A stretch of 64,000 nt of DNA from Caldifarciminota bacterium (GTDB lineage: Bacteria > Hydrothermota > Tepidihabitantia > Tepidihabitantales > Tepidihabitantaceae), in the NCBI GenBank assembly GCA_026418295.1, contig JAOABP010000007.1:1-64000 (forward strand), written 5' to 3'. Of this stretch, positions 1-64,000 are shown piece after piece. The notes below the pieces were generated by a model. The model worked only from the letters and a program-made list of their open reading frames with translations. It made no database searches and was not told the origin of the DNA. Position 1 is the stretch's first letter. The number at the start of each line of letters is the position of its first letter. The translations under genes and the position numbers were made by a program.

Positions 1-209
1 TGATAACTGCCATCCGGCACCGGATTGCCCAATGAATCCGTCAGTCTGCCCTGATAGGAGAGCAGGCGGGGAATGGTAATCGCATCGGTGCTGACGATGG
101 TTGTTCCGGGTAAGATATTTTTTGATCCGGTTGCGGGTATTTGCACTTCATTTGCCTGAATCAGACCGGTACAGATGGCTATGATAATAATCACGGATCT
201 GACGGTCAT
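1..209 (-). CDS. Exported protein, N-terminal part only
   Basis: The start is an ATG at 209-207, preceded by a strong Shine-Dalgarno AGGGAGGT; the 3' end lies outside the window. The visible 69 residues begin with a short basic N-terminus and a hydrophobic stretch (about residues 5-17) ending in an Ala, typical of a signal peptide. Around residues 49-69 there is a motif reading LSYQGRLTDSLGNPVPDGSY. This type of sequence sits at the N-terminus of many secreted, tail-fibre-like or surface proteins of uncultured bacteria. I infer secretion or surface display; the function is unknown because the body of the protein is missing. Confidence 0.7.
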   Translation of the reverse strand, partial: MTVRSVIIIIAICTGLIQANEVQIPATGSKNILPGTTIVSTDAITIPRLLSYQGRLTDSLGNPVPDGSY

Positions 210-235
210 GACACCTCCCTTTTATTTCTCCCAAC

Positions 236-295
236 AGTCGGGCAGAATTTAACCCCGACTTACTTACAGTATAATTTGAAGTAAATTCAGGTCAA
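236..295 (-). promoter_or_regulatory. Promoter and 5'-terminal hairpin for the partial exported gene
   Basis: On the minus strand there is a -35 TTGACC (295-290), a 16-bp spacer and a -10 TATACT (273-268). The predicted transcript starts near 261. Its first bases form a perfect 7-bp stem (AGTCGGG at 260-254 with CCCGACT at 242-236), so the mRNA would begin with a hairpin, an arrangement known to protect 5' ends. The Shine-Dalgarno follows at 219-211. Confidence 0.6.
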
Positions 296-351
296 TTTTC
301 GTCACTTGATAATATGCCGGATTCTGATGGTAACCCGGGTGAGATTCAGAG

Positions 352-2646
352 TTACCGGATGTCGTAGACCGCGCCGAGGTTGTTGGCAGTGACACCCCTG
401 AGCGTGAACTTCAGCCCGCCGGCGATGAAATGCTCGGGATCATTCATCATTGAGAAGATCTGGAGATGTTCCCGCTCATCATTGAAGATCCACAGCGCCA
501 GTGCGGGCGTGTAGTCCTGCAGGGTCCGGTGCTGCTGGAAGATTTCCCGGGATACAGTCCGGAAGTCGGTGATTTTCTCCCCGAAGCCCGAGGTGTCCAC
601 CGGCAGGGGCAGGTCGGCAAACGGGACAATAATGGTCTTATACCGCCGGACCAGTTCCGAATCTTCCAGCACCCGGCAGAGCTGGACCATGGTCTGATGC
701 AGAGCCGAGCCCTCGTACTTCAGCCCCTTAAGCTCAATCAGGGTGTCATGTCTGGCAAAATAGCAGCGCCGGTCCGGATAGCGCAGGGTCAGGGCAGGAT
801 TGAAGATGTCGAGGTTCCTGCAGTAGACCACCGGTCCGTCAAGAGTCAGCCGGTTGTAGGAAAAGCCGTTGCCAAAATGGTCACAGAAGACGAGCGCATT
901 GTTCAGACCTGCCTTTCTGACCGTTCGGTGCACAGTTGCGCTCACTCCGCCATAGGTATGATATTCACGCCAGAGCGGCGGCAGGGCAATTCCCGCAAGA
1001 AAGAGCAGGCAGAGCACCAGGGCGCGGGGGTAGAGCCGGTGGAGTCCGATTTTATCCGCCGGCAGGCTGAAGGTGCGGTTCAGCAGTTCGGGCAGAATTA
1101 TCAGACCGCGGGCGGTGAGCAGGACCAGTGCGGCTGAGGACTCATAAAGAAATCGCGGTCCGAAGCAGAGGTTGTGAAACCAGTAGAAGAAATAGGCGAC
1201 CAGCAGGGATAGAAAGGTAACAAAGAACAGCCAGTCATTTCTGTTTTTCGTTCCGCAGGCAAGGGGGATGAGGACCAGCAGCAGGGCGGGAAAGGGCAGT
1301 TCAAAGAGAAACTTGTTCAGCAGATTCAGATTGTTGCCGGTATTCATCAGCCCCTGATAGGGTGTGTGCGGCGGACCCCAGCCCGAATGGCCGAAACCCA
1401 CCTCATGGCCCGGACCCCACTTGACCACATAGCCGAAAAGCGTCGGACTGCCATTGGCAAGCCAGTTGTAGACAAAGACAAGGCTGGTCAGGGCAAGGGC
1501 AGAAAGGAGCAGAAGTAAAAACTGGATAAAATACCGGCGCGGAGAGCGGAAGAAGAGCGCCAGGCTGTAGATGGCAAACGGCGCACCGAGCGCCAGTGCG
1601 GTATAGGGCCGGATATTGGCAACCAGACCGAGAAAGCAGCCGGCAAGGAGCGGATTGAGGAGTGACCTCTGGCGCAGGGTCCGGAAGTAAAACAGCAGAA
1701 ACAGGCTGGCAAAAAGCAGGGCTGAGGCGTGGTTCATATACTCGGAGGACATGTTGAAGATAAAGGGCGAGGCGAGGGCAAGCAGGGCGCCCAGCCTGCC
1801 GGTGCGTTCATCATAAAGCTCCTTTCCCAGAAGATAAATCACCGGCAGGGTCAGGGTGCCGAGAAGCGGATTGAGCAGCCAGGGTGTTTTCAGAAAGACA
1901 AAGAGCATCAAAAGAAAGGAGTGGAGCCAGGGATACTGGGAGTACCAGCGGCCGTTGTTGATGATGTGGGTGTAGTCAAAAAAGTCGGGGAAGGGAGGTG
2001 AGGGCAGATGGATTCTGCCGGTGGCAAAGATCCGCGCCTGAAACAGCTGGGAGATTGAGTCCTGAATGTGCGGCAGGTGTTCAAAGACCAGCCAGGAGAT
2101 CAGACTGGTCAGGACAAGGAAAAGCAGACAGACCAGCAGAAGGAAGTTCCGGCTGGAGAGGTTCATCAGCCGGTGGTAAACCCGGCTGAAGGGCCGGTCG
2201 GCAAACCGCAATGCGGGATACAGGGCAAAGAGCAGAAGGGCAAAGCCGGCGCTGGCAAGTGCGAGGTAGAGCACGAGCTGGGCACCGGTCTCATGCTGTT
2301 TGGCGGTATCAAAATCAAAGGGGTAGAGGCTGAAAAGAAACAGGGCAAGGGTAAAAACAAATGGCAGGGCGGTCTTCAGACGGCGGAACGGAGCGAGAAG
2401 CGCCCGGCGGAAACCGGGAAAGAGAAGTCCGAACAGCAGCAGAAGCGCCAGCAGTCCGGCAACAAGCCAGAGTGCAGGGAAATAGTAAGCCTCATCCGGC
2501 TTCATTCCCGGCAGACGGAAGAAGACGCTCGGCAGTCCGGTCAGCTGCCAGTGGTCGCCCCAGAGCCAGCGCCTGCCGGTGTAGTTGTTCAGGCCCGCAA
2601 GAGAAATGAAGATTCCGCCCAGAATGCCGGCAAAAATCCGCAGCAC
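352..2646 (-). CDS. GT-C type membrane glycosyltransferase (ArnT/PMT-like)
   Basis: This is a 764-residue polytopic membrane protein with roughly a dozen hydrophobic segments in its first 540 residues and a soluble C-terminal domain of about 220 residues. The first large loop carries an acidic motif in HLPHIQD, followed by a Tyr/Trp-rich NGRWYSQYPWLH segment. This matches the general plan of GT39/GT83 enzymes, which move sugars from polyprenyl-phosphate carriers onto protein or lipid at the outer face of the inner membrane. The GTG at 2646 is the only conventional start after the in-frame stop at 2739-2737, but it has no Shine-Dalgarno. An AGGAG at 2718-2714 sits ahead of an in-frame ATT at 2700, so a longer protein with a rare start is possible. 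Donor and acceptor cannot be told from sequence. Confidence 0.7.
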   Translation of the reverse strand: MLRIFAGILGGIFISLAGLNNYTGRRWLWGDHWQLTGLPSVFFRLPGMKPDEAYYFPALWLVAGLLALLLLFGLLFPGFRRALLAPFRRLKTALPFVFTLALFLFSLYPFDFDTAKQHETGAQLVLYLALASAGFALLLFALYPALRFADRPFSRVYHRLMNLSSRNFLLLVCLLFLVLTSLISWLVFEHLPHIQDSISQLFQARIFATGRIHLPSPPFPDFFDYTHIINNGRWYSQYPWLHSFLLMLFVFLKTPWLLNPLLGTLTLPVIYLLGKELYDERTGRLGALLALASPFIFNMSSEYMNHASALLFASLFLLFYFRTLRQRSLLNPLLAGCFLGLVANIRPYTALALGAPFAIYSLALFFRSPRRYFIQFLLLLLSALALTSLVFVYNWLANGSPTLFGYVVKWGPGHEVGFGHSGWGPPHTPYQGLMNTGNNLNLLNKFLFELPFPALLLVLIPLACGTKNRNDWLFFVTFLSLLVAYFFYWFHNLCFGPRFLYESSAALVLLTARGLIILPELLNRTFSLPADKIGLHRLYPRALVLCLLFLAGIALPPLWREYHTYGGVSATVHRTVRKAGLNNALVFCDHFGNGFSYNRLTLDGPVVYCRNLDIFNPALTLRYPDRRCYFARHDTLIELKGLKYEGSALHQTMVQLCRVLEDSELVRRYKTIIVPFADLPLPVDTSGFGEKITDFRTVSREIFQQHRTLQDYTPALALWIFNDEREHLQIFSMMNDPEHFIAGGLKFTLRGVTANNLGAVYDIR

Positions 2647-2735
2647 GGCGGTCAGTGCGGGTGAAAGCCGGACCGGTGCAGTGGTTACCGCCGGCTCAAT
2701 CGGCCTTTTTTTCTCCTGATGGCGTGCGATGGGGA

Positions 2736-2763
2736 ATTATAGCGGTCAGCCGGTCAGAATCAA
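2736..2763 (-). promoter_or_regulatory. Promoter for the GT-C gene
   Basis: On the minus strand, a TTGATT -35 (2763-2758), 16-bp spacer and perfect TATAAT -10 (2741-2736) predict a start near 2729. The promoter lies just upstream of the glycosyltransferase reading frame, 30 bp past the stop of the small gene at 2765-3019. Confidence 0.55.
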
Positions 2764-2764
2764 A

Positions 2765-3019
2765 TCAGGAGCCGGGAACCGGGATGACAACCGGAACCGG
2801 AATCAGATTTTCAAAATCCGCCAGATAGAGTGCGGAGCGGATCCGGCTGTCGGGAAAATCGGGACCGAGGTCCAGCTGGCGCCGGACTGCGGCAGTGAGT
2901 TCGTCAAGATGCTCATTGATCGCCGACTCGGCCGTCTCGGCCTTGACTTCACCAATCAGATGATAACATGGCACCGGCTGTTCGGGATCAAAGAAGAGGA
3001 CCTGAAAGGTTTTGGGCAT
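2765..3019 (-). CDS. Small hypothetical protein (84 aa)
   Basis: The predicted 84-residue soluble protein has no membrane segment or signal. It starts at ATG 3019 without a visible Shine-Dalgarno. The composition is protein-like: a helical middle (AESAINEHLDELTAAVRRQLDLG) and a conserved-looking YLADFENLIPVPVV end. I do not recognise a family. It sits 26 bp downstream of the Mrr-like remnant at 3046-3204 and reads the same way, so it may belong to the same decayed accessory unit. Confidence 0.4.
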   Translation of the reverse strand: MPKTFQVLFFDPEQPVPCYHLIGEVKAETAESAINEHLDELTAAVRRQLDLGPDFPDSRIRSALYLADFENLIPVPVVIPVPGS

Positions 3020-3045
3020 ATTCAGCGTGACGGTTGCAAAGTAGT

Positions 3046-3204
3046 TTACTTGTTGGACAGGGTTTTAAAGGCCTCCCGTCCGGCTTCGGTTATCTCCCAA
3101 ACCCCGCGTGGCGAGTTGGATTTTAACCATCCTTGCTTAACCATGTTGTAGCGTGCCCATTGTGCGGCATTCCGCCACCGGATTGTCTCCGGATCTGATG
3201 CTAT
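3046..3204 (-). pseudogene. Remnant of an Mrr-type N-terminal winged-helix protein
   Basis: This minus-strand frame is open from after a TAA at 3207-3205 to a TAA at 3048-3046 (52 codons) but has no good start codon at its head. The translation contains WARYNMVKQGWLK followed by RGVWEITEAGREAF. That is the hallmark of the winged-helix domain (Mrr_N) found at the front of Mrr-type restriction endonucleases and related defence proteins. No endonuclease domain follows. The upstream flank is AT-rich, unlike its surroundings. I infer the broken end of a horizontally acquired restriction-type gene. A 32-residue protein from the internal ATG cannot be excluded. Confidence 0.45.
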
Positions 3205-3510
3205 TTATATTTAGTTTATTAACTCATTTTTTATCAATGTCTTATCTGATTGCACCCCTTGAACTCCTGTTCCCCCGGCAGTTCCCCATACCGTGGGGGT
3301 AAGGGGTGTGGTTACGGTGGACAGGGCAGAGGGGTTTGGGATGTAAGTTGCGGTTTTTGTTACTGGTTATGCTTAAGATTATACCGGAGACCGGTGTCTG
3401 ATTTCTGTTCTGGTGGCGGTTTGTGTTGGTTATTTACTGATATTTATGGTTATTGTGGTGTTGATGTTAATTTTATTCCTGTTGTTTGTGGTTCTGGTGG
3501 GGATTGGTGT
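3205..3510. other. Gene-free stretch, AT/GT-rich
   Basis: No convincing gene is seen here. The left part is AT-rich (around 3195-3240) and the right part is strongly T/G-rich on the plus strand (about 3345-3520). A short palindrome (CCCCATACCGTGGGG near 3284-3298) is present without a T-tract. The stretch lies downstream of the GNAT gene and upstream of the Mrr-like remnant, so it may mark the edge of an inserted or decayed segment. Confidence 0.5.
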
Positions 3511-4320
3511 TCAGAATATCGGCGATTGCGGAAGAGGGGTTGTGGATGGAGGCGGTTCGGCGGTGGCAATCTCAACCCGGAACTGTCTGCCATAGGGCTG
3601 ATATCCGACCGCACGGGCGGTGGCAATTGAGCCGGGGTTGAGGTCTGAGGTCAGATAAAGGGGTATCCTGCCGGACTGGATTACCGCTCTGGTGGCAGAG
3701 GAGAGGCAGGTCTTGCCGTAGCCTTCGCGCCGTTTTGCCGGAATCGTGCCCGGAACATACATCTCCGCAATCCGGTCCTGAAGGTGCGGGACCTCCCGGG
3801 TGCCGGCAAGGGAGACCGGGTCGGGACCGTCAAATGCGGCATAGCAGGTGCCTTCTGCGATGCTTCTGTCAAGGCAGGTGTCGTAAAGTCCGGCGGTCTG
3901 AAGAACCGGGATGTCAGCGGTGGTAATCTGGCGGCAGGGGTGGAGTTCAACCGGGCGGAAGGTTCCACGGGTGGCAAAGAGGATCGGACCGGAGAAGGCG
4001 CTGACCCGGCCCGGGAGATTGAGGGCGCGGGCAACGGTCTCCAGAATCATCCTTCTGCCTTCGGGGAGGTGGAAGATGGGAAGGGGCATGCGGGCGATCA
4101 GTTTCTTCAGCGGTGTTTCCAGTGCCGGCTGGACCGAGATGATGCAGCGGTTGCCGGTGGCGACGAGCCAGAGGGCGAAGGGGTTTTCGTAGTGGAGTTC
4201 CGGGATTTCGCGCCGGTTTGATGGGATGATCAAGACCCTGCCCGGCGTGACCCTGGTGAGGTCACATTCCAGATAGGCGGAGAAGAAGCGGTCCAGTGTC
4301 TGCCCGACGGTCCCGGGCAT
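3511..4320 (-). CDS. GNAT-family N-acetyltransferase
   Basis: The 269-residue protein has a C-terminal half with the GNAT fold signature. An acidic/aliphatic strand (IAEMYVPGTIPAKRREGYG, about 180-200) resembles motif A, where acetyl-CoA pyrophosphate binds. It is followed by helix ATRAVIQSG, a strand IPLYLTSDLNP and the terminal helix-strand IATARAVGYQPYG. The N-terminal 120 residues are divergent, as in two-domain GNATs. The substrate is unknown. It starts 9 bp after the PAC2 gene stop and is almost certainly co-transcribed with it. Confidence 0.75.
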   Translation of the reverse strand: MPGTVGQTLDRFFSAYLECDLTRVTPGRVLIIPSNRREIPELHYENPFALWLVATGNRCIISVQPALETPLKKLIARMPLPIFHLPEGRRMILETVARALNLPGRVSAFSGPILFATRGTFRPVELHPCRQITTADIPVLQTAGLYDTCLDRSIAEGTCYAAFDGPDPVSLAGTREVPHLQDRIAEMYVPGTIPAKRREGYGKTCLSSATRAVIQSGRIPLYLTSDLNPGSIATARAVGYQPYGRQFRVEIATAEPPPSTTPLPQSPIF

Positions 4321-4329
4321 CAGCGGTTC

Positions 4330-5292
4330 TTACTCCTGGGGTTTTTTACGGAAGAGGTCAAGGAAGCGGTCCTCGTAGAGGTGGAAGAGTCCCCAGCGGT
4401 CCAGCTCCTCCTTCAGTTCCTTTGCCTTGGAGCGGTCGCGCTGTGCCTCCTCAAACAGCTGTTCGATATGTGCCATCAGTTCGTGAGGTTCAGGGGTCTC
4501 GGCGGAAAGTGACATTCTTTCGTCCTCTTCATCTTTTTCCTCCTCTTCCGTTTCCTCGGTCCGGCGCAGGGCTTCAATCGCAGCTGCGACCCGGCGTTCA
4601 AATTCGCCCATCATCCGGTCGGCCTCGCGGATGCGTTCCTCCAGTTCGGTCATGTCGATTGAGGTGTTGAGAATTCTGAGGAAGACCTCAATGATTGCCC
4701 TGGAGGCTTTGGGGTTGGGCGCCTCAATCGCATACTGGGGCATGGTGGCAAGGAAGCTGGCAGCCGGAATGTCACGCGATTTTGCCAGGCCGAGCAGGAG
4801 TCCGTTGAGGCCCGAAATCCTTCCCTCCTTGAGCGGTTCAATGCCGAGGCTGATGAAGCGCTGGCGCATCGTTTCATCGGTAGCCACGCCGAATACCTTT
4901 GAGGGCTGGCGGTAGCTCATGGCGGTGGCAAAGGCGGCGCCGGTGAAGACGGTGCCGATGCCCGCCTGCTGGGCGACATCGAGCAGTTCGCTGGCGATTC
5001 TGATTCCGGGCTCGCCGGCGATCTGGGCTTCGCCTTCAAAGATGAGCAGGGGTGGTTCGGCAACATAGAAGAGGGTCTGGCGCGGGGGCGGGAGGATGGT
5101 GCCGATACCGTCCCGGACCTCAATCGAGTCGGGCAGGAAGTAGGGGGTGGCATCAATCTCGGCATAGGGTTCACCGCCGAGCTTGACCCGGAGGTAGCTG
5201 GCAGCCAGGATGCCGACATGGCCCATGCCGGGCCAGCAGGCGATGAGCAGGGGGGCACGCACCCTTTTATCGGAATAGAACTTTACCGGCAT
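4330..5292 (-). CDS. PAC2-family protein
   Basis: The 320-residue protein opens with a PAC2-like fold: LIACWPGMGHVGILAASYL near residues 16-34, then LFYVAEPPLLIFEGEAQ and a GIGTVFTGAAFAT segment. The region near 195-275 is a highly charged coiled coil with an acidic run, and the C-terminus is also helical. PAC2 proteins relate to eukaryotic and archaeal proteasome assembly chaperones; in bacteria their role is unsettled. A promoter at 5303-5331 predicts a 5' leader of only about 4 nt, and no Shine-Dalgarno is visible. Confidence 0.8.
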   Translation of the reverse strand: MPVKFYSDKRVRAPLLIACWPGMGHVGILAASYLRVKLGGEPYAEIDATPYFLPDSIEVRDGIGTILPPPRQTLFYVAEPPLLIFEGEAQIAGEPGIRIASELLDVAQQAGIGTVFTGAAFATAMSYRQPSKVFGVATDETMRQRFISLGIEPLKEGRISGLNGLLLGLAKSRDIPAASFLATMPQYAIEAPNPKASRAIIEVFLRILNTSIDMTELEERIREADRMMGEFERRVAAAIEALRRTEETEEEEKDEEDERMSLSAETPEPHELMAHIEQLFEEAQRDRSKAKELKEELDRWGLFHLYEDRFLDLFRKKPQE

Positions 5293-5302
5293 ACTTATAT
5301 TT

Positions 5303-5331
5303 ATTTTAACAGGAAATTACAGTCTTATCAA
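5303..5331 (-). promoter_or_regulatory. Promoter for the PAC2-GNAT operon, nearly leaderless
   Basis: On the minus strand there is a TTGATA -35 (5331-5326), a 17-bp spacer and a TAAAAT -10 (5308-5303). The predicted first base is near 5296, four bases before the PAC2 ATG. The -35 region lies inside the 3' end of the upstream acyltransferase gene. Confidence 0.6.
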
Positions 5332-6282
5332 CAGGTTTTTCCGGTAGAGAAAAAGGGCGGCAAGCCAGGTGAGGAGGAGAATGGTGGCGGTGATGAGCGC
5401 CAGTCCGAGCGGAGAGGGTGAGGGCAGGATGCCGGCAGCAAGGGTTGACAGGACTCCGGAGAGCATGAAGACAAAAAGGGGGTTGACACCAAGGATGATG
5501 AGCGGGCGGGGCCGGATGCGGAGGTGGCAGTCAAGGAGTGAGAACAGAAGAAAGCCGAGTGCGCCGATGCCGGTGGTGAAGAGGAGGTAGGAGGGGGTGA
5601 TGAGCGGTTTGGAGATGGGGATGATCAGGCTGGAGAGAAGCCCGGCAAGAATCAGGGTCGCAGCGGCTGTGAGGGTGCGGCGGTTGTCGTCCGGTTTTTC
5701 GCCGATGAAGGTGCCGAAGAGGATTACGCCGGCCCAGGCGATTCCGCCGGGGATACCGCCCAGTCCGCCGGTCTCATTTGCCAGCAGCCACTGCTCATAG
5801 CCGGCAAGGGCGATGAGGCGGAAGGTGAGGAGCAGCAGGAGGGCGGCAACGAGCCGGACTGCCGGTCTGAGGAAGATGAAGGGCAGGGAGATGATGCCGG
5901 CGGTGCCGATCGACTGGAGAACCGACCAGTGGGTGAAGAGGGGCTGACGCAAAAGCAGGTTGCCGGCGCTGCCGAACAGGATGAAGAGCAGGTAGCGCCG
6001 GAGGAAGCGGAGCACAAGACGGGGTGCGGAGCAGGTCTTGCGGCGCCGGCAGAGCGTGCCGGGGATGACCAGTCCGAGGATGAAAAGGAATATCGGAAAG
6101 CCGAGGTCGGGCAGGGTGATACCGCAGAGCGGCGGGGCATGGCAGAGGAAGCGGGGCAGGCCGGTGAACTGGTTAATATAGTTGAAGACAATCATCAGGG
6201 CGAGCAGGGTGCCGCGGAAGGCGTCAATCGCCTGGTTGCGGCAGGTCCGGTCAGCGGCGGTGAATGAAGGCATTAAGGGCAT
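5317..6282 (-). CDS. Membrane acyltransferase, HGSNAT/NagX-like (DUF5009/DUF1624 type)
   Basis: The mature gene is about 321 residues with about nine membrane segments. Its N-terminus reads NQAIDAFRGTLLALMIVFNY, followed by a CHAPPLCGITLPDLGFPIFLF segment. This is the family pattern RxxxIDxFRG ... HAPWxGxTxxDLxFPxFLF of heparan-alpha-glucosaminide N-acetyltransferase-like proteins, which pass acetyl groups across membranes via a conserved His. The ATG at 6282 is chosen over the longer frame because a GAGG precedes it and the family N-terminus begins just after. The gene overlaps the murJ end by 32 bp, implying co-transcription and perhaps a cell-envelope sugar role. Confidence 0.7.
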   Translation of the reverse strand: MPLMPSFTAADRTCRNQAIDAFRGTLLALMIVFNYINQFTGLPRFLCHAPPLCGITLPDLGFPIFLFILGLVIPGTLCRRRKTCSAPRLVLRFLRRYLLFILFGSAGNLLLRQPLFTHWSVLQSIGTAGIISLPFIFLRPAVRLVAALLLLLTFRLIALAGYEQWLLANETGGLGGIPGGIAWAGVILFGTFIGEKPDDNRRTLTAAATLILAGLLSSLIIPISKPLITPSYLLFTTGIGALGFLLFSLLDCHLRIRPRPLIILGVNPLFVFMLSGVLSTLAAGILPSPSPLGLALITATILLLTWLAALFLYRKNLLIRL

Positions 6283-7828
6283 CCTGAACCTCGGTGAGCC
6301 GGAAAAGCCGGGCGAGGAGGTAGAAGATGATGACGCCTGCGGTGCCGGCAAGCAGAACTTCCAGCAGCTGTCCGGTGATGCCGGCGCGGATGGAGCTGCT
6401 GAGCAGCCGGATGATGAGCAGGGAGGCGATGCCGGCAGGAATGGCAGCACCCAGGGTGCGGAGAAATACGGTATAAACGCGGGGCTGAATCAGGCCGGGC
6501 TGGCGCCGGTTCAGCAGATAGAAGAGCAGGCTGAAGTTCAGAAGCTGGGTAAAGGAGGCGGCGAGGGGGAAGGAGCGGAAGCCGATGAGGCGCATGAAGA
6601 TGAGGTTGAACAGGATGTTGACCGTGACGACGAGCAGGGCAATGAGCGCCGGGGTGCGGGTGTTGCCCAGTGCATAGAAGCCGGCAGCACAGTTGCGGAC
6701 CGCAGCGGCCGGCCAGACACCGAGGGCGTAAAGGGCGAGCGCCTGAGCGGTAAGCACCGTGTCCTGCGCGGTAAACCGGCCATGCTGGTAAATGAGCCGG
6801 ACAACCGGAACCGCCAGGACAAAAAGGAGCACGGCGGCGGGCAGGGTCAGAACCGAGACGAGGTTGAGACCGTGGCTGAACTGTTTTTCGTCCAGCCGGC
6901 TGGTGGCGGTCTGGGAGAGCTGGGCAAGGGCAACAGTGCCGATGGCAACTCCGAACAGGCCGGCAGGCAGGTGCTGGATCCGGTAGGCATAACTGACCCA
7001 GGTGACCGAACCTTCCGGGAGAAAGGTTAGGAGGAAGGTGTTGACGAGAAAGTTGATCTGCCAGGTTGCCAGACCGAGGACCATCGGCACCCAGCGCCGG
7101 AAGACCTGGTGCAGTGCCGGGTCGTGGAGGTCAAGCACCGGGTGCCAGCGGAAGCCGAGCGCGTGCAGTTTCGGCACCTGAATCAGAAACTGCAACAGCG
7201 CGCCGAGCATGACGCCGTATGCCATGCCGGTGATCGGGTGGATGCCGAGCCGGGTGAGTAAATGCCAGGCAGCCAGCGGAACGGCAATGGAAATTAGGTT
7301 GAATGCGGCGGGTGCAACCGCGGGAATGAAAAAGGAACCGGAGGCGTTGAGGATACCCATCGCCCAGGCGGCAAGCGCAACAAACAGCAGGAAGGGAAAC
7401 ATGATCCGGGTCAGGCTGATGGTCAGCTGGAGCTTCTGCGGTTCCGGCCGGAAGCCCCAGGCGATGAGTCTGACAATCTGAGGTGCCAGGATGATGCCGG
7501 CAATTACAATCAGGGCAAGGAGAATGGTGATGGTGTTGAAGAGGTTGGCGGCAAGCCGGCGGGCATGGTCGTCGCCCTGATCGCGCCGGGTCTGAACCAG
7601 TGTCGGCACAAAGGCGGCGGAAAGGGCGCTTTCCGCAAACAGGTCGCGGAAGAAGTTCGGAATCCGGAAAGCGACATTGAAGGCGTCGGTTGCCAGTCCG
7701 GCACCAAAGAGCCAGGCAAAGACCGATTCCCGGACAAGACCGCCGAGCCGGGAGATGAGTGTGCCGAGTGTGAACAGACCGACGCGGCGGGTGAACCGTT
7801 GTGCACTCTGAGACGGCTGATCCGGCAT
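6251..7828 (-). CDS. murJ: Lipid II flippase MurJ
   Basis: The protein has 525 residues and 14 predicted membrane helices, the usual size for MurJ of the MOP exporter superfamily. The N-terminus has the typical GTLISRLGGLVRESVFAWLFGAG followed by DAFNVAFRIPNFFRDLFAESALSAAFVP, the most conserved MurJ segment. It flips the undecaprenyl-linked peptidoglycan precursor to the periplasmic face. The predicted transcript start (promoter 7834-7862) falls on the ATG, so the message is probably leaderless. The gene is divergent from the F420-ligase-like gene at 7913. Confidence 0.95.
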   Translation of the reverse strand: MPDQPSQSAQRFTRRVGLFTLGTLISRLGGLVRESVFAWLFGAGLATDAFNVAFRIPNFFRDLFAESALSAAFVPTLVQTRRDQGDDHARRLAANLFNTITILLALIVIAGIILAPQIVRLIAWGFRPEPQKLQLTISLTRIMFPFLLFVALAAWAMGILNASGSFFIPAVAPAAFNLISIAVPLAAWHLLTRLGIHPITGMAYGVMLGALLQFLIQVPKLHALGFRWHPVLDLHDPALHQVFRRWVPMVLGLATWQINFLVNTFLLTFLPEGSVTWVSYAYRIQHLPAGLFGVAIGTVALAQLSQTATSRLDEKQFSHGLNLVSVLTLPAAVLLFVLAVPVVRLIYQHGRFTAQDTVLTAQALALYALGVWPAAAVRNCAAGFYALGNTRTPALIALLVVTVNILFNLIFMRLIGFRSFPLAASFTQLLNFSLLFYLLNRRQPGLIQPRVYTVFLRTLGAAIPAGIASLLIIRLLSSSIRAGITGQLLEVLLAGTAGVIIFYLLARLFRLTEVQDALNAFIHRR

Positions 7829-7833
7829 ACTGG

Positions 7834-7862
7834 AGTATAATTTGCCGGCGCCAGAAATGCAA
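7834..7862 (-). promoter_or_regulatory. Leaderless promoter of murJ
   Basis: On the minus strand there is a TTGCAT -35 (7862-7857), a 17-bp spacer and a TATACT -10 (7839-7834). The expected first base is about 7827-7828, the A of the murJ ATG, and no Shine-Dalgarno is present. It faces away from a very similar promoter at 7879-7907. Confidence 0.6.
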
Positions 7863-7878
7863 ATCGGGAATGCGATGG

Positions 7879-7907
7879 TTGCATCAGGGGAAGAAATATG
7901 TTATATT
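7879..7907 (+). promoter_or_regulatory. Leaderless promoter of the F420-ligase-like gene
   Basis: A TTGCAT -35 (7879-7884), 17-bp spacer and TATATT -10 (7902-7907) predict transcription from about 7914, on the ATG at 7913. The same TTGCAT hexamer is used by the divergent murJ promoter 16 bp away. Confidence 0.55.
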
Positions 7908-7912
7908 GAACC

Positions 7913-8602
7913 ATGCCCCGTGAAAAGCCGAGAGTGATTGAAACGAGCCGGGGCCGGGTGGTGCGGATACCGGTGAAGACCAGGGTGCTGAACAAAGGTG
8001 ATGATCTGGTCGCCGAGGTCCGGCGTTATGCCGGTCCCCTGCTTGAGCCGGGCGATATCCTGACCATTGCCGAGAGTCCGGTTGCCGCAGTTCAGGGCCG
8101 GGCGATTCCGATTACCGAAATCAGACCCGGGTTCTGGGCAAATCTGCTCTGGCGTTTTGTCAAGAAGGTGCCCTACGGTATCGGTCTGCGCTCGCCCTGG
8201 TCAATGCAGTGTGCCATTGATGAGGTGGGGCTGGCAAGGATTCTGCGGGCGGCGGTTGCCGGTTTCTGGGGGAAGCTGCGGGGCAGAAGCGGTGATTTCT
8301 ACCGGGTGGCGGGCAGGCAGGTGGCGATGATTGATGCCGCCCACACCTCCGGCGTGCCGGAATTTTATGAGTGTGTCATACTCGGTCCGAAGGAGCCGGA
8401 CCGGGTGGCACAGGAGCTTGCGACTGCGCTCGGCTGTCCGGTCGCAATTGTGGATGCCAATGATATCTTCGGCTGCACGGTGGTGGGCGCATCCGCCGGT
8501 CTGGATACCGGGCTGGTTGAGGAGGCAATGCGCGACAATCCGGCCGGTCAGGGGAATGAGCTGACGCCGATTGTCATCCTGCGGCCCGAAGGTGAGGAGT
8601 GA
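7913..8602 (+). CDS. F420-0:gamma-glutamyl ligase-like protein (CofE family)
   Basis: This 229-residue protein belongs to the CofE/FbiB-type ligase family. It has the N-terminal GDDLVAEVRRYAGPLLEPGDILTIAES block, a VDANDIFGCTVVGAS block (about 181-195) and a C-terminal DNPAGQGNELTPIVILR. In methanogens CofE adds glutamates to coenzyme F420. Many bacteria without F420 carry short stand-alone homologues of unknown substrate, and no other F420 gene is visible here. The start is the ATG on which the promoter at 7879-7907 would initiate. mscL follows 18 bp downstream. Confidence 0.7.
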   Translation: MPREKPRVIETSRGRVVRIPVKTRVLNKGDDLVAEVRRYAGPLLEPGDILTIAESPVAAVQGRAIPITEIRPGFWANLLWRFVKKVPYGIGLRSPWSMQCAIDEVGLARILRAAVAGFWGKLRGRSGDFYRVAGRQVAMIDAAHTSGVPEFYECVILGPKEPDRVAQELATALGCPVAIVDANDIFGCTVVGASAGLDTGLVEEAMRDNPAGQGNELTPIVILRPEGEE

Positions 8603-8620
8603 GATAAAAATGGAGGTTGT

Positions 8621-9031
8621 ATGAACTTTTTCCGTGAGTTCAGGGAATTCGCCCTCCGGGGCAATGTGATCGACATGGCGGTCGGCATTATCGTCGGTGC
8701 GGCGTTCGGGAAGATCGTATCTTCCCTGGTCGGAGATGTGATTCTGCCGCCAATCGGGCTCCTGCTCGGTGGAGTGGATTTTTCCAGTCTGGCAGTAACG
8801 CTCAAGGCGGCAAGCGGGGACAAACCGGCAGTGGTGCTCGGATATGGCCGGTTCCTTCAGACGGTCGTGGACTTTCTGATCATTGCGCTGGCAATCTTTC
8901 TCGTGATCGTCAAACCGGTGAATATGCTGAAAAAGCGGCAGCCGGCCGCGCCGCCTTCGCCACCGGCGCCGTCAGCTGAGGAACAGCTGCTGGCGGAGAT
9001 CCGGGATCTGCTTAAGTCCCGAGGCGGGTGA
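8621..9031 (+). CDS. mscL: Large-conductance mechanosensitive channel
   Basis: The 136-residue MscL has the canonical N-terminus [31 protein letters not shown] (pore-lining TM1). It also has a periplasmic loop ending in [22 protein letters not shown] (TM2), a Pro/Ala-rich linker and a C-terminal amphipathic helix ([14 protein letters not shown]) that forms the pentamer bundle. It releases solutes during osmotic downshock. A GGAGG Shine-Dalgarno sits about 6 nt upstream, so it is translated as the second gene after 7913. Confidence 0.96.
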
Positions 9032-9050
9032 AACCTGTCTGCAGTTTTAA

Positions 9051-9079
9051 TTGACAGCCGGATTTTTTTCTGTTATTAT
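9051..9079 (+). promoter_or_regulatory. Promoter of the RRM-protein gene
   Basis: A consensus TTGACA -35 (9051-9056), 17-bp spacer and TATTAT -10 (9074-9079) predict a start near 9086. This gives an unusually long leader of about 155 nt before the ATG at 9241. Confidence 0.7.
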
Positions 9080-9107
9080 TATAACTGACCGGTTTGATAC
9101 GGGCTAA

Positions 9108-9234
9108 AACCGGTCAGAAGGTTAGTGCCCGAGATTATGCTTGTGGTCCGTTAGGGTCTGCGTCGGTTCCCGCCATAAACGGCGAGTTTGTGCGTAGCCT
9201 GTAACGCTTCCCAAGCGCAAACCTTACTGGAGGT
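9108..9234 (+). promoter_or_regulatory. Structured 5' leader of the RRM-protein mRNA
   Basis: The leader holds several complementary segments. CAGAAGGTT (9115-9123) can pair with AACCTTaCTG near 9220-9229 with one bulge, closing the domain right beside the GGAGG Shine-Dalgarno. CGCC/GGCG flanks an ATAAAC loop (about 9171-9184). CGCTT-CCC-AAGCG forms a hairpin at 9205-9217. GTTTG (9186-9190) can pair with CAAAC near 9218-9222, which competes with the closing stem. Mutually exclusive pairings next to a ribosome site suggest a regulatory RNA, possibly a thermosensor or an autoregulatory target of the RRM protein. It matches no riboswitch I recognise. Confidence 0.5.
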
Positions 9235-9240
9235 ATGTAA

Positions 9241-9516
9241 ATGGGTAAGCGCGTGTTTGTGGGAAATCTCCCATTCAGCGCTACCGAAGACCGGCTGCGC
9301 GACCTTTTTGGTCAGCATGGCGAGGTGACTTCGGTCGAGATCATCAAAGACAAATTTACCGAGCGTTCTCGGGGATTTGCCTTTGTGGAAATGGCTACCG
9401 ACGATCAGGCTGCTGCCGCCATTGCCGCTCTGAATCAGACGGAAATGGATGGCCGGCAGCTGACCGTAAATGAGGCACGTGCCCGGACCGAGCGTCCGCC
9501 GCGCGGCTCAAGGTAG
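9241..9516 (+). CDS. RRM-domain RNA-binding protein
   Basis: The 91-residue protein is a single RNA recognition motif with a short basic tail. RNP2 is VFVGNL (residues 5-10) and RNP1 is RGFAFVEM (about 44-51), the aromatic residues that stack on RNA bases. Such small RRM proteins occur in cyanobacteria and other bacteria and are often cold-induced, with chaperone-like or post-transcriptional roles. A GGAGG lies 8 nt before the ATG. The long leader and dedicated terminator (9551-9586) make it a single-gene unit, consistent with regulation at the RNA level. Confidence 0.92.
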   Translation: MGKRVFVGNLPFSATEDRLRDLFGQHGEVTSVEIIKDKFTERSRGFAFVEMATDDQAAAAIAALNQTEMDGRQLTVNEARARTERPPRGSR

Positions 9517-9550
9517 TCAGCGAACTGCTGCGCAAGTCGCAGTGTCAGAC

Positions 9551-9586
9551 GGGGTTCTCCCTTGACTGGGGAGAACCCCTTTTTTA
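9551..9586 (+). terminator. Rho-independent terminator after the RRM gene
   Basis: A perfect 11-bp stem (GGGGTTCTCCC with GGGAGAACCCC), a short loop containing TTGACT, and a run of six T. The loop is also the -35 element of the next promoter. Confidence 0.92.
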
Positions 9587-9590
9587 TACT
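9562..9590 (+). promoter_or_regulatory. accD promoter embedded in the terminator, leaderless
   Basis: TTGACT (9562-9567), the terminator loop, serves as a -35. After exactly 17 bp comes TATACT (9585-9590), which begins with the last T of the T-tract. The predicted first base (9596-9597) coincides with the GTG start codon of accD at 9596. No Shine-Dalgarno exists between the terminator and the start, which supports leaderless translation. Confidence 0.6.
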
Positions 9591-9595
9591 AATCC

Positions 9596-10414
9596 GTGCC
9601 AGATAGTGAATCCAGGGTAAAACCGGCAGACACCCTGTGGCAGCGCTGCAACGGGTGTGGTGAAATTATCTACCGGAAGACACTGGAGTCCAATTTTCAT
9701 GTCTGTAACCGCTGCGGGTATCATTTCCGGATCGGTCCGGAGGAGTATATCCGGATTATACTTGATGAGAACTCCTGGGAGGAGCTGGATGCAGACCTGA
9801 TTGCCGGGGATCCGCTGCGGTTTCCGAAGTATCCGGAAAAGCTCCGGGAGGCACGGCAGAAGACCGGCAGGAATGATGCGTTCAGTTATGGCCGGGGAAT
9901 GTGCGGCAGGATCCCGGTGGTGTTTGGAGTGATGGACTTCGGCTTTATCGGCGGCAGTATGGGTTCGGTGGTGGGCGAGAAGGTTGCCCGGGCGATCCGG
10001 CTTGCAAGAAAAGAATCCCGGCCGCTGATCATCGTTGCCACTTCAGGTGGGGCACGGATGCAGGAGGGGATCATTTCGCTGATGCAGATGGCAAAGACCT
10101 CAGCCGAACTGGGACTTTTGCGTCAGGCGCGGGTGCCCTATATTGCGATTCCGGTTGACCCCTGCACTGCCGGTGTGATGGCTTCGTTCGCCTCGCTCGG
10201 AGATGTAATTATCTCTGAGCCGAATGCCCTCTTGGGGTTTGCGGGTCAGCGGGTGATTGAGGATACAATTGGAGAAAAGCTGCCCCCCGGTTTTCAGCGG
10301 GCGGAGTTCATGCTCCGGCACGGGCTGGTGGATGTTGTAGTTCCCCGGCGGAACCTGAAGGAGACGGTGGTGAGAATCCTCTCGGTGCTGTGGTATCGAC
10401 ATCAGAGTCTATGA
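9596..10414 (+). CDS. accD: Acetyl-CoA carboxylase carboxyltransferase beta subunit
   Basis: This 272-residue AccD has the N-terminal zinc ribbon (Cys18, Cys21, Cys37, Cys40) and a crotonase-fold carboxyltransferase core. The core includes GRGMCGRIPVVFGVMDFGFIGGSMGSVVGEK, the TSGGARMQEG loop and GFAGQRVIEDTIGEKLPPGFQRAEF. With AccA it transfers CO2 from carboxybiotin to acetyl-CoA, the first step of fatty-acid synthesis. accA is not in this window and accB/accC do not neighbour it. The GTG start follows from the leaderless promoter. The gene overlaps the next by 4 bp. Confidence 0.95.
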   Translation: MPDSESRVKPADTLWQRCNGCGEIIYRKTLESNFHVCNRCGYHFRIGPEEYIRIILDENSWEELDADLIAGDPLRFPKYPEKLREARQKTGRNDAFSYGRGMCGRIPVVFGVMDFGFIGGSMGSVVGEKVARAIRLARKESRPLIIVATSGGARMQEGIISLMQMAKTSAELGLLRQARVPYIAIPVDPCTAGVMASFASLGDVIISEPNALLGFAGQRVIEDTIGEKLPPGFQRAEFMLRHGLVDVVVPRRNLKETVVRILSVLWYRHQSL

Positions 10415-11481
10415 GCCGGGTTTTATTGAAGGAAGTTACGAAGACATTCCGGCGCGGGGTGGTGGCGGTTGACCGGGTTAATCTGGAGATCAATGACCGG
10501 GAGTTTTTTGTCATCCTCGGACCTTCCGGCTGCGGCAAGACCACACTGTTAAGGATCATTGCCGGACTGGAAGAACCGGATGGTGGTGAGATTTATATCG
10601 GGGAGCGGCGGGTGAACGATCTCGAGCCCAAGGAACGGGATATCGCAATGGTGTTTCAGAACTATGCGCTGTATCCGCATATGACCGTGTATGAGAATAT
10701 GGCTTTTGCCCTGCAGCTCAGAAAGTTACCGAAAGACGAAATCCGGCGCCGGGTTGAGGAGGCGGCAGCAATTCTCGGGATCAAGGAGCTGCTGGGGCGC
10801 AAACCGGCAGAGCTCTCCGGCGGACAGCGGCAGCGGGTGGCAGTAGGTCGGGCGATTGTCCGTCAGCCGCAGGTGTTTCTGTTTGATGAGCCCCTTTCCA
10901 ACCTGGATGCGAAGCTGCGGGTCGGGATGCGGGCAGAACTTGCCCGGCTGCACCAGCGGTTGCAGACCACCGTTATCTATGTGACCCATGATCAGGTGGA
11001 GGCGATGACACTCGGACAGCGGATCGGGGTAATGAATGCGGGGCGAATGGTACAGGTTGCGGACCCTCTTACCCTTTACAACCGGCCGATGAACCGTTTT
11101 GTTGCCGGGTTCATCGGTTCACCGCCAATGAATCTGTTTACCGGTGTAATTCAGACATCTCCCCTGCGGTTCGTCACTGCCAGTTTTACAATTGAGCTGC
11201 CGGCAGGGATTGCGGGTTCGGCCAAGCCGGAACAGGCGGTGGTGCTGGGCATCAGACCTGAAGATGTCGTGCTTGACCAGTCCGGTCCGGTGTCAGCGGT
11301 AGTAGATGTGAACGAACAGCTGGGGAATGAGGCGCTGATTTATCTGAAGCTGGAAGGGGAAAGTGTGATTGTCCGTACCAGCCCGCACGATGCGCCAGGT
11401 CCTGGAACCCGGGTACGCCTGAGTTTTGATCCCGCAAAAATCCATCTGTTTGATGCCAATTCTGGCAGCCGGCTGAATTAG
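10411..11481 (+). CDS. ABC transporter ATP-binding protein, UgpC/MalK type
   Basis: The 356-residue ATPase has Walker A GPSGCGKTT, Q-loop VFQNYALYPHMTV, signature LSGGQRQRVAVGRA, Walker B VFLFDEPLSNLDAKL and the switch His in YVTHDQVEAM. The C-terminal approx. 120 residues form the OB-fold regulatory domain of the MalK/UgpC/PotA group (MNLFTGVI, LGIRPEDV). Such ATPases power sugar, glycerol-phosphate or polyamine importers. It overlaps accD by ATGA, but no permease or binding protein is adjacent, so it is probably a shared ATPase for importers elsewhere. The inner ATG at 10411 is chosen because the longer frame only extends into accD. Confidence 0.9.
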   Translation: MSRVLLKEVTKTFRRGVVAVDRVNLEINDREFFVILGPSGCGKTTLLRIIAGLEEPDGGEIYIGERRVNDLEPKERDIAMVFQNYALYPHMTVYENMAFALQLRKLPKDEIRRRVEEAAAILGIKELLGRKPAELSGGQRQRVAVGRAIVRQPQVFLFDEPLSNLDAKLRVGMRAELARLHQRLQTTVIYVTHDQVEAMTLGQRIGVMNAGRMVQVADPLTLYNRPMNRFVAGFIGSPPMNLFTGVIQTSPLRFVTASFTIELPAGIAGSAKPEQAVVLGIRPEDVVLDQSGPVSAVVDVNEQLGNEALIYLKLEGESVIVRTSPHDAPGPGTRVRLSFDPAKIHLFDANSGSRLN

Positions 11482-12410
11482 TGCCGGTGGTGGCGGGAGA
11501 AGAATTCCCAGATGAGCGCGGTGGCGTTGAGACTCTGAACGTGAGGACCATAATGGCGGGATCGCTTTTTGCCGCCAGGCCAGACATGACCCCCGCCGAT
11601 AATTTTGTAAAGAATGACCTCGGCACCACCGGTATAGGCTATGCGGATTATTTCCGGTTTATCCCTGCCTGCCGCTGATACCCTTTCAGTCTGAATCTTT
11701 GCATTCCGGTTTGATTCCGCCCATAACCGGGCGGTTGCTTCCACACCCAGGACTTGGCCGCGGGGAGCGGTGATTCCTACAAGACCCCCTTCATACGGAA
11801 CAAACGGATCGGCGGTGCCATTGAACATCAGCACTGGCAGGGGGGTGGGTAAGGGAAACCGGCGGGCAAGATTTTCCGGCAGGGCAGCGGCAACGGTGGC
11901 GATGGCTGCAAGCCGGTCAGCAATTTCACAGCCGAGCCGGTGGCACATCATACCGCCGTTTGAGATCCCGCAGGCGTAAATTCTGCTCCGGTCAATTTTC
12001 ATTCTGCAGCCGATGGTGTCGATCAGCGCAGCGATGAAGCCGGTATCATCAATGTTTTCACGGTGGGAGCGGTACTTAGTAATATCCCGGCCGTCATTCC
12101 AGTGACGGTTTACTGCCTGCGGGTAGACCACGATGAATCCGGCAGAATCTGCCAGACGGTTGAATCCGGTAAGCCGGGCTACCGAGACGGGTGTGCCGCC
12201 ACCACCATGTAGGACAAAGACCAGCGGTATTTCTTTTTTCTGAGGGAGGTTGGGGGGGATATGAATCAGATAGCGGCGGGTAATACCCTGATAAACAATG
12301 GATTCCAGCCGGTCGCCGCGAGGCGGTCTTTGCGTCCGGTCGAAGGTTGCGGTTTCAGCAATAATGGTAACAATGAAAATGAGGGTTACCAGATACGCTC
12401 CCACCGGCAT
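11478..12410 (-). CDS. Secreted alpha/beta-hydrolase, PHB depolymerase/feruloyl esterase-like (LpqC family)
   Basis: The 310-residue protein begins with a signal peptide or anchor (residues about 5-20). The hydrolase core has the oxyanion strand VFVLHGGGGTP, the nucleophile elbow CGISNGGMM (Ser in G-x-S-x-G-like context), FNGTADPFVPYEGG with the likely catalytic Asp, and GGGHVWPGG with the catalytic His. This is the pattern of esterase/PHB depolymerase (LpqC) enzymes acting on polyesters or feruloyl esters outside the cytoplasm. A promoter at 12417-12444 places the first transcribed base on the ATG. Its 3' end overlaps the ABC ATPase end by 4 bp, tail to tail. Confidence 0.82.
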   Translation of the reverse strand: MPVGAYLVTLIFIVTIIAETATFDRTQRPPRGDRLESIVYQGITRRYLIHIPPNLPQKKEIPLVFVLHGGGGTPVSVARLTGFNRLADSAGFIVVYPQAVNRHWNDGRDITKYRSHRENIDDTGFIAALIDTIGCRMKIDRSRIYACGISNGGMMCHRLGCEIADRLAAIATVAAALPENLARRFPLPTPLPVLMFNGTADPFVPYEGGLVGITAPRGQVLGVEATARLWAESNRNAKIQTERVSAAGRDKPEIIRIAYTGGAEVILYKIIGGGHVWPGGKKRSRHYGPHVQSLNATALIWEFFSRHHRH

Positions 12411-12416
12411 ATAGAT

Positions 12417-12444
12417 ATTTTATCCAGAGTGGGGGGTGATTCAA
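12417..12444 (-). promoter_or_regulatory. Leaderless promoter of the esterase gene
   Basis: On the minus strand, TTGAAT (12444-12439), a 16-bp spacer and TAAAAT (12422-12417) predict a start at 12410, the A of the ATG. The -35 box begins just after the T-tract of the hsp20 terminator. Confidence 0.6.
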
Positions 12445-12447
12445 CAA

Positions 12448-12475
12448 CAAAAAGAGACGCCCGACCGGGCGTCTC
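12448..12475 (-). terminator. Rho-independent terminator of hsp20
   Basis: On the minus strand, GAGACGCCCG/CGGGCGTCTC form a stem of nine or ten base pairs with a tight loop, followed by TTTTTG. It ends hsp20 transcription and abuts the promoter of the next gene. Confidence 0.85.
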
Positions 12476-12497
12476 CAAAAGGGCGGTTCCGGGAAGA

Positions 12498-12947
12498 TTA
12501 GTCCTCGGCAACGATGGTAATCTCCTTTGCCTTGGACTTCTCGGACTTCGGGAGGACCAGCTCCAGGACCCCTGCCTTGTAGGATGCCTTTGCCTTGTCG
12601 CCCTCAACCTCTGCCGGCAGTGTGACTGTGCGCTGGAACTTGCCGTAGATCCGCTCCTGACGGTAGTAGGTCCGGTTCTTTTTCTCGCTTTCGAATTTCC
12701 GCTCGCCGCTGATCGTCAGGGTGTCGCCGGACAGACTGACCTTGATATCCTCCTTATTCATTCCCGGCAGCTCAGCGCGGACGACGATGGCATCCTCAGT
12801 TTCCTCAATGTCCAGGGGCGGAGCCCAGTAGGTTTCTCCCCGCTCCCGGGGCAGGCGTCCGAAGACCGAGTCAAAGAGCCGGTCCAGTTCATCCCGGAGT
12901 GAAACCATCTCCCGGAACGGATCCCAAGTCGTCAGATGCTTTGCCAT
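12498..12947 (-). CDS. Small heat-shock protein, Hsp20/alpha-crystallin family
   Basis: The 149-residue protein starts MAKHLTTWDPFREMVSLRDELDRLFD, the common N-terminus of bacterial class A Hsp20. The alpha-crystallin domain runs from about residue 45 to 135 (ELPGMNKEDIKVSLSGDTLTISGER ... FQRTVTLPAEVEGDKAKASYKAGVLELVLPK), ending in an acidic tail. It is an ATP-independent holdase. An AAGGAGGTGA Shine-Dalgarno 8 nt upstream selects this ATG over two codons just before it. It is a monocistronic unit with its own terminator. Confidence 0.95.
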   Translation of the reverse strand: MAKHLTTWDPFREMVSLRDELDRLFDSVFGRLPRERGETYWAPPLDIEETEDAIVVRAELPGMNKEDIKVSLSGDTLTISGERKFESEKKNRTYYRQERIYGKFQRTVTLPAEVEGDKAKASYKAGVLELVLPKSEKSKAKEITIVAED

Positions 12948-12986
12948 TTTCATCACCTCCTTATTCAGGTTTCTGCTTTCACCTAT

Positions 12987-13412
12987 TTAGACCGCCGGTT
13001 TTAGGTAAGGTTTCACGGCAAAGATCCGCTTCAGTGGCATACGGGCAACCTGGAGTGCCAGTTGTTTTACCTGATCGGAAGGTAGATTAACCATTGCATT
13101 GAAAACTTCCGGTCGCACGGAAAGTGTCAGCTGCCGGCGCGGTGGGGCAGAAAAATGAATCCGGCAGAACCGCCGGGCGGTCCGGTGCCGGATGTTGCCT
13201 TTGCCCATGGTGCAACCGGCACCGAGCTGGATGCCGTCAATTACACACCGGACTGGCGGTTTTGGCGGACAGAAGATGGTTGCGCGGATCTGAAACGGGG
13301 TGCATTTAAACCGGCGCCGGGCATAAATGCCGGCACGGAGACCGACGACGAGCCAGGGTCCGAGATGGCCGTGGAACCGGGCGGCATTTTTTAAAAGTGG
13401 AGTCATAGCCAC
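12987..13412 (-). CDS. FmdE-family protein (stand-alone)
   Basis: The 141-residue protein has FHGHLGPWLVVGLRAG near the N-terminus, then VIDGIQLGAGCTMGKGNI and a terminal DQVKQLALQVARMPLKRIF helix. This is the FmdE pattern (FHGHxCPGLxxGxRA ... DxIQxxTGCTxGKGN), with a Gly replacing the Cys expected in HLCPG. FmdE is named after formylmethanofuran dehydrogenase, but stand-alone bacterial forms are common and of unknown role, sometimes metal-linked. It is divergent from the DtxR-ZIP operon. The GTG at 13412 is chosen because the promoter at 13419-13446 initiates exactly there; the ATG at 13406 is the alternative. Confidence 0.7.
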   Translation of the reverse strand: MAMTPLLKNAARFHGHLGPWLVVGLRAGIYARRRFKCTPFQIRATIFCPPKPPVRCVIDGIQLGAGCTMGKGNIRHRTARRFCRIHFSAPPRRQLTLSVRPEVFNAMVNLPSDQVKQLALQVARMPLKRIFAVKPYLKPAV

Positions 13413-13418
13413 TGATGG

Positions 13419-13446
13419 ATTATAATTTATTATCCGGTATGGGCAA
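13419..13446 (-). promoter_or_regulatory. Leaderless promoter of the FmdE gene
   Basis: On the minus strand, TTGCCC (13446-13441), a 16-bp spacer and a perfect TATAAT (13424-13419) predict a start at 13412, the G of an in-frame GTG codon. Confidence 0.55.
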
Positions 13447-13449
13447 CTG

Positions 13450-13477
13450 TTGACTTCAACCGGTTTTCTGCTAAAAT
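13450..13477 (+). promoter_or_regulatory. Promoter of the DtxR-ZIP-M23 operon with possible operator
   Basis: TTGACT (13450-13455), a 16-bp spacer and TAAAAT (13472-13477) predict a start near 13484, leaving only about 9 nt of leader. A quasi-palindrome, AAAATTAG-CCTGTTTT (13473-13488), overlaps the -10 and start site. That is where a DtxR-type repressor would be expected to bind, so autoregulation is a reasonable inference. Confidence 0.5.
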
Positions 13478-13492
13478 TAGCCTGTTTTAACA

Positions 13493-13921
13493 ATGTTTAA
13501 TACACCTAACATTAACCGGTCCCCGTCTCTGGGGGAAAGTCAGGAGGATTATCTGGAGGCGATTCTGGTTCTTGAGAGGGACCGCCGGACCGTGCGGGTT
13601 AAGGATATCGCCGGATTTCTGGGGGTAAGCCGTCCCTCAGTGGTGGTGGCACTTGCCGCCCTTGCCGACAAGGGGCTGGTCCGACACGAGCATTACGGCG
13701 GGGTGGAGTTGACACCTCTGGGAAGAAAGGTTGCGGAAACGGTCTATCAGCGCCATCAGCTGCTGGTGACATTTCTGCGCCGGATTGTAGGAGTGAGTGC
13801 TGCAGTTGCGGAGGCCGATGCCTGTCGTCTGGAACACAGCCTGTCGCCGGTGACGCTTAACCGGCTGAAGATGCTGATATCAAGGCTGAATGTTGGTCGA
13901 ACCGGGACGAATGATGAGTGA
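13493..13921 (+). CDS. DtxR/MntR-family metal-dependent regulator
   Basis: The 142-residue protein has an N-terminal winged helix (ESQEDYLEAILVLERD ... VKDIAGFLGVSRPSVVVALAALADKGLVRHE) and the short dimerisation and metal-binding domain without an SH3 domain. Likely metal ligands are in EDYLEAI (Asp/Glu), the His of RHQLL, and EADACRLEHSLS. The Cys followed by Glu-His resembles iron-sensing DtxR/IdeR more than the Mn-sensing MntR type. It reads into the ZIP transporter gene with overlap, so it probably regulates that operon in response to iron, manganese or zinc. Confidence 0.9.
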   Translation: MFNTPNINRSPSLGESQEDYLEAILVLERDRRTVRVKDIAGFLGVSRPSVVVALAALADKGLVRHEHYGGVELTPLGRKVAETVYQRHQLLVTFLRRIVGVSAAVAEADACRLEHSLSPVTLNRLKMLISRLNVGRTGTNDE

Positions 13922-14744
13922 GAATTTCGTTTTTGCGGTAGTTCTGAGTGCACTGGCAGCGGTAAGTACATTTTTGGGGAGTCTGATCGGTCTGGTGGTG
14001 CGCCGACCGGGAAGCGGATTCATGGGATTCAGCCTGGGATTTTCCGCCGGTGTAATGATGTTTGTCTCGTTTGCCGAGTTGTTGAGCACGGGGATCAGAA
14101 GTGTGGGATTTGTGCCGGCAAATGCGGCATTTTTTACCGGCATCGCTCTGATGTTTCTGATTGATCTGATAGTGCCTCATGAGTTTATCAGTGAGCACAG
14201 GGTTGATGCTAAGATGTGTTCGCCAGATGAGCCGGTACAGAGCGGCCGGGGCTGGCGCCACCGTCACGGTCAGCAGCAGGAGCTTGAGCGCAGCCGGCTA
14301 CTGCGACTGGGTCTGCTGGTTGCGCTGGGAATCGGACTCCACAATTTCCCTGAGGGGATGGCGACCTTTGCGGGGGCGATCAGGAACCGGAAGCTGGGGA
14401 TTGCGATTGCGGCCGCAATTGCTCTGCACAACATCCCTGAAGGACTTTCAGTTGCAGTGCCGGTATTCTGTGCCACCGGTTCCCGGCGTCGGAGTCTGCT
14501 CTGGTCGGCACTGTCCGGGACAGCGGAACTGGCGGGTGCCCTGGTAGCGGCAGGAATGCTGATGCCATTTCTTAACGAGGCGCTGCTGAACCTGCTGCTT
14601 GCCGGTGTGGGGGGGCTGATGGTCTTCATTGCCTTTGATGAGCTGATTCCCGGTTCCTACGCCTACGGTCACGAGCATCTGAGTGTCGCCGGAGTTATTT
14701 CAGGGATGATCCTGATGGCGGCAAGTCTGGTTGTGTTCAAGTAG
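13911..14744 (+). CDS. ZIP-family divalent metal transporter (ZupT-like)
   Basis: The 277-residue protein has eight predicted membrane helices and a His-rich cytoplasmic loop (residues about 100-125, with HRHGQQQ). The two signature metal-binding helices are GLHNFPEGMATFAGA and ALHNIPEGLSVAVPV. ZIP proteins bring Zn, Fe or Mn into the cytoplasm. Its start (ATG at 13911, or 13914) lies inside the end of the DtxR gene, giving translational coupling. A metal-responsive repressor plus transporter is a classic homeostasis pair. Confidence 0.92.
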   Translation: MMSENFVFAVVLSALAAVSTFLGSLIGLVVRRPGSGFMGFSLGFSAGVMMFVSFAELLSTGIRSVGFVPANAAFFTGIALMFLIDLIVPHEFISEHRVDAKMCSPDEPVQSGRGWRHRHGQQQELERSRLLRLGLLVALGIGLHNFPEGMATFAGAIRNRKLGIAIAAAIALHNIPEGLSVAVPVFCATGSRRRSLLWSALSGTAELAGALVAAGMLMPFLNEALLNLLLAGVGGLMVFIAFDELIPGSYAYGHEHLSVAGVISGMILMAASLVVFK

Positions 14745-14746
14745 TT

Positions 14747-16051
14747 ATGGAAAGTTTTGAGCAGGTTCCCAAGTCAAATTCATCCAGACGAGTGGTAATT
14801 TTTGTTCTTGTCGGCAGTGTGGTTCTTTTTTCAGCCATTATTGCGGGACTGAAATTACAGAATTGGAAACGGCACCATGGACCGCAAACAGTGTGTGCCC
14901 CGTTGATTCCTTCACCGGAATCCACTTACTATGGTGGCGACCGGCTGCAGAATGGTGAGGTGCTCGCCGGACTGTTGAGCCGGTGGTGCATCAACACCGA
15001 GCGGATTAATGCGATTTACAATGCGCTGGAAAAGGCGGATTTCAATTTCCGCCGGATGACTCCGGGCGATTCGGTGACGCTGATTTATCAGGGGCTGAAT
15101 TTCCGCGGGATTGATTACCACTCCAGTCCGGTGGTGAGTTATCAGGTGCGGTTTGACAGTAACGGCACAGCTGCTGCGGTCCGGGTAACGAGGCCGGTGG
15201 ACACCGTCAAGTGTGTGATCCGGGGGACAATAGAAAATTCGCTCTGGAATTCACTTCTGAAGCTGGGCGGGACGCCCGAGCTGGTAGTAGAGTTTGCGGA
15301 AATTCTGCGTTATGACATTGATTTCTTTACCGAATGCAATAATGGAGATACCTTTGAGCTGCTTGCTGACCGGCTGGAGGTGGATGGCCGTTTTTACCGG
15401 TTCGGCCGGGTTTATGCGGTGCATTACCGGAGCCGGACCGACAATGTCTACGGTTTCTACTATCAGGATCCAACAGGGCGGTGGGATTATTATAATGAAA
15501 AGGGACAGTCGCTGCGCAAGACGGTGCTGAGGTCTCCGCTGTCTTTTGCCCGGGTGTCATCGTATTTCGGGATGCGGTTTCATCCGATTCTGCGCGTGGT
15601 CAGGCCGCATCAAGGTGTTGACTATGTGGCACCGCGCGGAACACCGGTAAGTGCGATTGCCGATGGCGTGGTGACCATGGCACGCTGGAACGGCGGTTAC
15701 GGCAAGATGGTGGAGGTCAGGCACAGCGGCGGCCTCGTCTCAAGATACGGACATCTTTCAGGATACGGTCCCGGCGTCAAGGTGGGGAGGTCCATCCGGC
15801 AGGGAGCAACAGTCGGTTATGTCGGTGCAACCGGTCTGGCGACCGGTCCCCATCTCCACTTTGAAATCCGGCAGAACGGCAAGCCGGTGAATCCGCTCAA
15901 GGTCATTCCACCGCGTGCCGAACCGGTGCCCGCCCGCTACCTTGCCGATTTTCAGGCGGTGCGCGACCGCTATCTTGCGATTATGCGCACTGCCGGCCAG
16001 TTTTCTGCCGATACTTCTGCCTCATTGATCCAAGGCCAGCCGGGTTTTTAG
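14747..16051 (+). CDS. M23-family peptidoglycan endopeptidase, membrane-anchored
   Basis: The 434-residue protein has one N-terminal membrane anchor (about 18-38). A central opioid-growth-factor/OapA-like segment with NGEVLAGLLSRWCIN precedes the C-terminal lysostaphin-type peptidase. Zinc ligands are visible as HPILRVVRPHQGVDY (H, D) and GPHLHFEIR (HxH). It cleaves peptide cross-links in the cell wall, like MepM. The start is 2 bp after the ZIP stop, so it is the third gene of the DtxR operon. This link between a metal regulator and a zinc peptidase is unusual but may be incidental. Its 3' end overlaps the TonB receptor gene tail to tail by 30 bp. Confidence 0.9.
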   Translation: MESFEQVPKSNSSRRVVIFVLVGSVVLFSAIIAGLKLQNWKRHHGPQTVCAPLIPSPESTYYGGDRLQNGEVLAGLLSRWCINTERINAIYNALEKADFNFRRMTPGDSVTLIYQGLNFRGIDYHSSPVVSYQVRFDSNGTAAAVRVTRPVDTVKCVIRGTIENSLWNSLLKLGGTPELVVEFAEILRYDIDFFTECNNGDTFELLADRLEVDGRFYRFGRVYAVHYRSRTDNVYGFYYQDPTGRWDYYNEKGQSLRKTVLRSPLSFARVSSYFGMRFHPILRVVRPHQGVDYVAPRGTPVSAIADGVVTMARWNGGYGKMVEVRHSGGLVSRYGHLSGYGPGVKVGRSIRQGATVGYVGATGLATGPHLHFEIRQNGKPVNPLKVIPPRAEPVPARYLADFQAVRDRYLAIMRTAGQFSADTSASLIQGQPGF

Positions 16052-18100
16052 ATAAAAACTTCTGCCGGGCAGAGGATAATTACGGATCAGCTCATAGTGC
16101 CGGTCAAGGAGATTCTGGACCCCGGCACTGATTGCAAGGGATACCAGGTTGATTTTATGATTCAGGCTGATGCCGAGGTCAAGGATCAGGTAACCAGGCA
16201 GGGTGTCGGTGTTGGTCGAATTGGCAAACCTGGATGTGGCACCGGTTGTGCTCAGCTGAAGCCGGAGCGCAGTCTTGGGTAAACGCAGCGGTTCCAGCCA
16301 GATGCTGGCGCTGCCAGTCAGCGGCGGGCGGTAAGGTATTAAGGTGCTCTCTGCCCGGCACTCCTGCAGTGTCAGATTGCCGTCAAGGCCGAAATGAGGA
16401 AACTCAACTTCCGGCTCCAGTTCCAGTCCCCGGATCCGCACCCGGGCAATGTTGACCGGCTGCCAGACAAAACTCGTATCGGCAACCCATTGAATCAGGT
16501 CCTGAATTCGGGAGTAAAAGGCGGTGAGCCGCAGTGCGCCGCCGGGCATTTTGACGCCGATGCCGGCATCATAGCCGGTTCCCCATTCCGGTTTGAGGTG
16601 CGGATTACCGCGGGTCCAGGGGTCTTCAGGCCAGAACAGTTCGTTGAAGCTGGGAGCGCGGAAGGAGCGGTTGACACCCGAATAAAAGCTCAGGAGCGGG
16701 TGCGGAGTCAGTGTCATGGTCAGACGGGGACTGAGGGCGCCGAGGGTTGCAACCGCATCCGGATGCCGGTTCTGCAGGATTTCGTAGCGCAGTGCGGGCA
16801 TGAGCTGAAGCAGTGCGGTCTTGAAACCGCTTTCAATATAACCGGCGGCATTGAGCCGGATGGAATTTCCCACGGTAGTACTCTGCGCCTGTTCATAACC
16901 GGTTTCAACCCCGGTCAGCAGATCACAGGTGAGCGGTCCGAATATCCGGTTGAATTCGTGATTAAGGTTCATTCCGGTATTTTGGAGTTTATGGGTGTCG
17001 TTGGCAGTGAAATACGGGTCCGGGTTGTGATAGCGCTGATTGCGCCGGCAGTGGTAAAGTCGGGTGCTGACTCTTCCTGCCGGACTTTCGAGCAGGTCAT
17101 ATCCGGCGATGACCAGCAGATGTTCATCATCAAGCCGGGCGCTGTCGCTCGGGAAGGTGACAGGTCCGGGGGAACCGCGGCGGCTGATTCCGAAATGGGT
17201 TTCCAGCGTCAGCGACTGACGGGCATCCAGTGCGGTCTGGGATTTGGCGAGCAGTGCGGCACGGCTGAGCCGGGCATTGGTGCGCAGGCGGATTGAGCCG
17301 GTGGAGTCAGGATAGGGGAAGCGGTTATCACTGTGAAAGTAATCGCCGGAGGCGAGCCAGCTGACCCTGCCGGGCAGAGTAGCGGTTAATGCGGCAGTCC
17401 GGGTGCCGAAGGAGGCAAGCCCGGCGGAAAACTCCAGCCGGCGCTGGCGGGGTTCCGGTGTTATCAGATTAATGACACCACCCAGTGCCGATGTGCCGTA
17501 GAGTGCGGAGGCTCCACCCCGTGCGATTTCGATCTGTTCAATCTGCCCTGCTGGCAGCAGGGTGATGTCGGCAAGACCGTTGAGACCGGAGTTGAGCCGG
17601 ATACGGTCCCAGAGGACGAGCGTCTGCTCCGGACCGGCACCGCGCAGACTCACGGTCGCAAGATTGCCGTAGTCGTTGAGCAGGGTGCCGGTTGCCCGGC
17701 TGAGCGGTAAAGCCGGACCGCTCTGAACCAGCGACTGGTCAATGTGCCGGTTCTGAACCGGCATGGCAAAAGGCAATGGGGTCTTGAGCCGGGTGGCGGT
17801 GCTCGTCACACCGCTGATGGGAATTGCCACCGGGAAAAGGGACAGTATTTCGGGCAGATCGTCCGCATTACCGGTCCAGGTCCGGGTGCGGTAGCCGATG
17901 CGCTCCAGTTTCAGGGTCAGCGGTTCTGCAGGCTGGTCAAGTTCCAGCGAGAAGTATCCGGTGCTGTCCGCAAGAAAGGTTCTGCCCTGGGGCAGCACGG
18001 TGATCTGGACATAGGGCACCGGTTCACCGGTGACCCCATCAACAATCCGGCGTTCAAAGTTGACGCCGGTGAGGAGTACAATCAGGGACAGGATGTTCAT
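16022..18100 (-). CDS. TonB-dependent outer-membrane receptor, probably cobalamin/corrinoid (BtuB-like)
   Basis: The 692-residue protein has a signal peptide (MNILSLIVLLTG) and a CarboxypepD_reg-like domain (about 17-95, IVDGVTGEPVPYVQITVLPQGRTFLADSTGYFSLELD). The plug domain follows (about 125-235; SLRGAGPEQTLVLWDRIRLN and IEIARGGASALYGTSALGGVINL), then a 22-strand beta-barrel ending in SFYLKTRLAL. The start at 18100 has an AGGAG 7 nt upstream; the longer frame runs back into the riboswitch. A cobalamin riboswitch directly upstream implies vitamin B12 or related corrinoids as substrate. TonB, ExbB/D and the BtuCDF parts are not in the window. Confidence 0.88.
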   Translation of the reverse strand: MNILSLIVLLTGVNFERRIVDGVTGEPVPYVQITVLPQGRTFLADSTGYFSLELDQPAEPLTLKLERIGYRTRTWTGNADDLPEILSLFPVAIPISGVTSTATRLKTPLPFAMPVQNRHIDQSLVQSGPALPLSRATGTLLNDYGNLATVSLRGAGPEQTLVLWDRIRLNSGLNGLADITLLPAGQIEQIEIARGGASALYGTSALGGVINLITPEPRQRRLEFSAGLASFGTRTAALTATLPGRVSWLASGDYFHSDNRFPYPDSTGSIRLRTNARLSRAALLAKSQTALDARQSLTLETHFGISRRGSPGPVTFPSDSARLDDEHLLVIAGYDLLESPAGRVSTRLYHCRRNQRYHNPDPYFTANDTHKLQNTGMNLNHEFNRIFGPLTCDLLTGVETGYEQAQSTTVGNSIRLNAAGYIESGFKTALLQLMPALRYEILQNRHPDAVATLGALSPRLTMTLTPHPLLSFYSGVNRSFRAPSFNELFWPEDPWTRGNPHLKPEWGTGYDAGIGVKMPGGALRLTAFYSRIQDLIQWVADTSFVWQPVNIARVRIRGLELEPEVEFPHFGLDGNLTLQECRAESTLIPYRPPLTGSASIWLEPLRLPKTALRLQLSTTGATSRFANSTNTDTLPGYLILDLGISLNHKINLVSLAISAGVQNLLDRHYELIRNYPLPGRSFYLKTRLALDQ

Positions 18101-18127
18101 TCCGGTTCTCCTTTCTGCGCAAGTTAA

Positions 18128-18308
18128 ACCGACCTTGTGACCGTGGCCAGGTCTCCTGGCTTGCGGCCGCACTCCATCGCCTTCCCAGCCGGAGCCAGTG
18201 GCATTGATGGGGCGTAAAAGCACCGCTCACAGTGGGCGAGACCGCCGCCGATTTTCACGGCGTTCCCTGTGCCCGATTCCGGGCAACCCGTTTTCCGGGT
18301 CGACCACA
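18128..18308 (-). promoter_or_regulatory. Cobalamin (adenosylcobalamin) riboswitch
   Basis: On the minus strand the conserved core is present in order: a GGGAA after two small hairpins, GTGAAAATCGGCGGCGG, CCCACTGTGA, GCCACTGG (the B12 box region), a GGGAAGGCGATGG block and the 3' AAGCCAGGAGACCTG. This is the order and spacing of the cobalamin riboswitch family. It sits between the promoter at 18319-18347 and the TonB receptor start at 18100. Binding of adenosylcobalamin would be expected to shut off receptor synthesis. Confidence 0.92.
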
Positions 18309-18318
18309 GTCAAATGGG

Positions 18319-18347
18319 AGTATAGTTTTAAGCCTGCGGACTGTCAA
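18319..18347 (-). promoter_or_regulatory. Promoter of the riboswitch-TonB receptor transcript
   Basis: On the minus strand, a consensus TTGACA (18347-18342), 17-bp spacer and TATACT (18324-18319) predict a start near 18312, just before the riboswitch. Confidence 0.75.
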
Positions 18348-18416
18348 CAGGTGGTTGATTCTTGATTATCCGGGCGCCGTAATTAAGATATTATAAACAA
18401 CTACTAAGGAGGTAGT

Positions 18417-21400
18417 GTGCGAAGGATACTGTTTGGTGTTGCGGTGCTGGCGGTCACAATCGTGGCCGGAGCACCGATTGAGCCGCTGCTGCTGGAGCGG
18501 ATGAGCACCACCAGCAAGAACGAATATCTGCCGGTGGTGATTGCGCTCAGGGAGCAGTTTAATGGCGAGCAGGTCATCCGGACGATCAAGGTCAAGGATG
18601 AGCGCTGGCGGGTGACGGTCAGCGGTCTGAAGGAGCTGGCTGCCCGGACCCAGCAGGGTCTGCTTCAGGAGCTGACCCGGCTGGAGCGCGAGGGCAAGGC
18701 ACGCAACATCGTTCCATTGTGGATTGTGAATGCGGTTTACTGCGAACTGGTTTCCGAGGCGATTCTGAAGGTGGCGGAGCGGGCTGATGTCTGGTTTGTC
18801 CAGTGGGATCTGATTCCGACCGAGAATGCGCTCGGGCTCGCACCACAGCAGCCCGCGGCTGATGTTACCGGCGGAACCGACAGCCGGGAGTGGCATGTGC
18901 GCAAGGTCAAGGCGGACAGCGTCTGGTATACCTACGGCTATACCGGACAGGGGGTGGTGATCGGTAATATTGACACCGGCTGTGATTACAACCATTCGGA
19001 TCTGGCAAACCGGATGTGGACTGATCCGAACTACCCCTATCACGGCTGGGACTTTGAGAACAATGACAACGATCCGATGGATGGCAATGGTCATGGCACC
19101 CATACCTGCGGGATCAACGCCGGTGACGGCACCGGTGGTGATACGACCGGCATTGCCCCGGGTGCCAGAATCATGAGCTGCCGGACCAAGACCAGCCTGA
19201 GTTCACCACTGCCGGATACAATTGCGGAAAATACCGTCTTCCGTGCAATGGAGTTCTGTGTTGCACCACCACTTTCTCCGGAGAATCATGCCCACCTGCT
19301 TTCGATGAGTCTGGGCTGGCAGCATTCCTGGAATCCGCGGCGGGCGCTCTGGCGTCAGGCGGTAACCAATGTGGCGGCTGCCGGGCTCCCCTATTTCATC
19401 GCTGCGGGTAATGAGGGTTCGAGCAATCCGCCGGACAATGTCCGGACGCCGGGTGATGTCCCCGGTCCCTGGAAGCATCCGGCAGAGATGGCAGGCGGTC
19501 TGGGCGGTGCAATTTCGATCGGCGCCACCGACTCTACGGACAACTATGCCTATTTCACCTCCTGGGGTCCGGTCTCCTGGTCAAGTATTCCGCCGTATAA
19601 TGACTATGCCTATCCGCCCGGATTGCTGAAACCGGACTTTTCCGCACCGGGTGTGGATGTTGTTTCCTGCCGGCTGGGCGGAGGTTATGTCGCAATGTCC
19701 GGGACCTCAATGGCAACACCGTGTGCTGCCGGGGTGGCGGCGCTGATGCTGGAGAAGAATCCGCTGCTCTTGCCCGAGCAGATTGATTCGATCATGCAGT
19801 ATTCGGTTGTGCCCCGAGGGACACCGCCGAAGAACAATACCTACGGCACAGGCAGAATTGATGCCAAACTGTGCATTGAGAACACACCGCTGCCGTTCGG
19901 GGTCAGGCTCTACCGGGCGATTGTCGATGATTCCGCAGGCGGTAACAATGACCGGATTATCAATCCGGGCGAGGCGATCAACCTGCCGGTCTGGGTGAAG
20001 AATCAGTGCAGCTATACCACCAGCGGGGTAACCGGCATCCTGCGGACTTCAGATCCGACCCATATCACAATTACCGATTCGGTGAAAAGCTTCGGCACCA
20101 TTCCGGCGGGTGACACCGCATTTTCCGGCCAGCCCGGATTCCGGTTTACGGTTGACCCTTCCTGTGTCAACGGCTATACGCTGAATCTGGAACTGGTGGT
20201 CCGGGATGATCAGGATTCGGTCTGGAGTTCACCGCTGAAGCTGAAGGTGGGCACACCGGTGCTGAGCGGCGATTCGGTCTATGCCTATGACGGCGGTAAT
20301 GGCAAGCTTGATCCCGGTGAGGAGTGTGATATTGCGGTTCAGCTCGTAAATTCCGGGCTGGGGAACGCCTATGATGTGCAGGTGGTGCTCCGGTCATATG
20401 ACTCCCGGCTTGAGGTGCTGGATTCAAGTGCGGTTTACGGTCTGATACCGGCAGACTCGTGGGTCATGAATGAGGCGGATCATTTCCGGGTGCGGGCGAG
20501 CGCATCAATTCCCCGCGAGTTTGTGATTCCGTGCAGTCTGCGGATCAGCCAGACCGGCTATCCGGACCGGACGGTTTACTTCGGAATTGAGGTGGGCCGG
20601 CTGACCGCAATTGACCCGATTCCGGACGGACCGCGCCGGCCTGCGCTCTATTATGCCTATGATGACATTGATGCGGAGTATGCGGAGCGGCCGACCTTCT
20701 CCTGGGTCGAGATTCGCAATCTGGGCACCCGGCTGACGCTCTCTGATGACCAGACGGTGCAGATCACCCTGCCGCCCGCATTCGGGCCGATCAAGTTCTA
20801 CGGCCAGCGCTATACCCAGATCTCGATCTGCTCCAACGGCTGGGTGGCACCGGGCTATTCAACCGCAACCACCTGGAGCAATACTCCGCTGCCCAACAGC
20901 CAGATGCCGCCGATGTTCTGTCTGAAATGGGATGATCTCTATCCGCCAACCGGCAATGGCGTCTGGTATTATCATGATGCGGCAAACCACCGGTTCATCG
21001 TTGAGTGGGATTCGGTCCATTACTACAACCCGCGCGACTCCTGGGACAAGATGCAGATTGTCTTCTATGACACCACGCTGGCAGCGGCTGACGGCAATAC
21101 CGAGGTGGTTTACCAGTACCTGACCGCGAACCGGAACTCCAGTGCCACCATTGGTGAACAGGACCCGAGTCTGACGATTGCGATTCAGGTGGTTTATAAC
21201 GATACCTTCCACCGGGCTGCCGGACCGGTTGTTCCGGGCCGGGCGATCAAGCTGACTACGGATGCGCCTTCGGTCGGGCTGGCAGAAACCGGGAGCATGT
21301 CCGGTCCGGCTCTTACCGGTGTCAGAATGCTGCCGACCGCATTCCGCAGCCGGCTGCAGATTCACTTCCTCCTGAATCAGGGTTCAGCGGTCCGGGTTGC

Positions 21401-21584
21401 GGTTTATGACAAAGCGGGACGCCGGGTCCGCACCCTGATTGACCGCAGACTGAATCCGGGCGGATACGAGCTGAGCTGGGATGGCAGGGATGATGCCGGT
21501 AACCGGGTGGCGCAGGGTGTCTATCTGGTTCGACTGGAGAGTGAAGAGCAGGTAATGACGACCAAGGCGGTTTATCTGAAGTAG
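18417..21584 (+). CDS. Secreted subtilisin-like serine protease (S8) with FlgD-type C-terminal domain
   Basis: The 1055-residue protein has a signal peptide (about 1-20) and an I9-like propeptide (about 25-125). The S8 catalytic domain has Asp near residue 184 in NIDTGCDYNHSD, His near 226 in NGHGTHTCG and Ser near 429 in MSGTSMATPCAAG. Long beta-rich regions follow. The last 80 residues (VRVAVYDKAGRRVRTLIDRRLNPGGYELSWDGRDDAGNRVAQGVYLVRL) form a FlgD-like Ig fold, often a C-terminal sorting domain in Bacteroidetes-like secretion. The GTG start has AGGAGG 4 nt upstream. The gene is monocistronic and probably degrades extracellular protein. Confidence 0.92.
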   Translation: MRRILFGVAVLAVTIVAGAPIEPLLLERMSTTSKNEYLPVVIALREQFNGEQVIRTIKVKDERWRVTVSGLKELAARTQQGLLQELTRLEREGKARNIVPLWIVNAVYCELVSEAILKVAERADVWFVQWDLIPTENALGLAPQQPAADVTGGTDSREWHVRKVKADSVWYTYGYTGQGVVIGNIDTGCDYNHSDLANRMWTDPNYPYHGWDFENNDNDPMDGNGHGTHTCGINAGDGTGGDTTGIAPGARIMSCRTKTSLSSPLPDTIAENTVFRAMEFCVAPPLSPENHAHLLSMSLGWQHSWNPRRALWRQAVTNVAAAGLPYFIAAGNEGSSNPPDNVRTPGDVPGPWKHPAEMAGGLGGAISIGATDSTDNYAYFTSWGPVSWSSIPPYNDYAYPPGLLKPDFSAPGVDVVSCRLGGGYVAMSGTSMATPCAAGVAALMLEKNPLLLPEQIDSIMQYSVVPRGTPPKNNTYGTGRIDAKLCIENTPLPFGVRLYRAIVDDSAGGNNDRIINPGEAINLPVWVKNQCSYTTSGVTGILRTSDPTHITITDSVKSFGTIPAGDTAFSGQPGFRFTVDPSCVNGYTLNLELVVRDDQDSVWSSPLKLKVGTPVLSGDSVYAYDGGNGKLDPGEECDIAVQLVNSGLGNAYDVQVVLRSYDSRLEVLDSSAVYGLIPADSWVMNEADHFRVRASASIPREFVIPCSLRISQTGYPDRTVYFGIEVGRLTAIDPIPDGPRRPALYYAYDDIDAEYAERPTFSWVEIRNLGTRLTLSDDQTVQITLPPAFGPIKFYGQRYTQISICSNGWVAPGYSTATTWSNTPLPNSQMPPMFCLKWDDLYPPTGNGVWYYHDAANHRFIVEWDSVHYYNPRDSWDKMQIVFYDTTLAAADGNTEVVYQYLTANRNSSATIGEQDPSLTIAIQVVYNDTFHRAAGPVVPGRAIKLTTDAPSVGLAETGSMSGPALTGVRMLPTAFRSRLQIHFLLNQGSAVRVAVYDKAGRRVRTLIDRRLNPGGYELSWDGRDDAGNRVAQGVYLVRLESEEQVMTTKAVYLK

Positions 21585-21597
21585 GGTTGACAGGTTA

Positions 21598-21636
21598 GGC
21601 GGGCAGGAGCGTTCAGTTCCTGCCCGCCAGTATCTT
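21598..21636 (+). terminator. Terminator after the subtilase gene
   Basis: A perfect 11-bp stem (GGCGGGCAGGA with TCCTGCCCGCC, 9-nt loop) is followed by a weak T-rich tail (AGTATCTTTT). It begins 13 bp after the stop and ends only a few bases before the rimI start. Confidence 0.7.
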
Positions 21637-21639
21637 TTC

Positions 21640-22080
21640 ATGATTTCCATCCGGCGCATGGAGGAGCAGGACCTGGAGCAGGTCCTGCAGATTGAGCATG
21701 CCACATTTCCCAACCCCTGGCGGCGATCATTTTTCCTATCTGATATTCACCGTCCGGATGGGCTGTGCATTGTGGCAGAAAATGAGAACCGGGTTGTGGG
21801 TTATCTGGTTGCCTGGGGCAGAGTTGAGGTCCATATCGCCAATATTGCGGTTGCCGCAGAATGGCGCAATCAGGGGGTCGGGACTGAGCTGATGAGGCGG
21901 GCGCTGGAGTTTGCAGCCGGTCAGCAGGCGGAGAGTGTTTTCCTTGAGGTGCGGGTTTCCAATCTCGGTGCCCAGCGTTTCTACCGCCGGTTCGGTTTTG
22001 TGCCTACCTATGTCCGCCGGGGCTATTATGAGAACGGCGAGGATGCGCTGATCATGGAGCTGGCACTGCTTCACGAGTAG
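21640..22080 (+). CDS. rimI: Ribosomal-protein-alanine N-acetyltransferase RimI-like (GNAT)
   Basis: The 146-residue single-domain GNAT has IRRMEEQDLEQVLQIEHATFPNPWRRSFF at the N-terminus, IANIAVAAEWRNQGVGTELMRRAL (acetyl-CoA motif A, R/Q-x-x-G-x-G/A) and LEVRVSNLGAQRFYRRFGFVPTYVRRGYY. This matches RimI, which acetylates the N-terminus of ribosomal protein S18. There is no Shine-Dalgarno and the start lies immediately after the terminator hairpin of the previous gene. A short or absent leader is therefore likely, although I could not place a convincing -35 for it. Confidence 0.85.
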   Translation: MISIRRMEEQDLEQVLQIEHATFPNPWRRSFFLSDIHRPDGLCIVAENENRVVGYLVAWGRVEVHIANIAVAAEWRNQGVGTELMRRALEFAAGQQAESVFLEVRVSNLGAQRFYRRFGFVPTYVRRGYYENGEDALIMELALLHE

Positions 22081-22589
22081 CGCTCATAGCAGACAATCTC
22101 CTTCAGTTCCTTTCTGGGTCTGGGTCTGGGCTCCTGAGCGGGCCAGCCGAGCGGGGTGAGTGCCACCGGTTTCACACCCTCGGGAATTGCCAGCACCTTC
22201 CGGACCTCATCTTCAATGAATGCGCCGATCCAGCAGGTACCCAGCCCTTCGCTGGCAGCAGCGAGAATGATATGCTCCAGCGCAATCGTGACATCAATCT
22301 CAGCTGCGGACCAGTACCCGCCCATGCCCTTCCACGCCTGCTCCAGCAGGGCGCAGGCACAGATGATCACCGGTGCCTGAGCGATGAACTGCTGATTACG
22401 GCAGGCGGGCACAAGCGCCTGACGGATTTTCTCATCTCTGATGATGATGAACTTCCAGGGCTGAAGGTTTTTGGCAGAGGGTGCGAGCCGGCCCGCTTCA
22501 AGAATCCGGTTGAGAACCTCTTCCGGCACCGGGTCGGGTTTGTAGGCACGGACACTGAGCCGTCTCCGGATTACCTCATAAAACTCCAT
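22071..22589 (-). CDS. Nitroreductase-family flavoprotein
   Basis: The 172-residue protein begins MEFYEVIRRRLSVRAYKPDPVPEEVLNRILEAGRLAPSAKNLQPWKF, the FMN-binding N-terminus of the nitroreductase family. It continues with an FMN-contacting EHIILAAASEGLGTCWIGAF block and ends in LTPLGWPAQ plus a basic tail. It reduces nitro compounds or quinones, or acts in cofactor metabolism, using NAD(P)H. An AAGGAGG Shine-Dalgarno just upstream fixes the start at 22589; the longer frame is not used. Its end overlaps rimI tail to tail by 10 bp. Confidence 0.9.
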   Translation of the reverse strand: MEFYEVIRRRLSVRAYKPDPVPEEVLNRILEAGRLAPSAKNLQPWKFIIIRDEKIRQALVPACRNQQFIAQAPVIICACALLEQAWKGMGGYWSAAEIDVTIALEHIILAAASEGLGTCWIGAFIEDEVRKVLAIPEGVKPVALTPLGWPAQEPRPRPRKELKEIVCYERYS

Positions 22590-22959
22590 ACCGCCTCCTT
22601 TCAGGACTTGCCTTCGCTGAGAGAAATTTAGCCGGGACGGGCTTAAAGTCAACTGTTAGCAGCGGATAGAGGTAAAGAACCGTAAAGCCAGAAAGAAAAA
22701 ATAAAACAAGTGTTCAGTGATGGTTAGCAGGAGCGCTGTTATAAGTTCTGGAAATTTAACCGAATCGCAGTCAGGACCGACAGACCGACCGGAGTCAACG
22801 GTGGGGGGAACTGGGGGGTGGGCAGGATTTCAGAGGGTGTAATTCTGCAAGTTATTGATAAAATATGTTTTGGCAACATGGTCTTCTGGCGTTGAAGCAG
22901 GGAAAGGCACCCGATATAATATAAATAGGTAACTAATTGTCTAATTCGGGCGCAGGGAT
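22590..22959. other. Intergenic stretch between divergent nitroreductase and peptidase genes
   Basis: No gene is supported here. A minus-strand frame (22739-22966) has poor protein character, no Shine-Dalgarno and no recognisable motif. The right edge carries the promoter of the peptidase gene. The region is more AT-rich than its neighbours. Confidence 0.5.
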
Positions 22960-22987
22960 TTGACATTTTTGTGCCGGGTTATAAAAT
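22960..22987 (+). promoter_or_regulatory. Leaderless promoter of the Xaa-Pro peptidase gene
   Basis: TTGACA (22960-22965), a 16-bp spacer and TAAAAT (22982-22987) predict a start near 22994, two bases before the ATG at 22996. The start codon inferred from the promoter is also where the family N-terminus begins. Confidence 0.65.
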
Positions 22988-22995
22988 TTGAGCCG

Positions 22996-24072
22996 ATGAA
23001 GAAAAGGATTGCCCAGCTCCAGGAACAGCTCGTCCGGGAAAGGCTGGACGGAATCATAATTTCCGGTTTGAACAACATCCGCTATCTCTGCGGTTATACT
23101 GGCAGTAATGGCATGATGGTTGTGACCCGGCGTGCTGCCGTTTTTTATACCGATTTCCGGTATCAGGAGCAGATTAAAACCGAAGTCCGGGGCTGTGACA
23201 AAAAAATTCTGGAACGGGATCTTTACAGTTCGTTTCCGGTTGCTGAGTTAAGGCGGATGCTGGGGGGAAAACGCACTCCGCGCCTCGGGGTGGAGGAAGG
23301 TAATTTAAGTCTGGCGAGGTTCCGGATGCTGCGTCGGCAGCTCAAGGGGTTCAGGCTGATTCCGGTCCGGGACCTGGTCTTGGAACTGAGGCGCAGGAAG
23401 AGCCGGTCCGAGCTGGCGCGGATGCAGCGGGCACAGGAGATTACCGAGCAGGCGTTTAACCGGGCGCTCAGGCTGGTGAAACCGGGGATTACCGAACAGG
23501 ACCTGGCGCTGGAGATTGAGTTTTACTTCCGGCGGTTTGGCGAGCCCGCATTTCCCTCAATTGTGGCATCGGGTGAGAATGGCGCCAAGCCTCATGCCCG
23601 TGCCGGGGTACGGCGGCTGAAAAAGGGAGATGCGATCACATTTGACATCGGGTGCAGGTATCAGGGCTACTGTGCTGATATGACCCGCACCGTATTTCTG
23701 GGCAGACCGGACCCAGAGCTGAGGCGGGTATATGAGGCGGTCCTGCAGGCACAGCAGGAGGCGCTCGGAGCGATGAAGGCCGGGGTGCCGTGCAAGTTTG
23801 TGGACCTGGTGGCGAGAGAATATCTTAATCAGCAGGGACTGGGTCAGTTTTTCGGTCACAGCCTGGGCCATGGGGTCGGGCTGGAGGTGCATGAGCAGCC
23901 GGCTCTTGCCCGGACCAGCCGGCAGGTGCTGGAGCCGGGTGATGTGGTTACGGTGGAGCCGGGTGTTTATCTGCCCGGAAAAGGCGGGGTAAGAATTGAG
24001 GATATGGTGCTGGTTACCAGTACCGGAATTCGTAATTTCACCAAGGCAGACAAGGAGTTACTGATAATTTAA
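22996..24072 (+). CDS. M24-family Xaa-Pro aminopeptidase/dipeptidase
   Basis: The 358-residue protein has an N-terminal creatinase-like domain (GIIISGLNNIRYLCGYTGSNG) and a C-terminal pita-bread metallopeptidase domain. The five metal ligands are all visible: Asp in FDIGCRYQGYCADMTRTV (two Asp), His in GHSLGHGVGLEVHE, Glu in VEPGVY and Glu in RIEDMV. It removes residues ahead of proline using two metal ions. It directly precedes efp, a common neighbourhood, fitting a role in handling proline-containing peptides. The longer upstream frame is rejected because it would begin inside the promoter. Confidence 0.93.
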   Translation: MKKRIAQLQEQLVRERLDGIIISGLNNIRYLCGYTGSNGMMVVTRRAAVFYTDFRYQEQIKTEVRGCDKKILERDLYSSFPVAELRRMLGGKRTPRLGVEEGNLSLARFRMLRRQLKGFRLIPVRDLVLELRRRKSRSELARMQRAQEITEQAFNRALRLVKPGITEQDLALEIEFYFRRFGEPAFPSIVASGENGAKPHARAGVRRLKKGDAITFDIGCRYQGYCADMTRTVFLGRPDPELRRVYEAVLQAQQEALGAMKAGVPCKFVDLVAREYLNQQGLGQFFGHSLGHGVGLEVHEQPALARTSRQVLEPGDVVTVEPGVYLPGKGGVRIEDMVLVTSTGIRNFTKADKELLII

Positions 24073-24081
24073 GGAGTGGCG

Positions 24082-24639
24082 ATGGTAACACCAAACGATT
24101 TTCGAACCGGTCTGTTAATTAAATATAACAATGAAATCTATGAAGTTCTTTCCTATGCCCGGACCCGGACCGCACAGCGCCGGGCACGGGTGCTGACCAA
24201 GATGCGCAACATCCGCACCGGAGCGCTGATCGAGGAGAGTTTTGAATCTGAAATCAAGCTGGAAACGGTGGAGATGGAGCGGCGCAAGGGGCAGTTTCTC
24301 TATGCAGATGATACCGGTTACCACTTCATGGACATGGAGACCTATGACCAGTTTGCCCTGAAGCGGGAGGTGCTCGGGGACAAGGTGTATTATCTGACTG
24401 AAGGGGTGGAGGTGGAGATCGGCTATATTGAAGGGGTGCCGATGCTCATTGAGCCGCCGATATTCATTGTGCTCGAGGTGGTTGATACCGAACCCAATTA
24501 CCGGGGTGATACCGCAACCGGCGGGGGCAAGCCGGCGAAGTTGTCAACCGGTCTGGTGGTGGATGTGCCGTTTTTCATCAAGGTGGGCGACCGGGTGCGG
24601 ATTGATACCCGCACCAACACCTATGTTGAGCGGGCATAA
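24082..24639 (+). CDS. efp: Elongation factor P with non-canonical loop
   Basis: The 185-residue three-domain EF-P starts MVTPNDFRTGLLIKYNNEIYEVL and ends with the family signature GKPAKLSTGLVVDVPFFIKVGDRVRIDTRTNTYVERA. It helps ribosomes through polyproline stretches. The domain I loop that normally reads KPGKG, with the modified Lys34, is here RTRTAQRRA (residues 27-35). Counting from the shared NDFR motif, Lys34 aligns with Gln32, next to Arg33-Arg34. AAGGAG lies 5 nt before the ATG, which rules out the slightly earlier GTG. It is operonic with the peptidase upstream and the AccC-like gene downstream. Confidence 0.93.
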   Translation: MVTPNDFRTGLLIKYNNEIYEVLSYARTRTAQRRARVLTKMRNIRTGALIEESFESEIKLETVEMERRKGQFLYADDTGYHFMDMETYDQFALKREVLGDKVYYLTEGVEVEIGYIEGVPMLIEPPIFIVLEVVDTEPNYRGDTATGGGKPAKLSTGLVVDVPFFIKVGDRVRIDTRTNTYVERA

Positions 24640-24645
24640 AGAGGT

Positions 24646-25941
24646 GTGTTCAGGAAGGTTCTGGTAGCCTGCCGGGGAATTCCCGCACTGCGGATTGTCC
24701 GCACCTGCCGGGAGCTCGGTATCAGGAGTGTTGTTCCCTACTCGGAGGCGGACCGGACCGCACTGCCAGTGCTTTTAGCCGATGAGACGGTGTGTATCGG
24801 ACCGGCGCCCCTCCGGGATTCCTATCTTAATGTATCACGGCTCCTGGCAGCGGCTGAGGTTACCGGCTGTGATGCGCTCCATCCGGGCTGGGGTTTTCTG
24901 GGAGCGGATCCGGAGTTCGCTGATGCCACTATCAGCTCGGGAATTGCGTTTATCGGACCGGGTCCGGATGCGCTCCGGCTCTTTGCGGACCGGCTGGCAC
25001 AGCGCCGGCTGGCTCGGGAGCTGAAAATTCCGGTTGTGCCCGGAACCGAGGAGCCGGTCAGCAGTCCGGCTGAGGCGGTACCGGCGGTGTTAAAACTGGG
25101 ACTGCCGGTTGTCGTCAGGCCCGTCGCCAGCAACCTGCACTGCAGCCGTCTGATTAACAAGGAAAAGGATATTGAGTATCAGGTGCGGATGTGCCAGGCA
25201 GAGGTCCGGGCACATAACGCCACTGAGCAGGTTTATCTGGAGCGATATCTGCCCCGAACGCGGCCGGTTGATGTGCTGGTGATTTTCTCTCAGCCAGTGG
25301 CGGAATGGGAGGTTGGCTTTTATCACCGGGAGCAGGACCTGCTTGTCTTCTCCCCGGCAAATCTGTCCGGAAATTTGCGCAGCCGGCTGTACCGCTGGTC
25401 AAGACTGCTGGCAGAACAGCTGCAGTTTCAGGGTGTGCTTGTGGTGCGGTTCCTGATTGATGAGGACAATACTCCTTACTTTCTTCAGCTGAGTGGTGAG
25501 CTCAGCCCCTGGCATCCGCTGGCAGAGATTATTACCGGTATGGATATTGTTGCCGGGCAGTTGAAAGTGGCAGCGGGTGAAAATGCCGGAATCGTTCCTG
25601 CAGACCAGGGAATCAGAGCACTGGCAGCAGGCATCCGGGCAGAGGACCCGGGTGCTGATTTCGAACCATCAACCGGCATCGTCAGTGAGCTGTTACTCCC
25701 GGGCGGACCACACCTGCGGGTGGAGTCTTACATATATCCCGGCTACGAAATTCTGGGGGAGTATGATCTGCTGCTGGTGAATCTTTTTTCCTGGGGGGCG
25801 GATCTGGAAACTGCGGTCCGCCGTCTGCTCCGGGGATTTGCTGAGCTGAACTTCGGCAGTATCAGGACAAATATCGAGCTGCTGAGTACGGTGCTCCACC
25901 ACCCGCATTTCGGGCAGCCGGGCAGATCTATTTTCTTCTGA
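24646..25941 (+). CDS. Biotin-carboxylase-like protein, probably catalytically degenerate
   Basis: The 431-residue protein has the AccC layout: an N-terminal Rossmann-like domain (KVLVACRGIPALRIVRTCRELGI, compare the usual ANRGEIA), an ALHPGWGFLGADPEFA block, a central ATP-grasp and a C-terminal domain. Key sites are altered. The Gly-rich ATP lid (GGGGKG) is replaced by VASNLHCSRL, and the catalytic EMNTRLQVEHP segment reads QLSGELSPWHP, losing the Glu, Asn and Arg needed for ATP and carboxylation chemistry. Position after efp mimics the common efp-accB-accC order, but no accB is present. I infer a pseudo-enzyme or repurposed ATP-grasp protein. The GTG start follows AGAGG closely. Confidence 0.75.
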   Translation: MFRKVLVACRGIPALRIVRTCRELGIRSVVPYSEADRTALPVLLADETVCIGPAPLRDSYLNVSRLLAAAEVTGCDALHPGWGFLGADPEFADATISSGIAFIGPGPDALRLFADRLAQRRLARELKIPVVPGTEEPVSSPAEAVPAVLKLGLPVVVRPVASNLHCSRLINKEKDIEYQVRMCQAEVRAHNATEQVYLERYLPRTRPVDVLVIFSQPVAEWEVGFYHREQDLLVFSPANLSGNLRSRLYRWSRLLAEQLQFQGVLVVRFLIDEDNTPYFLQLSGELSPWHPLAEIITGMDIVAGQLKVAAGENAGIVPADQGIRALAAGIRAEDPGADFEPSTGIVSELLLPGGPHLRVESYIYPGYEILGEYDLLLVNLFSWGADLETAVRRLLRGFAELNFGSIRTNIELLSTVLHHPHFGQPGRSIFF

Positions 25942-25965
25942 CCTGACCGAATTGAAAATTTCTGC

Positions 25966-25994
25966 TTGACAGGCGGGTGCGACTTTGCTATAAT
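25966..25994 (+). promoter_or_regulatory. Perfect consensus promoter of the pilin gene
   Basis: TTGACA (25966-25971), exactly 17 bp, then TATAAT (25989-25994). The predicted start is near 26001, giving a leader of about 106 nt. This exact match to the sigma70 consensus suggests very strong expression, as expected for a major structural pilin. Confidence 0.85.
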
Positions 25995-26106
25995 ATAATC
26001 GAGACGGCGAGCTGCTATGCGTTTACTTTCTTTTTATTATAAGGAGATAAACGGTAGCGGCTTGCGGTCTCATTTATTCCTAAAAAGAAAGGAGGTGCCA
26101 AACACC

Positions 26107-26742
26107 ATGAAGAATCGCGGCTTTACACTGATCGAGCTGCTCGTCGTCATCCTGATTATCGGTATCCTGCTCGCACTGATCATCCCGAACTTCGTGTTGT
26201 TCCAGGAGCGCGCCCGTCGTGCTTCCGTGAAGAACAACATGCACGTCATTCAGACTGCGCTTGAGGCCTATGCCGTGGACCACTACGGCAACTATCCGGG
26301 CGAGGATGTGGAATGGGATCCGGGCAATGAGGCTGGTATCTGTCTGTGGTTCCCGGGCGGTGACCCGATCGGAACCGACGGAGAGCCCAAGCCGGGTAAC
26401 TTCCCGGTCAACCCGTATGACGGCCGGCGCTACAATGACGAGGACAAGGACGAGGAGGACCTGGTTTATCTGGACCTCTTCGGCGAGCTCGAGCCGGGCC
26501 AGAACGCTCAGATCCGGGGCAACGATGAGGAGTGTCCGTACCTTGATTTCGGTGGCACACCGGAATATCCGGGCGGAATCGGCATCGCCACCTATGTGCC
26601 GGATGTCGGTTTCGGTGCTCCGCAGGAGTACGGCATCTACGGATTCGGGCGTGATGTCGCCTATCCGATGTATGACCTCGACCCGCTGTGCGATGACCCG
26701 ACTGACGAGGAGTACTTCATCTTCTTCGTGCTCCACAACTAA
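26107..26742 (+). CDS. Type IV prepilin, probable major pilin
   Basis: The 211-residue protein has a short prepilin leader MKNRG, then FTLIELLVVILIIGILLALIIPNF, the cleavage and methylation site (G5/F6, Glu at +5) followed by the hydrophobic N-terminal helix. The globular part is highly acidic with many Asp and Gly and a conserved-looking FFVLHN end shared with the prepilin at 29500. AAAGGAGGTG precedes the ATG by about 9 nt. A longer frame upstream would bury the leader and is rejected. The perfect promoter, long leader and strong terminator fit the abundantly made major subunit. Confidence 0.88.
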   Translation: MKNRGFTLIELLVVILIIGILLALIIPNFVLFQERARRASVKNNMHVIQTALEAYAVDHYGNYPGEDVEWDPGNEAGICLWFPGGDPIGTDGEPKPGNFPVNPYDGRRYNDEDKDEEDLVYLDLFGELEPGQNAQIRGNDEECPYLDFGGTPEYPGGIGIATYVPDVGFGAPQEYGIYGFGRDVAYPMYDLDPLCDDPTDEEYFIFFVLHN

Positions 26743-26759
26743 TCCTCCAAGAGCAGTGC

Positions 26760-26795
26760 GCGGGGTGGTTTAATCCACCCCGCTTTTCTTTTTCT
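26760..26795 (+). terminator. Rho-independent terminator of the pilin gene
   Basis: GCGGGGTGG and CCACCCCGC form a 9-bp stem around a TTTAAT loop, followed by TTTTCTTTTTCTT. The promoter of the next gene begins within its last T residues. Confidence 0.92.
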
Positions 26796-26823
26796 TGACC
26801 TGAGCAGAATTAATTTTTATACT
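26795..26823 (+). promoter_or_regulatory. Leaderless promoter of the ABC exporter operon
   Basis: TTGACC (26795-26800), a 17-bp spacer and TATACT (26818-26823) predict a first base at 26830, exactly the G of the GTG start codon. The -35 shares its first T with the terminator tail. Confidence 0.65.
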
Positions 26824-26829
26824 CAGACT

Positions 26830-27786
26830 GTGACGGTTGTTAATCAGCCGGTAATCGAGACCGTCCGGTTGAGCAAATCCTACCGGACCGGTTTCCGGAT
26901 GAAGCGGGTCCAGGCGCTTTCCGAGCTGAATCTGCAGGTGGAACAGGGTGAGATTTTCGGGTTTTTAGGTCCGAACGGTGCAGGCAAGACCACGACGATC
27001 AAAATTCTTATCGGTCTGGCACAGCCCAGCAGCGGTTTTGCCACCGTGCTGGGCCGGGCACCGCGTGACCCGCGGGTAAAACGGCGGGTCGGTTTTCTGC
27101 CCGAGTCGCCCTATTTCTATGAGTATCTGACCGCGGTTGAATTTCTTGCCCTCACCGCCCAGCTTTCCGGTGTGTCCCGCAGTGAAATTCCGGGGCGGGT
27201 GCGCCAGATGCTGAAACTGGTCCGGATGGAGCATGCAGCACATCAGCAGATGCGCGGTTTTTCGCGGGGAATGCTCCAGCGGATCGGAATTGCTCAGGCG
27301 CTGATTCATGACCCGGAGGTGGTGATTCTGGATGAACCGATGGGCGGGCTGGACCCGATCGGCAGAAAGGAGTTCCGGGATATAATTGTCAGCCTGCGGG
27401 AACAGGGAAAGACCGTATTTTTCTCAACTCACATTCTGGCGGATGTGGAGATGATCTGCGACCGGGTTGGAATTATCGTTGGCGGCAAGATGGTAGAAAT
27501 TGGCAGGCTGAGCGAGATTCTGACCGGTGAGGTGGAGTCAATCGAGATTACCCTGCAGGGGGTCAGCGGGAAGTTCCGGAAGGGGCTGGAGCGGATCGCT
27601 CAGCGGTCAATTGAATCTGGTGACCTGCTGCTTTTAACGGTGAAGAGTGAGGAGGATGTGGAGCGGGTTCTGGCGATTGCCCGCGAGGCACAGGCGAAGG
27701 TGCGCTCAATCATTCCCCGTTCCCTGACACTGGAGGAGTTCTTTATGGCCCGGGTGAAGAGCGCCGGCAGAAACGGAGGGGTGTGA
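26830..27786 (+). CDS. ABC-2 type exporter ATP-binding protein
   Basis: The 318-residue ATPase has Walker A GPNGAGKTTT, signature FSRGMLQRIGIAQAL, Walker B VVILDEPMGGLDP and switch ISTH-like FFSTHILADVEMICDRVG. It is of the CcmA/NatA/DrrA type that drives ABC-2 permeases. The 100-residue C-terminal extension (VESIEITLQGVSGKFRKG...) is typical. The next gene overlaps it by 1 bp and encodes the permease. Its place inside the pilus gene region suggests a link to surface assembly, but the substrate is unknown. The start is set by the leaderless promoter and no Shine-Dalgarno is seen. Confidence 0.9.
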   Translation: MTVVNQPVIETVRLSKSYRTGFRMKRVQALSELNLQVEQGEIFGFLGPNGAGKTTTIKILIGLAQPSSGFATVLGRAPRDPRVKRRVGFLPESPYFYEYLTAVEFLALTAQLSGVSRSEIPGRVRQMLKLVRMEHAAHQQMRGFSRGMLQRIGIAQALIHDPEVVILDEPMGGLDPIGRKEFRDIIVSLREQGKTVFFSTHILADVEMICDRVGIIVGGKMVEIGRLSEILTGEVESIEITLQGVSGKFRKGLERIAQRSIESGDLLLLTVKSEEDVERVLAIAREAQAKVRSIIPRSLTLEEFFMARVKSAGRNGGV

Positions 27787-28553
27787 TGCTGAACCGGATC
27801 TGGGGTATTGCCTTCAACACCTTCCGGGAATCGGTCCGGGACCGGGTGCTGGCAGCGCTGATCGTGATCGCAATCCTTGTGATGGCAAGCGCCAAGGTGA
27901 TCCAGCCGGTGGCTCTGGGCGAGGCAGAGAAGATTATCAAGGACCTGGGGCTTTCCGCCATCACCCTGTTCTGTGTGCTGATTGCCATACTGGTGGGTGG
28001 CCGGATTGTCTACCGCGAGGTGGAGAAGCGGACGATTTATCTCCTGCTTGCCCGGCCGGTCCGGCGTTATGAGTTCATCATCGGCAAATACTGCGGGATG
28101 ATGCTGGTGCTCGGGGTGAGTCTGGTGCTGATGACCGCCGGTTTTTATCTGGTCCTGCTTCTGACCGGGGTTAAACCGGAGCCGCGCCTGCTCTGGGCGG
28201 TACTGATGACCGGCTTTGAGCTGGCGATTCTGACCGCAGTTGCGGTCCTCTTTTCCACATTTGTAACACCGATCGCCAGCGCAGTGTTTACCTTTGTGGT
28301 CTACTTTATCGGTCACAGCACCCAGCTGCTGCGTCAACTGGCAGCAATCAGTCCGGCACCGATTGTCAAGTTCATCGGCATGTTTCTCTATTATGTCCTG
28401 CCCAATCTGAACAATTTCAATATCCGGGGCGATGTTGTCCACAATGCACCGCTCAATCCGCTGGCAATGGTGCTCTCGATTGCCTATGCGCTGGTTTACA
28501 CCTTCACCCTGCTCCTGATTGCCATTTTTGTCTTCAACCGGCGGGACTTCTGA
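27786..28553 (+). CDS. ABC-2 type permease
   Basis: The 255-residue membrane protein has six predicted helices. The N-terminal IWGIAFNTFRESVRDRVLAALIVIAILVM and a cytoplasmic RIVYREVEKRTIYLLLARPVRRYEFIIGKYCGMM (the coupling helix motif) are typical of NatB/ABC2_membrane permeases. It partners with the ATPase immediately upstream. GGAGG sits 6 nt before the ATG at 27786. Its stop overlaps the start of the next gene (TGATG). Confidence 0.88.
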   Translation: MLNRIWGIAFNTFRESVRDRVLAALIVIAILVMASAKVIQPVALGEAEKIIKDLGLSAITLFCVLIAILVGGRIVYREVEKRTIYLLLARPVRRYEFIIGKYCGMMLVLGVSLVLMTAGFYLVLLLTGVKPEPRLLWAVLMTGFELAILTAVAVLFSTFVTPIASAVFTFVVYFIGHSTQLLRQLAAISPAPIVKFIGMFLYYVLPNLNNFNIRGDVVHNAPLNPLAMVLSIAYALVYTFTLLLIAIFVFNRRDF

Positions 28554-29449
28554 TGAAGCTGGTTGAGGTTACCAGACCCGTTCCCCGGGGACCCGGTTTG
28601 CTTGTTTCCCTGCTGCCCGTGGTGCTGGTGATCTGGGGGTTTGTCGGGATCTATCTGCTGCAGCTGTCGCTTGATGCCACCAGCCGCCGGGCCGGGGAAA
28701 AACTGATGCAGGAGCTTGCCTATTTTCCCTCCGGAGTTGCCCTGCGGGAAATGGTGATTGAGTATGAGGAGCTCGCTGCCGATTTCATCTGGCTGACGGC
28801 GATTGACTATTACGGCCGGCACCAGCAGACTGACCGGCGCTATGAATGGCTGGGTCATATCTTTGAAATTCTGACGACGCTTGATCCGCGGTTTATCGGT
28901 GCCTACCACTTCGGGGCGATCACCCTTGCCTGGGATGCCCACAATCCGGCAGCAGCACTGCGCTTTCTGCTTAACGGCATGAAGGCAAATCCGCTCAACT
29001 GGCAGCTGCCGTTTGATGCCGGGTTTATCAATTACATACTGATCGGTGATTATCAGGCAGCAGCCCGGCTGTTTCAGATTGCAGCCCGGCTGCCTGATGC
29101 CTGGCCAATCATCGAACGCTGGGTGCCCTATGCTACTGCCCGGAGCGGTGATTATGCCAGCGCCCGGGAGATGTGGAAAGACCTGTATTACAGCACCGAC
29201 AACAAGAAACTGAAGGAGTTGATCGTCCGGCAGCTGAAATGGCTGAAGCTGGAGGAGGGATTGGCGGAAATTCAGCGGGCGGTCAATCAGTTTATTGAAA
29301 AGGAAAAAAGGCTGCCGGGCAGTATTGAGGAGTTAAAGCAGCGGGGTTATCTGCCGGTCCTGCCGGAAGAACCCTATGGCGGCCGGTTTTATCTTGACGG
29401 TGACAAGGTCCGGACAACCACACCGCCCAGCCGGCGGGGCTCGGGATAA
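28553..29449 (+). CDS. Membrane-anchored helical-repeat protein with pseudopilin-like tail
   Basis: The 298-residue protein has one N-terminal membrane helix (about 17-42). TPR-like helical repeats follow (about 70-240; GAYHFGAITLAWDAHNPAAALRFLLNGMKANP, ARLFQIAARLPDAW, ATARSGDYASAREMWKDL). The last 50 residues (IEKEKRLPGSIEELKQRGYLPVLPEEPYGGRFYL) match the style of type II secretion pseudopilin C-termini (LPxSLxxLxxxGYLxxLPxDPWGxxY). I infer a periplasm-facing partner of the ABC exporter or of the pseudopilins that follow. I know of no named family. Confidence 0.65.
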   Translation: MKLVEVTRPVPRGPGLLVSLLPVVLVIWGFVGIYLLQLSLDATSRRAGEKLMQELAYFPSGVALREMVIEYEELAADFIWLTAIDYYGRHQQTDRRYEWLGHIFEILTTLDPRFIGAYHFGAITLAWDAHNPAAALRFLLNGMKANPLNWQLPFDAGFINYILIGDYQAAARLFQIAARLPDAWPIIERWVPYATARSGDYASAREMWKDLYYSTDNKKLKELIVRQLKWLKLEEGLAEIQRAVNQFIEKEKRLPGSIEELKQRGYLPVLPEEPYGGRFYLDGDKVRTTTPPSRRGSG

Positions 29450-29453
29450 AAAC

Positions 29454-29481
29454 TTGACAGATGTGAATGAATTACTATTAT
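29454..29481 (+). promoter_or_regulatory. Promoter of the second prepilin gene
   Basis: TTGACA (29454-29459), a 16-bp spacer and TATTAT (29476-29481) give a start near 29488 and a 12-nt leader that contains AAAGGAG. This promoter probably also feeds the downstream pseudopilin and pil genes. Confidence 0.65.
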
Positions 29482-29499
29482 TTAACCAAAGGAGATTTT

Positions 29500-30036
29500 A
29501 TGTGTCCCAAAAACCGCGGCTTTACGCTTGTTGAGCTTTTGGTGGTAATCATGATTCTGGGGGTGCTGATGGGAATGTCGGTGCCGAGGTTTTCCGGTCT
29601 GCGCAATCAGGCACGGATTGCCGCAATGAAGATGAATCTGCACAATGTCCAGACCGCCATCGAGGTGTTTCATCAGGAGTTCGGTTATTATGCCGAGGAT
29701 TTTTACGAGGATGGATACGGATGCGTGTTTCCCGGTGGAGAGTATGATGTCCGGATCGGCAAACTGCCGACCAACCCCTACAGCGGCAAGGAGATGGACC
29801 CGGATGAGTTCAATCCTGAGGATTATGATGATATCACGGAAATCAGTAATACCGATGAATACGGTCCGAATGATGTCTACGGCTATGACCCCGGCAATAT
29901 AGTTTACAAGGTTTATGACCCGCCCGGTTCCGCCTACCCGACTCATTACGGTCTATTGGGAATTGACCACAGCGGTTCCTCAATCCGGGATTTTGATGCG
30001 GACGGCGATGCGGTGATTTTTGTGCTGCACAACTGA
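29500..30036 (+). CDS. Type IV prepilin-like protein
   Basis: The 178-residue protein has the leader MCPKNRG followed by FTLVELLVVIMILGVLMGMSVPRFSGL. Its acidic, Tyr- and Asp-rich body and AVIFVLHN end resemble the major pilin at 26107, so the two are probably paralogues. AAAGGAG lies 5 nt before the ATG at 29500; the longer frame has no ribosome site. It is the first of four consecutive prepilin-type genes. Confidence 0.85.
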   Translation: MCPKNRGFTLVELLVVIMILGVLMGMSVPRFSGLRNQARIAAMKMNLHNVQTAIEVFHQEFGYYAEDFYEDGYGCVFPGGEYDVRIGKLPTNPYSGKEMDPDEFNPEDYDDITEISNTDEYGPNDVYGYDPGNIVYKVYDPPGSAYPTHYGLLGIDHSGSSIRDFDADGDAVIFVLHN

Positions 30037-30068
30037 TGAAGGGAGTCAGCATGGGCAGGTGTTTGTCC

Positions 30069-30097
30069 TTGACAGGAGAGAAGAAGATTTCTATAAT
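30069..30097 (+). promoter_or_regulatory. Perfect consensus promoter overlapping a pseudopilin start, leaderless
   Basis: TTGACA (30069-30074), 17 bp and TATAAT (30092-30097). The -10 overlaps the ATG at 30096 and the predicted first base (30104) is adjacent to an in-frame GTG at 30105. This argues that the GTG, not the ATG, is used on this transcript. Confidence 0.6.
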
Positions 30098-30104
30098 GAA
30101 GTTT

Positions 30105-30647
30105 GTGAGCGCCAGAGACAGTTCAGGGCGCGGGTTCACCTTGGTGGAACTGCTGGTCGTTATTTCAGTGCTTGGAATTCTTCTGGCTTTTTTTGTTCCA
30201 ACAATGATCTCCCGGGTAGCAACCAATGCCCGGCGTACCGCCACTTTACAGGAGATGAATGTCCTGCGGGAGGCAATCATGGGCAATCCGGACCTCCGGG
30301 TTGGCGGTGAGGCGGTCGGTTACGGTTTCAAGCAGGATGTGGGAAGACTGCCGCGGGATCTGGTTGAACTGGCAACCCGCAACCCGTTTGAGGGTATTTA
30401 TGCCCAGCGGTTGTATGTCGGCAAGGAGACACTGCCGGCCTGGGACCCCTATATTCAGAAGGGCTGGAACGGACCTTACATCCGCGAAGACGGAGAGATG
30501 GGCTATCTGTATGACGCCTGGGGAACTGAATACCGTTACTGGGTGGAAAACAATGAGACGCTCGGTCTGATGAGTGCCGGGCCGGACGGTCTTTTCTGGG
30601 GTCAGCCCGGTGCGGTCAAGAATGACGATATCAAGGTGAGGTTCTGA
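30105..30647 (+). CDS. Pseudopilin (GspG/H-like minor pilin)
   Basis: From the GTG at 30105 the protein has 180 residues with leader MSARDSSGRG then FTLVELLVVISVLGILLAFFVPTM. The body contains LPRDLVELATRNPF ... GWNGPYI ... YDAWGTEYRYWVE, the C-terminal signature of type II secretion major pseudopilin-like proteins (W/G-P-Y and DPWGxxY). Alternative starts exist: ATG 30096, and ATG 30051 with AAGGGAG upstream, which would be used on read-through transcripts from 29454 and give leaders of 13 or 28 residues. It probably primes or caps a pilus. Confidence 0.75.
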   Translation: MSARDSSGRGFTLVELLVVISVLGILLAFFVPTMISRVATNARRTATLQEMNVLREAIMGNPDLRVGGEAVGYGFKQDVGRLPRDLVELATRNPFEGIYAQRLYVGKETLPAWDPYIQKGWNGPYIREDGEMGYLYDAWGTEYRYWVENNETLGLMSAGPDGLFWGQPGAVKNDDIKVRF

Positions 30648-30648
30648 T

Positions 30649-31449
30649 ATGAACCGGAGAATTTATCGTGGTGTGACCCTGATTGAACTGCTGGTGGTAA
30701 TTATGATTCTGAGCGTAATTCTGACCGCCGCAATCAAGACCTGGGATGTGACGCTGGAGCGGGGGCGTTTTGAGCAGACCCGTCAGAAGCTGGACCGGCT
30801 GGCAAAGGTGATTACCGGTGATCCGGATTATGTGGTAGGAGGGGTCCGGGCCGATTTCGGTTTTGTGGGCGACATGGGTGCACTCCCCCGCACGCTCAGC
30901 GATCTGGTGAATCCACCCAGCTGGGTTTCGCCGCCCGAGAGCAGCCGCTGGCGCGGACCTTATATCAAGTCAACTTTTAATGAATCGCCGGAAGGCTACC
31001 GGATTGATGGCTGGGGCGATACAATTGTATTTGAGCGGGACAGTCTGTTTCTGCGCAGCTATGGAGGCGGAGGGCTGGTTGACCGGAAGCGCTGGATTAC
31101 CAAACCGCTGGGTTACAGCGTTAATGACCTGCTGCACAATGTGGTCGACGGTTCAATTGTGGACCAGCGTGGTGTGCCACCACCGGATTCAATTCTGCCG
31201 AGGATTACCGTTCAGCTGGAGTACCCGCGTCAGGGGGTGCTCTACCGTGACAGTTATACACCGGCAACCAACGGTATGTTTGAGTTCCGGGATGTCCCGC
31301 AGGGGGTCCAGACCCTGAGGGTGATGGTCTGGCACTATTATCCGCCACCGCCGCGGTGTGATACCGTTACCCGAGCGGTGACAGTATTTCCGCGCGTTGG
31401 TGCGCGGGGAATTGAGGTCCGGTTGAATGTGGACTGGAACAACATGTGA
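30649..31449 (+). CDS. Pseudopilin fused to a carboxypeptidase-regulatory-like domain
   Basis: The 266-residue protein has leader MNRRIYRG then VTLIELLVVIMILSVILTAAI. Val instead of Phe at +1 is tolerated. A middle part has the pseudopilin motifs LPRTLSDLVNP, RWRGPYI and YRIDGWGDTIVF. The C-terminal 100 residues (IVDQRGVPPPDSILPRITVQLEYP ... NGMFEFRDVPQGVQTLRVMVWHYYPPPP) look like a CarboxypepD_reg beta-sandwich. The fusion would display an extra beta domain on a minor pilin. The start is just after the previous gene's stop. Confidence 0.78.
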   Translation: MNRRIYRGVTLIELLVVIMILSVILTAAIKTWDVTLERGRFEQTRQKLDRLAKVITGDPDYVVGGVRADFGFVGDMGALPRTLSDLVNPPSWVSPPESSRWRGPYIKSTFNESPEGYRIDGWGDTIVFERDSLFLRSYGGGGLVDRKRWITKPLGYSVNDLLHNVVDGSIVDQRGVPPPDSILPRITVQLEYPRQGVLYRDSYTPATNGMFEFRDVPQGVQTLRVMVWHYYPPPPRCDTVTRAVTVFPRVGARGIEVRLNVDWNNM

Positions 31450-31457
31450 GGTGGAAG

Positions 31458-32588
31458 ATGAGAAGCCAAGTCAAGGCACACGGGTTTACACTGATGGAGT
31501 TGCTGGTGGTGTTGTTGATCATCGGGATTCTGAGTACGGTCGCAATCCGGACGATCGATGCCACCCGGGATCGGTCACTGTTTGATCAGACACTGAAGGA
31601 GATGCGGGAGCTGTCCTATGCGATGGTGGGCAATCCGGAGATTACCGCGAATGGTCACCGGGTTGATTTCGGATTTTATGGTGATATGATGCGGTTGCCC
31701 AATGACCTGCGGGAGCTGGTGGAAAATACAAGTAATTCTCCCAACTGGCGCGGTCCTTATCTGCGACGGGAGTTTCTGCAGGACAGTGTCGGTTACCGCT
31801 ACGATGCGTGGGGTAACCCGTATACTTATAATCCCGCTACCGGCACAATTGCCACGATCGGCAACGGCAAGTATCCGATGACCATCAGGGTCGTGGATTC
31901 AATTGTTCATCTCACAAACAACAGTATAATCGGCACGGTTACCGATGCCGATAACAATCCGCCGGGTGATAAGGCGGCAACGGTCGGCATCTACCTCTAT
32001 CTGCCGAACGGCACTACATTTTTTACCCGGCCCGATGCCGGCGGTTATTATGAGTTTACACCTGCCACCACCAATGGCGGTATCCCAATCGGCAATCACA
32101 AGCTGGTTGCCCGGCGGCCGGGCGGTGATTCAATTGTCAAGTGGGTGACGGTGGTACCGCGAAGCCGGACGGTCGTTGACTTCCGCTTCAGCCGTCTGTT
32201 TCGGAATTATCTGCAGATGGTCGGGACACCGAAAATTTCCGGTGACAGCTCGGGATTTACGATCTGGATCGTAAACCCCGGTGAAAATCCGGATACGGTC
32301 CGGACGATCAGTTTCATTGAGGCACCGGACAGTGCCTATATGCGCTGGCTTTATATCCGCAATCACGAACAGCGGCAATGGGAATACAGTCCGGGTGTCG
32401 GCAGAGGGGATTCACTGGTCATCATGCCCGGACCATTTGTGATTTCACCAAATGGCGAGGAAGTGGTCGAATTCAGTTTCTACAACTTTTCCAAGACCCC
32501 GAGCGGCGGGGATACGAGTAATATTTATAATCAACTTTTCCGGCTGAGGTTTAACGATGGTTCGGAATTCAGTGTCCGACCGCGGTAA
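31458..32588 (+). CDS. Pseudopilin with long C-terminal beta-domains
   Basis: The 376-residue protein has leader MRSQVKAHG then FTLMELLVVLLIIGILSTVAIRTI. The pseudopilin body (LPNDLRELVENTS, NWRGPYLRREF, YRYDAWGNPYTY) is followed by a CarboxypepD_reg-like domain (about 145-235; IIGTVTDADNNPPGDKAATVGIYLYLP). A further beta-rich domain ends in FRLRFNDGSEFSVRP. It is the largest and last of the pseudopilins and a candidate tip adhesin. GGTGGAAG precedes the chosen ATG. Confidence 0.78.
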   Translation: MRSQVKAHGFTLMELLVVLLIIGILSTVAIRTIDATRDRSLFDQTLKEMRELSYAMVGNPEITANGHRVDFGFYGDMMRLPNDLRELVENTSNSPNWRGPYLRREFLQDSVGYRYDAWGNPYTYNPATGTIATIGNGKYPMTIRVVDSIVHLTNNSIIGTVTDADNNPPGDKAATVGIYLYLPNGTTFFTRPDAGGYYEFTPATTNGGIPIGNHKLVARRPGGDSIVKWVTVVPRSRTVVDFRFSRLFRNYLQMVGTPKISGDSSGFTIWIVNPGENPDTVRTISFIEAPDSAYMRWLYIRNHEQRQWEYSPGVGRGDSLVIMPGPFVISPNGEEVVEFSFYNFSKTPSGGDTSNIYNQLFRLRFNDGSEFSVRPR

Positions 32589-32611
32589 TTTTCTGGACAT
32601 AAGGAGGCAAA

Positions 32612-34216
32612 TTGGCGTCTAAAGTCTTTGGCGGGGGTGGTAAGGGCACCCTCTGTATTGATATCGGTTCGAATTCAGTTAAATTTGTCAAGGTTGAGGG
32701 TGGCAGGGTCGTCGATTACGGACTGAAGGAAATCGGCGAAGCGTTTGACGTGCCCTCAATTCTGCGGGAGCTGATCAAGGACTACAAGCCGCGTGAGGTT
32801 TACACTTTTGTATCCGGTCCTTCGGTGAGTGTCCGCCAGGCGCCATTCCCCAAGATGAACCGGCGGGAGTTAAAGGATGCAATTCTACTGCGGCTGGACA
32901 AGTACTCCCCATTTACGCTCGATGAAGCCATCTTTGATTTCAAGACCCTCGGCCCGGTTCGGGAGGCGGGAGCGATCAAGGACAATGTGATGGTCATCGC
33001 CGCGCGCAAGGACATTGTTTCCGACCATATCTCGACACTGCGTAAAGCGGGGCTGGAACCGTCATCAATCAGTGTTATCCCGTTTGCTCTGCAGGCGGCG
33101 GTAAAGAAGTATGGCCGGGTCCGTCCGGATGAGGTTGTCTGTCTGCTGGATATCGGTGCCGAGTTTACCGATATCATTTTTATGAAAGGTGAACGGCTCG
33201 ACCTGGCGCGCACGGTGACGACTGCGGGCAATGCGATTACCGAGGCAATGACGGTCGCGATTACCACCGAGGAGGGACAGCTGGCGCTCGACGCCTATGA
33301 TGCTGAGGAGCTCAAACGCAAGTACGGAATCCCCCCCGAGGATTCCACGGAGCGGCTGCCTTCCGGAATCATGGTCAAGCGTCTGGCAACGCTTCAGCGT
33401 CCGGCGCTGGAAAGGTTTGTGGCGGAAATTAACCGCTCGATTGATTTCTACCGTCGTGAATTTGGTGAACAGAAGGTGGACCGGCTGCTCATCTGTGGCG
33501 GGACCGCTGCACTGAAGGGATTGCGGGAATATCTGCAGACCAGCCTGGGGATTCCGACGGAGATTTTTGACCCGTTCAAGGATTTCGGTCTTTATCGCCC
33601 CGGAACAACCCCGCAGGAGGAAATCGGTCATCGGCTGGTGGCGGCACTCGGTCTGTATTATGACCATACCGCGGTGGACCTGCTGCCGATGGAAATGAAG
33701 ACGGGCAAGTTTGTTGCCCGGGATATCAGGATGATGACGCTCGGCGGAATTCTCTGGCTGGGCGTTCTGATCGTCGGTTACATACTCGTTGCCGGATGGT
33801 CGGGTATTTCCAAGGGACAGGTGTCACGGCTCAGGAATGAAATCAAGGCTACTGAAGAGCAGAATCGGAGTTACTTTGAGCTGGAGAAGGAAATTTCAGA
33901 GCTGGAGGCACGACAGAAGGCGCTGACCAGTGTTGTGGGGGAGGTGATGCCGGCCGTGCCGGTGATGGCGAAGATCTCCACCATTGTACCCCAGAACATC
34001 CAGCTGAACACCTTTACACTGACAAACCGGACAAATGTGAAACTGACCGGGGTAGTAAGCGGTGAGCCTCATCTGCTGGATGTTGACCTGGCACAGTTTC
34101 TTATCGACCTGGAGCGCAGTCCATCATTCAAACAGGTACAGCTCGTTTCCAAGAACCGCAGCAGTCTCCAAGGTGAGACGGTGCTGGAGTTTGAAATTCA
34201 ATGTGTGACGGAGTAA
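32612..34216 (+). CDS. PilM-PilN fusion protein
   Basis: The 534-residue protein combines two pilus assembly proteins. Residues about 14-360 are PilM, an actin/FtsA-like ATPase fold (CIDIGSNSVKFVKVE, phosphate loop; VVCLLDIGAEFTDIIFM; RLLICGGTAALKGLREYL). Residues about 374-394 are one membrane helix followed by a coiled coil and the PilN periplasmic domain (IQLNTFTLTNRTNVKLTGVVSG). In most bacteria these are separate genes whose products bind through the PilN N-terminus. Here that N-terminal peptide is replaced by a covalent link. The TTG start follows AAGGAGG by 4 nt. Confidence 0.88.
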   Translation: MASKVFGGGGKGTLCIDIGSNSVKFVKVEGGRVVDYGLKEIGEAFDVPSILRELIKDYKPREVYTFVSGPSVSVRQAPFPKMNRRELKDAILLRLDKYSPFTLDEAIFDFKTLGPVREAGAIKDNVMVIAARKDIVSDHISTLRKAGLEPSSISVIPFALQAAVKKYGRVRPDEVVCLLDIGAEFTDIIFMKGERLDLARTVTTAGNAITEAMTVAITTEEGQLALDAYDAEELKRKYGIPPEDSTERLPSGIMVKRLATLQRPALERFVAEINRSIDFYRREFGEQKVDRLLICGGTAALKGLREYLQTSLGIPTEIFDPFKDFGLYRPGTTPQEEIGHRLVAALGLYYDHTAVDLLPMEMKTGKFVARDIRMMTLGGILWLGVLIVGYILVAGWSGISKGQVSRLRNEIKATEEQNRSYFELEKEISELEARQKALTSVVGEVMPAVPVMAKISTIVPQNIQLNTFTLTNRTNVKLTGVVSGEPHLLDVDLAQFLIDLERSPSFKQVQLVSKNRSSLQGETVLEFEIQCVTE

Positions 34217-34220
34217 GCAT

Positions 34221-34796
34221 ATGAATCTAATTGAAAGAAGGGTAGTCCTGATTGGTCTGATAATCTATGTGGTGCTCGGCGTGGGAGCATGGTTTCTGCT
34301 CTATCAACCCCGGATTCGGGCAAGACAGAAAACAGTGGCTGAGATCCGGGACCTGCAGAAGCAGCTGGACGAGACCAAGGCGCGCATTGCCCAGATGCCC
34401 AAACTGCGCCAGCGCAAGGAGCAGCTGGAGGCAGAGATCAGCGGTATCTGGGCAAGGGTAGTGCCCCGTTCTCAGATGCTCAGCCTTTTCCGGGACCTTG
34501 CCCGGGAAGCCGAAGCAAAGCGTGTGCACTTTCTGGAGATAACTCCGCCCGGACTGGATACATTGTTGCAAGAGGAGGGTCCGAGTGCTCAGGTGAGACC
34601 GGTGCCGTTTATGGTGACGGTGCAGGGACGGTATCTGGATATCGGCAGGTTTGTTGAGGGTCTGGGAGATTATCCGTATTTTGTGCGGGTGCCGGATTTT
34701 GATTTCAATGCCCGTGAAGATATTAGACCTGAAGTAGAGGCGAAACTGCTGGTAAATATCTATGCCTCAAGTCTTGCGGGCAGAGGTGATTTGTGA
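34221..34796 (+). CDS. pilO: Type IV pilus inner-membrane protein PilO
   Basis: The 191-residue protein has one N-terminal membrane helix (about 8-28) and a coiled coil (KTVAEIRDLQKQLDETKARIAQMPKLRQRKEQLEAEI). A ferredoxin-like periplasmic domain with VPFMVTVQGRYLDIGRFVEGLGDYPYFVRVPDF completes the standard PilO plan. It dimerises with the PilN part of the upstream fusion to make the alignment subcomplex that links motor and secretin. The start is 4 bp after the fusion's stop and the next gene overlaps by 4 bp. Confidence 0.88.
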   Translation: MNLIERRVVLIGLIIYVVLGVGAWFLLYQPRIRARQKTVAEIRDLQKQLDETKARIAQMPKLRQRKEQLEAEISGIWARVVPRSQMLSLFRDLAREAEAKRVHFLEITPPGLDTLLQEEGPSAQVRPVPFMVTVQGRYLDIGRFVEGLGDYPYFVRVPDFDFNAREDIRPEVEAKLLVNIYASSLAGRGDL

Positions 34797-35350
34797 GACG
34801 GATTATCCTGGTTCTGATTGTTGCGGCGGTGGTAGTAGTAGGAGGTGTCCTGCTCTTCAGGAAACCCAAGCCTGCTGCCCGCTCCAGCCGCAGTACCGCT
34901 CAGTCCGATTCAGTTTCTGGAACTGGTCGCCGCAGTACTGCAGCTCAGGGCAGAACTGCCGGCCGACTGAAGGCAAAGACGAAGGAGGAGCGTGCTGCCG
35001 AGCGTAAGCGTCTGCGGGCTGAGGAACGCAAGCGGAAAAAAGAATTGAAACGGCAGGAACGGGAAAGACGGCGGATGCTGAAATATGCCCGAAGCCGGCG
35101 GGGCGGTCGCAGGTCAGCAAGCCGGAAAGGGACTTACTATGTGGTGAAGGCGATAGTTTCCCTGGGCGAGGACAGCTATGCTTTAATTGACAATCGCCGG
35201 GTCAGAGTAGGAGATGTGGTGATGGGGCGTAAGATTGTTGCTATCGGTACGGACCGGATTGAGGTCGAGGCGTTTGGTCGACGAACTACTGTCCGCGTGG
35301 GAGAAAGTTTGCTGCCACCAAGTTATTTTGCGCAGAGGAAGAGAAGTTAG
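34793..35350 (+). CDS. PilP/GspC-like pilus protein with very basic linker
   Basis: The 185-residue protein has an N-terminal membrane anchor (about 3-22). An extremely Arg/Lys-rich helical linker covers residues 55-115 (KEERAAERKRLRAEERKRKKE). The small C-terminal beta domain (VVKAIVSLGEDSYALIDNRRVRVGDVVMGRKIVAIGTDRIEVEAFGRRTTV) matches the HR/PilP fold that docks on secretin N-domains. The GTG start overlaps pilO. I infer a PilP analogue; unlike PilP it has no lipobox. The basic linker is unusual. Confidence 0.65.
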   Translation: MRRIILVLIVAAVVVVGGVLLFRKPKPAARSSRSTAQSDSVSGTGRRSTAAQGRTAGRLKAKTKEERAAERKRLRAEERKRKKELKRQERERRRMLKYARSRRGGRRSASRKGTYYVVKAIVSLGEDSYALIDNRRVRVGDVVMGRKIVAIGTDRIEVEAFGRRTTVRVGESLLPPSYFAQRKRS

Positions 35351-35387
35351 AAGCAAATGTTTGGGTTTTAAAAAAGAAAGGAGCACC

Positions 35388-35843
35388 TTGAGACAGAGAT
35401 TACTGGTAATTTTGGGTTTGGCAGTAGCGGTGCTGGCGATATTTACCTTTACCCGTTCGCGACCGCAGGTGATGCCGCAGGTAATTACCGATGCGGCTAC
35501 TACCGAGGTGACCCAGACGGTCAGAGGTAAGGCTGGGCAGTTAAAGTCAGCCCTGCAGGAAGCAATAGCACCGCCTGCACAAGGAGAAACACAGTCGGCT
35601 GTTGCGGAGCCGATTGTCTGGGGGAGCGATCCCTTTGTCCGTGACTGGATGCTGATGAGTGAGGTTGCCAATCTGAATCTGCGGGCGATCACAGTTACCA
35701 GTAGCGGGGCAAGTGCGCTGATAAATGATCAAATCGTTCAGGTTGGCGATCAGATCAGCGGTAAACGGGTCGTGAGCATTGAGCAGGACCGGGTAACTCT
35801 GGAACAGGGTGGAAGGACATTTACTTTGACACTGGGGGAGTAA
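35388..35843 (+). CDS. Second PilP/GspC-like pilus protein
   Basis: The 151-residue protein begins at a TTG with AAAGGAG 4 nt upstream. It has a membrane anchor (about 5-22), a linker and a C-terminal HR/PilP-like domain: SEVANLNLRAITVTSSGASALINDQIVQVGDQISGKRVVSIEQDRVTLEQGGRTFTLTL. This domain parallels that of the preceding gene, so the pair looks like an old duplication. It directly precedes the secretin gene, as pilP does in standard operons, and is the better PilP candidate. Confidence 0.68.
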   Translation: MRQRLLVILGLAVAVLAIFTFTRSRPQVMPQVITDAATTEVTQTVRGKAGQLKSALQEAIAPPAQGETQSAVAEPIVWGSDPFVRDWMLMSEVANLNLRAITVTSSGASALINDQIVQVGDQISGKRVVSIEQDRVTLEQGGRTFTLTLGE

Positions 35844-35847
35844 AATC

Positions 35848-37443
35848 ATGAATAAAAAAGCAACCATGTTTTTGTCAGTATTTTTGTTTCTGGGTGTCCT
35901 GTTTACGGCACAGGCACAGGTAGCGGTCAAGGATGTGGCAATCGACAAGCTGCTGGATGAAGTACGGGTGACGATTGCCTGCAGCGGAACTCCCAATATC
36001 AGTTCGTTTGTATCGCAGGAGCCGCCGGCAGTGATCGTTGATGTCATGGACGGAGTTTCGCAGGTTGCGCAGGAGCGGATCAGCTCAAGCTATTATCCTG
36101 TAACCGCAGTTACAGTAAAACCAAGTGAGGCAACGAGCGGTATCCGGGTGACAGTTTTGCTCCGGCAGCTGGTCCGGCACCGGATCACCAATGAAAATGG
36201 CGTTATTACTGTCAGCCTCGGGACCCAGCCGCTGCCACCTCCGCCAGCGCCGGAACCTGAAGACCAGTTCAGCGGCAAACCGCCGCTGACACTCTTGGTT
36301 CAGGATGCTGAGGTAACGAGTGTGTTGCGGATGCTGGCACGGCAGTTTGATCTCAACCTGATGATCACTCAGGATGTAAAGTCAGTTGTAAGTGTGCGCC
36401 TGAATGAAGTTCCCCTGCGGGCGGGTCTGGAGGCGCTGGTCAAGGCAGCGGGCTGTAATATCGTTGAAGACCGGAGCGGGGTGCTGATTGTCAAGCCGGT
36501 CAAGAAGGAGATGTACGGTGAGCTTCAGACGAGGGTGTTTAACCTGGATTACATTGAGGCTGAAGATGTGTTGAAGGTCATCAAGAAGGCACTCTCACCA
36601 GTCGGCGAAGCCACAGCGGGATACCGGCGGGTCGGGACTAAGGGTGGTGCGGCGGAACGCAGCGCGGTGCTGGTGGTATCGGATGTCCCGGAGGCGCTGG
36701 ATGAGGTGGCGAAGATTATCGCTGAACTGGACCGGCCGGTGCCGCAGATTGCCATTGAAGCGAAGTTTATTGAAACAACCCATTCCGCTGAGGATCGGTG
36801 GGGCATTGACTGGACGCCGGTAGCCTCGTTTGGAACTGAACTGCCGAAAATCGGTGAAGAGGTGGCGATTCCGGTTATTGTTAAAGAGATGCTTTTTGGT
36901 AAGATCTCCTTCGCCCGGTTCAGTGCGGCGCTGGAACTGCTGAGTTCGCGCGGGCGTTCACGGGTGCTGGCAAATCCAAGAACTCTGACGCTGGACAACC
37001 AGACGGCAACGGTAAGTATGGGTATTGATGTCCCCATCCGTGAAGTGCACAAGGACCCGAATACGGGTGAGATTACCTACACCTGGAAGACCCGTTCGAT
37101 CCCGATCAAGCTGGAGGTGACACCGCATGTGACTTCTGATGGTATGATCACCATGCATGTCCGGCCTTCGGTTGAAGCAATTACGGGCTGGGTAGGTTCG
37201 GCTGATGACCGGCAGCCGATTGTTGCCCGCCGCGAGGCTGAAACTCAGGTTAAGGTTGCTGAGGATGAGGTGGTAGTGATTGGCGGTTTGGTCCGGGATG
37301 AGGAGACCCGTAGTGTCGGTAAGATTCCGCTGCTTGGTGATATCCCGATCCTCGGTCATTTCTTCAAGAAGACTTCAGTGGAACGGACAAAAAGTGATCT
37401 GATGATTTTTATCATTCCTCATATCATTAATCCGGAGGGATAA
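35848..37443 (+). CDS. pilQ: Type IV pilus secretin PilQ
   Basis: The 531-residue outer-membrane secretin has a signal peptide ending AQA (about 1-23) and an AMIN domain (about 28-115). An STN/N0 domain (about 145-205, LTLLVQDAEVTSVLRMLARQFDLNLMI) and a secretin N domain (about 220-300) follow. The C-terminal secretin domain carries VPVITGWV-like strands and the signature VVIGGLVRDEETRSVGKIPLLGDIPILGHFFK. It forms the gated ring through which the pilus passes. It is shorter than proteobacterial PilQ (about 700), with a single AMIN domain. Confidence 0.93.
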   Translation: MNKKATMFLSVFLFLGVLFTAQAQVAVKDVAIDKLLDEVRVTIACSGTPNISSFVSQEPPAVIVDVMDGVSQVAQERISSSYYPVTAVTVKPSEATSGIRVTVLLRQLVRHRITNENGVITVSLGTQPLPPPPAPEPEDQFSGKPPLTLLVQDAEVTSVLRMLARQFDLNLMITQDVKSVVSVRLNEVPLRAGLEALVKAAGCNIVEDRSGVLIVKPVKKEMYGELQTRVFNLDYIEAEDVLKVIKKALSPVGEATAGYRRVGTKGGAAERSAVLVVSDVPEALDEVAKIIAELDRPVPQIAIEAKFIETTHSAEDRWGIDWTPVASFGTELPKIGEEVAIPVIVKEMLFGKISFARFSAALELLSSRGRSRVLANPRTLTLDNQTATVSMGIDVPIREVHKDPNTGEITYTWKTRSIPIKLEVTPHVTSDGMITMHVRPSVEAITGWVGSADDRQPIVARREAETQVKVAEDEVVVIGGLVRDEETRSVGKIPLLGDIPILGHFFKKTSVERTKSDLMIFIIPHIINPEG

Positions 37444-37449
37444 GGGGCA

Positions 37450-37488
37450 GGTGGTCCTTTAAATAAAGGGTGGAGAGTAGTGACCACC
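37450..37488 (+). other. Nested inverted repeats between pilQ and pilT
   Basis: GGTGGTC (37450-37456) can pair with GACCACC (37482-37488). Inside lies a CCTTT-AAAT-AAAGG hairpin (37456-37469). The structure ends 5 bp before the pilT ATG and encloses an alternative in-frame GTG, so it could limit or delay pilT translation relative to pilQ. There is no T-tract, so it is unlikely to be a terminator. Confidence 0.4.
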
Positions 37489-37493
37489 GGAAG

Positions 37494-38630
37494 ATGAATA
37501 TTGATGAGCTGCTGAGGTATGCAGCCAAATATGGTGCCTCAGATCTCCACATAACCGCCGGTAACCCGCCGATCATCCGGGTTAACGGCCGTTTGAAAAA
37601 AATTCCGGGACCGGCGCTGACCGCAGATGATGCGGAGGCGCTGGTCTATTCTATCCTTAACGATGAGCAGAAGCAGGCGGTAAGGAATAAGAAGGAAATC
37701 GATCTTTCTTACACCTGGGGCGCTGCCAGTCAACGGCTGGTACCGGAAGCGCTGACACTTGAATATACAACTCCGGAACGAGTTCGTGCCCGCGTGAATG
37801 TGTTTCTGGATTTGAACGGAATCGGTGCCGCTTTCCGGATAATTCCGGCAAAAATCAGGACATTGGAAGAACTGCCGGCACCACCATCAGTTGCGGAGCT
37901 GGCGCGATCACACTCCGGGCTTGTACTGGTGACCGGTCCGACCGGTTGTGGCAAATCCACTACGCTGGCGAGTATGATTGACCTGATAGATCAGGAACAG
38001 GCGGTTCGAATTATTACGATTGAGGATCCGATTGAGTATATCTTTCGTCCACGGAACTGTCTGATCAGTCAACGGGAGATCGATACCCATTCCCGGTCAT
38101 TCGCATCGGCGCTCCGTGCCTGCCTCCGCGAAGACCCGGATGTAATTCTGGTCGGGGAGATGCGGGATCTGGAAACGATCAGTCTGGCATTGACCGCCGC
38201 GGAAACCGGCCATCTCGTGCTTTCGACCCTGCATACTAAAAGTGTTGCGGAGACCGTGGACCGGGTAATTGATGTCTTCCCGGCAGATCAGCAGGAGTAT
38301 GTCCGCCAGATATTTGCCAGTGTCATCCGCGGTATTATTTCCCAGACACTATTGCCGCGCAAGGATGGACGGGGACGGGTCGCAGCAATGGAGGTGCTGA
38401 TTGCAACGCCGGCGATCAAGAATTTGATCCGGGAGGCAAAGGTCCATCAGATACCCTCGTTGGTACAGACCGGTTCACAGTACGGGATGCAGACCATGGA
38501 TCAGAGTCTGGAGTTACTGCTGAAGAAAGGGTTGATTTCTCCGGAAGTGGCTTATGCGGCGGCAAACGATAAAAAGATGTTTTCGCCACCGGAGTCACCG
38601 GTTTCCCCCCCGGGACCCAAGGGACAGTGA
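37494..38630 (+). CDS. pilT: Type IV pilus retraction ATPase PilT
   Basis: The 378-residue hexameric ATPase begins MNIDELLRYAAKYGASDLHITAGNPP, the usual PilT start, which is why 37494 is preferred over a GTG 24 bp earlier. Walker A is GPTGCGKSTT, the Asp box IITIEDPIEYIF, Walker B RACLREDPDVILVGEMRDLETI and the His box GHLVLSTLHTKS. An insertion of about 20 residues (GAASQRLVPEALTLEYTTPERVR) lies in the N-terminal PAS-like domain. It powers pilus retraction. The extension motor PilB and platform PilC are not in this window. Confidence 0.94.
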   Translation: MNIDELLRYAAKYGASDLHITAGNPPIIRVNGRLKKIPGPALTADDAEALVYSILNDEQKQAVRNKKEIDLSYTWGAASQRLVPEALTLEYTTPERVRARVNVFLDLNGIGAAFRIIPAKIRTLEELPAPPSVAELARSHSGLVLVTGPTGCGKSTTLASMIDLIDQEQAVRIITIEDPIEYIFRPRNCLISQREIDTHSRSFASALRACLREDPDVILVGEMRDLETISLALTAAETGHLVLSTLHTKSVAETVDRVIDVFPADQQEYVRQIFASVIRGIISQTLLPRKDGRGRVAAMEVLIATPAIKNLIREAKVHQIPSLVQTGSQYGMQTMDQSLELLLKKGLISPEVAYAAANDKKMFSPPESPVSPPGPKGQ

Positions 38631-39424
38631 ACTGGGTTATTATCGGACTGCTGGGACTGATCCTGGGCAGTTTTTTCAATGTCTGTATCTGGCGTATCCC
38701 CCGCGGGCAATCAATCAGCTATCCGCCATCGCACTGTCCCCGCTGCAAGAAACGAATCCGGGCTTACGATAACATTCCGATTATCAGCTATCTGATATTA
38801 CGGGGCAGATGCCGGGACTGCCATCAGCCAATTTCGCTCCGGTATCCCCTGATTGAAGCTATTACCGCCCTGCTCTTTCTCCTCAGTTATTTCAGGTTCG
38901 GTTTTGACTGGCAGCTGGTGCGTGTGCTGGTTTTTATCAGTTTGCTTATTGTGCTTGCCGGCATTGATTTTGATCACAAGATCCTGCCGGTTGAGTTGTC
39001 ATTTGCCGGGTTAACCGTTGGACTGGTTACCGCTCTGATTCCGATGTTTCAGATGCCGATCAAAGAGGCGTTCTGGGGCGCAGTAATCGGAGCCGGCTTT
39101 GTTTTCTTTGCCTGGGCGTTGTGGCGGTTTGTGCTGGTCCGGCCATTTTCCCGCATGGGTGTAAAGCAGAAGGAGGCGATGGGCTGGGGTGATCTGCCGT
39201 TTGCCGCAATGATCGGAGTTTTTGTTGGGGGAAAGGGTATGATTGTGGCACTGGCGGTGGCGGTGGTTACCGGTGTGCTTTTTGGACTTGCGGGCAGGAT
39301 TGGCGGTCGGCTGAAGAAGGGTCAGGAGGTGCCGTTCGGACCGTTTCTGGCGCTGGGTGGTGTGGTTGGACTGTTCGCAGGCAGGGAGATTCTTGACTGG
39401 TATCTGAAGCTGGTGATGCCGTGA
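38627..39424 (+). CDS. pilD: Prepilin peptidase PilD (A24 family)
   Basis: The 265-residue membrane aspartyl protease has the N-terminal methylase-type domain with two CxxC pairs (HCPRCKK and RCRDCHQ) that bind zinc. The two catalytic Asp are in GIDFDHKILP and MGWGDLPFAA. It cuts the leaders of the five prepilin-like proteins encoded upstream and methylates the new N-termini. The GTG start overlaps pilT by 4 bp, closing the pil operon before the terminator at 39432. Confidence 0.94.
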   Translation: MNWVIIGLLGLILGSFFNVCIWRIPRGQSISYPPSHCPRCKKRIRAYDNIPIISYLILRGRCRDCHQPISLRYPLIEAITALLFLLSYFRFGFDWQLVRVLVFISLLIVLAGIDFDHKILPVELSFAGLTVGLVTALIPMFQMPIKEAFWGAVIGAGFVFFAWALWRFVLVRPFSRMGVKQKEAMGWGDLPFAAMIGVFVGGKGMIVALAVAVVTGVLFGLAGRIGGRLKKGQEVPFGPFLALGGVVGLFAGREILDWYLKLVMP

Positions 39425-39431
39425 AATTAAA

Positions 39432-39467
39432 GGCGGGGACAAGTACTCGTCCCCGCCTTCTTTTTTT
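39432..39467 (+). terminator. Terminator at the end of the pil operon
   Basis: GGCGGGGAC and GTCCCCGCC form a 9-bp stem with an 8-nt loop, followed by TTCTTTTTTT. On the opposite strand the stem is followed by TTTAATTTC, so it may also weakly stop the convergent OmpA-like gene. Confidence 0.9.
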
Positions 39468-39477
39468 ACTGTCAGTA

Positions 39478-41418
39478 TTACTTCACAATGACAAATTCCA
39501 CCCGACGGTTGAGCTGGCGACCTTCTTCGGTGTCGTTCGAGGCAATCGGCCGTGATTCTCCAAACCCCTTGGCACTGAGCCGTTTCGGATCAATACCGCC
39601 ATACTGGACAAGGAAATTCATGACCGCATATGCGCGCTTTTCTGACAGGATGCGGTTGGACTCTTCAGACCCGATACTGCAGGTGTGCCCGTGGATTTCG
39701 ACTACGATATCCGGATTGTCCTTCATAATCTGAGCCGCTTCCATCAATGCTGGATAGGATTCCGGACGCAGGGTTGCCTTACCGAGTTCAAAATAGACAC
39801 CTTTGAGCCTCAATACCATCCCCTTGGACACCAGCTCAAAGGTTCGTTCCGTTGTTTCTCCCTTGGTGATGTTGAAACCGACAGTCTGGACAACATATCC
39901 CGGCGCATCGACTTTGATTTCATAGCTGCCGACCGGGAGTTCAGCCTGACATTCACCTGTTGTGCTGTCGGTGGTCAGGGACGGTTTTTCTCCCTGAGTA
40001 AAGCTGATTGTTGCCTGCAGGGGCTTTCCAGTCTGCTTGTCAACCACCTTTGCCTTGAATGTCCCCTTCATTTCGAGTGAAGCCAGTCCGATGTTGAGCT
40101 TGGTAATACTGCCGTCCTCAACTTCCACTGCCCGCTCCTCGGGGAAGTATCCATCCTTTTCAATACGGACTGCAACCAGTCCGGCTGGAACATTATCTGC
40201 CCGGAAGAAGCCGGTGAGTGGATTCGAGCTGACAGCCGGAATGCTGGTGGCAACAAACGAGATTTTGGCTTCCAGTGGCTTACCGTTATAGGTGTCGTAG
40301 ACCCTGCCGGAAACCGTGCCGTAGGGGACAAGCGGTTTCAGCTTGAAGGTATGGGATGCATAGCCTTTATCCGGGATGACAAGCGGCACTGCTTCCGGAA
40401 TGTATCCTTCTGCGGATGCCTCGACAATTACTACCCCGGCGGGCAGTTTTTCCAAGTAGAAAGTACCGTTTTCCGGATCGGTCTTGAGGTGCGGGAGACG
40501 CTTGCGGATAAAGCGGATTTTAGCTGCCAGGGGTAACCCGGTACGGGCATCTTCCACCTTGCCGACAAGTCTGCCCCAGGGTTTTTCTGGGGGTTTGGGA
40601 AATGGCGATACGAAATTAATTCCGAAGATTGCCTGATACTCCGGCATTGTTACGTCGGTTAATCCGAACTCGACACCACCGGTAAGATGCAATACACTCA
40701 TTTTAATCCGGAACCCAGGGGTAATTCTTGCCTTTGGGGTGTAGTTTTTTCCCAACAATGCCGCCAATCCGGCATCAGCATCAGTTTCAGAGCTGGCTTC
40801 CACAAACAGGTCTACGGAGTTGGATGCGAATTCAATACCGGCACCGGCAAACTGTTTTGCAGGGTCGGACAGTGTCCGGCCGTAGTTCAACATCAGCGTA
40901 GGCAGAGTTTTGTACAGATCCCAGAAGCGGAATGCCACGATTGCCCGCCAGTTGTTTTTCTCCATAAACAGCTGATCCAGAAAACCATCTGATTCTTTGT
41001 ATGCATAATTGGTACGGGGGAAAACAAGTTGACCCGCACCGGCGAATTTAACTACGGGCAGAAATGGAATAGACAGTTTTGCTCCAAGAACTTCTCCCTG
41101 CCAGTCATAAAACAGAGTATAGGGATTGGTGCGGAAGTCGAGGATGCCGACCAGTGAGCCAAAGAATTCACAAAACGGGTACGGAGCATAATTCATTTCC
41201 ATTCCAAACAGTGGTCCACGATACATTGTGACTTTGTCTCCGAGATTGGCGCGATTTAACATCCAGCGGTTGGCAAACACCAGAGCGCCGTCTTCTTCGA
41301 CTCTGGCATCCTGAATCCGGAACAGTCCCCTGCCGCCTCCCAGCGCAGGATCCGCAAAGCTGAGTCCGGTCAAGATCCAGACGATGCCGAGTGCGATGAA
41401 TACGTTTTTACTATTCAT
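39478..41418 (-). CDS. Outer-membrane OmpA-family protein with three carboxypeptidase-regulatory-like repeats
   Basis: The 646-residue protein has a signal peptide (about 1-22) and a region of about 250 residues with beta-barrel-like strands. Three repeated beta-sandwich domains follow (about 283-370, 375-460, 465-535), each with a G-x-V-x-D-x-x-T/N-G-x-P-L-x-A-x-I pattern. The C-terminal OmpA domain (about 540-646) contains FELGKATLRPES, IVVEIHGHTCSIGSEESNRILSEKRAYAVMNFLV and LSAKGFGESRPIASNDTEEGRQLNRRVEF, which bind peptidoglycan. It tethers the outer membrane to the wall. A GGAGGT lies 8 nt before the ATG. Confidence 0.9.
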   Translation of the reverse strand: MNSKNVFIALGIVWILTGLSFADPALGGGRGLFRIQDARVEEDGALVFANRWMLNRANLGDKVTMYRGPLFGMEMNYAPYPFCEFFGSLVGILDFRTNPYTLFYDWQGEVLGAKLSIPFLPVVKFAGAGQLVFPRTNYAYKESDGFLDQLFMEKNNWRAIVAFRFWDLYKTLPTLMLNYGRTLSDPAKQFAGAGIEFASNSVDLFVEASSETDADAGLAALLGKNYTPKARITPGFRIKMSVLHLTGGVEFGLTDVTMPEYQAIFGINFVSPFPKPPEKPWGRLVGKVEDARTGLPLAAKIRFIRKRLPHLKTDPENGTFYLEKLPAGVVIVEASAEGYIPEAVPLVIPDKGYASHTFKLKPLVPYGTVSGRVYDTYNGKPLEAKISFVATSIPAVSSNPLTGFFRADNVPAGLVAVRIEKDGYFPEERAVEVEDGSITKLNIGLASLEMKGTFKAKVVDKQTGKPLQATISFTQGEKPSLTTDSTTGECQAELPVGSYEIKVDAPGYVVQTVGFNITKGETTERTFELVSKGMVLRLKGVYFELGKATLRPESYPALMEAAQIMKDNPDIVVEIHGHTCSIGSEESNRILSEKRAYAVMNFLVQYGGIDPKRLSAKGFGESRPIASNDTEEGRQLNRRVEFVIVK

Positions 41419-41493
41419 AAAAATACCTCCTCGGTTGTATTACTTGCCAAAATTGAAAAGGGATACCCCCCTTTTTTAGCAATCATATACTTC

Positions 41494-41522
41494 ATAATAT
41501 AAATTTTATACCGGGTTGTCAA
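41494..41522 (-). promoter_or_regulatory. Promoter of the OmpA-like gene
   Basis: On the minus strand, TTGACA (41522-41517), 17 bp and TATTAT (41499-41494) predict a start near 41487 and a 69-nt leader ending in a strong Shine-Dalgarno. Confidence 0.75.
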
Positions 41523-41542
41523 CTGAAAAATTGTGGCGGTTT

Positions 41543-42511
41543 TTACTCCTGAATGTGAAATTCAATGATATCCCGGTCCTGCAAACACTGGGTCCGCTCT
41601 ACCCGTTGACCGGTGAAGGCATGGTTCCGCCAGAGTCGGGCATAGGCAAGTTTGCGGGCGAAATCCTTGTGCAGATGATAGGCGGCGTCAATAACCGTAG
41701 CACCGGTTTTCAGAATTACCGGTTCGTTCATATCTGGCGGTTTGCCCGGTTTTTTCGTATAGACACGAATAATATCAAGTACGGCGAATGCCCGGCGCCG
41801 GAATTCCTCAATCCCCTGTCCGGTATTTACTGATACTAAAAGAATATCTACGTCACCCATCAGTTCCCGGAGAATGGTGAGGCGATCCTGGGCTTCCGGG
41901 TCGTCAGCCTTGGTGCCGAGACGGAGCAGAGGTTTGATTGTGGTGCCGGGTTCGGGCGTAAATGCAATCCGGTGGCGGGCGAGCAATTCTCGGATCTGCT
42001 CTGTTGTTTCCAGAACCGAATCGTCTCCCAGATCAAGCAGCCAGCAAACAGCATCCGCAGTGCGCAGGATGTGAAACAGCCATGCGGGCGAATCTGGGGT
42101 AAGAGGAGGAGTATCAATCAGTTGGATCTGTATGTCTTCGTAGGGCATCATTCCGGCGAGTGGGCGGGTGGTGGTGAATGGGTAAGGTGCGACTTCAGTG
42201 TTCAGTCCGGTCAGTGCGTGAACCAGTGCCGATTTGCCACAGTTAGGGGCCCCGAAAACTGCGATCTGTCCTGCACCCTGTTTTTCGACTGAGTACCAGT
42301 CGACGCGTTTGCCACTGCCCCGATCTTCGGACAGTTCGCGCCGGATGCGGGCAATTCTGGACTTAATGTCCGCCTGCATCTTTTCTGTGCCCTTGTGCTT
42401 GGGGATAGTGGCGAGCATTTCTTCCAGGCAGATGAGTTTTTCCTCCGGAGTTTTTGCCTGCCGGAATTTTTCCTCTGCCTGTTTATATTCTGGAGTCAGG
42501 TTCGCCGGCAT
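41543..42511 (-). CDS. DRG/Obg-like GTPase with TGS domain
   Basis: The 322-residue protein has an N-terminal helical region (about 1-75) and a G domain with P-loop GAPNCGKSA (87-95), a TTT switch I, G3 DTPP (133-136, where the usual form is DTAG/DTPG) and G4 TKAD. A C-terminal TGS domain (about 255-322, GATVIDAAYHLHKDFARKLAYARLW ... QDRDIIEFHI) completes the plan of the developmentally regulated GTP-binding (DRG) family. DRG proteins are best known in archaea and eukaryotes and associate with ribosomes. The Gly-to-Pro change in G3 is notable. Confidence 0.85.
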   Translation of the reverse strand: MPANLTPEYKQAEEKFRQAKTPEEKLICLEEMLATIPKHKGTEKMQADIKSRIARIRRELSEDRGSGKRVDWYSVEKQGAGQIAVFGAPNCGKSALVHALTGLNTEVAPYPFTTTRPLAGMMPYEDIQIQLIDTPPLTPDSPAWLFHILRTADAVCWLLDLGDDSVLETTEQIRELLARHRIAFTPEPGTTIKPLLRLGTKADDPEAQDRLTILRELMGDVDILLVSVNTGQGIEEFRRRAFAVLDIIRVYTKKPGKPPDMNEPVILKTGATVIDAAYHLHKDFARKLAYARLWRNHAFTGQRVERTQCLQDRDIIEFHIQE

Positions 42512-42579
42512 AATATCGCTAAATTCGGTTCAGCACCTCCCTGGGGAGGACTGAGCCGGTTAAACGGCACGCTCAGAAT

Positions 42580-43851
42580 TTAGAGAGTCTTTGTTTCATC
42601 AACATCCATAAATACAAGTCCCGAGATCAGTTTAGGATAAAAATCGGTTGACTTCTGGGGCATACGCTCCATTTTCTTCGCCAGTGCCTGGACCTGTTCG
42701 GGCCGGGTGGGGTTAAGAAACAGAGCAACCTGATATTCGCCGGAATTAACGCGGGCGATGGCATCATTCCAGTAACGCTCATAGCTAACCCGGCCTTCGA
42801 TTGATTCCGGGGTGATTCCGAATACCCGGTCGATCACCAGCGCGTGCAGCAGGGCAACATCAAGCTGGCGGTACTCAGGGCTTTTTTCTTTGAGGGCATC
42901 CAGAGCAATATCAGTAGATTTGAGTAGCAGTAGAAAACTTTTGCCCGGTCCGAGATACAGGATAAAGGCATGCTGGTTCCGATTGTGTTCCAGCTCTGTT
43001 TTTGCCTGCGGGTCATTGACCGGCTTTACGATAAATATTTCTCCGAGGCGCTGGAGCAGCTCTTCCTGCCGGATTTGAACGCCTTTGATCAGTCGGTGTG
43101 TGGGCAGAATTACCAAACCCGGGTCGGTAATTTTGAAAAAGGCGGCGGTTTTGAATCTGAGAGCAGCGTTGTCCGGAAGAGGAATTTTCCGTTCCATTTC
43201 CTGCCGGTAATTGAGTGCGGTTTCGTAGCGGTGATGGCCATCAGCAATCAATAGTACTCTGTTCTGCAGTGCCTGATGCAGGGCACGGACCCGGGATGGT
43301 TCGTCAATCCGCCATACCCGGTGTATTACATGGTATTCGTCAACCGCTTCCATCAAGGGTGGTCCTTCAGTTTGCAGCAGTCGCTCGATCTCTCCCGATT
43401 CATCCGGATAGAGCAGGAAGATCTGCTCGTAGTCCTTTTTAGTGGCGCGCAGGAGGTTAAGCCGGTCAGCCTTGGGACCGGAATGGGTAAACTCGTGGGG
43501 CAGGACCGTGCCTTTTTCAAATTCTTCTACTCTGATTGCACCGATGAAGCCACGGCGGCGCATGATCTGATTGTCCAGCTGAAACTCTTCCTCCAGTACA
43601 TAAAATGCAGGTGCAGGATCTTCAATCAGAATCTGCTGCTGGAGCCATTCACAGCAGGTGCGGGCAGAGCTGTTGTAGGGGTCAGAATCTTTAGGGAGGA
43701 TCAGTCGGACAAAATTGTAGGGGTGCCGGGAATGATACTCCTCCTGCATCGCAGGACTAATTTTGTCATAGGGCTGGGTAATTACAGCACTTAAATCGGC
43801 AATCTTTTCCAGGTTATAATGGATCGCCGGAAAGGGTCGTACATCAGCCAT
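42580..43851 (-). CDS. DUF1015-family protein
   Basis: The 423-residue protein begins VRPFPAIHYN ... LSAVITQPYDKISPAMQEEYHSRHPYNFVRLILPKD, the DUF1015 signature. It contains LIADGHHRYETALNYRQEM in the middle and ends in FLNPTRPEQVQALAKKMERMPQKSTDFYPKLISGLVF. Biochemical function is not established. Genes of this family often sit beside serA, as here (the serA stop is directly before this start), suggesting a role tied to serine or phosphoserine metabolism. AAAGGAG lies 8 nt before the ATG, inside the end of serA. Confidence 0.85.
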   Translation of the reverse strand: MADVRPFPAIHYNLEKIADLSAVITQPYDKISPAMQEEYHSRHPYNFVRLILPKDSDPYNSSARTCCEWLQQQILIEDPAPAFYVLEEEFQLDNQIMRRRGFIGAIRVEEFEKGTVLPHEFTHSGPKADRLNLLRATKKDYEQIFLLYPDESGEIERLLQTEGPPLMEAVDEYHVIHRVWRIDEPSRVRALHQALQNRVLLIADGHHRYETALNYRQEMERKIPLPDNAALRFKTAAFFKITDPGLVILPTHRLIKGVQIRQEELLQRLGEIFIVKPVNDPQAKTELEHNRNQHAFILYLGPGKSFLLLLKSTDIALDALKEKSPEYRQLDVALLHALVIDRVFGITPESIEGRVSYERYWNDAIARVNSGEYQVALFLNPTRPEQVQALAKKMERMPQKSTDFYPKLISGLVFMDVDETKTL

Positions 43852-44757
43852 TTATATTGCTCCTTTCAGTGCATCCCGGACCTTTTCAGCAATCTGAATT
43901 CCTGCCCGACGCTGACCTTCTTTGGTCTGGGCGCCGATGTGGGGAGTGCCGATTACCTGTGGCAGTGAGAACAGCCGGAAATCTTTTAGTGGTTCCTCTT
44001 CAAATACATCAAGCGCCGCTGCCGCCACCTGACCGCTTTGAATCGCCTCAAATAAAGCAGCTTCATCTATGACCCCACCGCGGGCGCAGTTGATGATGAT
44101 GACCCCCTTCTTCATTTTTGCGAATGCCTCTTTATTCAGAAGGTGGTAGGTTTCCGGTGTTTTCGGGATGTGCAGGGAGATGAAATCCGATTTTGCGAGC
44201 AGTTGATCAAGAGAACAGGGTTCACCGTATTGCGGCTGGATGCCGGGCAGGTCGTTGACGAGCACCTTCATTCCCAGTGCCAGCGCCCGTTTTGCCAGTT
44301 CGGTTCCAATTCTGCCAGAACCGATGATTCCCAGTGTTTTGCCGAAGAGTTCGATCCCCTTGAATGCCTTTTTTTCCCACTTGCCGCTGCGCAGGGAAGC
44401 GGTTGCCTGCGGGATGGAGCGGGCACAGGCAAACATCAGGCCCAGTGCCAGTTCGGCAACAGAAATTGAGGTCGCCTCCGGAGTATTGACCACCTTGATG
44501 CCCCTTGCTTCGGCCGCCTTGCGGTCAACATTGTCGAGTCCGACTCCGGCCCGGCCGATTACCTTGAGATTTTTACCGGCATTGATCACTTCCGCCGTGA
44601 CTTTCGTTGCACTGCGGACAATGATCGCATCATAGTCCGGAATGATCTTCAACAGTTCTTCCGGGGTGATGCCCGGTTTTTCATCTACGGAAAAACCGGC
44701 ATCGGTAAGGATTTTTACACCTTCAGGGTCAATCGGGTCTGTGATAATGATCTTCAT
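43852..44757 (-). CDS. serA: D-3-phosphoglycerate dehydrogenase-like 2-hydroxyacid dehydrogenase
   Basis: The 301-residue protein has the D-isomer 2-hydroxyacid dehydrogenase fold. The NAD-binding motif is GKTLGIIGSGRIGTELAKRALALGM, catalytic Arg is in NCARGGVIDE, Glu in DVFEEEP and His in GTPHIGAQT. The N-terminal IIVRSATKVTAEVI and GRAGVGLDNVD are typical of SerA. It oxidises 3-phosphoglycerate to start serine synthesis. It lacks the C-terminal ACT/ASB domains of long SerA forms, so serine feedback through ACT is not expected. AAGGAG is 6 nt before the ATG, and it is co-transcribed with DUF1015. Confidence 0.88.
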   Translation of the reverse strand: MKIIITDPIDPEGVKILTDAGFSVDEKPGITPEELLKIIPDYDAIIVRSATKVTAEVINAGKNLKVIGRAGVGLDNVDRKAAEARGIKVVNTPEATSISVAELALGLMFACARSIPQATASLRSGKWEKKAFKGIELFGKTLGIIGSGRIGTELAKRALALGMKVLVNDLPGIQPQYGEPCSLDQLLAKSDFISLHIPKTPETYHLLNKEAFAKMKKGVIIINCARGGVIDEAALFEAIQSGQVAAAALDVFEEEPLKDFRLFSLPQVIGTPHIGAQTKEGQRRAGIQIAEKVRDALKGAI

Positions 44758-44806
44758 TGTCTACTCCTTCTGTTTTGGATACTCAATCAAGCGTGAGTTA
44801 TGGTAT

Positions 44807-44834
44807 ATGATAACCGAGGGTTTGGTTTAGTCAA
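44807..44834 (-). promoter_or_regulatory. Promoter of serA-DUF1015
   Basis: On the minus strand, TTGACT (44834-44829), 16 bp and TATCAT (44812-44807) predict a start near 44800 and a leader of about 42 nt. Confidence 0.55.
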
Positions 44835-44892
44835 CAGTGACGGGGGTGTACTGGTCCCTGTCTTTAAATTGCGTTTTTTCCGTTAATTCTGA

Positions 44893-44920
44893 TTGACAGA
44901 ATGCCAGTTTTTGCTATAAT
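44893..44920 (+). promoter_or_regulatory. Promoter of the C25 protease gene
   Basis: TTGACA (44893-44898), a 16-bp spacer and perfect TATAAT (44915-44920) predict a start near 44927, giving a 176-nt leader. Confidence 0.75.
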
Positions 44921-44926
44921 TTCATT

Positions 44927-45102
44927 AGCCAGCAATGGCGGAGTAAAGAGGCGCGGCGTATAAATCATGTGCAGGCTCGGCACATCATTATCTCTGACCG
45001 CCTTTATCAAGGGCGGTCGCAAAACCCGGTTATTATCTTCCAAGTTCAATTCAGTTCAACATTGGCGGTTAAATAATTCTGCAACCGCCAGAAGGAGGTA
45101 TA
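44927..45102 (+). promoter_or_regulatory. Long structured 5' leader of the C25 protease mRNA
   Basis: Two strong hairpins are visible. GACCGCC/GGCGGTC (44997-45019) has a 9-nt loop, and TGGCGGTT/AACCGCCA (about 45063-45090) ends directly before the AAGGAGG Shine-Dalgarno. The second stem shares GGCGG/CCGCC with the first, so the two could exchange partners. No open reading frame of note lies inside. A role in mRNA stability or translational control of this very large protein is likely; no known riboswitch is recognised. Confidence 0.45.
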
Positions 45103-48100
45103 ATGAGGCGTAATGTATTTGTGATAATATTATTCGGACTTTCAGCCGGTTATTTGTTTGGCGCCGGCTGGTCCGCCAGTTTTCAGTTCCGTCCCAATTC
45201 ATTTAGTGTGCAGACATTGGAACGGGATGGTCAGACTTTCACCATCATCAATCCTGAGCGAAACGCAGTGCCGGAGCATTCCAATCTGCAAATTGACTAT
45301 GTGCGGGAAACCGGTAAACCGATATTACCCTGCTGGAGTTTTATCCTTTTAATTCCGCAGGGAATGAAGGTGGGACAAGTACGGGTGACTGAGGATGGTG
45401 TAACCTCAATTAAGGCAGAATATCCCCCCTATCCCGCTCAGCCTCCAGTGCCGGTGTCTGCATCCGAACTCCCCCCCCTTGTTTTTCCTGAGCGCGAAAT
45501 TTACCAGGGAACTCAGCCCTGGCCTGGGGAGCGCTACTGGATAAGCCCGGTGGGCATCAAATCCGGGTTCCGGCTGGTTAATATCGTGATCTATCCGGTG
45601 CGGTATGATCCGGTTAACGGCAGTTATCTCATCAGTCAGAACTTGAGGGTGGAAATTGAATATGAACCGGACCCAACAGCAGAATTTGCCAGTCTGACCG
45701 GAAAGCAGCTCAAGTTGTTCAGTGCTGCAGTAAAGTCTATAGTCATCAACCCCGAGGATGTGAGCCGGTATGCACCACAGGAAAGATCTGCTGACTTTGG
45801 CACTTATGATTATGTCATTATTACCAATTCTACGCTTGAGCCCTATTTTCAGCCACTTCTAAACTGGCGCAGACGTCTCGGTTATTCCGGGATTATCCGG
45901 ACAACCAGCTGGATTAATTCCAATTATTCAGGTCGGGATCTGCCCGAGAAGATCCGGAACTTCATCCGTGATTATTTTAACAATTACGGCACGATGTGGG
46001 TGCTTTTAGGCGGCGATACCGCAGTCGTGCCAGCCCGGCGGGCACGGGCTACCTGTGCCGGAGAAATCGGAAACATTCCCTGCGACCTTTACTATGTGGA
46101 CCTGCAGTACTCCTGGGATTCGAACAATGACAACATCTTTGGTCAGTATGGGGTTGACACTACTGATTTATATTATGATCTCTATGTCGGCCGGGCAAGT
46201 GTTGATGACACCAATCAGGTCAAGACCTTTGTCAACAAGGTAATTACGCATGAGTCAAATCCGCCGACCGACTATCTGCGCCGGATACTTCTGGTGAGCG
46301 GTTATCTCTGGAGTGGTTATGATGAGACCCAGTCAAATGACTCGATTGCCAACATTACACCTTCCGGCTGGTCCGATGTTTATATTGAAAATCCGGGTAA
46401 TACCACTATGGTGCGGGATTCGCTGAACCACGGGTTTCAGTTCTGCCATATGGTCGGCCATGGAAATGATTACGGCATTTATCACAACTCCACCGCCTAT
46501 TACAGCACTTCGGTGATCTCCGGTCATAACAATGGTTCACGGGTCGGACTGATCAACTCGATCGCCTGCTATCCAGGGAACTTCGAATACAATGATTGTC
46601 TTGCTGAGGCTTCCCACAACTGCGCAACTGGTGGTGCCCTTTCGGTGATCATGAACTCGCGCTATGGCTGGGGCACGCCGCCGGTGCTCGGTCCTTCAGA
46701 GCAGCTGGATATCCGGTTTTATGACTATTTCTTCAATCATGATACGATGCCGATTGCTTTGACCCATGCTGAGTCCAAGGAGGTTTACCGCGGCTGGGCC
46801 AATGGCGGGGATGGTGCGTGGCGCTGGTGCTATTTTGAACTCAATTACTTCGGTGACCCGCTGCAGCTGATGTATGAAAATGTCCCGGCCCAGCTGAACG
46901 CAAGTTTCTCCAACCCGATTAATATCGGCATTCAGAATTTCACTGTTACAGTAACATCAGGATCTAATCCGGTATCGCAGGCACTGGTCTGTGTCTGGAA
47001 AGGCAGCGAGGTTTATGAACGTAACTATACGAATGCCTCCGGACAGGTTACATTTACCATCAATCCGACTACGTCTGGTTATATGTATGTCACCGCTTCT
47101 AAGCCCAACTATCTGCCCGACCTGGATTCCTGCCAGGTGGTTGCGTCCCGGCTTGATGTCGGCGTGAGCCGGATCATTACCCCATCGGGCACGGTTGATT
47201 ACGGCACAACGCTCAATCCTACTGCGGTGATCAGGAATTATCTTGCGGTGCCGGTTGCCAATGTGCCGATCCGGTTTACAATTGCTGGCGGGTATACCGC
47301 CAATGAGATTATCAGTCAGATTGGAGGCAATGACTCAGCGATAGTTCAGTTCACTCAATGGACCGCTGCACCTGCGGGCAATCTGGTGGTCAAATGTTCA
47401 ACCATGCTTGCCGGAGATACCTTCCCGAACAACGATTATCTGACCGGTTCGGTGTTTGTCCGCTACCGGGATGCGGGTGCAGTATCAATAACAATTCCGG
47501 CTACGGTGGATTCCGGTACGGTTGTCTATCCGGTCGCAACGGTCCGCAATTATGGAAATACGAATGAGACCTTTAATGTCCGGCTGGTGATTGCAGGCAC
47601 GAGCTACAATCAGACCCGGATGAAGACACTGGCTTCGGGTGCGATTGATACCGTAAATTTTCCGGCCTGGACTGCGCTGGAACGCGGGGGGCATACGGTC
47701 CGGTGTTCAACTCAGCTCAGTGGTGATAATAACCCTGGAAACGACCTGATAACCGCCAATACATTTGTCCGGGTGCGGGATGTGGGCTGCACTCAGATTA
47801 TTTCTCCGGTTGGCAATATCGATTCGGTGCCAACAATCCCCGTGCGGGCGAAGGTCAGAAACTTCGGCAATACGAGCGAGAGCTTTACGCTCAAATTCCG
47901 GATCAACGGTCCGGTGAACTGGAGCGATCAGGCATCGGTTAACAATCTGGCACCGGGAGATTCGGTGGTGGTTAATTTCAATGACTGGGCCTGTGGACCC
48001 CGTGGTTCCTATGCTACTGTTTGTTCTACGGAGTTCAGTGGTGATATGCGGCCGGGTAATGACCGCACGACTGGCAGTTTCAGTATCAACATTCATGATC

Positions 48101-50574
48101 TGGCGGTCCAAGGAATTAACAATCCGGGTGCCCAAGTTGATTCCGGGGCGCTGGTACCGGTGCAGGTGGTAGTTGCCAATCTGGGGTCGGTTCAGGAGAA
48201 TGCCAAGGTGTATGTACGCATCGGCAGTTACTACCGGGATTCGGCACAGGTACTGCTGAACAGTGGTGCCGTGGAGCAGGTAGATCTTCCTTCCTGGCGG
48301 GTGAATGCCCCACGCGGTCCTGTGACAGTATTGTGTTCAACTTATGTCTACAACGACATTAATCGGGCAAATGATACGCTAAGTCTTAGAACGACGGTGG
48401 TGGTGCATGATGTCGGGACGGTTGCGATTGTGACACCTGCCGGGACGGTCGACTCCGGCAGTGTTATTCTCCCCCGTGCCCGGATCAGAAACTACAGTTC
48501 TGTGCCCGAGAACTTCAGCTGCCGGTTTACAATTTCTGACGGTTATATTGCCCAGATTACAGTTAATCTGCCTGCGAGTGCCGAATCGGTGATCACCTTC
48601 CCGGCATGGCATGCAAATACACCGGGAAGTTTTGCTACCCGCTGTTCCACTATCCTCAGTTCAGATCAGAATCCGGGAAATAATCTGGCTACCGGTTCGG
48701 TTCAGGTGGTAGGGACCGATGTTGGCGTAGTGGCGATTGTAGCGCCAGTCGGACAGGTAGACCCTGGTCCGGTAACCCCGATTATCCGAGTGGGGAACTT
48801 CTCCAGCGTCCCCAAGAGTTTCATGAGTTATCTCCGGCTCACCCGATTAGGAGATACGATTCCCGTATTTTCCGATTCTCTGCTGGTCGCCAATCTGCCG
48901 ATGGATTCGGTCCGCGATGTTACTTTTGGAACCTGGAACGCAACCGGAGGCAGGTATGTAGTGCGCTGTTCGGTGGGGCTCGGAGACCGGAATCCGGTGA
49001 ACGACACTCTGAGTGGGTTCTGTCAGGTGGTGACTCATGATGTGGCAGTGGTTGCGCTGATACCTCAGGGCGAAATGCGTCCGATGACAGTGGCGCCGAT
49101 CGTGCGGGTGCGTAACCTGGGTGATGTAAGTGAAAACTGCCTTGTTCAGCTGACGGTCGTGGATACGGTCAGCGGCAATATCGCTTACGCCGACTCTGCG
49201 TCGGCAGAGGCACTGGCACCAGGTGAGGTCCGGGAGGTACGGTTGCCATCCTGGTCGGCAACAGTTGGTTATTACCGGTTGACCGGACTGGTGGTTGTGA
49301 ATGGTGACATCAACCCGGCGAATGATACATTTATTGCGAAACTGAAGGTTTCTCCGGGTGCAATCGGCTGGTTGCGCCGGCCTGATGTTCCAGCGGGCAG
49401 CGGTCCGGTGAAGGCGGGGGGCGCTCTGGCGGCGATTGAGACCGATTCGATGTTTGTATTTGCGCTTAAGGGCAATAAGACCAGGGAGTTCTATAAATAT
49501 GATGCCTCAATTGGGGTCTGGCGGACATTACCTCAGATACCCGCCGGTCCGTCCGGTAAGCCGGTGAACAAGGGGGGTGCGCTCTGTTCTGACGGTGAAC
49601 GGTATGTCTATGCCACCAAAGGCAACAACACGCTGGAGTTCTGGCGGTTTGATGTGCTGAGTAACACCTGGGAGCAGCTGCCCGATGTCCCGGCCGGTGC
49701 CAAGGAGCTCAAGGGTGGAACCGGGCTGGCGTTTGTCTCCAGAGGTGATACCGCGGAGGTCTATCTGCTGAAGGGTTCCAATACCCTTGAGTTCTACGTC
49801 TATTCGGTTACTGCCAATCAATGGTATCCACGGGCGCAGGCGCCGATCGGCGGGGCGGCCAAGAAGTTCAAGTCCGGTTCAGCGCTGTGTGCGCACGGAA
49901 ATGATCGGCTATTTGCGATCAAGTCCACAGTTAATGAGTTCTATGAGTATTCAATCGGGGAAGACCGCTGGATTCAGAGAGCCAGCGTACCCGACTACTC
50001 ATCTTCAGGCAAGCGATCGCGCTGCAAGGACGGTTGCGGACTGACGAGTGACGGGGTAAATACACTTTATGCACTCACCGGTGGCAATCGGGATTTCTTC
50101 TACTGCTATAATGTCGCCAATAACAGCTGGTTTGAGCTGGCACCGATGCCGCCCGGTCCGGCGGGCAAGCGGGTGAAGGCGGGAGGCGCAGTTACCTTCC
50201 TGCACAAACAGGTCTGGGCGCTGCGTGGTAACTCAACGAACGAGTTTTATGTCTATGTTCCGGACACAATGAGTCTGTTCCGCACCCCGCCGGTCCGTTC
50301 GGCTGCGGCCGGAGCCGGTCCGGTCCGGCCTGCGGTTGCCGGCGTTCGGGTTACACCCAATCCGGCGGACCGGGAGCTGTGGTTTGTCAATACCAGCCGG
50401 CTGCCGGCAACGGTGGAGCTGTTCTCAACTGCGGGGCAGATGGTGCTGGCGGTGAAAGTACCTGCGGGCGGGTGCTACCGGGTGGATGCAGCCGGGCTGC
50501 CTGCCGGGATCTACCTTGCCCGGTTTGTTGAGGATCAGAGGGGCCGCACTGGCAAGCTGATCATCCAGCACTGA
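45103..50574 (+). CDS. Giant secreted cysteine protease, C25 (gingipain) family, with CARDB repeats, Kelch-like repeats and sorting domain
   Basis: The 1823-residue protein has a signal peptide (about 1-21), a propeptide (about 25-215) and a C25 caspase-like peptidase domain (about 225-610). The catalytic His is in CHMVGHGND (near 452) and Cys in NSIACYPGNFE (near 488). Seven CARDB-type Ig repeats of about 100 residues follow (685-1416; each opens with a DVG/DAG-type strand and has VRNYG/VRNFG). Five or six Kelch-like repeats (about 1420-1740, KGNKTREFYKYD) precede a C-terminal PorSS-type sorting domain (VTPNPADRELW ... GIYLARF). It is secreted and probably surface-attached, digesting external protein. 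AAGGAGG precedes the ATG. Confidence 0.92.
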   Translation: MRRNVFVIILFGLSAGYLFGAGWSASFQFRPNSFSVQTLERDGQTFTIINPERNAVPEHSNLQIDYVRETGKPILPCWSFILLIPQGMKVGQVRVTEDGVTSIKAEYPPYPAQPPVPVSASELPPLVFPEREIYQGTQPWPGERYWISPVGIKSGFRLVNIVIYPVRYDPVNGSYLISQNLRVEIEYEPDPTAEFASLTGKQLKLFSAAVKSIVINPEDVSRYAPQERSADFGTYDYVIITNSTLEPYFQPLLNWRRRLGYSGIIRTTSWINSNYSGRDLPEKIRNFIRDYFNNYGTMWVLLGGDTAVVPARRARATCAGEIGNIPCDLYYVDLQYSWDSNNDNIFGQYGVDTTDLYYDLYVGRASVDDTNQVKTFVNKVITHESNPPTDYLRRILLVSGYLWSGYDETQSNDSIANITPSGWSDVYIENPGNTTMVRDSLNHGFQFCHMVGHGNDYGIYHNSTAYYSTSVISGHNNGSRVGLINSIACYPGNFEYNDCLAEASHNCATGGALSVIMNSRYGWGTPPVLGPSEQLDIRFYDYFFNHDTMPIALTHAESKEVYRGWANGGDGAWRWCYFELNYFGDPLQLMYENVPAQLNASFSNPINIGIQNFTVTVTSGSNPVSQALVCVWKGSEVYERNYTNASGQVTFTINPTTSGYMYVTASKPNYLPDLDSCQVVASRLDVGVSRIITPSGTVDYGTTLNPTAVIRNYLAVPVANVPIRFTIAGGYTANEIISQIGGNDSAIVQFTQWTAAPAGNLVVKCSTMLAGDTFPNNDYLTGSVFVRYRDAGAVSITIPATVDSGTVVYPVATVRNYGNTNETFNVRLVIAGTSYNQTRMKTLASGAIDTVNFPAWTALERGGHTVRCSTQLSGDNNPGNDLITANTFVRVRDVGCTQIISPVGNIDSVPTIPVRAKVRNFGNTSESFTLKFRINGPVNWSDQASVNNLAPGDSVVVNFNDWACGPRGSYATVCSTEFSGDMRPGNDRTTGSFSINIHDLAVQGINNPGAQVDSGALVPVQVVVANLGSVQENAKVYVRIGSYYRDSAQVLLNSGAVEQVDLPSWRVNAPRGPVTVLCSTYVYNDINRANDTLSLRTTVVVHDVGTVAIVTPAGTVDSGSVILPRARIRNYSSVPENFSCRFTISDGYIAQITVNLPASAESVITFPAWHANTPGSFATRCSTILSSDQNPGNNLATGSVQVVGTDVGVVAIVAPVGQVDPGPVTPIIRVGNFSSVPKSFMSYLRLTRLGDTIPVFSDSLLVANLPMDSVRDVTFGTWNATGGRYVVRCSVGLGDRNPVNDTLSGFCQVVTHDVAVVALIPQGEMRPMTVAPIVRVRNLGDVSENCLVQLTVVDTVSGNIAYADSASAEALAPGEVREVRLPSWSATVGYYRLTGLVVVNGDINPANDTFIAKLKVSPGAIGWLRRPDVPAGSGPVKAGGALAAIETDSMFVFALKGNKTREFYKYDASIGVWRTLPQIPAGPSGKPVNKGGALCSDGERYVYATKGNNTLEFWRFDVLSNTWEQLPDVPAGAKELKGGTGLAFVSRGDTAEVYLLKGSNTLEFYVYSVTANQWYPRAQAPIGGAAKKFKSGSALCAHGNDRLFAIKSTVNEFYEYSIGEDRWIQRASVPDYSSSGKRSRCKDGCGLTSDGVNTLYALTGGNRDFFYCYNVANNSWFELAPMPPGPAGKRVKAGGAVTFLHKQVWALRGNSTNEFYVYVPDTMSLFRTPPVRSAAAGAGPVRPAVAGVRVTPNPADRELWFVNTSRLPATVELFSTAGQMVLAVKVPAGGCYRVDAAGLPAGIYLARFVEDQRGRTGKLIIQH

Positions 50575-50592
50575 TCCGGGAGAAAAGAAAAA

Positions 50593-50625
50593 CGGGGGCA
50601 CCTTTCCGGTGCCCCCGAATTTTTT
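50593..50625. terminator. Bidirectional terminator between C25 protease and aromatic lyase genes
   Basis: CGGGGGCACC and GGTGCCCCCG form a 10-bp stem with a 5-nt loop. It is followed by AATTTTTT on the plus strand and preceded by AAAAGAAAAA, which is a T-tract on the minus strand. It serves both convergent genes. Confidence 0.9.
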
Positions 50626-50637
50626 GCGCTGGTTTTC

Positions 50638-52161
50638 CTATTCCAGCGGTCCGATTGCGGACTCTACCACGCTGAGCAGTTCACCGGAGCGGACCAGTTC
50701 GGTGAGCCGGTTGATGTCATACTGCAGGGGGCGGTCCTCTTCCAGTTTGGGCACGGTGCGGCGGATGAGTTCATAGGCGACCTGAGTGCCCGTGCCCAGT
50801 TTGAGCGGCTTGCGAAACTCAACCGCTTGGGCACCGCTGAGGAGTTCAATTGCAATCACGAACCAGGCATTTTCCAGAATCTGGCTTGTCTTGCGTGCCG
50901 AGGTAAAGGACATGGAGACAAAGTCCTCCTGATCCGCAGCTGCCGGAATTGAACCGGTGGCGGCGGGTGCGGAAAGAATCCGGTTTTCGCAGATGAGCAT
51001 GCCCTGAGTATACTGGGTCAGCATCAGTCCGGAGAACATTCCGGCACCTTTGGTAAGAAAGGCAGGCAATCCGACTGATAGGTTACGGTTCAGGAGCCGG
51101 TTTGTGCGCCGTTCTGACAAGACCGCAATCATCGTTATGCTCGAGCCGACCAGATCCAGTGCCAGTGCCAAGGGCGTGCCCTGAAAATTGGCACCGGTGA
51201 GATAAGCCTGATCATCGGGAAAGAACAGCGGGTTGTCGCCAACCCCATTCAATTCCGTTTCGAACATCTGTTTTGCCCAGTTCAATGCATCACGGGCACC
51301 GCCGACTACCTGCGGGGTTGAGCGCAGGGAATAGGCATCCTGTACCTTCTTGCCCGGCTGACGGAGCATTTCCGAATTTTCGGTCAGGCGCCGGATGTTT
51401 TTTGCGGAAGTGATGGCACCGGGATAACCGCGTGCCTTGTGAATCCGTTCATCATATGCAGCCATATTGGCGTTGAGTACTTCGAGAGTCAGTGCTGCAG
51501 CAATCTCCGAGGTTTTAAGGAACCGGTCAGTGTCAAACAGCTGGAGTGCACCCCAGCCGGCAGTCATATTTGAACCGTTGATCGTAGCCAAGCCATCGCG
51601 AGCTTCAAACTGAATTGGCTCAATACCCGCAGCCCGAAGCGCCTCAGCACCGCTCAACCGCTTTCCCTGATAGAACGCCTCGCCCTCCCCCAGCAGCACG
51701 AGGGCCATCTGGCTCATCGGTGAAAGGTCACCGCAGGCACCGACCGAGCCCCGGTCAAACACCACTGGTGTCACACCCCGGTTGAGCATGGCAATCAGAG
51801 TTTCCACTACTTTGAGCCGGATGCCGGAGTTGCCGTTGGCAAGGACATTGATCCGGGAGCAGATGGCAGCCCGTACCACCTCTTCAGGTAGCGGGTCGCC
51901 ACAGCCGGCAGAATGGGAATAAACCAGATAGCGCTGAAACTGCCGGGTCTGTTCCGGTGTAAGAATTACTTCAGACAGCTCCCCGATGCCGGTGGTGATG
52001 CCATACATTACAGCACGGGCAGCGATTTTGTCCTCCACAAACTGCCGGCAGCGGGTAATTCGTTCACGGGCAGCTGGTGTGAGTTCTACCGGCTCACGGT
52101 TCCGTGCCACCCGTACCAAGTCTTCAATCTTCAGTGTTTTGCCGTCCAGCATTACTGCCAT
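50638..52161 (-). CDS. hutH: Aromatic amino acid ammonia-lyase (HutH family) with Ala-Cys-Gly cofactor triad
   Basis: The 507-residue lyase has YGITTGIGELSE (catalytic Tyr loop), SHSAGCGDPLP, GSVGACGDLSP (triad Ala142-Cys143-Gly144), NGSNMTAGWGALQ and DAYSLRSTPQVVGG. The family makes its MIO electrophile from Ala-Ser-Gly. Here Ser is Cys, with the numbering matching Ser143 of Pseudomonas HutH. Histidine is the default substrate by length and motifs, but Tyr/Phe lyase or aminomutase activity cannot be excluded. No other hut gene is nearby, so the symbol is tentative. GGGAGG is 8 nt before the ATG. Confidence 0.82.
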   Translation of the reverse strand: MAVMLDGKTLKIEDLVRVARNREPVELTPAARERITRCRQFVEDKIAARAVMYGITTGIGELSEVILTPEQTRQFQRYLVYSHSAGCGDPLPEEVVRAAICSRINVLANGNSGIRLKVVETLIAMLNRGVTPVVFDRGSVGACGDLSPMSQMALVLLGEGEAFYQGKRLSGAEALRAAGIEPIQFEARDGLATINGSNMTAGWGALQLFDTDRFLKTSEIAAALTLEVLNANMAAYDERIHKARGYPGAITSAKNIRRLTENSEMLRQPGKKVQDAYSLRSTPQVVGGARDALNWAKQMFETELNGVGDNPLFFPDDQAYLTGANFQGTPLALALDLVGSSITMIAVLSERRTNRLLNRNLSVGLPAFLTKGAGMFSGLMLTQYTQGMLICENRILSAPAATGSIPAAADQEDFVSMSFTSARKTSQILENAWFVIAIELLSGAQAVEFRKPLKLGTGTQVAYELIRRTVPKLEEDRPLQYDINRLTELVRSGELLSVVESAIGPLE

Positions 52162-52629
52162 TTATTTTCCTCCCTGTTTGAGCATTTTCTGTACATGACT
52201 GCCGGGCCAGAACACGCGCTGACACTGTGGGCAGCGCCGGAAATCGTTATGAATCTGATAGATATAGAATGGCACCGCCGGTCGTGCCTGGTCCCGGTTG
52301 ATTTTCTTTAATACTTCATTACAGACCGGGCAGCGAGACAGAGCCTGAGATTCGCTACGGGGTTTTTCCGGCTGGATGCCCAGCACCTGCCGGACTTCTT
52401 CCAGCTGCCGGTCGGTATTTTCGCTTTCCAGAAGCAGAACATCGGGCAGACCTTTGAGTTTCTGATGCCGGGTAAGAAACAGGCGCCGGTCTGCCTTTGC
52501 CCGACGATAAGCCTGCAGACCCCGGACACCAGGTTCATAGCGGACGTCCAGACCAAGGAGCCGGAGACGCCGGGCAAGTCTGCCCAGCATGACATCACAG
52601 AAAAGGCGGGGATGGTTATCAGACTTCAT
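52162..52629 (-). CDS. Mut7-C RNase-domain protein
   Basis: The 155-residue protein has the Mut7-C (PF01927) PIN-like fold: RLFCDVMLGRLARRLRLLGLDVRYEPG near the N-terminus, RLFLTRHQKLKGLPDVLLLESENTDRQLEEV, then a zinc ribbon CPVCNEVLKKI ... FRRCPQCQRVFWPGSHVQKM. The fold suggests RNA cleavage; homologues in archaea and bacteria are mostly uncharacterised. It sits directly upstream of the lyase gene with adjacent stop and start, so the two are co-transcribed, which gives no obvious functional link. Confidence 0.88.
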   Translation of the reverse strand: MKSDNHPRLFCDVMLGRLARRLRLLGLDVRYEPGVRGLQAYRRAKADRRLFLTRHQKLKGLPDVLLLESENTDRQLEEVRQVLGIQPEKPRSESQALSRCPVCNEVLKKINRDQARPAVPFYIYQIHNDFRRCPQCQRVFWPGSHVQKMLKQGGK

Positions 52630-52899
52630 TACCGGATAAATTTAATCATCAGGAGATATAAATCAAGGTCAGCAGGCGTGAAGCAGAAAAGGTGGTTAAG
52701 GATTGGGAGGCGATGGCACCTTTCCCCTTTCCTTTATTCTGGAAGTAACCCTAGGGTGAACCCCTTAAATCCGGCGGTTGAGGCGGCGTCAGGTCAGTAA
52801 CTTCATGTATTTCCACGTGTTGGTTTAAAATGGAGATTCCGGGCATCGGCTGAAATGTAAATTTTGATCTCTAGAGCAGCAAATTATATATATTAATTG
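52630..52899. other. Intergenic stretch between Mut7-C and thyX
   Basis: No gene is supported in this divergent intergenic region. It becomes AT-rich towards 52870-52900. A weak TTGATT/ATTTAT-like pair on the minus strand could serve the Mut7-C gene, but it is not convincing. Confidence 0.45.
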
Positions 52900-52927
52900 T
52901 TGACAATTCCAAATTTGTGCATATTCT
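52900..52927 (+). promoter_or_regulatory. Nearly leaderless promoter of thyX
   Basis: TTGACA (52900-52905), 16 bp and TATTCT (52922-52927) predict a start near 52934, three bases before the ATG. No Shine-Dalgarno fits in that space. Confidence 0.6.
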
Positions 52928-52936
52928 CTGAACAGT

Positions 52937-54508
52937 ATGAAGGTCAGACTTGCAGGATTCAATATTGAGCAGGAGCTGATTCAGAGTCTGGGCAAGAACC
53001 GGCGGATAGTTCCGACACCGGAGACGATCGCAGCTGCCTATGCCCGGATCAGCCGGAGTCCCAAGCCGGTTGATACCCTGCGCAGCGAGGCGCGCCGGGA
53101 GTTGAAAAAAGCACGCCAGTCAAATCAGACCATTGTGTTTGAGATGGGTCATCATTCCATTGCCGAGCATGCGGTTTTCAACTTTGATCTTGAAGATCTG
53201 TCCCGACTGGCGGTGGAGGCGGTTGAGCATCACCGGCTGGCATCGTTTACCGAACGTTCCCAGCGGTATGTGAAGCTTGAAAATCAGTATATAGTGCCGG
53301 AGGAGATCAGAAACTCGGAACTGCTGGATGATTATCTGAATCTGATGCGGGTCCAGTTTGAAGCCTACGGCAGGTTGCTGGAGCGGTTGAAGGAGTATTT
53401 TGCCCAGACCCGTCCCGAACTCAAAGAGCAGCCTGATCGGCTGGAGAATATGGCAAAGGAGGACGCCCGGTATATCACACCGCTGGCGACGCAGACCCAG
53501 CTGGGGATGACGGTCAACGCCCGCACGCTTGAGTATATGATCCGGCGTCTGGCAGCCAGTGAACTGGCAGAGATGCGGGGATTGGCACAGGCACTTTATG
53601 AGCAGGCGGAGGCGGCGGCGCCGTCCCTGCTTGTCTTTACCGGTCCGACTGAATATGAGAAAAATACCTATACCAGGCTGGGGGAGTTCGCCCAGAGTTT
53701 TATGACTCGGCCCTTTCCGCGCCGGCCCAGGAACCTGATTGCGATGTCCGCGTCAGATGTGGTGCTGGTGGATTATACTCAGAACGCGGATAATAAACTG
53801 CTGGCAGCACTTCTGCACTCAACCTCCCGGGCAACCTTTGCCGAGTGCCTCTCCCGTTCGGAAAAGCAGACGCTGGCACGTAAGAAGGAAATCTTCAAGC
53901 TTGCCTGTCAGGATCTGCAGGCGTATGATGCGGTACTGCGGGAGTTCGAGCATCTGTATGTAACCTTTGAACTGGTGATTTCGGCTGCCTGCTTTGCCCA
54001 GCTCAAGCGGCACCGGCTGACAACGATTACCGCCCAGCCCTATGATCCGGATCTGGGCTGGACAATTCCGGTATCGATCGCTGAGCTCAAGGAGCACAAG
54101 AGTTTCAAGGAGGTGCTGAGTCTGACTGAGGAGGTTTATGATAAGATTGCGGCGGTCAATCCGGCAGCGGCCCAGTATGTGCTTACCAACTCCCATCAGC
54201 GCCGGGTGCTTTTAACTCTGAATGCGCGTGAACTTTACCATCTGTCCCGTCTGCGCCAGGACAGCTCGGCGCAGTGGGATATCCGGGATATTGTGAGTCG
54301 GATGGTGGAACAGGCGCGGAATGTGATGCCTCTGACACTGCTTCTCGCTGGCGGAAAGGATGGCTATGCCCGCGTTTATCAGGAGCTTTTTGGTTATGAG
54401 CCGAAGGTTACCAGACTGGAACTGCCCAGGCCGCGACAGTTGCCGCGGAGCAACAGTAACCAGAACAGCACCCGAAGGAGGAATAATAATGAACATCAGC
54501 AGTCATGA
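52937..54508 (+). CDS. thyX: Tandem ThyX: FAD-dependent thymidylate synthase with two ThyX-like domains
   Basis: The 523-residue protein is about twice the usual ThyX size. The first half (1-250) has GHHSIAEHAVFNFDLEDLSR and the ThyX signature as HHRLASFTERSQRY (98-111; consensus RHRxxSxNExSxRY, first Arg changed to His). The second half (about 255-490) repeats the fold (ATFAECLSRSEK, FELVISAACFAQLKRHRLTTITAQPYDP, LRQDSSAQWDIRDIVSRM) but its motif lacks the Ser and SxRY residues. The enzyme makes dTMP from dUMP using methylenetetrahydrofolate, FAD and NADPH. I infer an active and a degenerate half forming a pseudo-tetramer. Confidence 0.85.
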   Translation: MKVRLAGFNIEQELIQSLGKNRRIVPTPETIAAAYARISRSPKPVDTLRSEARRELKKARQSNQTIVFEMGHHSIAEHAVFNFDLEDLSRLAVEAVEHHRLASFTERSQRYVKLENQYIVPEEIRNSELLDDYLNLMRVQFEAYGRLLERLKEYFAQTRPELKEQPDRLENMAKEDARYITPLATQTQLGMTVNARTLEYMIRRLAASELAEMRGLAQALYEQAEAAAPSLLVFTGPTEYEKNTYTRLGEFAQSFMTRPFPRRPRNLIAMSASDVVLVDYTQNADNKLLAALLHSTSRATFAECLSRSEKQTLARKKEIFKLACQDLQAYDAVLREFEHLYVTFELVISAACFAQLKRHRLTTITAQPYDPDLGWTIPVSIAELKEHKSFKEVLSLTEEVYDKIAAVNPAAAQYVLTNSHQRRVLLTLNARELYHLSRLRQDSSAQWDIRDIVSRMVEQARNVMPLTLLLAGGKDGYARVYQELFGYEPKVTRLELPRPRQLPRSNSNQNSTRRRNNNEHQQS

Positions 54509-56621
54509 GCAGCTGAAGCAGGCGGTCCGGAACCGTGAACCGGAGCTGGAAATTACCGATCCAGGAGTGATGAACATGGTACGCCGGCAGATGGCCCTGC
54601 GTCAGGTGCTCAATATCCTTTTTTTTGTAATTCTCGGGGTGGCGATACTGCTGTGGGCAAATCCGATGCGGCTGCAGTTTTTTGACACCGGTTCTGGCAG
54701 GACGGTACGGCAGATTCTGCTTCTGGTCGGTGTTCTGCTGCTCTTTGCCGATTATCTGATGCCGGTTGCAAGGCTTTACAAAATCACTGCCCGTGCCGAA
54801 GATCGGCTGAAGCTGACATTAGACAGCCACGGAAATAAGCGGGAGGTGCGGATGTGCATCATAGTACCGCTACTCTTGCTTTTGATTGCCTTTCCGGCTC
54901 TGGGACAGCTGAATTATACCGAATGTTCAAACGGGTTGCAGAATCCGGCGCTGGAAGGGGGCAGGACCGAGCTTGAGTTTGTCGATGTCAATAACGACGG
55001 CAACATTGACATCCTTTCCATCGGTGACCATGGCAGCCCTTATATCAACTCTCAGGAGCACGGAGTGATGGTCTGGTTCGGTGATGGCTGGGGAAACTGG
55101 AATGTCTATCAGTATGGCAATTTCGGCTATGGCGGGATTGCGGTTGGTGACGTCAACGGTGACGGTCTGCTGGATGTCGGCTACGGGATGCATCACAACT
55201 ACTCGGGTGAGGATCTGGGAAATGATATGCTGGAGGTGGCGCTTGGTGACGGCACCGGCACAATGTGGACCGCGTGGGATGACGGTCTGATGCCCGGTGG
55301 TGCCTGCTGGGGAATGTTTTCCACCGACTTCGCCGATGTGGACCATGATGGGGATCTTGATATCGGTTCCTGCTCATTCGGTTATGGTGTAGGATTGCGG
55401 GTTTATCTGAATCAGGGAGATGGCACCTGGCAGCTGTCTTGGGGGACACCGGACAGCATTAACTGTGATATGGAGTTTTATTTCCGGGATGTGAATCGGG
55501 ACGGCAACCCGGATATCATTGCTGCCACTGGGGGACCGGCAGTCTATTTTGGTGACGGAACGGGCAGGTTTTATCCCGGGGACAGCGGTCTGCCACGGTC
55601 AAATTACGGTCTGGCAGGAATTTCGCCTGGTGATGTGGACAACGACGGCGGTTTTGATGTTGCCTTCTGTAACAGTGCGGGCGGGGTTGAGGTCTGGATT
55701 TATGATGAATCTGTGGGCAGATGGCGCTCGTTCAGCAATGGTTTGCCGGTGTCCGGCAGTTACGGGGGCACGCAACTGTGCGATATGAATACGGACGGGT
55801 TCTGTGACCTGGTGGCAGTGGGTGGAGGCCATCTGACGGTATGGACCGGTGATGGTGCAGGAAACTGGGTTCAGGCATCTGAGATCAGTACCAACCGGCC
55901 CGGGACCTATCAGGCGCTGCGCACCGGTGGGGACTTTGATCACAATGGCAAACCGGATATAGCAATCATTATTAATGAAGGTTCCTGGCCCAATTACCGC
56001 AACTGGGCACACGCCTATAAGGAGACATCACCGCGGGACAGTCTGCAGATTTATCCGGTATTTCCGCGGGGCTGGGAGCGGTTCTGGAATGGTTCGGTGC
56101 AGTTTATTCAATGGTTGAGTGCGGTACCCGGGGCTGCGGATTCTTCCTTGGTCCGGCTTGACCTGTCAACTGACGGTCCGAACGGGCCGTGGATGGTGAT
56201 CGCCGACAGTCTGAAGAATAATGGTTGGTATCAGTGGCGGGTGCCGGAGACGGTCAGCTCCTGTTACTGTTATATTCGATATACTGTCTACAAGGGAATT
56301 CAGTCAAGCAGTGCAATTACTCCGGGTCCGTTTTTTATCGGGAACCCGACCGCCCTGAAAGAGGGAGCAGATAATATTTATCCGCGGGCGCTCAGGTTGA
56401 CACCAAATCCGGCAAAGACCTGGGTAATTCTGGATTTTGGGGCACCGGTTGCCTCCGGACAGCAGATAAAACTGTTTGATGCCCAGGGGAGACTGATGGG
56501 GACGTTTGAGGTCAGTGCCGGGACCAAAACCACGAGCGTTGTGCTTGACCGTTTTCCAGCTGGAACCTATTTTGTGGTTCTGGAAAATAGCAGAGGCAAC
56601 CGGTTGATTATTTATAAATAA
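54489..56621 (+). CDS. FG-GAP/VCBS-repeat secreted protein with membrane N-terminal extension and sorting domain
   Basis: From the ATG at 54489 (AAGGAGG 7 nt upstream) the protein has 710 residues. Residues 1-121 form a small two-helix membrane protein (ELEITDPGVMNMVRRQMALRQVLNILFF...). At residue 122 (ATG 54852, with GGGAGGT upstream) a clear signal peptide begins (CIIVPLLLLLIAFPALG). After it come FG-GAP/VCBS-like repeats with Ca-binding DVNNDGNID, DVNGDGLLDVG, DVDHDGDLDIG, DVNRDGNPDI and DVDNDGGFDV loops. The C-terminal sorting domain contains LTPNPAKTWV ... AGTYFVVL. The internal start would give a 589-residue secreted form. The gene overlaps the thyX end by 20 bp. Confidence 0.8.
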   Translation: MNISSHEQLKQAVRNREPELEITDPGVMNMVRRQMALRQVLNILFFVILGVAILLWANPMRLQFFDTGSGRTVRQILLLVGVLLLFADYLMPVARLYKITARAEDRLKLTLDSHGNKREVRMCIIVPLLLLLIAFPALGQLNYTECSNGLQNPALEGGRTELEFVDVNNDGNIDILSIGDHGSPYINSQEHGVMVWFGDGWGNWNVYQYGNFGYGGIAVGDVNGDGLLDVGYGMHHNYSGEDLGNDMLEVALGDGTGTMWTAWDDGLMPGGACWGMFSTDFADVDHDGDLDIGSCSFGYGVGLRVYLNQGDGTWQLSWGTPDSINCDMEFYFRDVNRDGNPDIIAATGGPAVYFGDGTGRFYPGDSGLPRSNYGLAGISPGDVDNDGGFDVAFCNSAGGVEVWIYDESVGRWRSFSNGLPVSGSYGGTQLCDMNTDGFCDLVAVGGGHLTVWTGDGAGNWVQASEISTNRPGTYQALRTGGDFDHNGKPDIAIIINEGSWPNYRNWAHAYKETSPRDSLQIYPVFPRGWERFWNGSVQFIQWLSAVPGAADSSLVRLDLSTDGPNGPWMVIADSLKNNGWYQWRVPETVSSCYCYIRYTVYKGIQSSSAITPGPFFIGNPTALKEGADNIYPRALRLTPNPAKTWVILDFGAPVASGQQIKLFDAQGRLMGTFEVSAGTKTTSVVLDRFPAGTYFVVLENSRGNRLIIYK

Positions 56622-56630
56622 GGAGGGGTT

Positions 56631-57479
56631 ATGAAGGATCTGGCAGTTGTCGGGCTGATTGCCGTATTGATTTTAACTCCAGTTTCCTGCAAAAAACAGG
56701 ATGTAGCGGCAGACCGGGCAGCAATTATGGCGCTGGTAGAACAGGATACGATCCATTTTGCCACCAGTACCAGTCATGACTCCACTGCTGGTGGCGGATA
56801 TTTTACTGCCGGTGAAACTCTGTTCTTCTGGTGGCGTGGACCCCAGACTCACGACACCGCTCTGATTGAGGTTGAAGTCAAGGGCGATTCTGCAGTTGTT
56901 TCCTGGTCTAGACATAACTACGGCTATCTGCACATTCTGGCACAGTTACCGGATACTGCGCTCCAGCTGTGGAACAAGCGGCTGGTTGAAACGGTCCGGC
57001 TGCAGGCGATTTTCCGGCGCGAGGGCAAAGAGGCGGATACTGACCGGGGTTGGCGGCTGAAATTTATTTCCCTTGCTACCGGCACTTCCGATTCGGTAAA
57101 CACAGTCCGGATTGATTCGCTCCGGATTCAGAGTTCACTGCGCGAGCTGGTGATCAGGGCACCGCTTGCCACCTTCTTTCCGGTGGACAGCCTGTTCTGG
57201 TTCACACCGGGGGAGGAGGTGACGGTGACGCTTTATACAAATGCAACTGAGGGTGCCGCATTTCTTCATACTTTCATTCTCATCTGGCCCTTCTATGTCC
57301 GGGTTCCATTCAATTATCTCGGTGAAGGTGTTTTTCAGGGCACCTGGCATGCTCAGCTGATGCCTTCGTTCCGGTTTGCGATCTTTGATCTGATTACCCG
57401 ATCGACGATCAGAACCCCGGACGCACCCTATGATTTTAACGGCTGGCTTTTTCCCTACCGGGTGCGGACCGCAGATTAG
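56631..57479 (+). CDS. Lipoprotein of unknown function
   Basis: The 282-residue protein has a signal peptide with lipobox TPVSC (Cys20), so it should be a membrane-anchored lipoprotein. The rest is predicted to be beta-rich, with alternating Thr/Val strands such as DTALIEVEVKGDSAVVSWSRHNYGY and EEVTVTLYTNATEGAAFLH. I recognise no family. AAGGAGGGG precedes the ATG, 10 bp after the FG-GAP gene, so the two are likely co-transcribed. Its end overlaps the DUF1893 gene tail to tail by 44 bp. Confidence 0.7.
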   Translation: MKDLAVVGLIAVLILTPVSCKKQDVAADRAAIMALVEQDTIHFATSTSHDSTAGGGYFTAGETLFFWWRGPQTHDTALIEVEVKGDSAVVSWSRHNYGYLHILAQLPDTALQLWNKRLVETVRLQAIFRREGKEADTDRGWRLKFISLATGTSDSVNTVRIDSLRIQSSLRELVIRAPLATFFPVDSLFWFTPGEEVTVTLYTNATEGAAFLHTFILIWPFYVRVPFNYLGEGVFQGTWHAQLMPSFRFAIFDLITRSTIRTPDAPYDFNGWLFPYRVRTAD

Positions 57480-57957
57480 TTACAACAGGTGGATTCTGGG
57501 CGGAGCCTGTTCCGCCCTTTTTTATTTTCTTTTCAATTTCCCGCAGGAGCTGTCCGGGCTCAGGGATTTTTGATGCCAATTTTTCAAAAGGGCAGATGTC
57601 GGAGCCGGCACGGTTACGGATATGCTCAACCAGTTCCTGATAAAAGCAGGGAATTCGAAATTGAGCCAGTAGGTCCAAGCCAGTGCGGGACAGGGTGCGG
57701 GCGACCACACTGCTTGCTCTGAGGTGGCAGAAGACCCGGGCGGCACAGATGCCGACGACCCGATCAACCACCGTGGCGCCTGCCAAACCGGAGCGGAATT
57801 TCCGGGCAATGGCCAAAAGCGGACGGACACCGGGCTGGTCTGTGGAAAAAAGGATGCTGTTTCCCCGGATGATGAACAGTGACCAGCCGGAGCTGTCCAG
57901 ACACCGGAGCAGTTTTTCAGCCCGGGTGCGGTTGAATGGATGCGGTTTTACCGCCAT
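57436..57957 (-). CDS. DUF1893-family protein
   Basis: The 173-residue protein carries the DUF1893 core (cytidine-deaminase-like fold without confirmed activity): WSLFIIRGNSILFSTDQPGVRPLLAIARK, GATVVDRVVGICAARVFCHLRASSVVARTLSRTGLDLLAQFRIPCFYQELVEHIRNRAGSDICPFEKL. The C-terminal Lys/Arg tail overlaps the neighbouring lipoprotein gene. The start is placed at the ATG 57957. A TTGACC and a weak CAGAAT upstream would give a leader of about 3 nt, while the longer frame has no ribosome site. Confidence 0.78.
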   Translation of the reverse strand: MAVKPHPFNRTRAEKLLRCLDSSGWSLFIIRGNSILFSTDQPGVRPLLAIARKFRSGLAGATVVDRVVGICAARVFCHLRASSVVARTLSRTGLDLLAQFRIPCFYQELVEHIRNRAGSDICPFEKLASKIPEPGQLLREIEKKIKKGGTGSAQNPPVVTNLRSAPGREKASR

Positions 57958-58018
57958 TATGCGAAATTCTGCTGGAATAATTTCCCGGGTCAAGTGTGGT
58001 GAATTTTACTGGATTTTC

Positions 58019-58046
58019 TTGACAGCGGATTTGAAATTTGTATTTT
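58019..58046 (+). promoter_or_regulatory. Promoter of the hydrogenase-like operon, nearly leaderless
   Basis: TTGACA (58019-58024), 16 bp and TATTTT (58041-58046) predict a start near 58053, two bases before an in-frame TTG at 58055. No Shine-Dalgarno is present. Confidence 0.6.
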
Positions 58047-58054
58047 TTATCCTC

Positions 58055-59068
58055 TTGGATACTTATTTTCTTGCTAACGATCAATGCGGTGCATGGTTAA
58101 GCCGGCTGGCTGGCCGGTTTAATCTTTTCTACCCCGCGCTGCTCGAGGAACGGGTTCACTGGCAGAAATATATTTCCGCCGATTTTCGACTGGAACAGCT
58201 GGCATTACGGCAGATCCGGGCAGCTGAGCCGATCAAGCCGTTTCTGTTTTCCCCACGGGAGCGGGTGGCATCTTTTCCCGAACCTCTAAATTCAGATGGA
58301 AAGGATATGCCAGCGCTGCTTTTCGGACTCAAGGGCTGTGACCTGCGGGGGATTGCGGTGCACAAGAAAATGTTTCTTGAGGGTGAATTTGCAGATCCGT
58401 TCTATGCCCGGCGGCTGGAGAATACCTATTTTATCGGTGCCGACTGTCCGGTTCCTGAGCCTTCCTGTTTCTGTAATCTGCTGGGTCTGAAACCTTTTTT
58501 CACTCAGGAGGTGGACCTGAGTCTTAGTGTGCTTGATGACGGCTGGCTGGTGGAGGTAATTTCGGAGCGGGGTCGGGAGTTGATCGACGGTAATTTTGTG
58601 CCGGCAAACGGTTCTCAGCTCAGTCAGCGTCAGGCACAGCGGGAGCGGGCGCTGGCAGTATTAAAACAGCAGAACCCGAAAGAGTGGAATCCGAATTTAG
58701 CACAGGCAATTGCGGAACGGACCAGAGACAGAAAATTCTGGGCTGATGCCGGCGCGGACTGTGTTGAGTGCTTTGGCTGTCTTGTAACCTGTCCGACCTG
58801 TTTCTGTTTTCTTCTTTACGACCAGGGAGATGCGGAGCGGTTTGAGCGGACAAAAGTCTGGGACTTCTGTTATATCCCGATGTATGCCCGGGTGGGTGGT
58901 GGTGCCAATCCGCGGCCGACGTTTGTTCAGCGGTTTATCAACCGGTTCCACTGCAAGTTTATGCACGCGAAGAATCAGAACGGGTTTTATGCCTGTTCCG
59001 GCTGCGGCCGGTGTTTCACCACCTGCATGGGCCGGATTGATATCCGCAAGATTCTGGGGCAGTTATGA
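58055..59068 (+). CDS. Iron-sulfur protein of the sulfhydrogenase beta (HydB)/sulfite reductase A type
   Basis: From the TTG at 58055 it has 337 residues. The N-terminal and middle part (LFGLKGCDLRGIAVHKKMFL, NTYFIGADCPVPEPSCFCNLLGL) is the HydB/AsrA-type domain. Two C-terminal ferredoxin-type clusters are ADCVECFGCLVTCPTC and YACSGCGRCFTTCMG, expected to hold [4Fe-4S] clusters. In group 3b hydrogenases and sulfite reductases this subunit carries electrons between the flavin gamma subunit and the catalytic core. The much longer frame upstream runs antisense through the DUF1893 gene and is rejected. The next gene overlaps by 4 bp. Confidence 0.8.
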   Translation: MDTYFLANDQCGAWLSRLAGRFNLFYPALLEERVHWQKYISADFRLEQLALRQIRAAEPIKPFLFSPRERVASFPEPLNSDGKDMPALLFGLKGCDLRGIAVHKKMFLEGEFADPFYARRLENTYFIGADCPVPEPSCFCNLLGLKPFFTQEVDLSLSVLDDGWLVEVISERGRELIDGNFVPANGSQLSQRQAQRERALAVLKQQNPKEWNPNLAQAIAERTRDRKFWADAGADCVECFGCLVTCPTCFCFLLYDQGDAERFERTKVWDFCYIPMYARVGGGANPRPTFVQRFINRFHCKFMHAKNQNGFYACSGCGRCFTTCMGRIDIRKILGQL

Positions 59069-59892
59069 GCGGTGCGGTCAAAAATCCCTATCAGCCGGTA
59101 AGGGCACAGATACTTAATGTAATTGAGGAAACTCCCAATATCCGGACCTTTGTTCTGAAACCGGAAGCAGAGATTCCCTTCCTTGCCGGGCAGTTTGTGG
59201 AGCTGACCATTCCCGGATTTGGCGAGGCACCATTTACTCCCTCATCGTCGCAATTTCACCGTGAAACATTGGAGATGACGATTATGCGCGTGGGCAGAGC
59301 AACCTCAGCACTTTTCACCAAAAAGCCCGGAGACTGGCTCGGAATCCGCGGTCCATACGGTAAGCCTTATCCGCTCAAGGATTTCGAGGGTCGAGATATT
59401 TATATTGTCGGGGGAGGTGTTGGTCTCGCACCGCTCCGGGCGCTGTTTCTGGCGCTGGTACACGAAATTAAGAAGTATGGCAAAATTTATCTCCGGTATG
59501 GTGCCCGTACGCCCAAGGACATCGTGTATAAACAACAGTTGAAGGAGTGGGAAAAGATTAAGGGTGTGGATATTGACCTTTCAGTTGACAGTGCGACCGA
59601 ACCATGGGAGCGCAAGGTTGGTGTGGTTACCTGCTTAATGGATGAGATTCCCTGTGATGTGAAAAAGAGTGTGGCGGTGGTATGTGGTCCCCCGATCATG
59701 ATGAAATTTGTAACCAAGAAACTGGTTGAAGCCGGTTTCCCCGGGAAAAATATCTATCTTTCAATGGAGATGAATATGTCCTGTGGTCTCGGACAGTGCG
59801 GTCACTGCCGGCTCGGACCGTATTTCACCTGCAAGGATGGTCCGGTATTGACCTGGGAGCAGATCAAAGATATTGAGGAGCCGTTCCTGTGA
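59065..59892 (+). CDS. FAD/NAD(P)-binding subunit, sulfhydrogenase gamma (HydG)/dihydroorotate dehydrogenase electron-transfer type
   Basis: The 275-residue protein has the ferredoxin-reductase-like FAD domain (about 8-100, LAGQFVELTIPGFGEAPFTPSSS, flavin-binding), an NAD(P) domain (YIVGGGVGLAPLRALF; VVCGPPIMMKF) and a C-terminal [2Fe-2S] Cys cluster (MNMSCGLGQCGHCRLGPYFTCKDGPV). This is the plan of HydG and PyrK-type subunits, the NAD(P)H diaphorase of group 3b hydrogenases. It should exchange electrons between NAD(P)H and the HydB-like protein upstream. It overlaps both neighbours by 4 bp. Confidence 0.88.
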   Translation: MSGAVKNPYQPVRAQILNVIEETPNIRTFVLKPEAEIPFLAGQFVELTIPGFGEAPFTPSSSQFHRETLEMTIMRVGRATSALFTKKPGDWLGIRGPYGKPYPLKDFEGRDIYIVGGGVGLAPLRALFLALVHEIKKYGKIYLRYGARTPKDIVYKQQLKEWEKIKGVDIDLSVDSATEPWERKVGVVTCLMDEIPCDVKKSVAVVCGPPIMMKFVTKKLVEAGFPGKNIYLSMEMNMSCGLGQCGHCRLGPYFTCKDGPVLTWEQIKDIEEPFL

Positions 59893-61484
59893 GTTCGATC
59901 CGCAAGACGGTCTGCGATTTCTGCCTTAACGGTTGCAACCTCGGGGTCAGTTTTGATGGCTATCAGTACAGAGTTGAGTATTTAACCGGAGAGGCACCGA
60001 ATTTTGGCCGGCTGTGCCCGCGCGGCAACAGCGCCAGCATTGTAATTGACCATCCCAAACGGCTCTGCTATCCGTTGCTCGATGGGAAGGAAATTAGCTG
60101 GCAGCAGGCGATGGAACTGATTGGCAAATGGCGCCAATCCTGCCGAAGCGATGAAATTGCTGTGGTTTACAGCCGTGGTCTGACCGAGGAAGAACTGGGT
60201 ATTGTTGCCGATTTTGCCCGAGAGATCGGCACCGGGAATCTGATCTGCGGTTATCTTGAGCCCGACCGGTATCTGGGCTATAGACTGGAAGGAGTCAGAA
60301 GTGCAAATCTGGATGATGTGTCAAATTCCCGGGCGATTCTACTGGTTGGGGATGTGTTTGGTGTTTCTCCAGTGGCTGCCGGTTTCATCCTGAATGCACG
60401 ATATGCTGACAGGACCAGCCGGCTTGTGGTGATTGATTCAATCCGGACTAAGCAGGCAGGTTTTGCCCATCTGTTCATTCAGGTGCGTCCGGGAACTGAG
60501 TATCGGGCTCTGGCAGCAGTCGCGGGTATTCTTGACCCGAAATTGAAGCTGGATGTGGACCGGCTTGCAGCAGAGTGCGGTGTTGATCGGCTGCTGCTGG
60601 AGGAGGCAGCAGCGATTATGAAATCGGCACCTAATGGTCTGGTAGGTGCAGCAGCCAGCTTCGGCCGGGTCAGTAACCCGCTGCTGCACAGCCTCTGCGC
60701 CCAGCTGGTGGCACTTAAAGCGGATAAGCCTTTTGCCGGTTTTGCCGAGGCGTTTGTTCCTGAGGGGAAAGTCAGTTTCGGGCAGTTCTACCAGCAGATC
60801 GCACAGGGAAAAATCCGGCTGGTTTTCTGGTTTGGTGGGCTTTATCCTTACAGTTATCCTGAGGTGCTGCCCGAGTTGAGCAAAATTCAGTTCCGGGTGG
60901 CGACCAGCATATTCCGGTTTAATTACGTCCTTCCCGGGCTTTTACTACCGGTGCCAAGTGAGTTTGAAAAGGCAGGACAGGGGGGAACTCTGTGGCGCCG
61001 GGTGGTCCGGGAGCCGGTTGCCAATCCGGTGAGCGGTTCAAGGACCATTGCGGAAATCTGTGCGGCGATCGCGGGCAGAATTGGTGCCGGGTCAACAGGT
61101 GAAACTCTCCGTTTCAGCTTGGAGCGAATACTTGAACTGCTCGCGGCTGACCGGAAGCAAGCAGAATCTGATGGTTATCAACTCATTGGCGAACGCCTGG
61201 CAATCGGGCTTGGTGAATTTTTCGACTCTGAGGAGGAAATTTTGCTCAATCCCGCTGATGCCCGGAAGCTGGAGGCAAAGGACGGCGACGTCGTAGTGGT
61301 GAAAAGTCAGACCGCAGAGCAGCGGTTTGGGGTCAAGGTTTCCATTGCAGTGCCGGCAGGAGTAGCAGCAGTTGGAGTAGACGCACACAAGAACCGGCGT
61401 CTGTTTTCTGTTAAATTTGACGACGCAACCGGTATTGCTACAATTCCCCCGGCAAAGGTTGAAATATGGCGGGTGCAGGAGTAG
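59889..61484 (+). CDS. NuoG/formate-dehydrogenase-like molybdopterin-oxidoreductase-family subunit, probably without Mo ligand
   Basis: The 531-residue protein starts with a [4Fe-4S] site (Cys9, Cys12, Cys16, Cys43; CDFCLNGC ... RLCPRGN). A molybdopterin-oxidoreductase fold follows (EISWQQAMELIGKW; SRAILLVGDVFGVSPV; RLVVIDSIRTKQAGFAHLFIQVRPGTEYRALAAVAG) and a C-terminal molydop-binding barrel (ILLNPADARKLEAKDGDVVVVKS). It is shorter than formate dehydrogenases (about 700+). I see no Cys/Sec in the right context for metal ligation, so like NuoG it may be only an electron-carrying scaffold. It overlaps the gene before by 4 bp and the one after by 19 bp. Confidence 0.72.
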   Translation: MSSIRKTVCDFCLNGCNLGVSFDGYQYRVEYLTGEAPNFGRLCPRGNSASIVIDHPKRLCYPLLDGKEISWQQAMELIGKWRQSCRSDEIAVVYSRGLTEEELGIVADFAREIGTGNLICGYLEPDRYLGYRLEGVRSANLDDVSNSRAILLVGDVFGVSPVAAGFILNARYADRTSRLVVIDSIRTKQAGFAHLFIQVRPGTEYRALAAVAGILDPKLKLDVDRLAAECGVDRLLLEEAAAIMKSAPNGLVGAAASFGRVSNPLLHSLCAQLVALKADKPFAGFAEAFVPEGKVSFGQFYQQIAQGKIRLVFWFGGLYPYSYPEVLPELSKIQFRVATSIFRFNYVLPGLLLPVPSEFEKAGQGGTLWRRVVREPVANPVSGSRTIAEICAAIAGRIGAGSTGETLRFSLERILELLAADRKQAESDGYQLIGERLAIGLGEFFDSEEEILLNPADARKLEAKDGDVVVVKSQTAEQRFGVKVSIAVPAGVAAVGVDAHKNRRLFSVKFDDATGIATIPPAKVEIWRVQE

Positions 61485-61960
61485 AAACTCAGAACTCCAA
61501 GCGGCTTTTTGTCCGGCTTGACTGGTGCATTGGCTGCCGGTCGTGTGAGGCAGCCTGCCGGAGCCGTTTCAAGGGTGAAGCCCGGATCCGTTATGCCGAA
61601 ATCAGCGAGACCGCCTTGGTCCCCATGCCCTGCCGTCACTGTGCAGAACCGCTCTGTGCTGCTGCCTGCCCATTTGAGGTGATTAAAAAGGATGAGGAGC
61701 GGGGAATTGTTTATCAGTCGAGTGTTCACTGTGTCGGCTGTCGTTCCTGTATCCTCGCATGTCCTTTCGGAGTTCTGGACAAGGAGCTCCTGCGCCGGAT
61801 CGCCCAGAAATGCAGTCTGTGTCAGGATCGGGATGAGGGTCCACGGTGTGCTGCATCCTGTCCAACTGGTGCCCTACAGTTCGTGACCGAGGCGGAAATC
61901 AAGGAACAGCAGGTAGGTAAGCGTACCAGTGCCCGGCTGCCGTTCTGGAGGCGGGTATGA
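61466..61960 (+). CDS. Four-cluster ferredoxin-type protein (HycB/HydN-like)
   Basis: The 164-residue protein has four Cys motifs for [4Fe-4S] clusters: WCIGCRSCEAACR, MPCRHCAEPLCAAACPF, HCVGCRSCILACPF and KCSLCQDRDEGPRCAASCPTGAL. This is the DMSO-reductase chain B/HycB/HydN plan. It would wire the NuoG/Fdh-like subunit to the hydrogenase small subunit. Its start lies within the end of the previous gene and its stop overlaps the next start, so translation is coupled. Confidence 0.9.
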   Translation: MAGAGVETQNSKRLFVRLDWCIGCRSCEAACRSRFKGEARIRYAEISETALVPMPCRHCAEPLCAAACPFEVIKKDEERGIVYQSSVHCVGCRSCILACPFGVLDKELLRRIAQKCSLCQDRDEGPRCAASCPTGALQFVTEAEIKEQQVGKRTSARLPFWRRV

Positions 61961-62913
61961 GTACCTGGTTTAGCGGCTGGCGACTGGTTGTCGGATTTCT
62001 GGTAACGGTGATCGGGGTGCCAATTGTGGGGCTGGTGCTTACGTGGGTAGATCGGTTCGTTTCTGCCCGCGTGCAGTGGCGCAAGGGTCCCCCGTTCTAC
62101 CAGCCATTTGCTGACATCCTGAAACTACTTTTGAAACAGACAATAGTGCCGCGGGGGGCGGCGCGAACAACATTTCTTTTTGCCCCGGTCGTCGGCATTG
62201 CGGGAATGACACTGGTGGCAATGCTGATTATTTACAGTAACTTTAATACAGTTGTCAATCAGCAGAGTTCATTCATTGGTGATATTATCGTTTTGCTTTA
62301 CTGTTTTGCGCTGGTCCCGATTTCCTTTATTATCGGCGCGTCGGCATCAGGAAATCCGGTGGCAGCGGTTGGCGCCTCCCGGGAGATGACCCTTTATCTG
62401 GGTTATGAACTGCCGTTTGTCCTGGCGATTCTGATTCCCGTGGTAAAGGTGGCACAGCAGTGGGGCGTTGCCAGCGCACTCCGGATCGGCGGTCTCGTCG
62501 CCTATCAGCAGCAGTTCGGACCACTGCTTTACTCGATTTCAGGGGTGATTGCAGCAGTGATTGTGCTCTTCACTATTCAGGCAAAGCTGGGTTATGTGCC
62601 CTTTGATATTCCGGAGGCGGAGCAGGAGATTATGTCGGGTGTGATTGTCGAGTATTCCGGTGCCCCGTTGGCGCTGTTCCGGATTGCCCGGGCGATGGCA
62701 TTTGTGCTCCTGCCGCTGTTTCTGATTACTCTGCTTTGGGGCGGATTGCGAGACTGGTGGGCTTTGCTGAAATTTCTGTTAATTGTGGTTCTGATTGTCC
62801 TGATGAAAAATACCAACCCGCGGTTGACCATTCATCAGGCCTTGAGATTCTTCTGGTTTATTCTGGCACCGATCGGGATAATCGGACTGGTACTGGCATT
62901 TATCGGATTATGA
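61957..62913 (+). CDS. Membrane subunit of a group 4 [NiFe] hydrogenase (NuoH/EchB/HycD-like)
   Basis: The 318-residue protein has eight predicted membrane helices. Conserved complex I subunit 1 motifs are VQWRKGPPFYQPFADILKLLLKQ, ASREMTLYLGYELPF and PFDIPEAEQEIMSGVIVEYSGAPLALFRIA, with the Glu-rich loop that couples the redox module to proton or sodium pumping. It anchors the soluble arm to the membrane. Antiporter-type subunits are not in the visible part of the operon. It overlaps both neighbours by 4 bp. Confidence 0.93.
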   Translation: MSTWFSGWRLVVGFLVTVIGVPIVGLVLTWVDRFVSARVQWRKGPPFYQPFADILKLLLKQTIVPRGAARTTFLFAPVVGIAGMTLVAMLIIYSNFNTVVNQQSSFIGDIIVLLYCFALVPISFIIGASASGNPVAAVGASREMTLYLGYELPFVLAILIPVVKVAQQWGVASALRIGGLVAYQQQFGPLLYSISGVIAAVIVLFTIQAKLGYVPFDIPEAEQEIMSGVIVEYSGAPLALFRIARAMAFVLLPLFLITLLWGGLRDWWALLKFLLIVVLIVLMKNTNPRLTIHQALRFFWFILAPIGIIGLVLAFIGL

Positions 62914-63326
62914 AGGATTTAAGGCTCTGGGGACTTAAGAAGTCGCCGTGGGTTTACCATGTAGCGGCAGCATCCTGTAATAACTGTGATATTGAGATTC
63001 TGGAACTTCTCACTCCTCGCTATGATGTGGAGCGGTTTGGAGTCGTGCTGGTTGGCTCTCCGCGGCATGCGGATGCCCTGCTGGTGACCGGGGTAATCAA
63101 TCGCAAATCGCTGCCGCGGGTGCTTGAGGTTTATGAGCAGACACCGAAACCCTGTCTGGTGATTGCGATTGGCACCTGTGCCTGTAATAATCACATCTTC
63201 CGGAACTCCTACAATGCGGTCGGTCCCTATGACAAGCACATTCCGGTCCACGCCTATATTCCCGGCTGTCCCCCTAAGCCTGAGGCAATGATTTTAGGTA
63301 TCGTCAAGGCGCTGAGCAAATTATGA
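62910..63326 (+). CDS. Hydrogenase small subunit (NuoB/EchC/HycG-like)
   Basis: The 138-residue protein carries the proximal [4Fe-4S] cluster ligands: ASCNNCDIEILELLTPRYD (two Cys), AIGTCACNN and YIPGCPPKPEAMILGIVKAL. It takes electrons from the ferredoxin-type subunits to the active site in the large subunit. The ATG at 62910 overlaps the NuoH-like stop; an upstream frame of the same phase is antisense-like noise. Confidence 0.93.
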   Translation: MKDLRLWGLKKSPWVYHVAAASCNNCDIEILELLTPRYDVERFGVVLVGSPRHADALLVTGVINRKSLPRVLEVYEQTPKPCLVIAIGTCACNNHIFRNSYNAVGPYDKHIPVHAYIPGCPPKPEAMILGIVKALSKL

Positions 63327-63775
63327 GCAGTTCACTCCAGCTTCTCCGTGAGCGTTTTCCTCAGATTGAGGTGATGGAAAAGAATCCGCGCCGGCTATAC
63401 ATCCGGATTCCGCGCGAGCAGCTGACGGCAACGGCACGGTTTCTCCATGAGGAACGGGGAATGCGGCTGTCCATCTGCACCGGTATCGATACCCGGGAGG
63501 GGTTTGAGGTTCTTTACCATTTTTCCGAGGATTCCACCGGAATAATTTATACACTCAAGGTTCTGGTTCCCAAGGATGATCCGAAGGTGGAGTCGCTAGG
63601 CAGCTGGTTTCCGGCAGCACAGTGGATTGAGCGGGAGATGCATGAGCTGCTGGGCATTGATTTCGTCGGCCATCCGAATCTGATTCCCCTGCTGACTTCA
63701 GATACCGACTGGGAACCGGATCGTCGCCCCCTGCGCCGGGATTATGAACGGAGGAACGAAGCCCATGAGCGATGA
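63323..63775 (+). CDS. NuoC/EchD-like 30-kDa subunit
   Basis: The 150-residue protein has the NuoC fold signature VESLGSWFPAAQWIEREMHELLGIDFVGHPNL near residues 92-123. The C-terminal PLLTSDTDWEPDRRPLRRDY is also typical. It packs against the small and large subunits in complex I-like hydrogenases. It overlaps the gene before by 4 bp and the large-subunit gene after by 11 bp. Confidence 0.92.
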   Translation: MSSSLQLLRERFPQIEVMEKNPRRLYIRIPREQLTATARFLHEERGMRLSICTGIDTREGFEVLYHFSEDSTGIIYTLKVLVPKDDPKVESLGSWFPAAQWIEREMHELLGIDFVGHPNLIPLLTSDTDWEPDRRPLRRDYERRNEAHER

Positions 63776-64000
63776 GACAAAGGTTAGACGGATAGTTCCG
63801 ATCGGTCCGTATCACCCGCTGCAGGAGGAGCCGGAATTCTTTAAGCTGGTTGTGGAGGGGGAAACGGTTGTTGATCTGGAGATCAATCTGGGTTATAACC
63901 ATCGCGGGCATGAATTTATTTCTCCAGAGTTGACCTACGATCAGGTGCCGTTTCTGGTGGAGCGTATCTGTGGTATCTGTTCCAATTCCCATCCGCTGGC
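63765..64000 (+). CDS. [NiFe] hydrogenase large subunit (NuoD/EchE/HycE-like), N-terminal part
   Basis: The gene runs off the right edge. The visible 78 residues include VPIGPYHPLQEEPEFFKLVVEG, LEINLGYNHRGHEF and RICGICSNSHPL. The last is the L1 motif, whose two Cys bind the nickel-iron centre, so this is a true hydrogenase-type large subunit rather than a NuoD (which lacks the Cys). The C-terminal L2 motif with the other two Cys lies outside the window and must be checked. The start is the ATG at 63765, overlapping the previous gene. Confidence 0.92.
   Translation, partial: MSDETKVRRIVPIGPYHPLQEEPEFFKLVVEGETVVDLEINLGYNHRGHEFISPELTYDQVPFLVERICGICSNSHPL

What the first reader, a model, noticed from the sequence alone, without database searches (positions are those of the whole stretch)
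58019..64000. Mosaic hydrogenase operon: group 3b-type NAD(P)H diaphorase modules joined to a group 4-type membrane core
Eight overlapping genes encode HydB-like and HydG-like subunits, a NuoG/Fdh-like subunit, a HycB-like ferredoxin, and NuoH, NuoB, NuoC and a NiFe large subunit with an intact RICGIC motif. HydB/HydG normally belong to soluble group 3b hydrogenases or sulfite reductases; the rest to membrane group 4 enzymes. Together they suggest a membrane complex coupling NAD(P)H (or bifurcation) to hydrogen and ion translocation. This combination may represent an undescribed complex type.
Basis: partly seen in the sequence, partly recalled or inferred. Interest (0 to 1): 0.75.

Follow-up and report, generated by a model that had tools for sequence, protein, structure and literature searches.

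The report
NAD(P)H-linked membrane hydrogenase operon
A widespread bacterial enzyme complex, so far known only from genomes, seems to join the cell's NAD(P)H pool to hydrogen gas through an ion-moving membrane machine, with a worn-out formate dehydrogenase reused as an electron wire in part of the family.

Summary
The mosaic is real. The window holds seven genes and the start of the eighth of an 18-gene operon. The contig beyond 64000 supplies the rest: the large subunit with an intact second nickel-iron motif (DPCYCC), Mrp-type antiporter genes with an extra NuoN-like subunit, and a NuoI-like ferredoxin. Genes 1 and 2 match the beta and gamma subunits of Pyrococcus sulfhydrogenase. Gene 3 has the formate-dehydrogenase fold but has lost metal ligand and pterin motifs, so it is probably an electron conduit. 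No other NiFe hydrogenase, FeFe hydrogenase or complex I large subunit was found in this 96.7% complete genome. Large subunits of this type form one supported clade, found in 75 of 147 genomes of the phylum and in MAGs labelled Omnitrophota, Endomicrobia, Planctomycetota and Clostridia. asrA and asrB accompany it in 50 of 53 loci with enough upstream sequence; two more distant group 4 hydrogenases lack them. Most likely it is a reversible NAD(P)H:H+ oxidoreductase coupled to H+/Na+ movement. The gene set was noted once (2019, Saganbacteria, called enigmatic); I found no biochemical study. Verdict: a real, uncharacterised variant of a known kind; donor, direction and ion are inferred.

The parts
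58019..59068 (+). Gene 1, AsrA/HydB-like [4Fe-4S] subunit (true start GTG 58019 or TTG 58055)
   Evidence: NCBIfam ShyB 1.9e-42, HydB 1.9e-40, AsrA 5.1e-27, all below their equivalog cut-offs; best PDB chain 9nez_B, sulfhydrogenase 1 beta, 7.6e-37 (query from 58070); of 16 Cys columns shared with that chain 14 are Cys in 91 of 91 rows, the others in 89 and 69
59065..59892 (+). Gene 2, AsrB/HydG-like FAD, NAD(P) and [2Fe-2S] subunit
   Evidence: Pfam NAD_binding_1, FAD_binding_6, DHODB_Fe-S_bind; best PDB chain 9nez_C, sulfhydrogenase 1 gamma, 9.3e-50; the five Cys shared with that chain are Cys in 97 of 97 rows
59889..61484 (+). Gene 3, FdhA/NuoG-like subunit without metal ligand or pterin-binding motifs (here FdhG*)
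   Evidence: Pfam Molydop_binding over its cut-off, Molybdopterin and Molybdop_Fe4S4 just under theirs; AlphaFold2 pLDDT 92.5; VIA-align Z 29.3 to a formate dehydrogenase, 28.6 to periplasmic nitrate reductase, 26.7 to Thermus NuoG (4hea_3), 26.0 to a chain of the Elp-Hdr complex (8rvu_D); no Cys at the ligand position in 41 of 41 aligned rows
61466..61960 (+). Gene 4, HycB/CooF-like polyferredoxin
   Evidence: Pfam Fer4_11 7e-19
61957..62913 (+). Gene 5, NuoH-like membrane subunit
   Evidence: Pfam NADHdh 1.5e-59
62910..63326 (+). Gene 6, NuoB-like small subunit
   Evidence: Pfam Oxidored_q6 6.9e-29
63323..63775 (+). Gene 7, NuoC-like subunit
   Evidence: Pfam Complex1_30kDa 2.1e-27
63765..64000 (+). 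Gene 8, [NiFe] hydrogenase large subunit, cut by the window end (continues to position 64955 of the contig)
   Evidence: RICGIC and DPCYCC both intact; best PDB chain Mbh 6cfw_L 2.4e-79, then FHL 7z0s_E 6e-75, then complex I 5.7e-59

Best explanation
The operon encodes one large membrane complex: a group 4 [NiFe] hydrogenase whose electron-input arm is an NAD(P)H diaphorase of the sulfhydrogenase/Asr type. Proposed path: NAD(P)H gives a hydride to FAD on AsrB; electrons pass through its [2Fe-2S] cluster to the [4Fe-4S] clusters of AsrA, through the [4Fe-4S] cluster of the pterin-less FdhG* (where present) and the HycB polyferredoxin (and the NuoI-like ferredoxin) to the NuoB cluster, and reduce H+ to H2 at the Ni-Fe site of the large subunit. 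The free-energy difference is exchanged with an H+/Na+ gradient through NuoH and the antiporter arm. The reaction should be reversible. At low H2 it would discard NAD(P)H as H2 with at most about one ion moved outward per H2; at higher H2 it would consume the ion gradient or run backwards as an uptake hydrogenase. Shown by sequence: gene content and order, conserved cofactor ligands, conservation over phyla, loss of FdhG* active-site motifs. Inferred: assembly into one complex, electron donor (NADPH or NADH), order of clusters, ion, direction.
For: Genes 1 and 2 best match sulfhydrogenase 1 beta and gamma in the PDB. In AsrB the PFT/FFT-PSS and GGGVGxAPLR motifs and five Cys are kept in 97 of 97 rows, and 14 of 16 shared Cys columns of AsrA in 91 of 91 (the roles of the two motifs are recalled; some genomes count twice). 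Large subunit: RICGIC and DPCYCC in 39 of 39 phylum loci, closest to Mbh and FHL. Linkage: among loci picked by the large subunit alone, asrA and asrB lie upstream on the same strand in 50 of 53 with at least 5.5 kb upstream; 25 of these 53 lie outside the phylum, 24 of them with asrA and asrB. In the phylum set picked by FdhG* it is 37 of 38, in a further set of clade members 9 of 10. The clade has support 100/99 against Mbh and other group 4 enzymes of the phylum. In G137 and G138, where the operon is broken up, AsrB at 62 and 63% identity is still present elsewhere. Control: two group 4 hydrogenases of 45 and 44% identity, in stretches of 19.5 kb, have no asrA or asrB match (L212 and L213). 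Own genome: one NiFe large subunit found, no FeFe hydrogenase found, HypD and a HycI-type protease present. Ion arm: MrpB, C, E and G follow the large subunit in 25 of 31, 34 of 41 and 5 of 6 loci of the three sets with at least 8.8 kb downstream (sets overlap).
Against: I found no biochemistry on it. NAD(P)H to H2 at standard potentials is uphill, so an ion-pumping forward reaction has little energy available. AsrA and AsrB score below every equivalog cut-off, so family does not fix their substrate. No gene fusion ties the diaphorase to the hydrogenase. Linkage exceptions: L048, L096 (same organism as L215), L106 and L130. L072 has asrA, asrB, FdhG* and hycB but no hydrogenase large subunit in the stretch or found in that 67% complete genome. 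The membrane arm is not constant: some loci (L051/L086, L063, L070) have only NuoL/NuoN-like genes and no MrpB-G nearby. HycB and NuoI ferredoxins leave room for direct ferredoxin input. The AsrAB-less control is two loci only.
Confidence: 0.6

Rival explanations
1. A ferredoxin-dependent Mbh-type hydrogenase in which AsrAB and FdhG* are a second gate: the enzyme takes electrons from ferredoxin and NAD(P)H together (confurcation) or shuttles between the two pools while H2 is made.
For: The closest solved large subunit is that of Mbh; Mbh hydrogenases make H2 from reduced ferredoxin (PMC6349859 passage); HycB and NuoI-like ferredoxins are present; the Saganbacteria cluster was proposed to work like Mbh; HydDB lists group 4g as putatively ferredoxin-coupled (PMC5037454).
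Against: asrA and asrB are kept almost everywhere in the clade, while AsrAB-less group 4 hydrogenases exist in some of the same genomes (G067, G094, G138), which would make a plain ferredoxin enzyme redundant there. The operon holds no second flavin gene that I recognised.
Confidence: 0.27
2. A sulfur or polysulfide reducing enzyme (sulfhydrogenase-like or Asr-like) with H2 or NAD(P)H as donor and S0 or sulfite as acceptor.
For: Genes 1 and 2 match sulfhydrogenase and AsrAB families.
Against: None of the operon genes scanned matches a siroheme subunit like AsrC; the large subunit keeps all Ni-Fe ligands.
Confidence: 0.05
3. A formate hydrogenlyase in which gene 3 is the formate dehydrogenase.
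For: Gene 3 has the formate dehydrogenase fold and a HycB-like partner.
Against: Cys ligand, GQNNVQG loop and C-terminal active-site motif are missing, while FdhA genes upstream in L147 and L153 have them; gene 3 is absent between asrB and hycB in 25 of 25 loci outside the phylum and in L200, L201 and L202.
Confidence: 0.03

Closest known systems
Mbh, ferredoxin-dependent Mrp-type membrane-bound hydrogenase of Pyrococcus furiosus (group 4d, PDB 6cfw)
   Same: NuoB/C/D/H/I-like core, intact Ni-Fe ligands, Mrp-type ion module with MbhD/E
   Different: Mbh has no AsrA/AsrB or FdhA-like subunit (recalled); here a NuoL-like antiporter and a NuoN-like subunit are added
Sulfhydrogenase 1 of Pyrococcus furiosus (group 3b, PDB 9nez)
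   Same: Beta and gamma subunits match genes 1 and 2
   Different: Soluble with group 3 catalytic subunits (recalled); here the catalytic part is group 4 with membrane subunits
Enigmatic group 4 hydrogenase region of Saganbacteria RX5A (PMC6349859, passages read)
   Same: Group 4 hydrogenase with Mrp subunits, molybdopterin protein, cooF, asrA, asrB; relatives said to be in Zixibacteria and Omnitrophica
   Different: Described from gene content only and proposed Mbh-like. I did not read its supplement or obtain its sequence, so the identity is by description
fdh2 cluster of Thermococcus onnurineus (abstract and passages of PMC8965080; group 4b recalled)
   Same: Formate dehydrogenase genes clustered with a membrane-bound hydrogenase and a cation/proton antiporter
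   Different: [quoted passage not shown] here the FdhA-like subunit lacks the active-site motifs and AsrAB is added
Pterin-less FdhA-like conduits: ElpA (PMC12350162, passages), StnC NuoG-like domain (PMC10482914, passages), NuoG of complex I
   Same: FdhA-like fold without catalysis next to a flavin subunit, carrying electrons
   Different: ElpA serves heterodisulfide reductase and lacks the pterin-binding domain; here most of the fold is kept and the partner is a hydrogenase

Membership tests
Group 4 [NiFe] hydrogenase | Large subunit with both CxxC motifs (L1, L2) | tested here: met
   RICGIC and DPCYCC in the window's operon and in 39 of 39 phylum loci; elsewhere in the clade small variants occur: RVCGIC in L147 and L153, DPCYSC in the partial L210
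Group 4 [NiFe] hydrogenase | Core of NuoB, C, D, H and I homologues | tested here: met
HydDB subgroup 4g | Falls in the HydDB 4g cluster | not testable with these tools
   No HydDB references at hand; Omnitrophota Mrp-linked hydrogenases were called 4g in PMC8542988, not shown to be the same genes
Group 4d Mbh | Large subunit groups with Mbh | tested here: inconclusive
   Clade of 33 rows separate from 6cfw_L with support 100/99, but one Mbh row on a long branch is a thin reference
Group 3b sulfhydrogenase | Beta and gamma subunits with flavin and Fe-S ligands | tested here: met
Group 3b sulfhydrogenase | Group 3 catalytic large subunit | tested here: not met
   Large subunit matches Mbh, FHL and complex I; sulfhydrogenase alpha only at 1.5e-12 and 3.2e-08
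Anaerobic sulfite reductase AsrABC | AsrA/AsrB equivalog scores and an AsrC beside them | tested here: not met
   AsrA 95 of 323 bits and AsrB 205 of 289 bits needed; no AsrC-like match among the operon genes scanned; the rest of the genome was not searched for one
Formate hydrogenlyase | Catalytic FdhA with Cys/Sec ligand and pterin motifs | tested here: not met
Respiratory complex I | NuoD without Ni-Fe ligands, with NuoE/NuoF | tested here: not met
   Ni-Fe ligands present; no NuoE/NuoF-like match among the operon genes scanned; no other PF00346 protein found in the genome
Mrp antiporter arm | MrpA(-like), B, C, D, E, F, G | tested here: met
   NuoL-like plus MbhD/E (taken as a split MrpA, recalled), MnhB, Oxidored_q2, Proton_antipo_M, MNHE, MnhG by Pfam; the 83-aa MrpF was not scanned and is named by position and size

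The most novel reading that the evidence does not exclude
There is a whole clade of ion-translocating [NiFe] hydrogenases whose direct redox partner is NAD(P)H rather than ferredoxin: in effect a complex I that makes or uses H2 in place of quinone. The asrAB linkage is seen in MAGs of four phyla (WOR-3, Omnitrophota, Elusimicrobiota, Bacillota by label; in Planctomycetota only the large subunit and its downstream genes are seen). In the window's WOR-3 genome it stands where complex I might be expected, and in much of WOR-3 a formate dehydrogenase has been turned into a NuoG-like wire.
Probability: 0.45. Interest if true: 0.75.

Novelty: new variant of a known kind. Interest (0 to 1): 0.56.

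Why it matters
Mrp-linked membrane hydrogenases of such phyla have been filed as putatively ferredoxin-coupled group 4g (PMC8542988; PMC5037454), and the core genes (NuoH, B, C, D-like) score best as NADH-quinone oxidoreductase subunits. If the input is NAD(P)H, energy budgets for WOR-3, Omnitrophota and others change: they could dispose of NAD(P)H as H2 under a partner's low H2, coupled to an ion gradient, without ferredoxin. [quoted passage not shown] in the window's genome the only 49-kDa homologue found is this hydrogenase, so part of that claim may rest on this operon (inference). It also offers a further case of a formate dehydrogenase reduced to an electron conduit, bearing on how NuoG arose.

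Tried and rejected
Formate hydrogenlyase reading: rejected on missing active-site motifs. A conserved Glu at the lost ligand position was considered as a replacement ligand: Glu in 35 of 41 rows, Glu-Pro in 32 of 41, counted by eye; absent in other rows, so not convincing. Five of the 41 rows have a Cys four residues further on; not conserved.

Idea that some lineages have a soluble, membrane-less version (L048, L055, L106): weakened, not excluded, by finding NuoH elsewhere in those genomes; their operons look dispersed.

Recent capture of AsrAB from a neighbouring soluble hydrogenase: in L092 an opposite-strand AsrB-like frame beside NuoD- and NuoB-like hits is 38% identical to the window's AsrB, against 64% for the operon copy; rejected for that locus only.

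Gene fusions joining diaphorase and hydrogenase: none found. HydDB classification could not be run. A search of Omnitrophota genomes as a phylum was not possible. NADH versus NADPH preference could not be read from the sequence; the ARxxKD stretch shared with sulfhydrogenase varies at its K over the clade.

Literature: open-licence papers only. Only PMC6349859 was found to describe the combination. Papers were read as passages found by term; no supplement and no whole text was read.

Row handling: the loci were picked by an FdhG* hit, so FdhG* in them is by construction; the loci were picked by the large subunit (80 of 215 kept by the tool); the two sets overlap in genomes and their counts are not added. 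Assignment of loci to 'outside the phylum' (43 of 80) was by me from record titles and matches. L055 and L072 have no large subunit in the stretch and are outside the linkage counts. One search dropped AsrA/AsrB frames of 240 aa or less. For one search, 11 rows of the tree were left out (three PDB outgroups, one duplicate, seven for size) and 12 added. Gene 1 was queried from 58070, inside the gene.
Full report
What is there. The window is bases 1 to 64000 of a 103,162-base contig of a 1.80 Mb genome, 96.7% complete. The reported stretch is the first part of an operon of 18 genes on the + strand, from window position 58019 (or 58055) to window-equivalent 72669. The order is asrA, asrB, an fdhA/nuoG-like gene (here FdhG*), hycB, nuoH, nuoB, nuoC, large subunit, nuoN-like, nuoL-like, mbhD/E, mrpB, C, D, E, F, G and a nuoI-like ferredoxin. 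Of 17 junctions 12 overlap by a few bases. A convergent rnf-like operon follows on the other strand, recognised by eye. The organism belongs to the WOR-3 group, judged from the titles of matching records.

The hydrogenase. The large subunit has ERICGIC and DPCYCC, the four nickel-iron cysteines. Its best solved match is Mbh of Pyrococcus furiosus (2.4e-79), then formate hydrogenlyase HycE (6e-75), then complex I. All 39 phylum loci with a large subunit in the stretch have both motifs. In the genome no other protein matching PF00346 or PF00374 was found and no FeFe hydrogenase; HypD and a HycI-type protease are present.

The input arm. Gene 1 best matches sulfhydrogenase 1 beta (7.6e-37) and gene 2 sulfhydrogenase 1 gamma (9.3e-50). 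Both score below the NCBIfam cut-offs, so they seem to form their own subfamily near HydB/HydG and AsrA/AsrB. Over 97 AsrB rows the five shared cysteines and two motifs taken as flavin and nucleotide sites are kept; over 91 AsrA rows 14 of 16 shared cysteine columns are invariant (some genomes count twice).

Gene 3. It has the full fold of a bis-pterin oxidoreductase (pLDDT 92.5; Foldseek; VIA-align Z 29.3 to a formate dehydrogenase, 28.6 to nitrate reductase, 26.7 to Thermus NuoG, 26.0 to a chain of the Elp-Hdr complex that I take to be ElpA). The four N-terminal cluster cysteines are invariant in 41 rows. The Cys/Sec ligand is absent in all 41 as aligned, and the pterin loop and the C-terminal active-site motif are missing in the rows compared with the FdhA of L147 and L153, which has them. 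It evolves fast: about 25 to 30% identity to the window in loci whose large subunit keeps about 70%. I read it as an electron conduit or scaffold. Published parallels are ElpA (PMC12350162, passages) and the StnC domain (PMC10482914, passages).

Spread and linkage. FdhG* at E 1e-30 or better occurs in 62 of 147 phylum genomes, large subunits of 57% identity or more in 75 of 147 (counted by me from its listing). The genome collection gave 215 relatives, of which the tool kept 80; they include MAGs labelled Omnitrophota, Planctomycetota/Brocadiaceae, Endomicrobia and Clostridia. In those 80, asrA and asrB lie upstream on the same strand in 50 of the 53 loci with at least 5.5 kb upstream; of the 25 among these that lie outside the phylum, 24 have both. 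In the phylum set picked by FdhG* it is 37 of 38 and in further clade members 9 of 10. Exceptions: L048 (asrAB about 7 kb beyond the hydrogenase genes on the same stretch), L096 and L215 (the same organism, rearranged), L106 (dispersed genes) and L130 (an AsrB fragment only). The two Planctomycetota-labelled loci are cut before asrAB, so linkage there is untested. FdhG* is absent between asrB and hycB in 25 of 25 loci outside the phylum and in L200, L201 and L202 of the phylum; in family f30 it is very divergent and has lost one cluster cysteine. In genomes with a broken-up operon the parts persist elsewhere.

Membrane arm. MrpB, C, E and G follow the large subunit in 25 of 31 loci of the first phylum set, 34 of 41 of the genome set and 5 of 6 of the second phylum set with at least 8.8 kb downstream (sets overlap). 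The others either end in runs of N (L052, L066 and probably their copies L095 and L104), are dispersed (L048, L106, L107), are rearranged (L096/L215), or have a simpler arm with NuoL/NuoN-like genes (L051/L086, L063, L070; L149 shows a NuoL-like and a NuoI-like gene only). So the kind of ion coupling may differ within the clade.

Tree. Large subunits of AsrAB-type operons form a clade with support 100/99 (33 rows; 98/99 for 32 rows). Mbh and other group 4 hydrogenases of the same phylum (L195, L212, L213, L214) fall outside. L212 and L213, in 19.5-kb stretches, have no asrA or asrB match. Outgroup branches are long and references few, so the deep order is unsure.

How it most likely works. NAD(P)H reduces FAD on AsrB; electrons run through AsrA, FdhG* where present, HycB and NuoI to NuoB and the Ni-Fe site; the membrane arm exchanges the small free-energy change with an H+/Na+ gradient. 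From textbook potentials (recalled), NADPH near -370 mV against H+/H2 near -300 to -270 mV at 1 to 10 Pa H2 gives room for about one ion per H2; at higher H2 the reaction must consume the gradient or run as H2 uptake. The adjacent rnf-like operon would connect ferredoxin with NADH, so both pools could end as H2. Shown: genes, motifs, linkage, clade. Inferred: one complex, donor, direction, ion.

Compared with what is known. Membership in group 4 is met. For group 3b, Asr, formate hydrogenlyase and complex I at least one defining feature was tested and not met; Mbh (4d) is inconclusive and HydDB 4g could not be tested (see Membership tests). The nearest published description is the Saganbacteria RX5A region, called enigmatic and supposed to act like Mbh (PMC6349859, passages). 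HydDB leaves group 4g as undetermined, putatively ferredoxin-coupled (PMC5037454, passages). A 2025 WOR-3 survey stresses MvhADG-HdrABC and reports complex I in nearly all genomes; the passages I read do not mention this operon (PMC12542636). Another paper notes that the WOR-3 lineage outside one cluster tends to have an NADP-reducing hydrogenase by pathway scoring (PMC12285271, passages). I found no biochemical study of it in the searches, which cover open-licence papers only.

Verdict. A real and well conserved modular complex, a new variant of group 4 hydrogenases with a probable NAD(P)H diaphorase as input. The finding makes a clear test possible: does AsrAB feed this hydrogenase.

Noticed in passing
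L003:15722-19998 (contig positions 72722-76998, beyond the window): A convergent rnf-like operon (RnfB, A, E, G, D, C-like frames, minus strand, recognised by eye) directly after the hydrogenase operon.
   Followed up: no
L147:564-3679 and L153:355-3467: Two loci (one labelled Clostridia) carry an FdhA with intact active-site motifs followed by a second AsrA-like gene a few kb upstream of the AsrAB-hydrogenase operon, suggesting that FdhA-AsrA pairing exists on its own.
   Followed up: partly
L162:6911-10504 (genome contig 8): A second AsrA/AsrB pair (31 and 40% identity) beside a ferredoxin-like frame and a short frame that looks MvhD-like by eye; no second NiFe large subunit was found in the genome.
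   Followed up: partly
L203-L206, gene 3: In family f30 the FdhG* homologue has lost the third cluster cysteine (CxxCxxxD) but keeps a GLPxHH..GE(I/V)(S/T)RR-like C-terminal stretch.
   Followed up: partly
L212, L213, L195: Several genomes of the phylum carry another group 4 hydrogenase (DPCICC) with antiporter genes and no AsrAB match, besides the AsrAB-type one.
   Followed up: partly
L072:12432-16157 and L066:16186-16662: L072 has asrA-asrB-FdhG*-hycB with no hydrogenase gene after it (67% complete genome); a HycI-like maturation protease frame (by eye) lies just upstream of asrA in L072 and L066.
   Followed up: partly
window 45103-50574: Very long secreted-looking protein (1823 aa) with repeated modules and a C-terminal sorting-like tail, possibly a C25-type peptidase by eye.
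   Followed up: no
window 29467-39424: A dense type IV pilus/type II secretion-like cluster with several pilin-like genes in a row, by eye.
   Followed up: no
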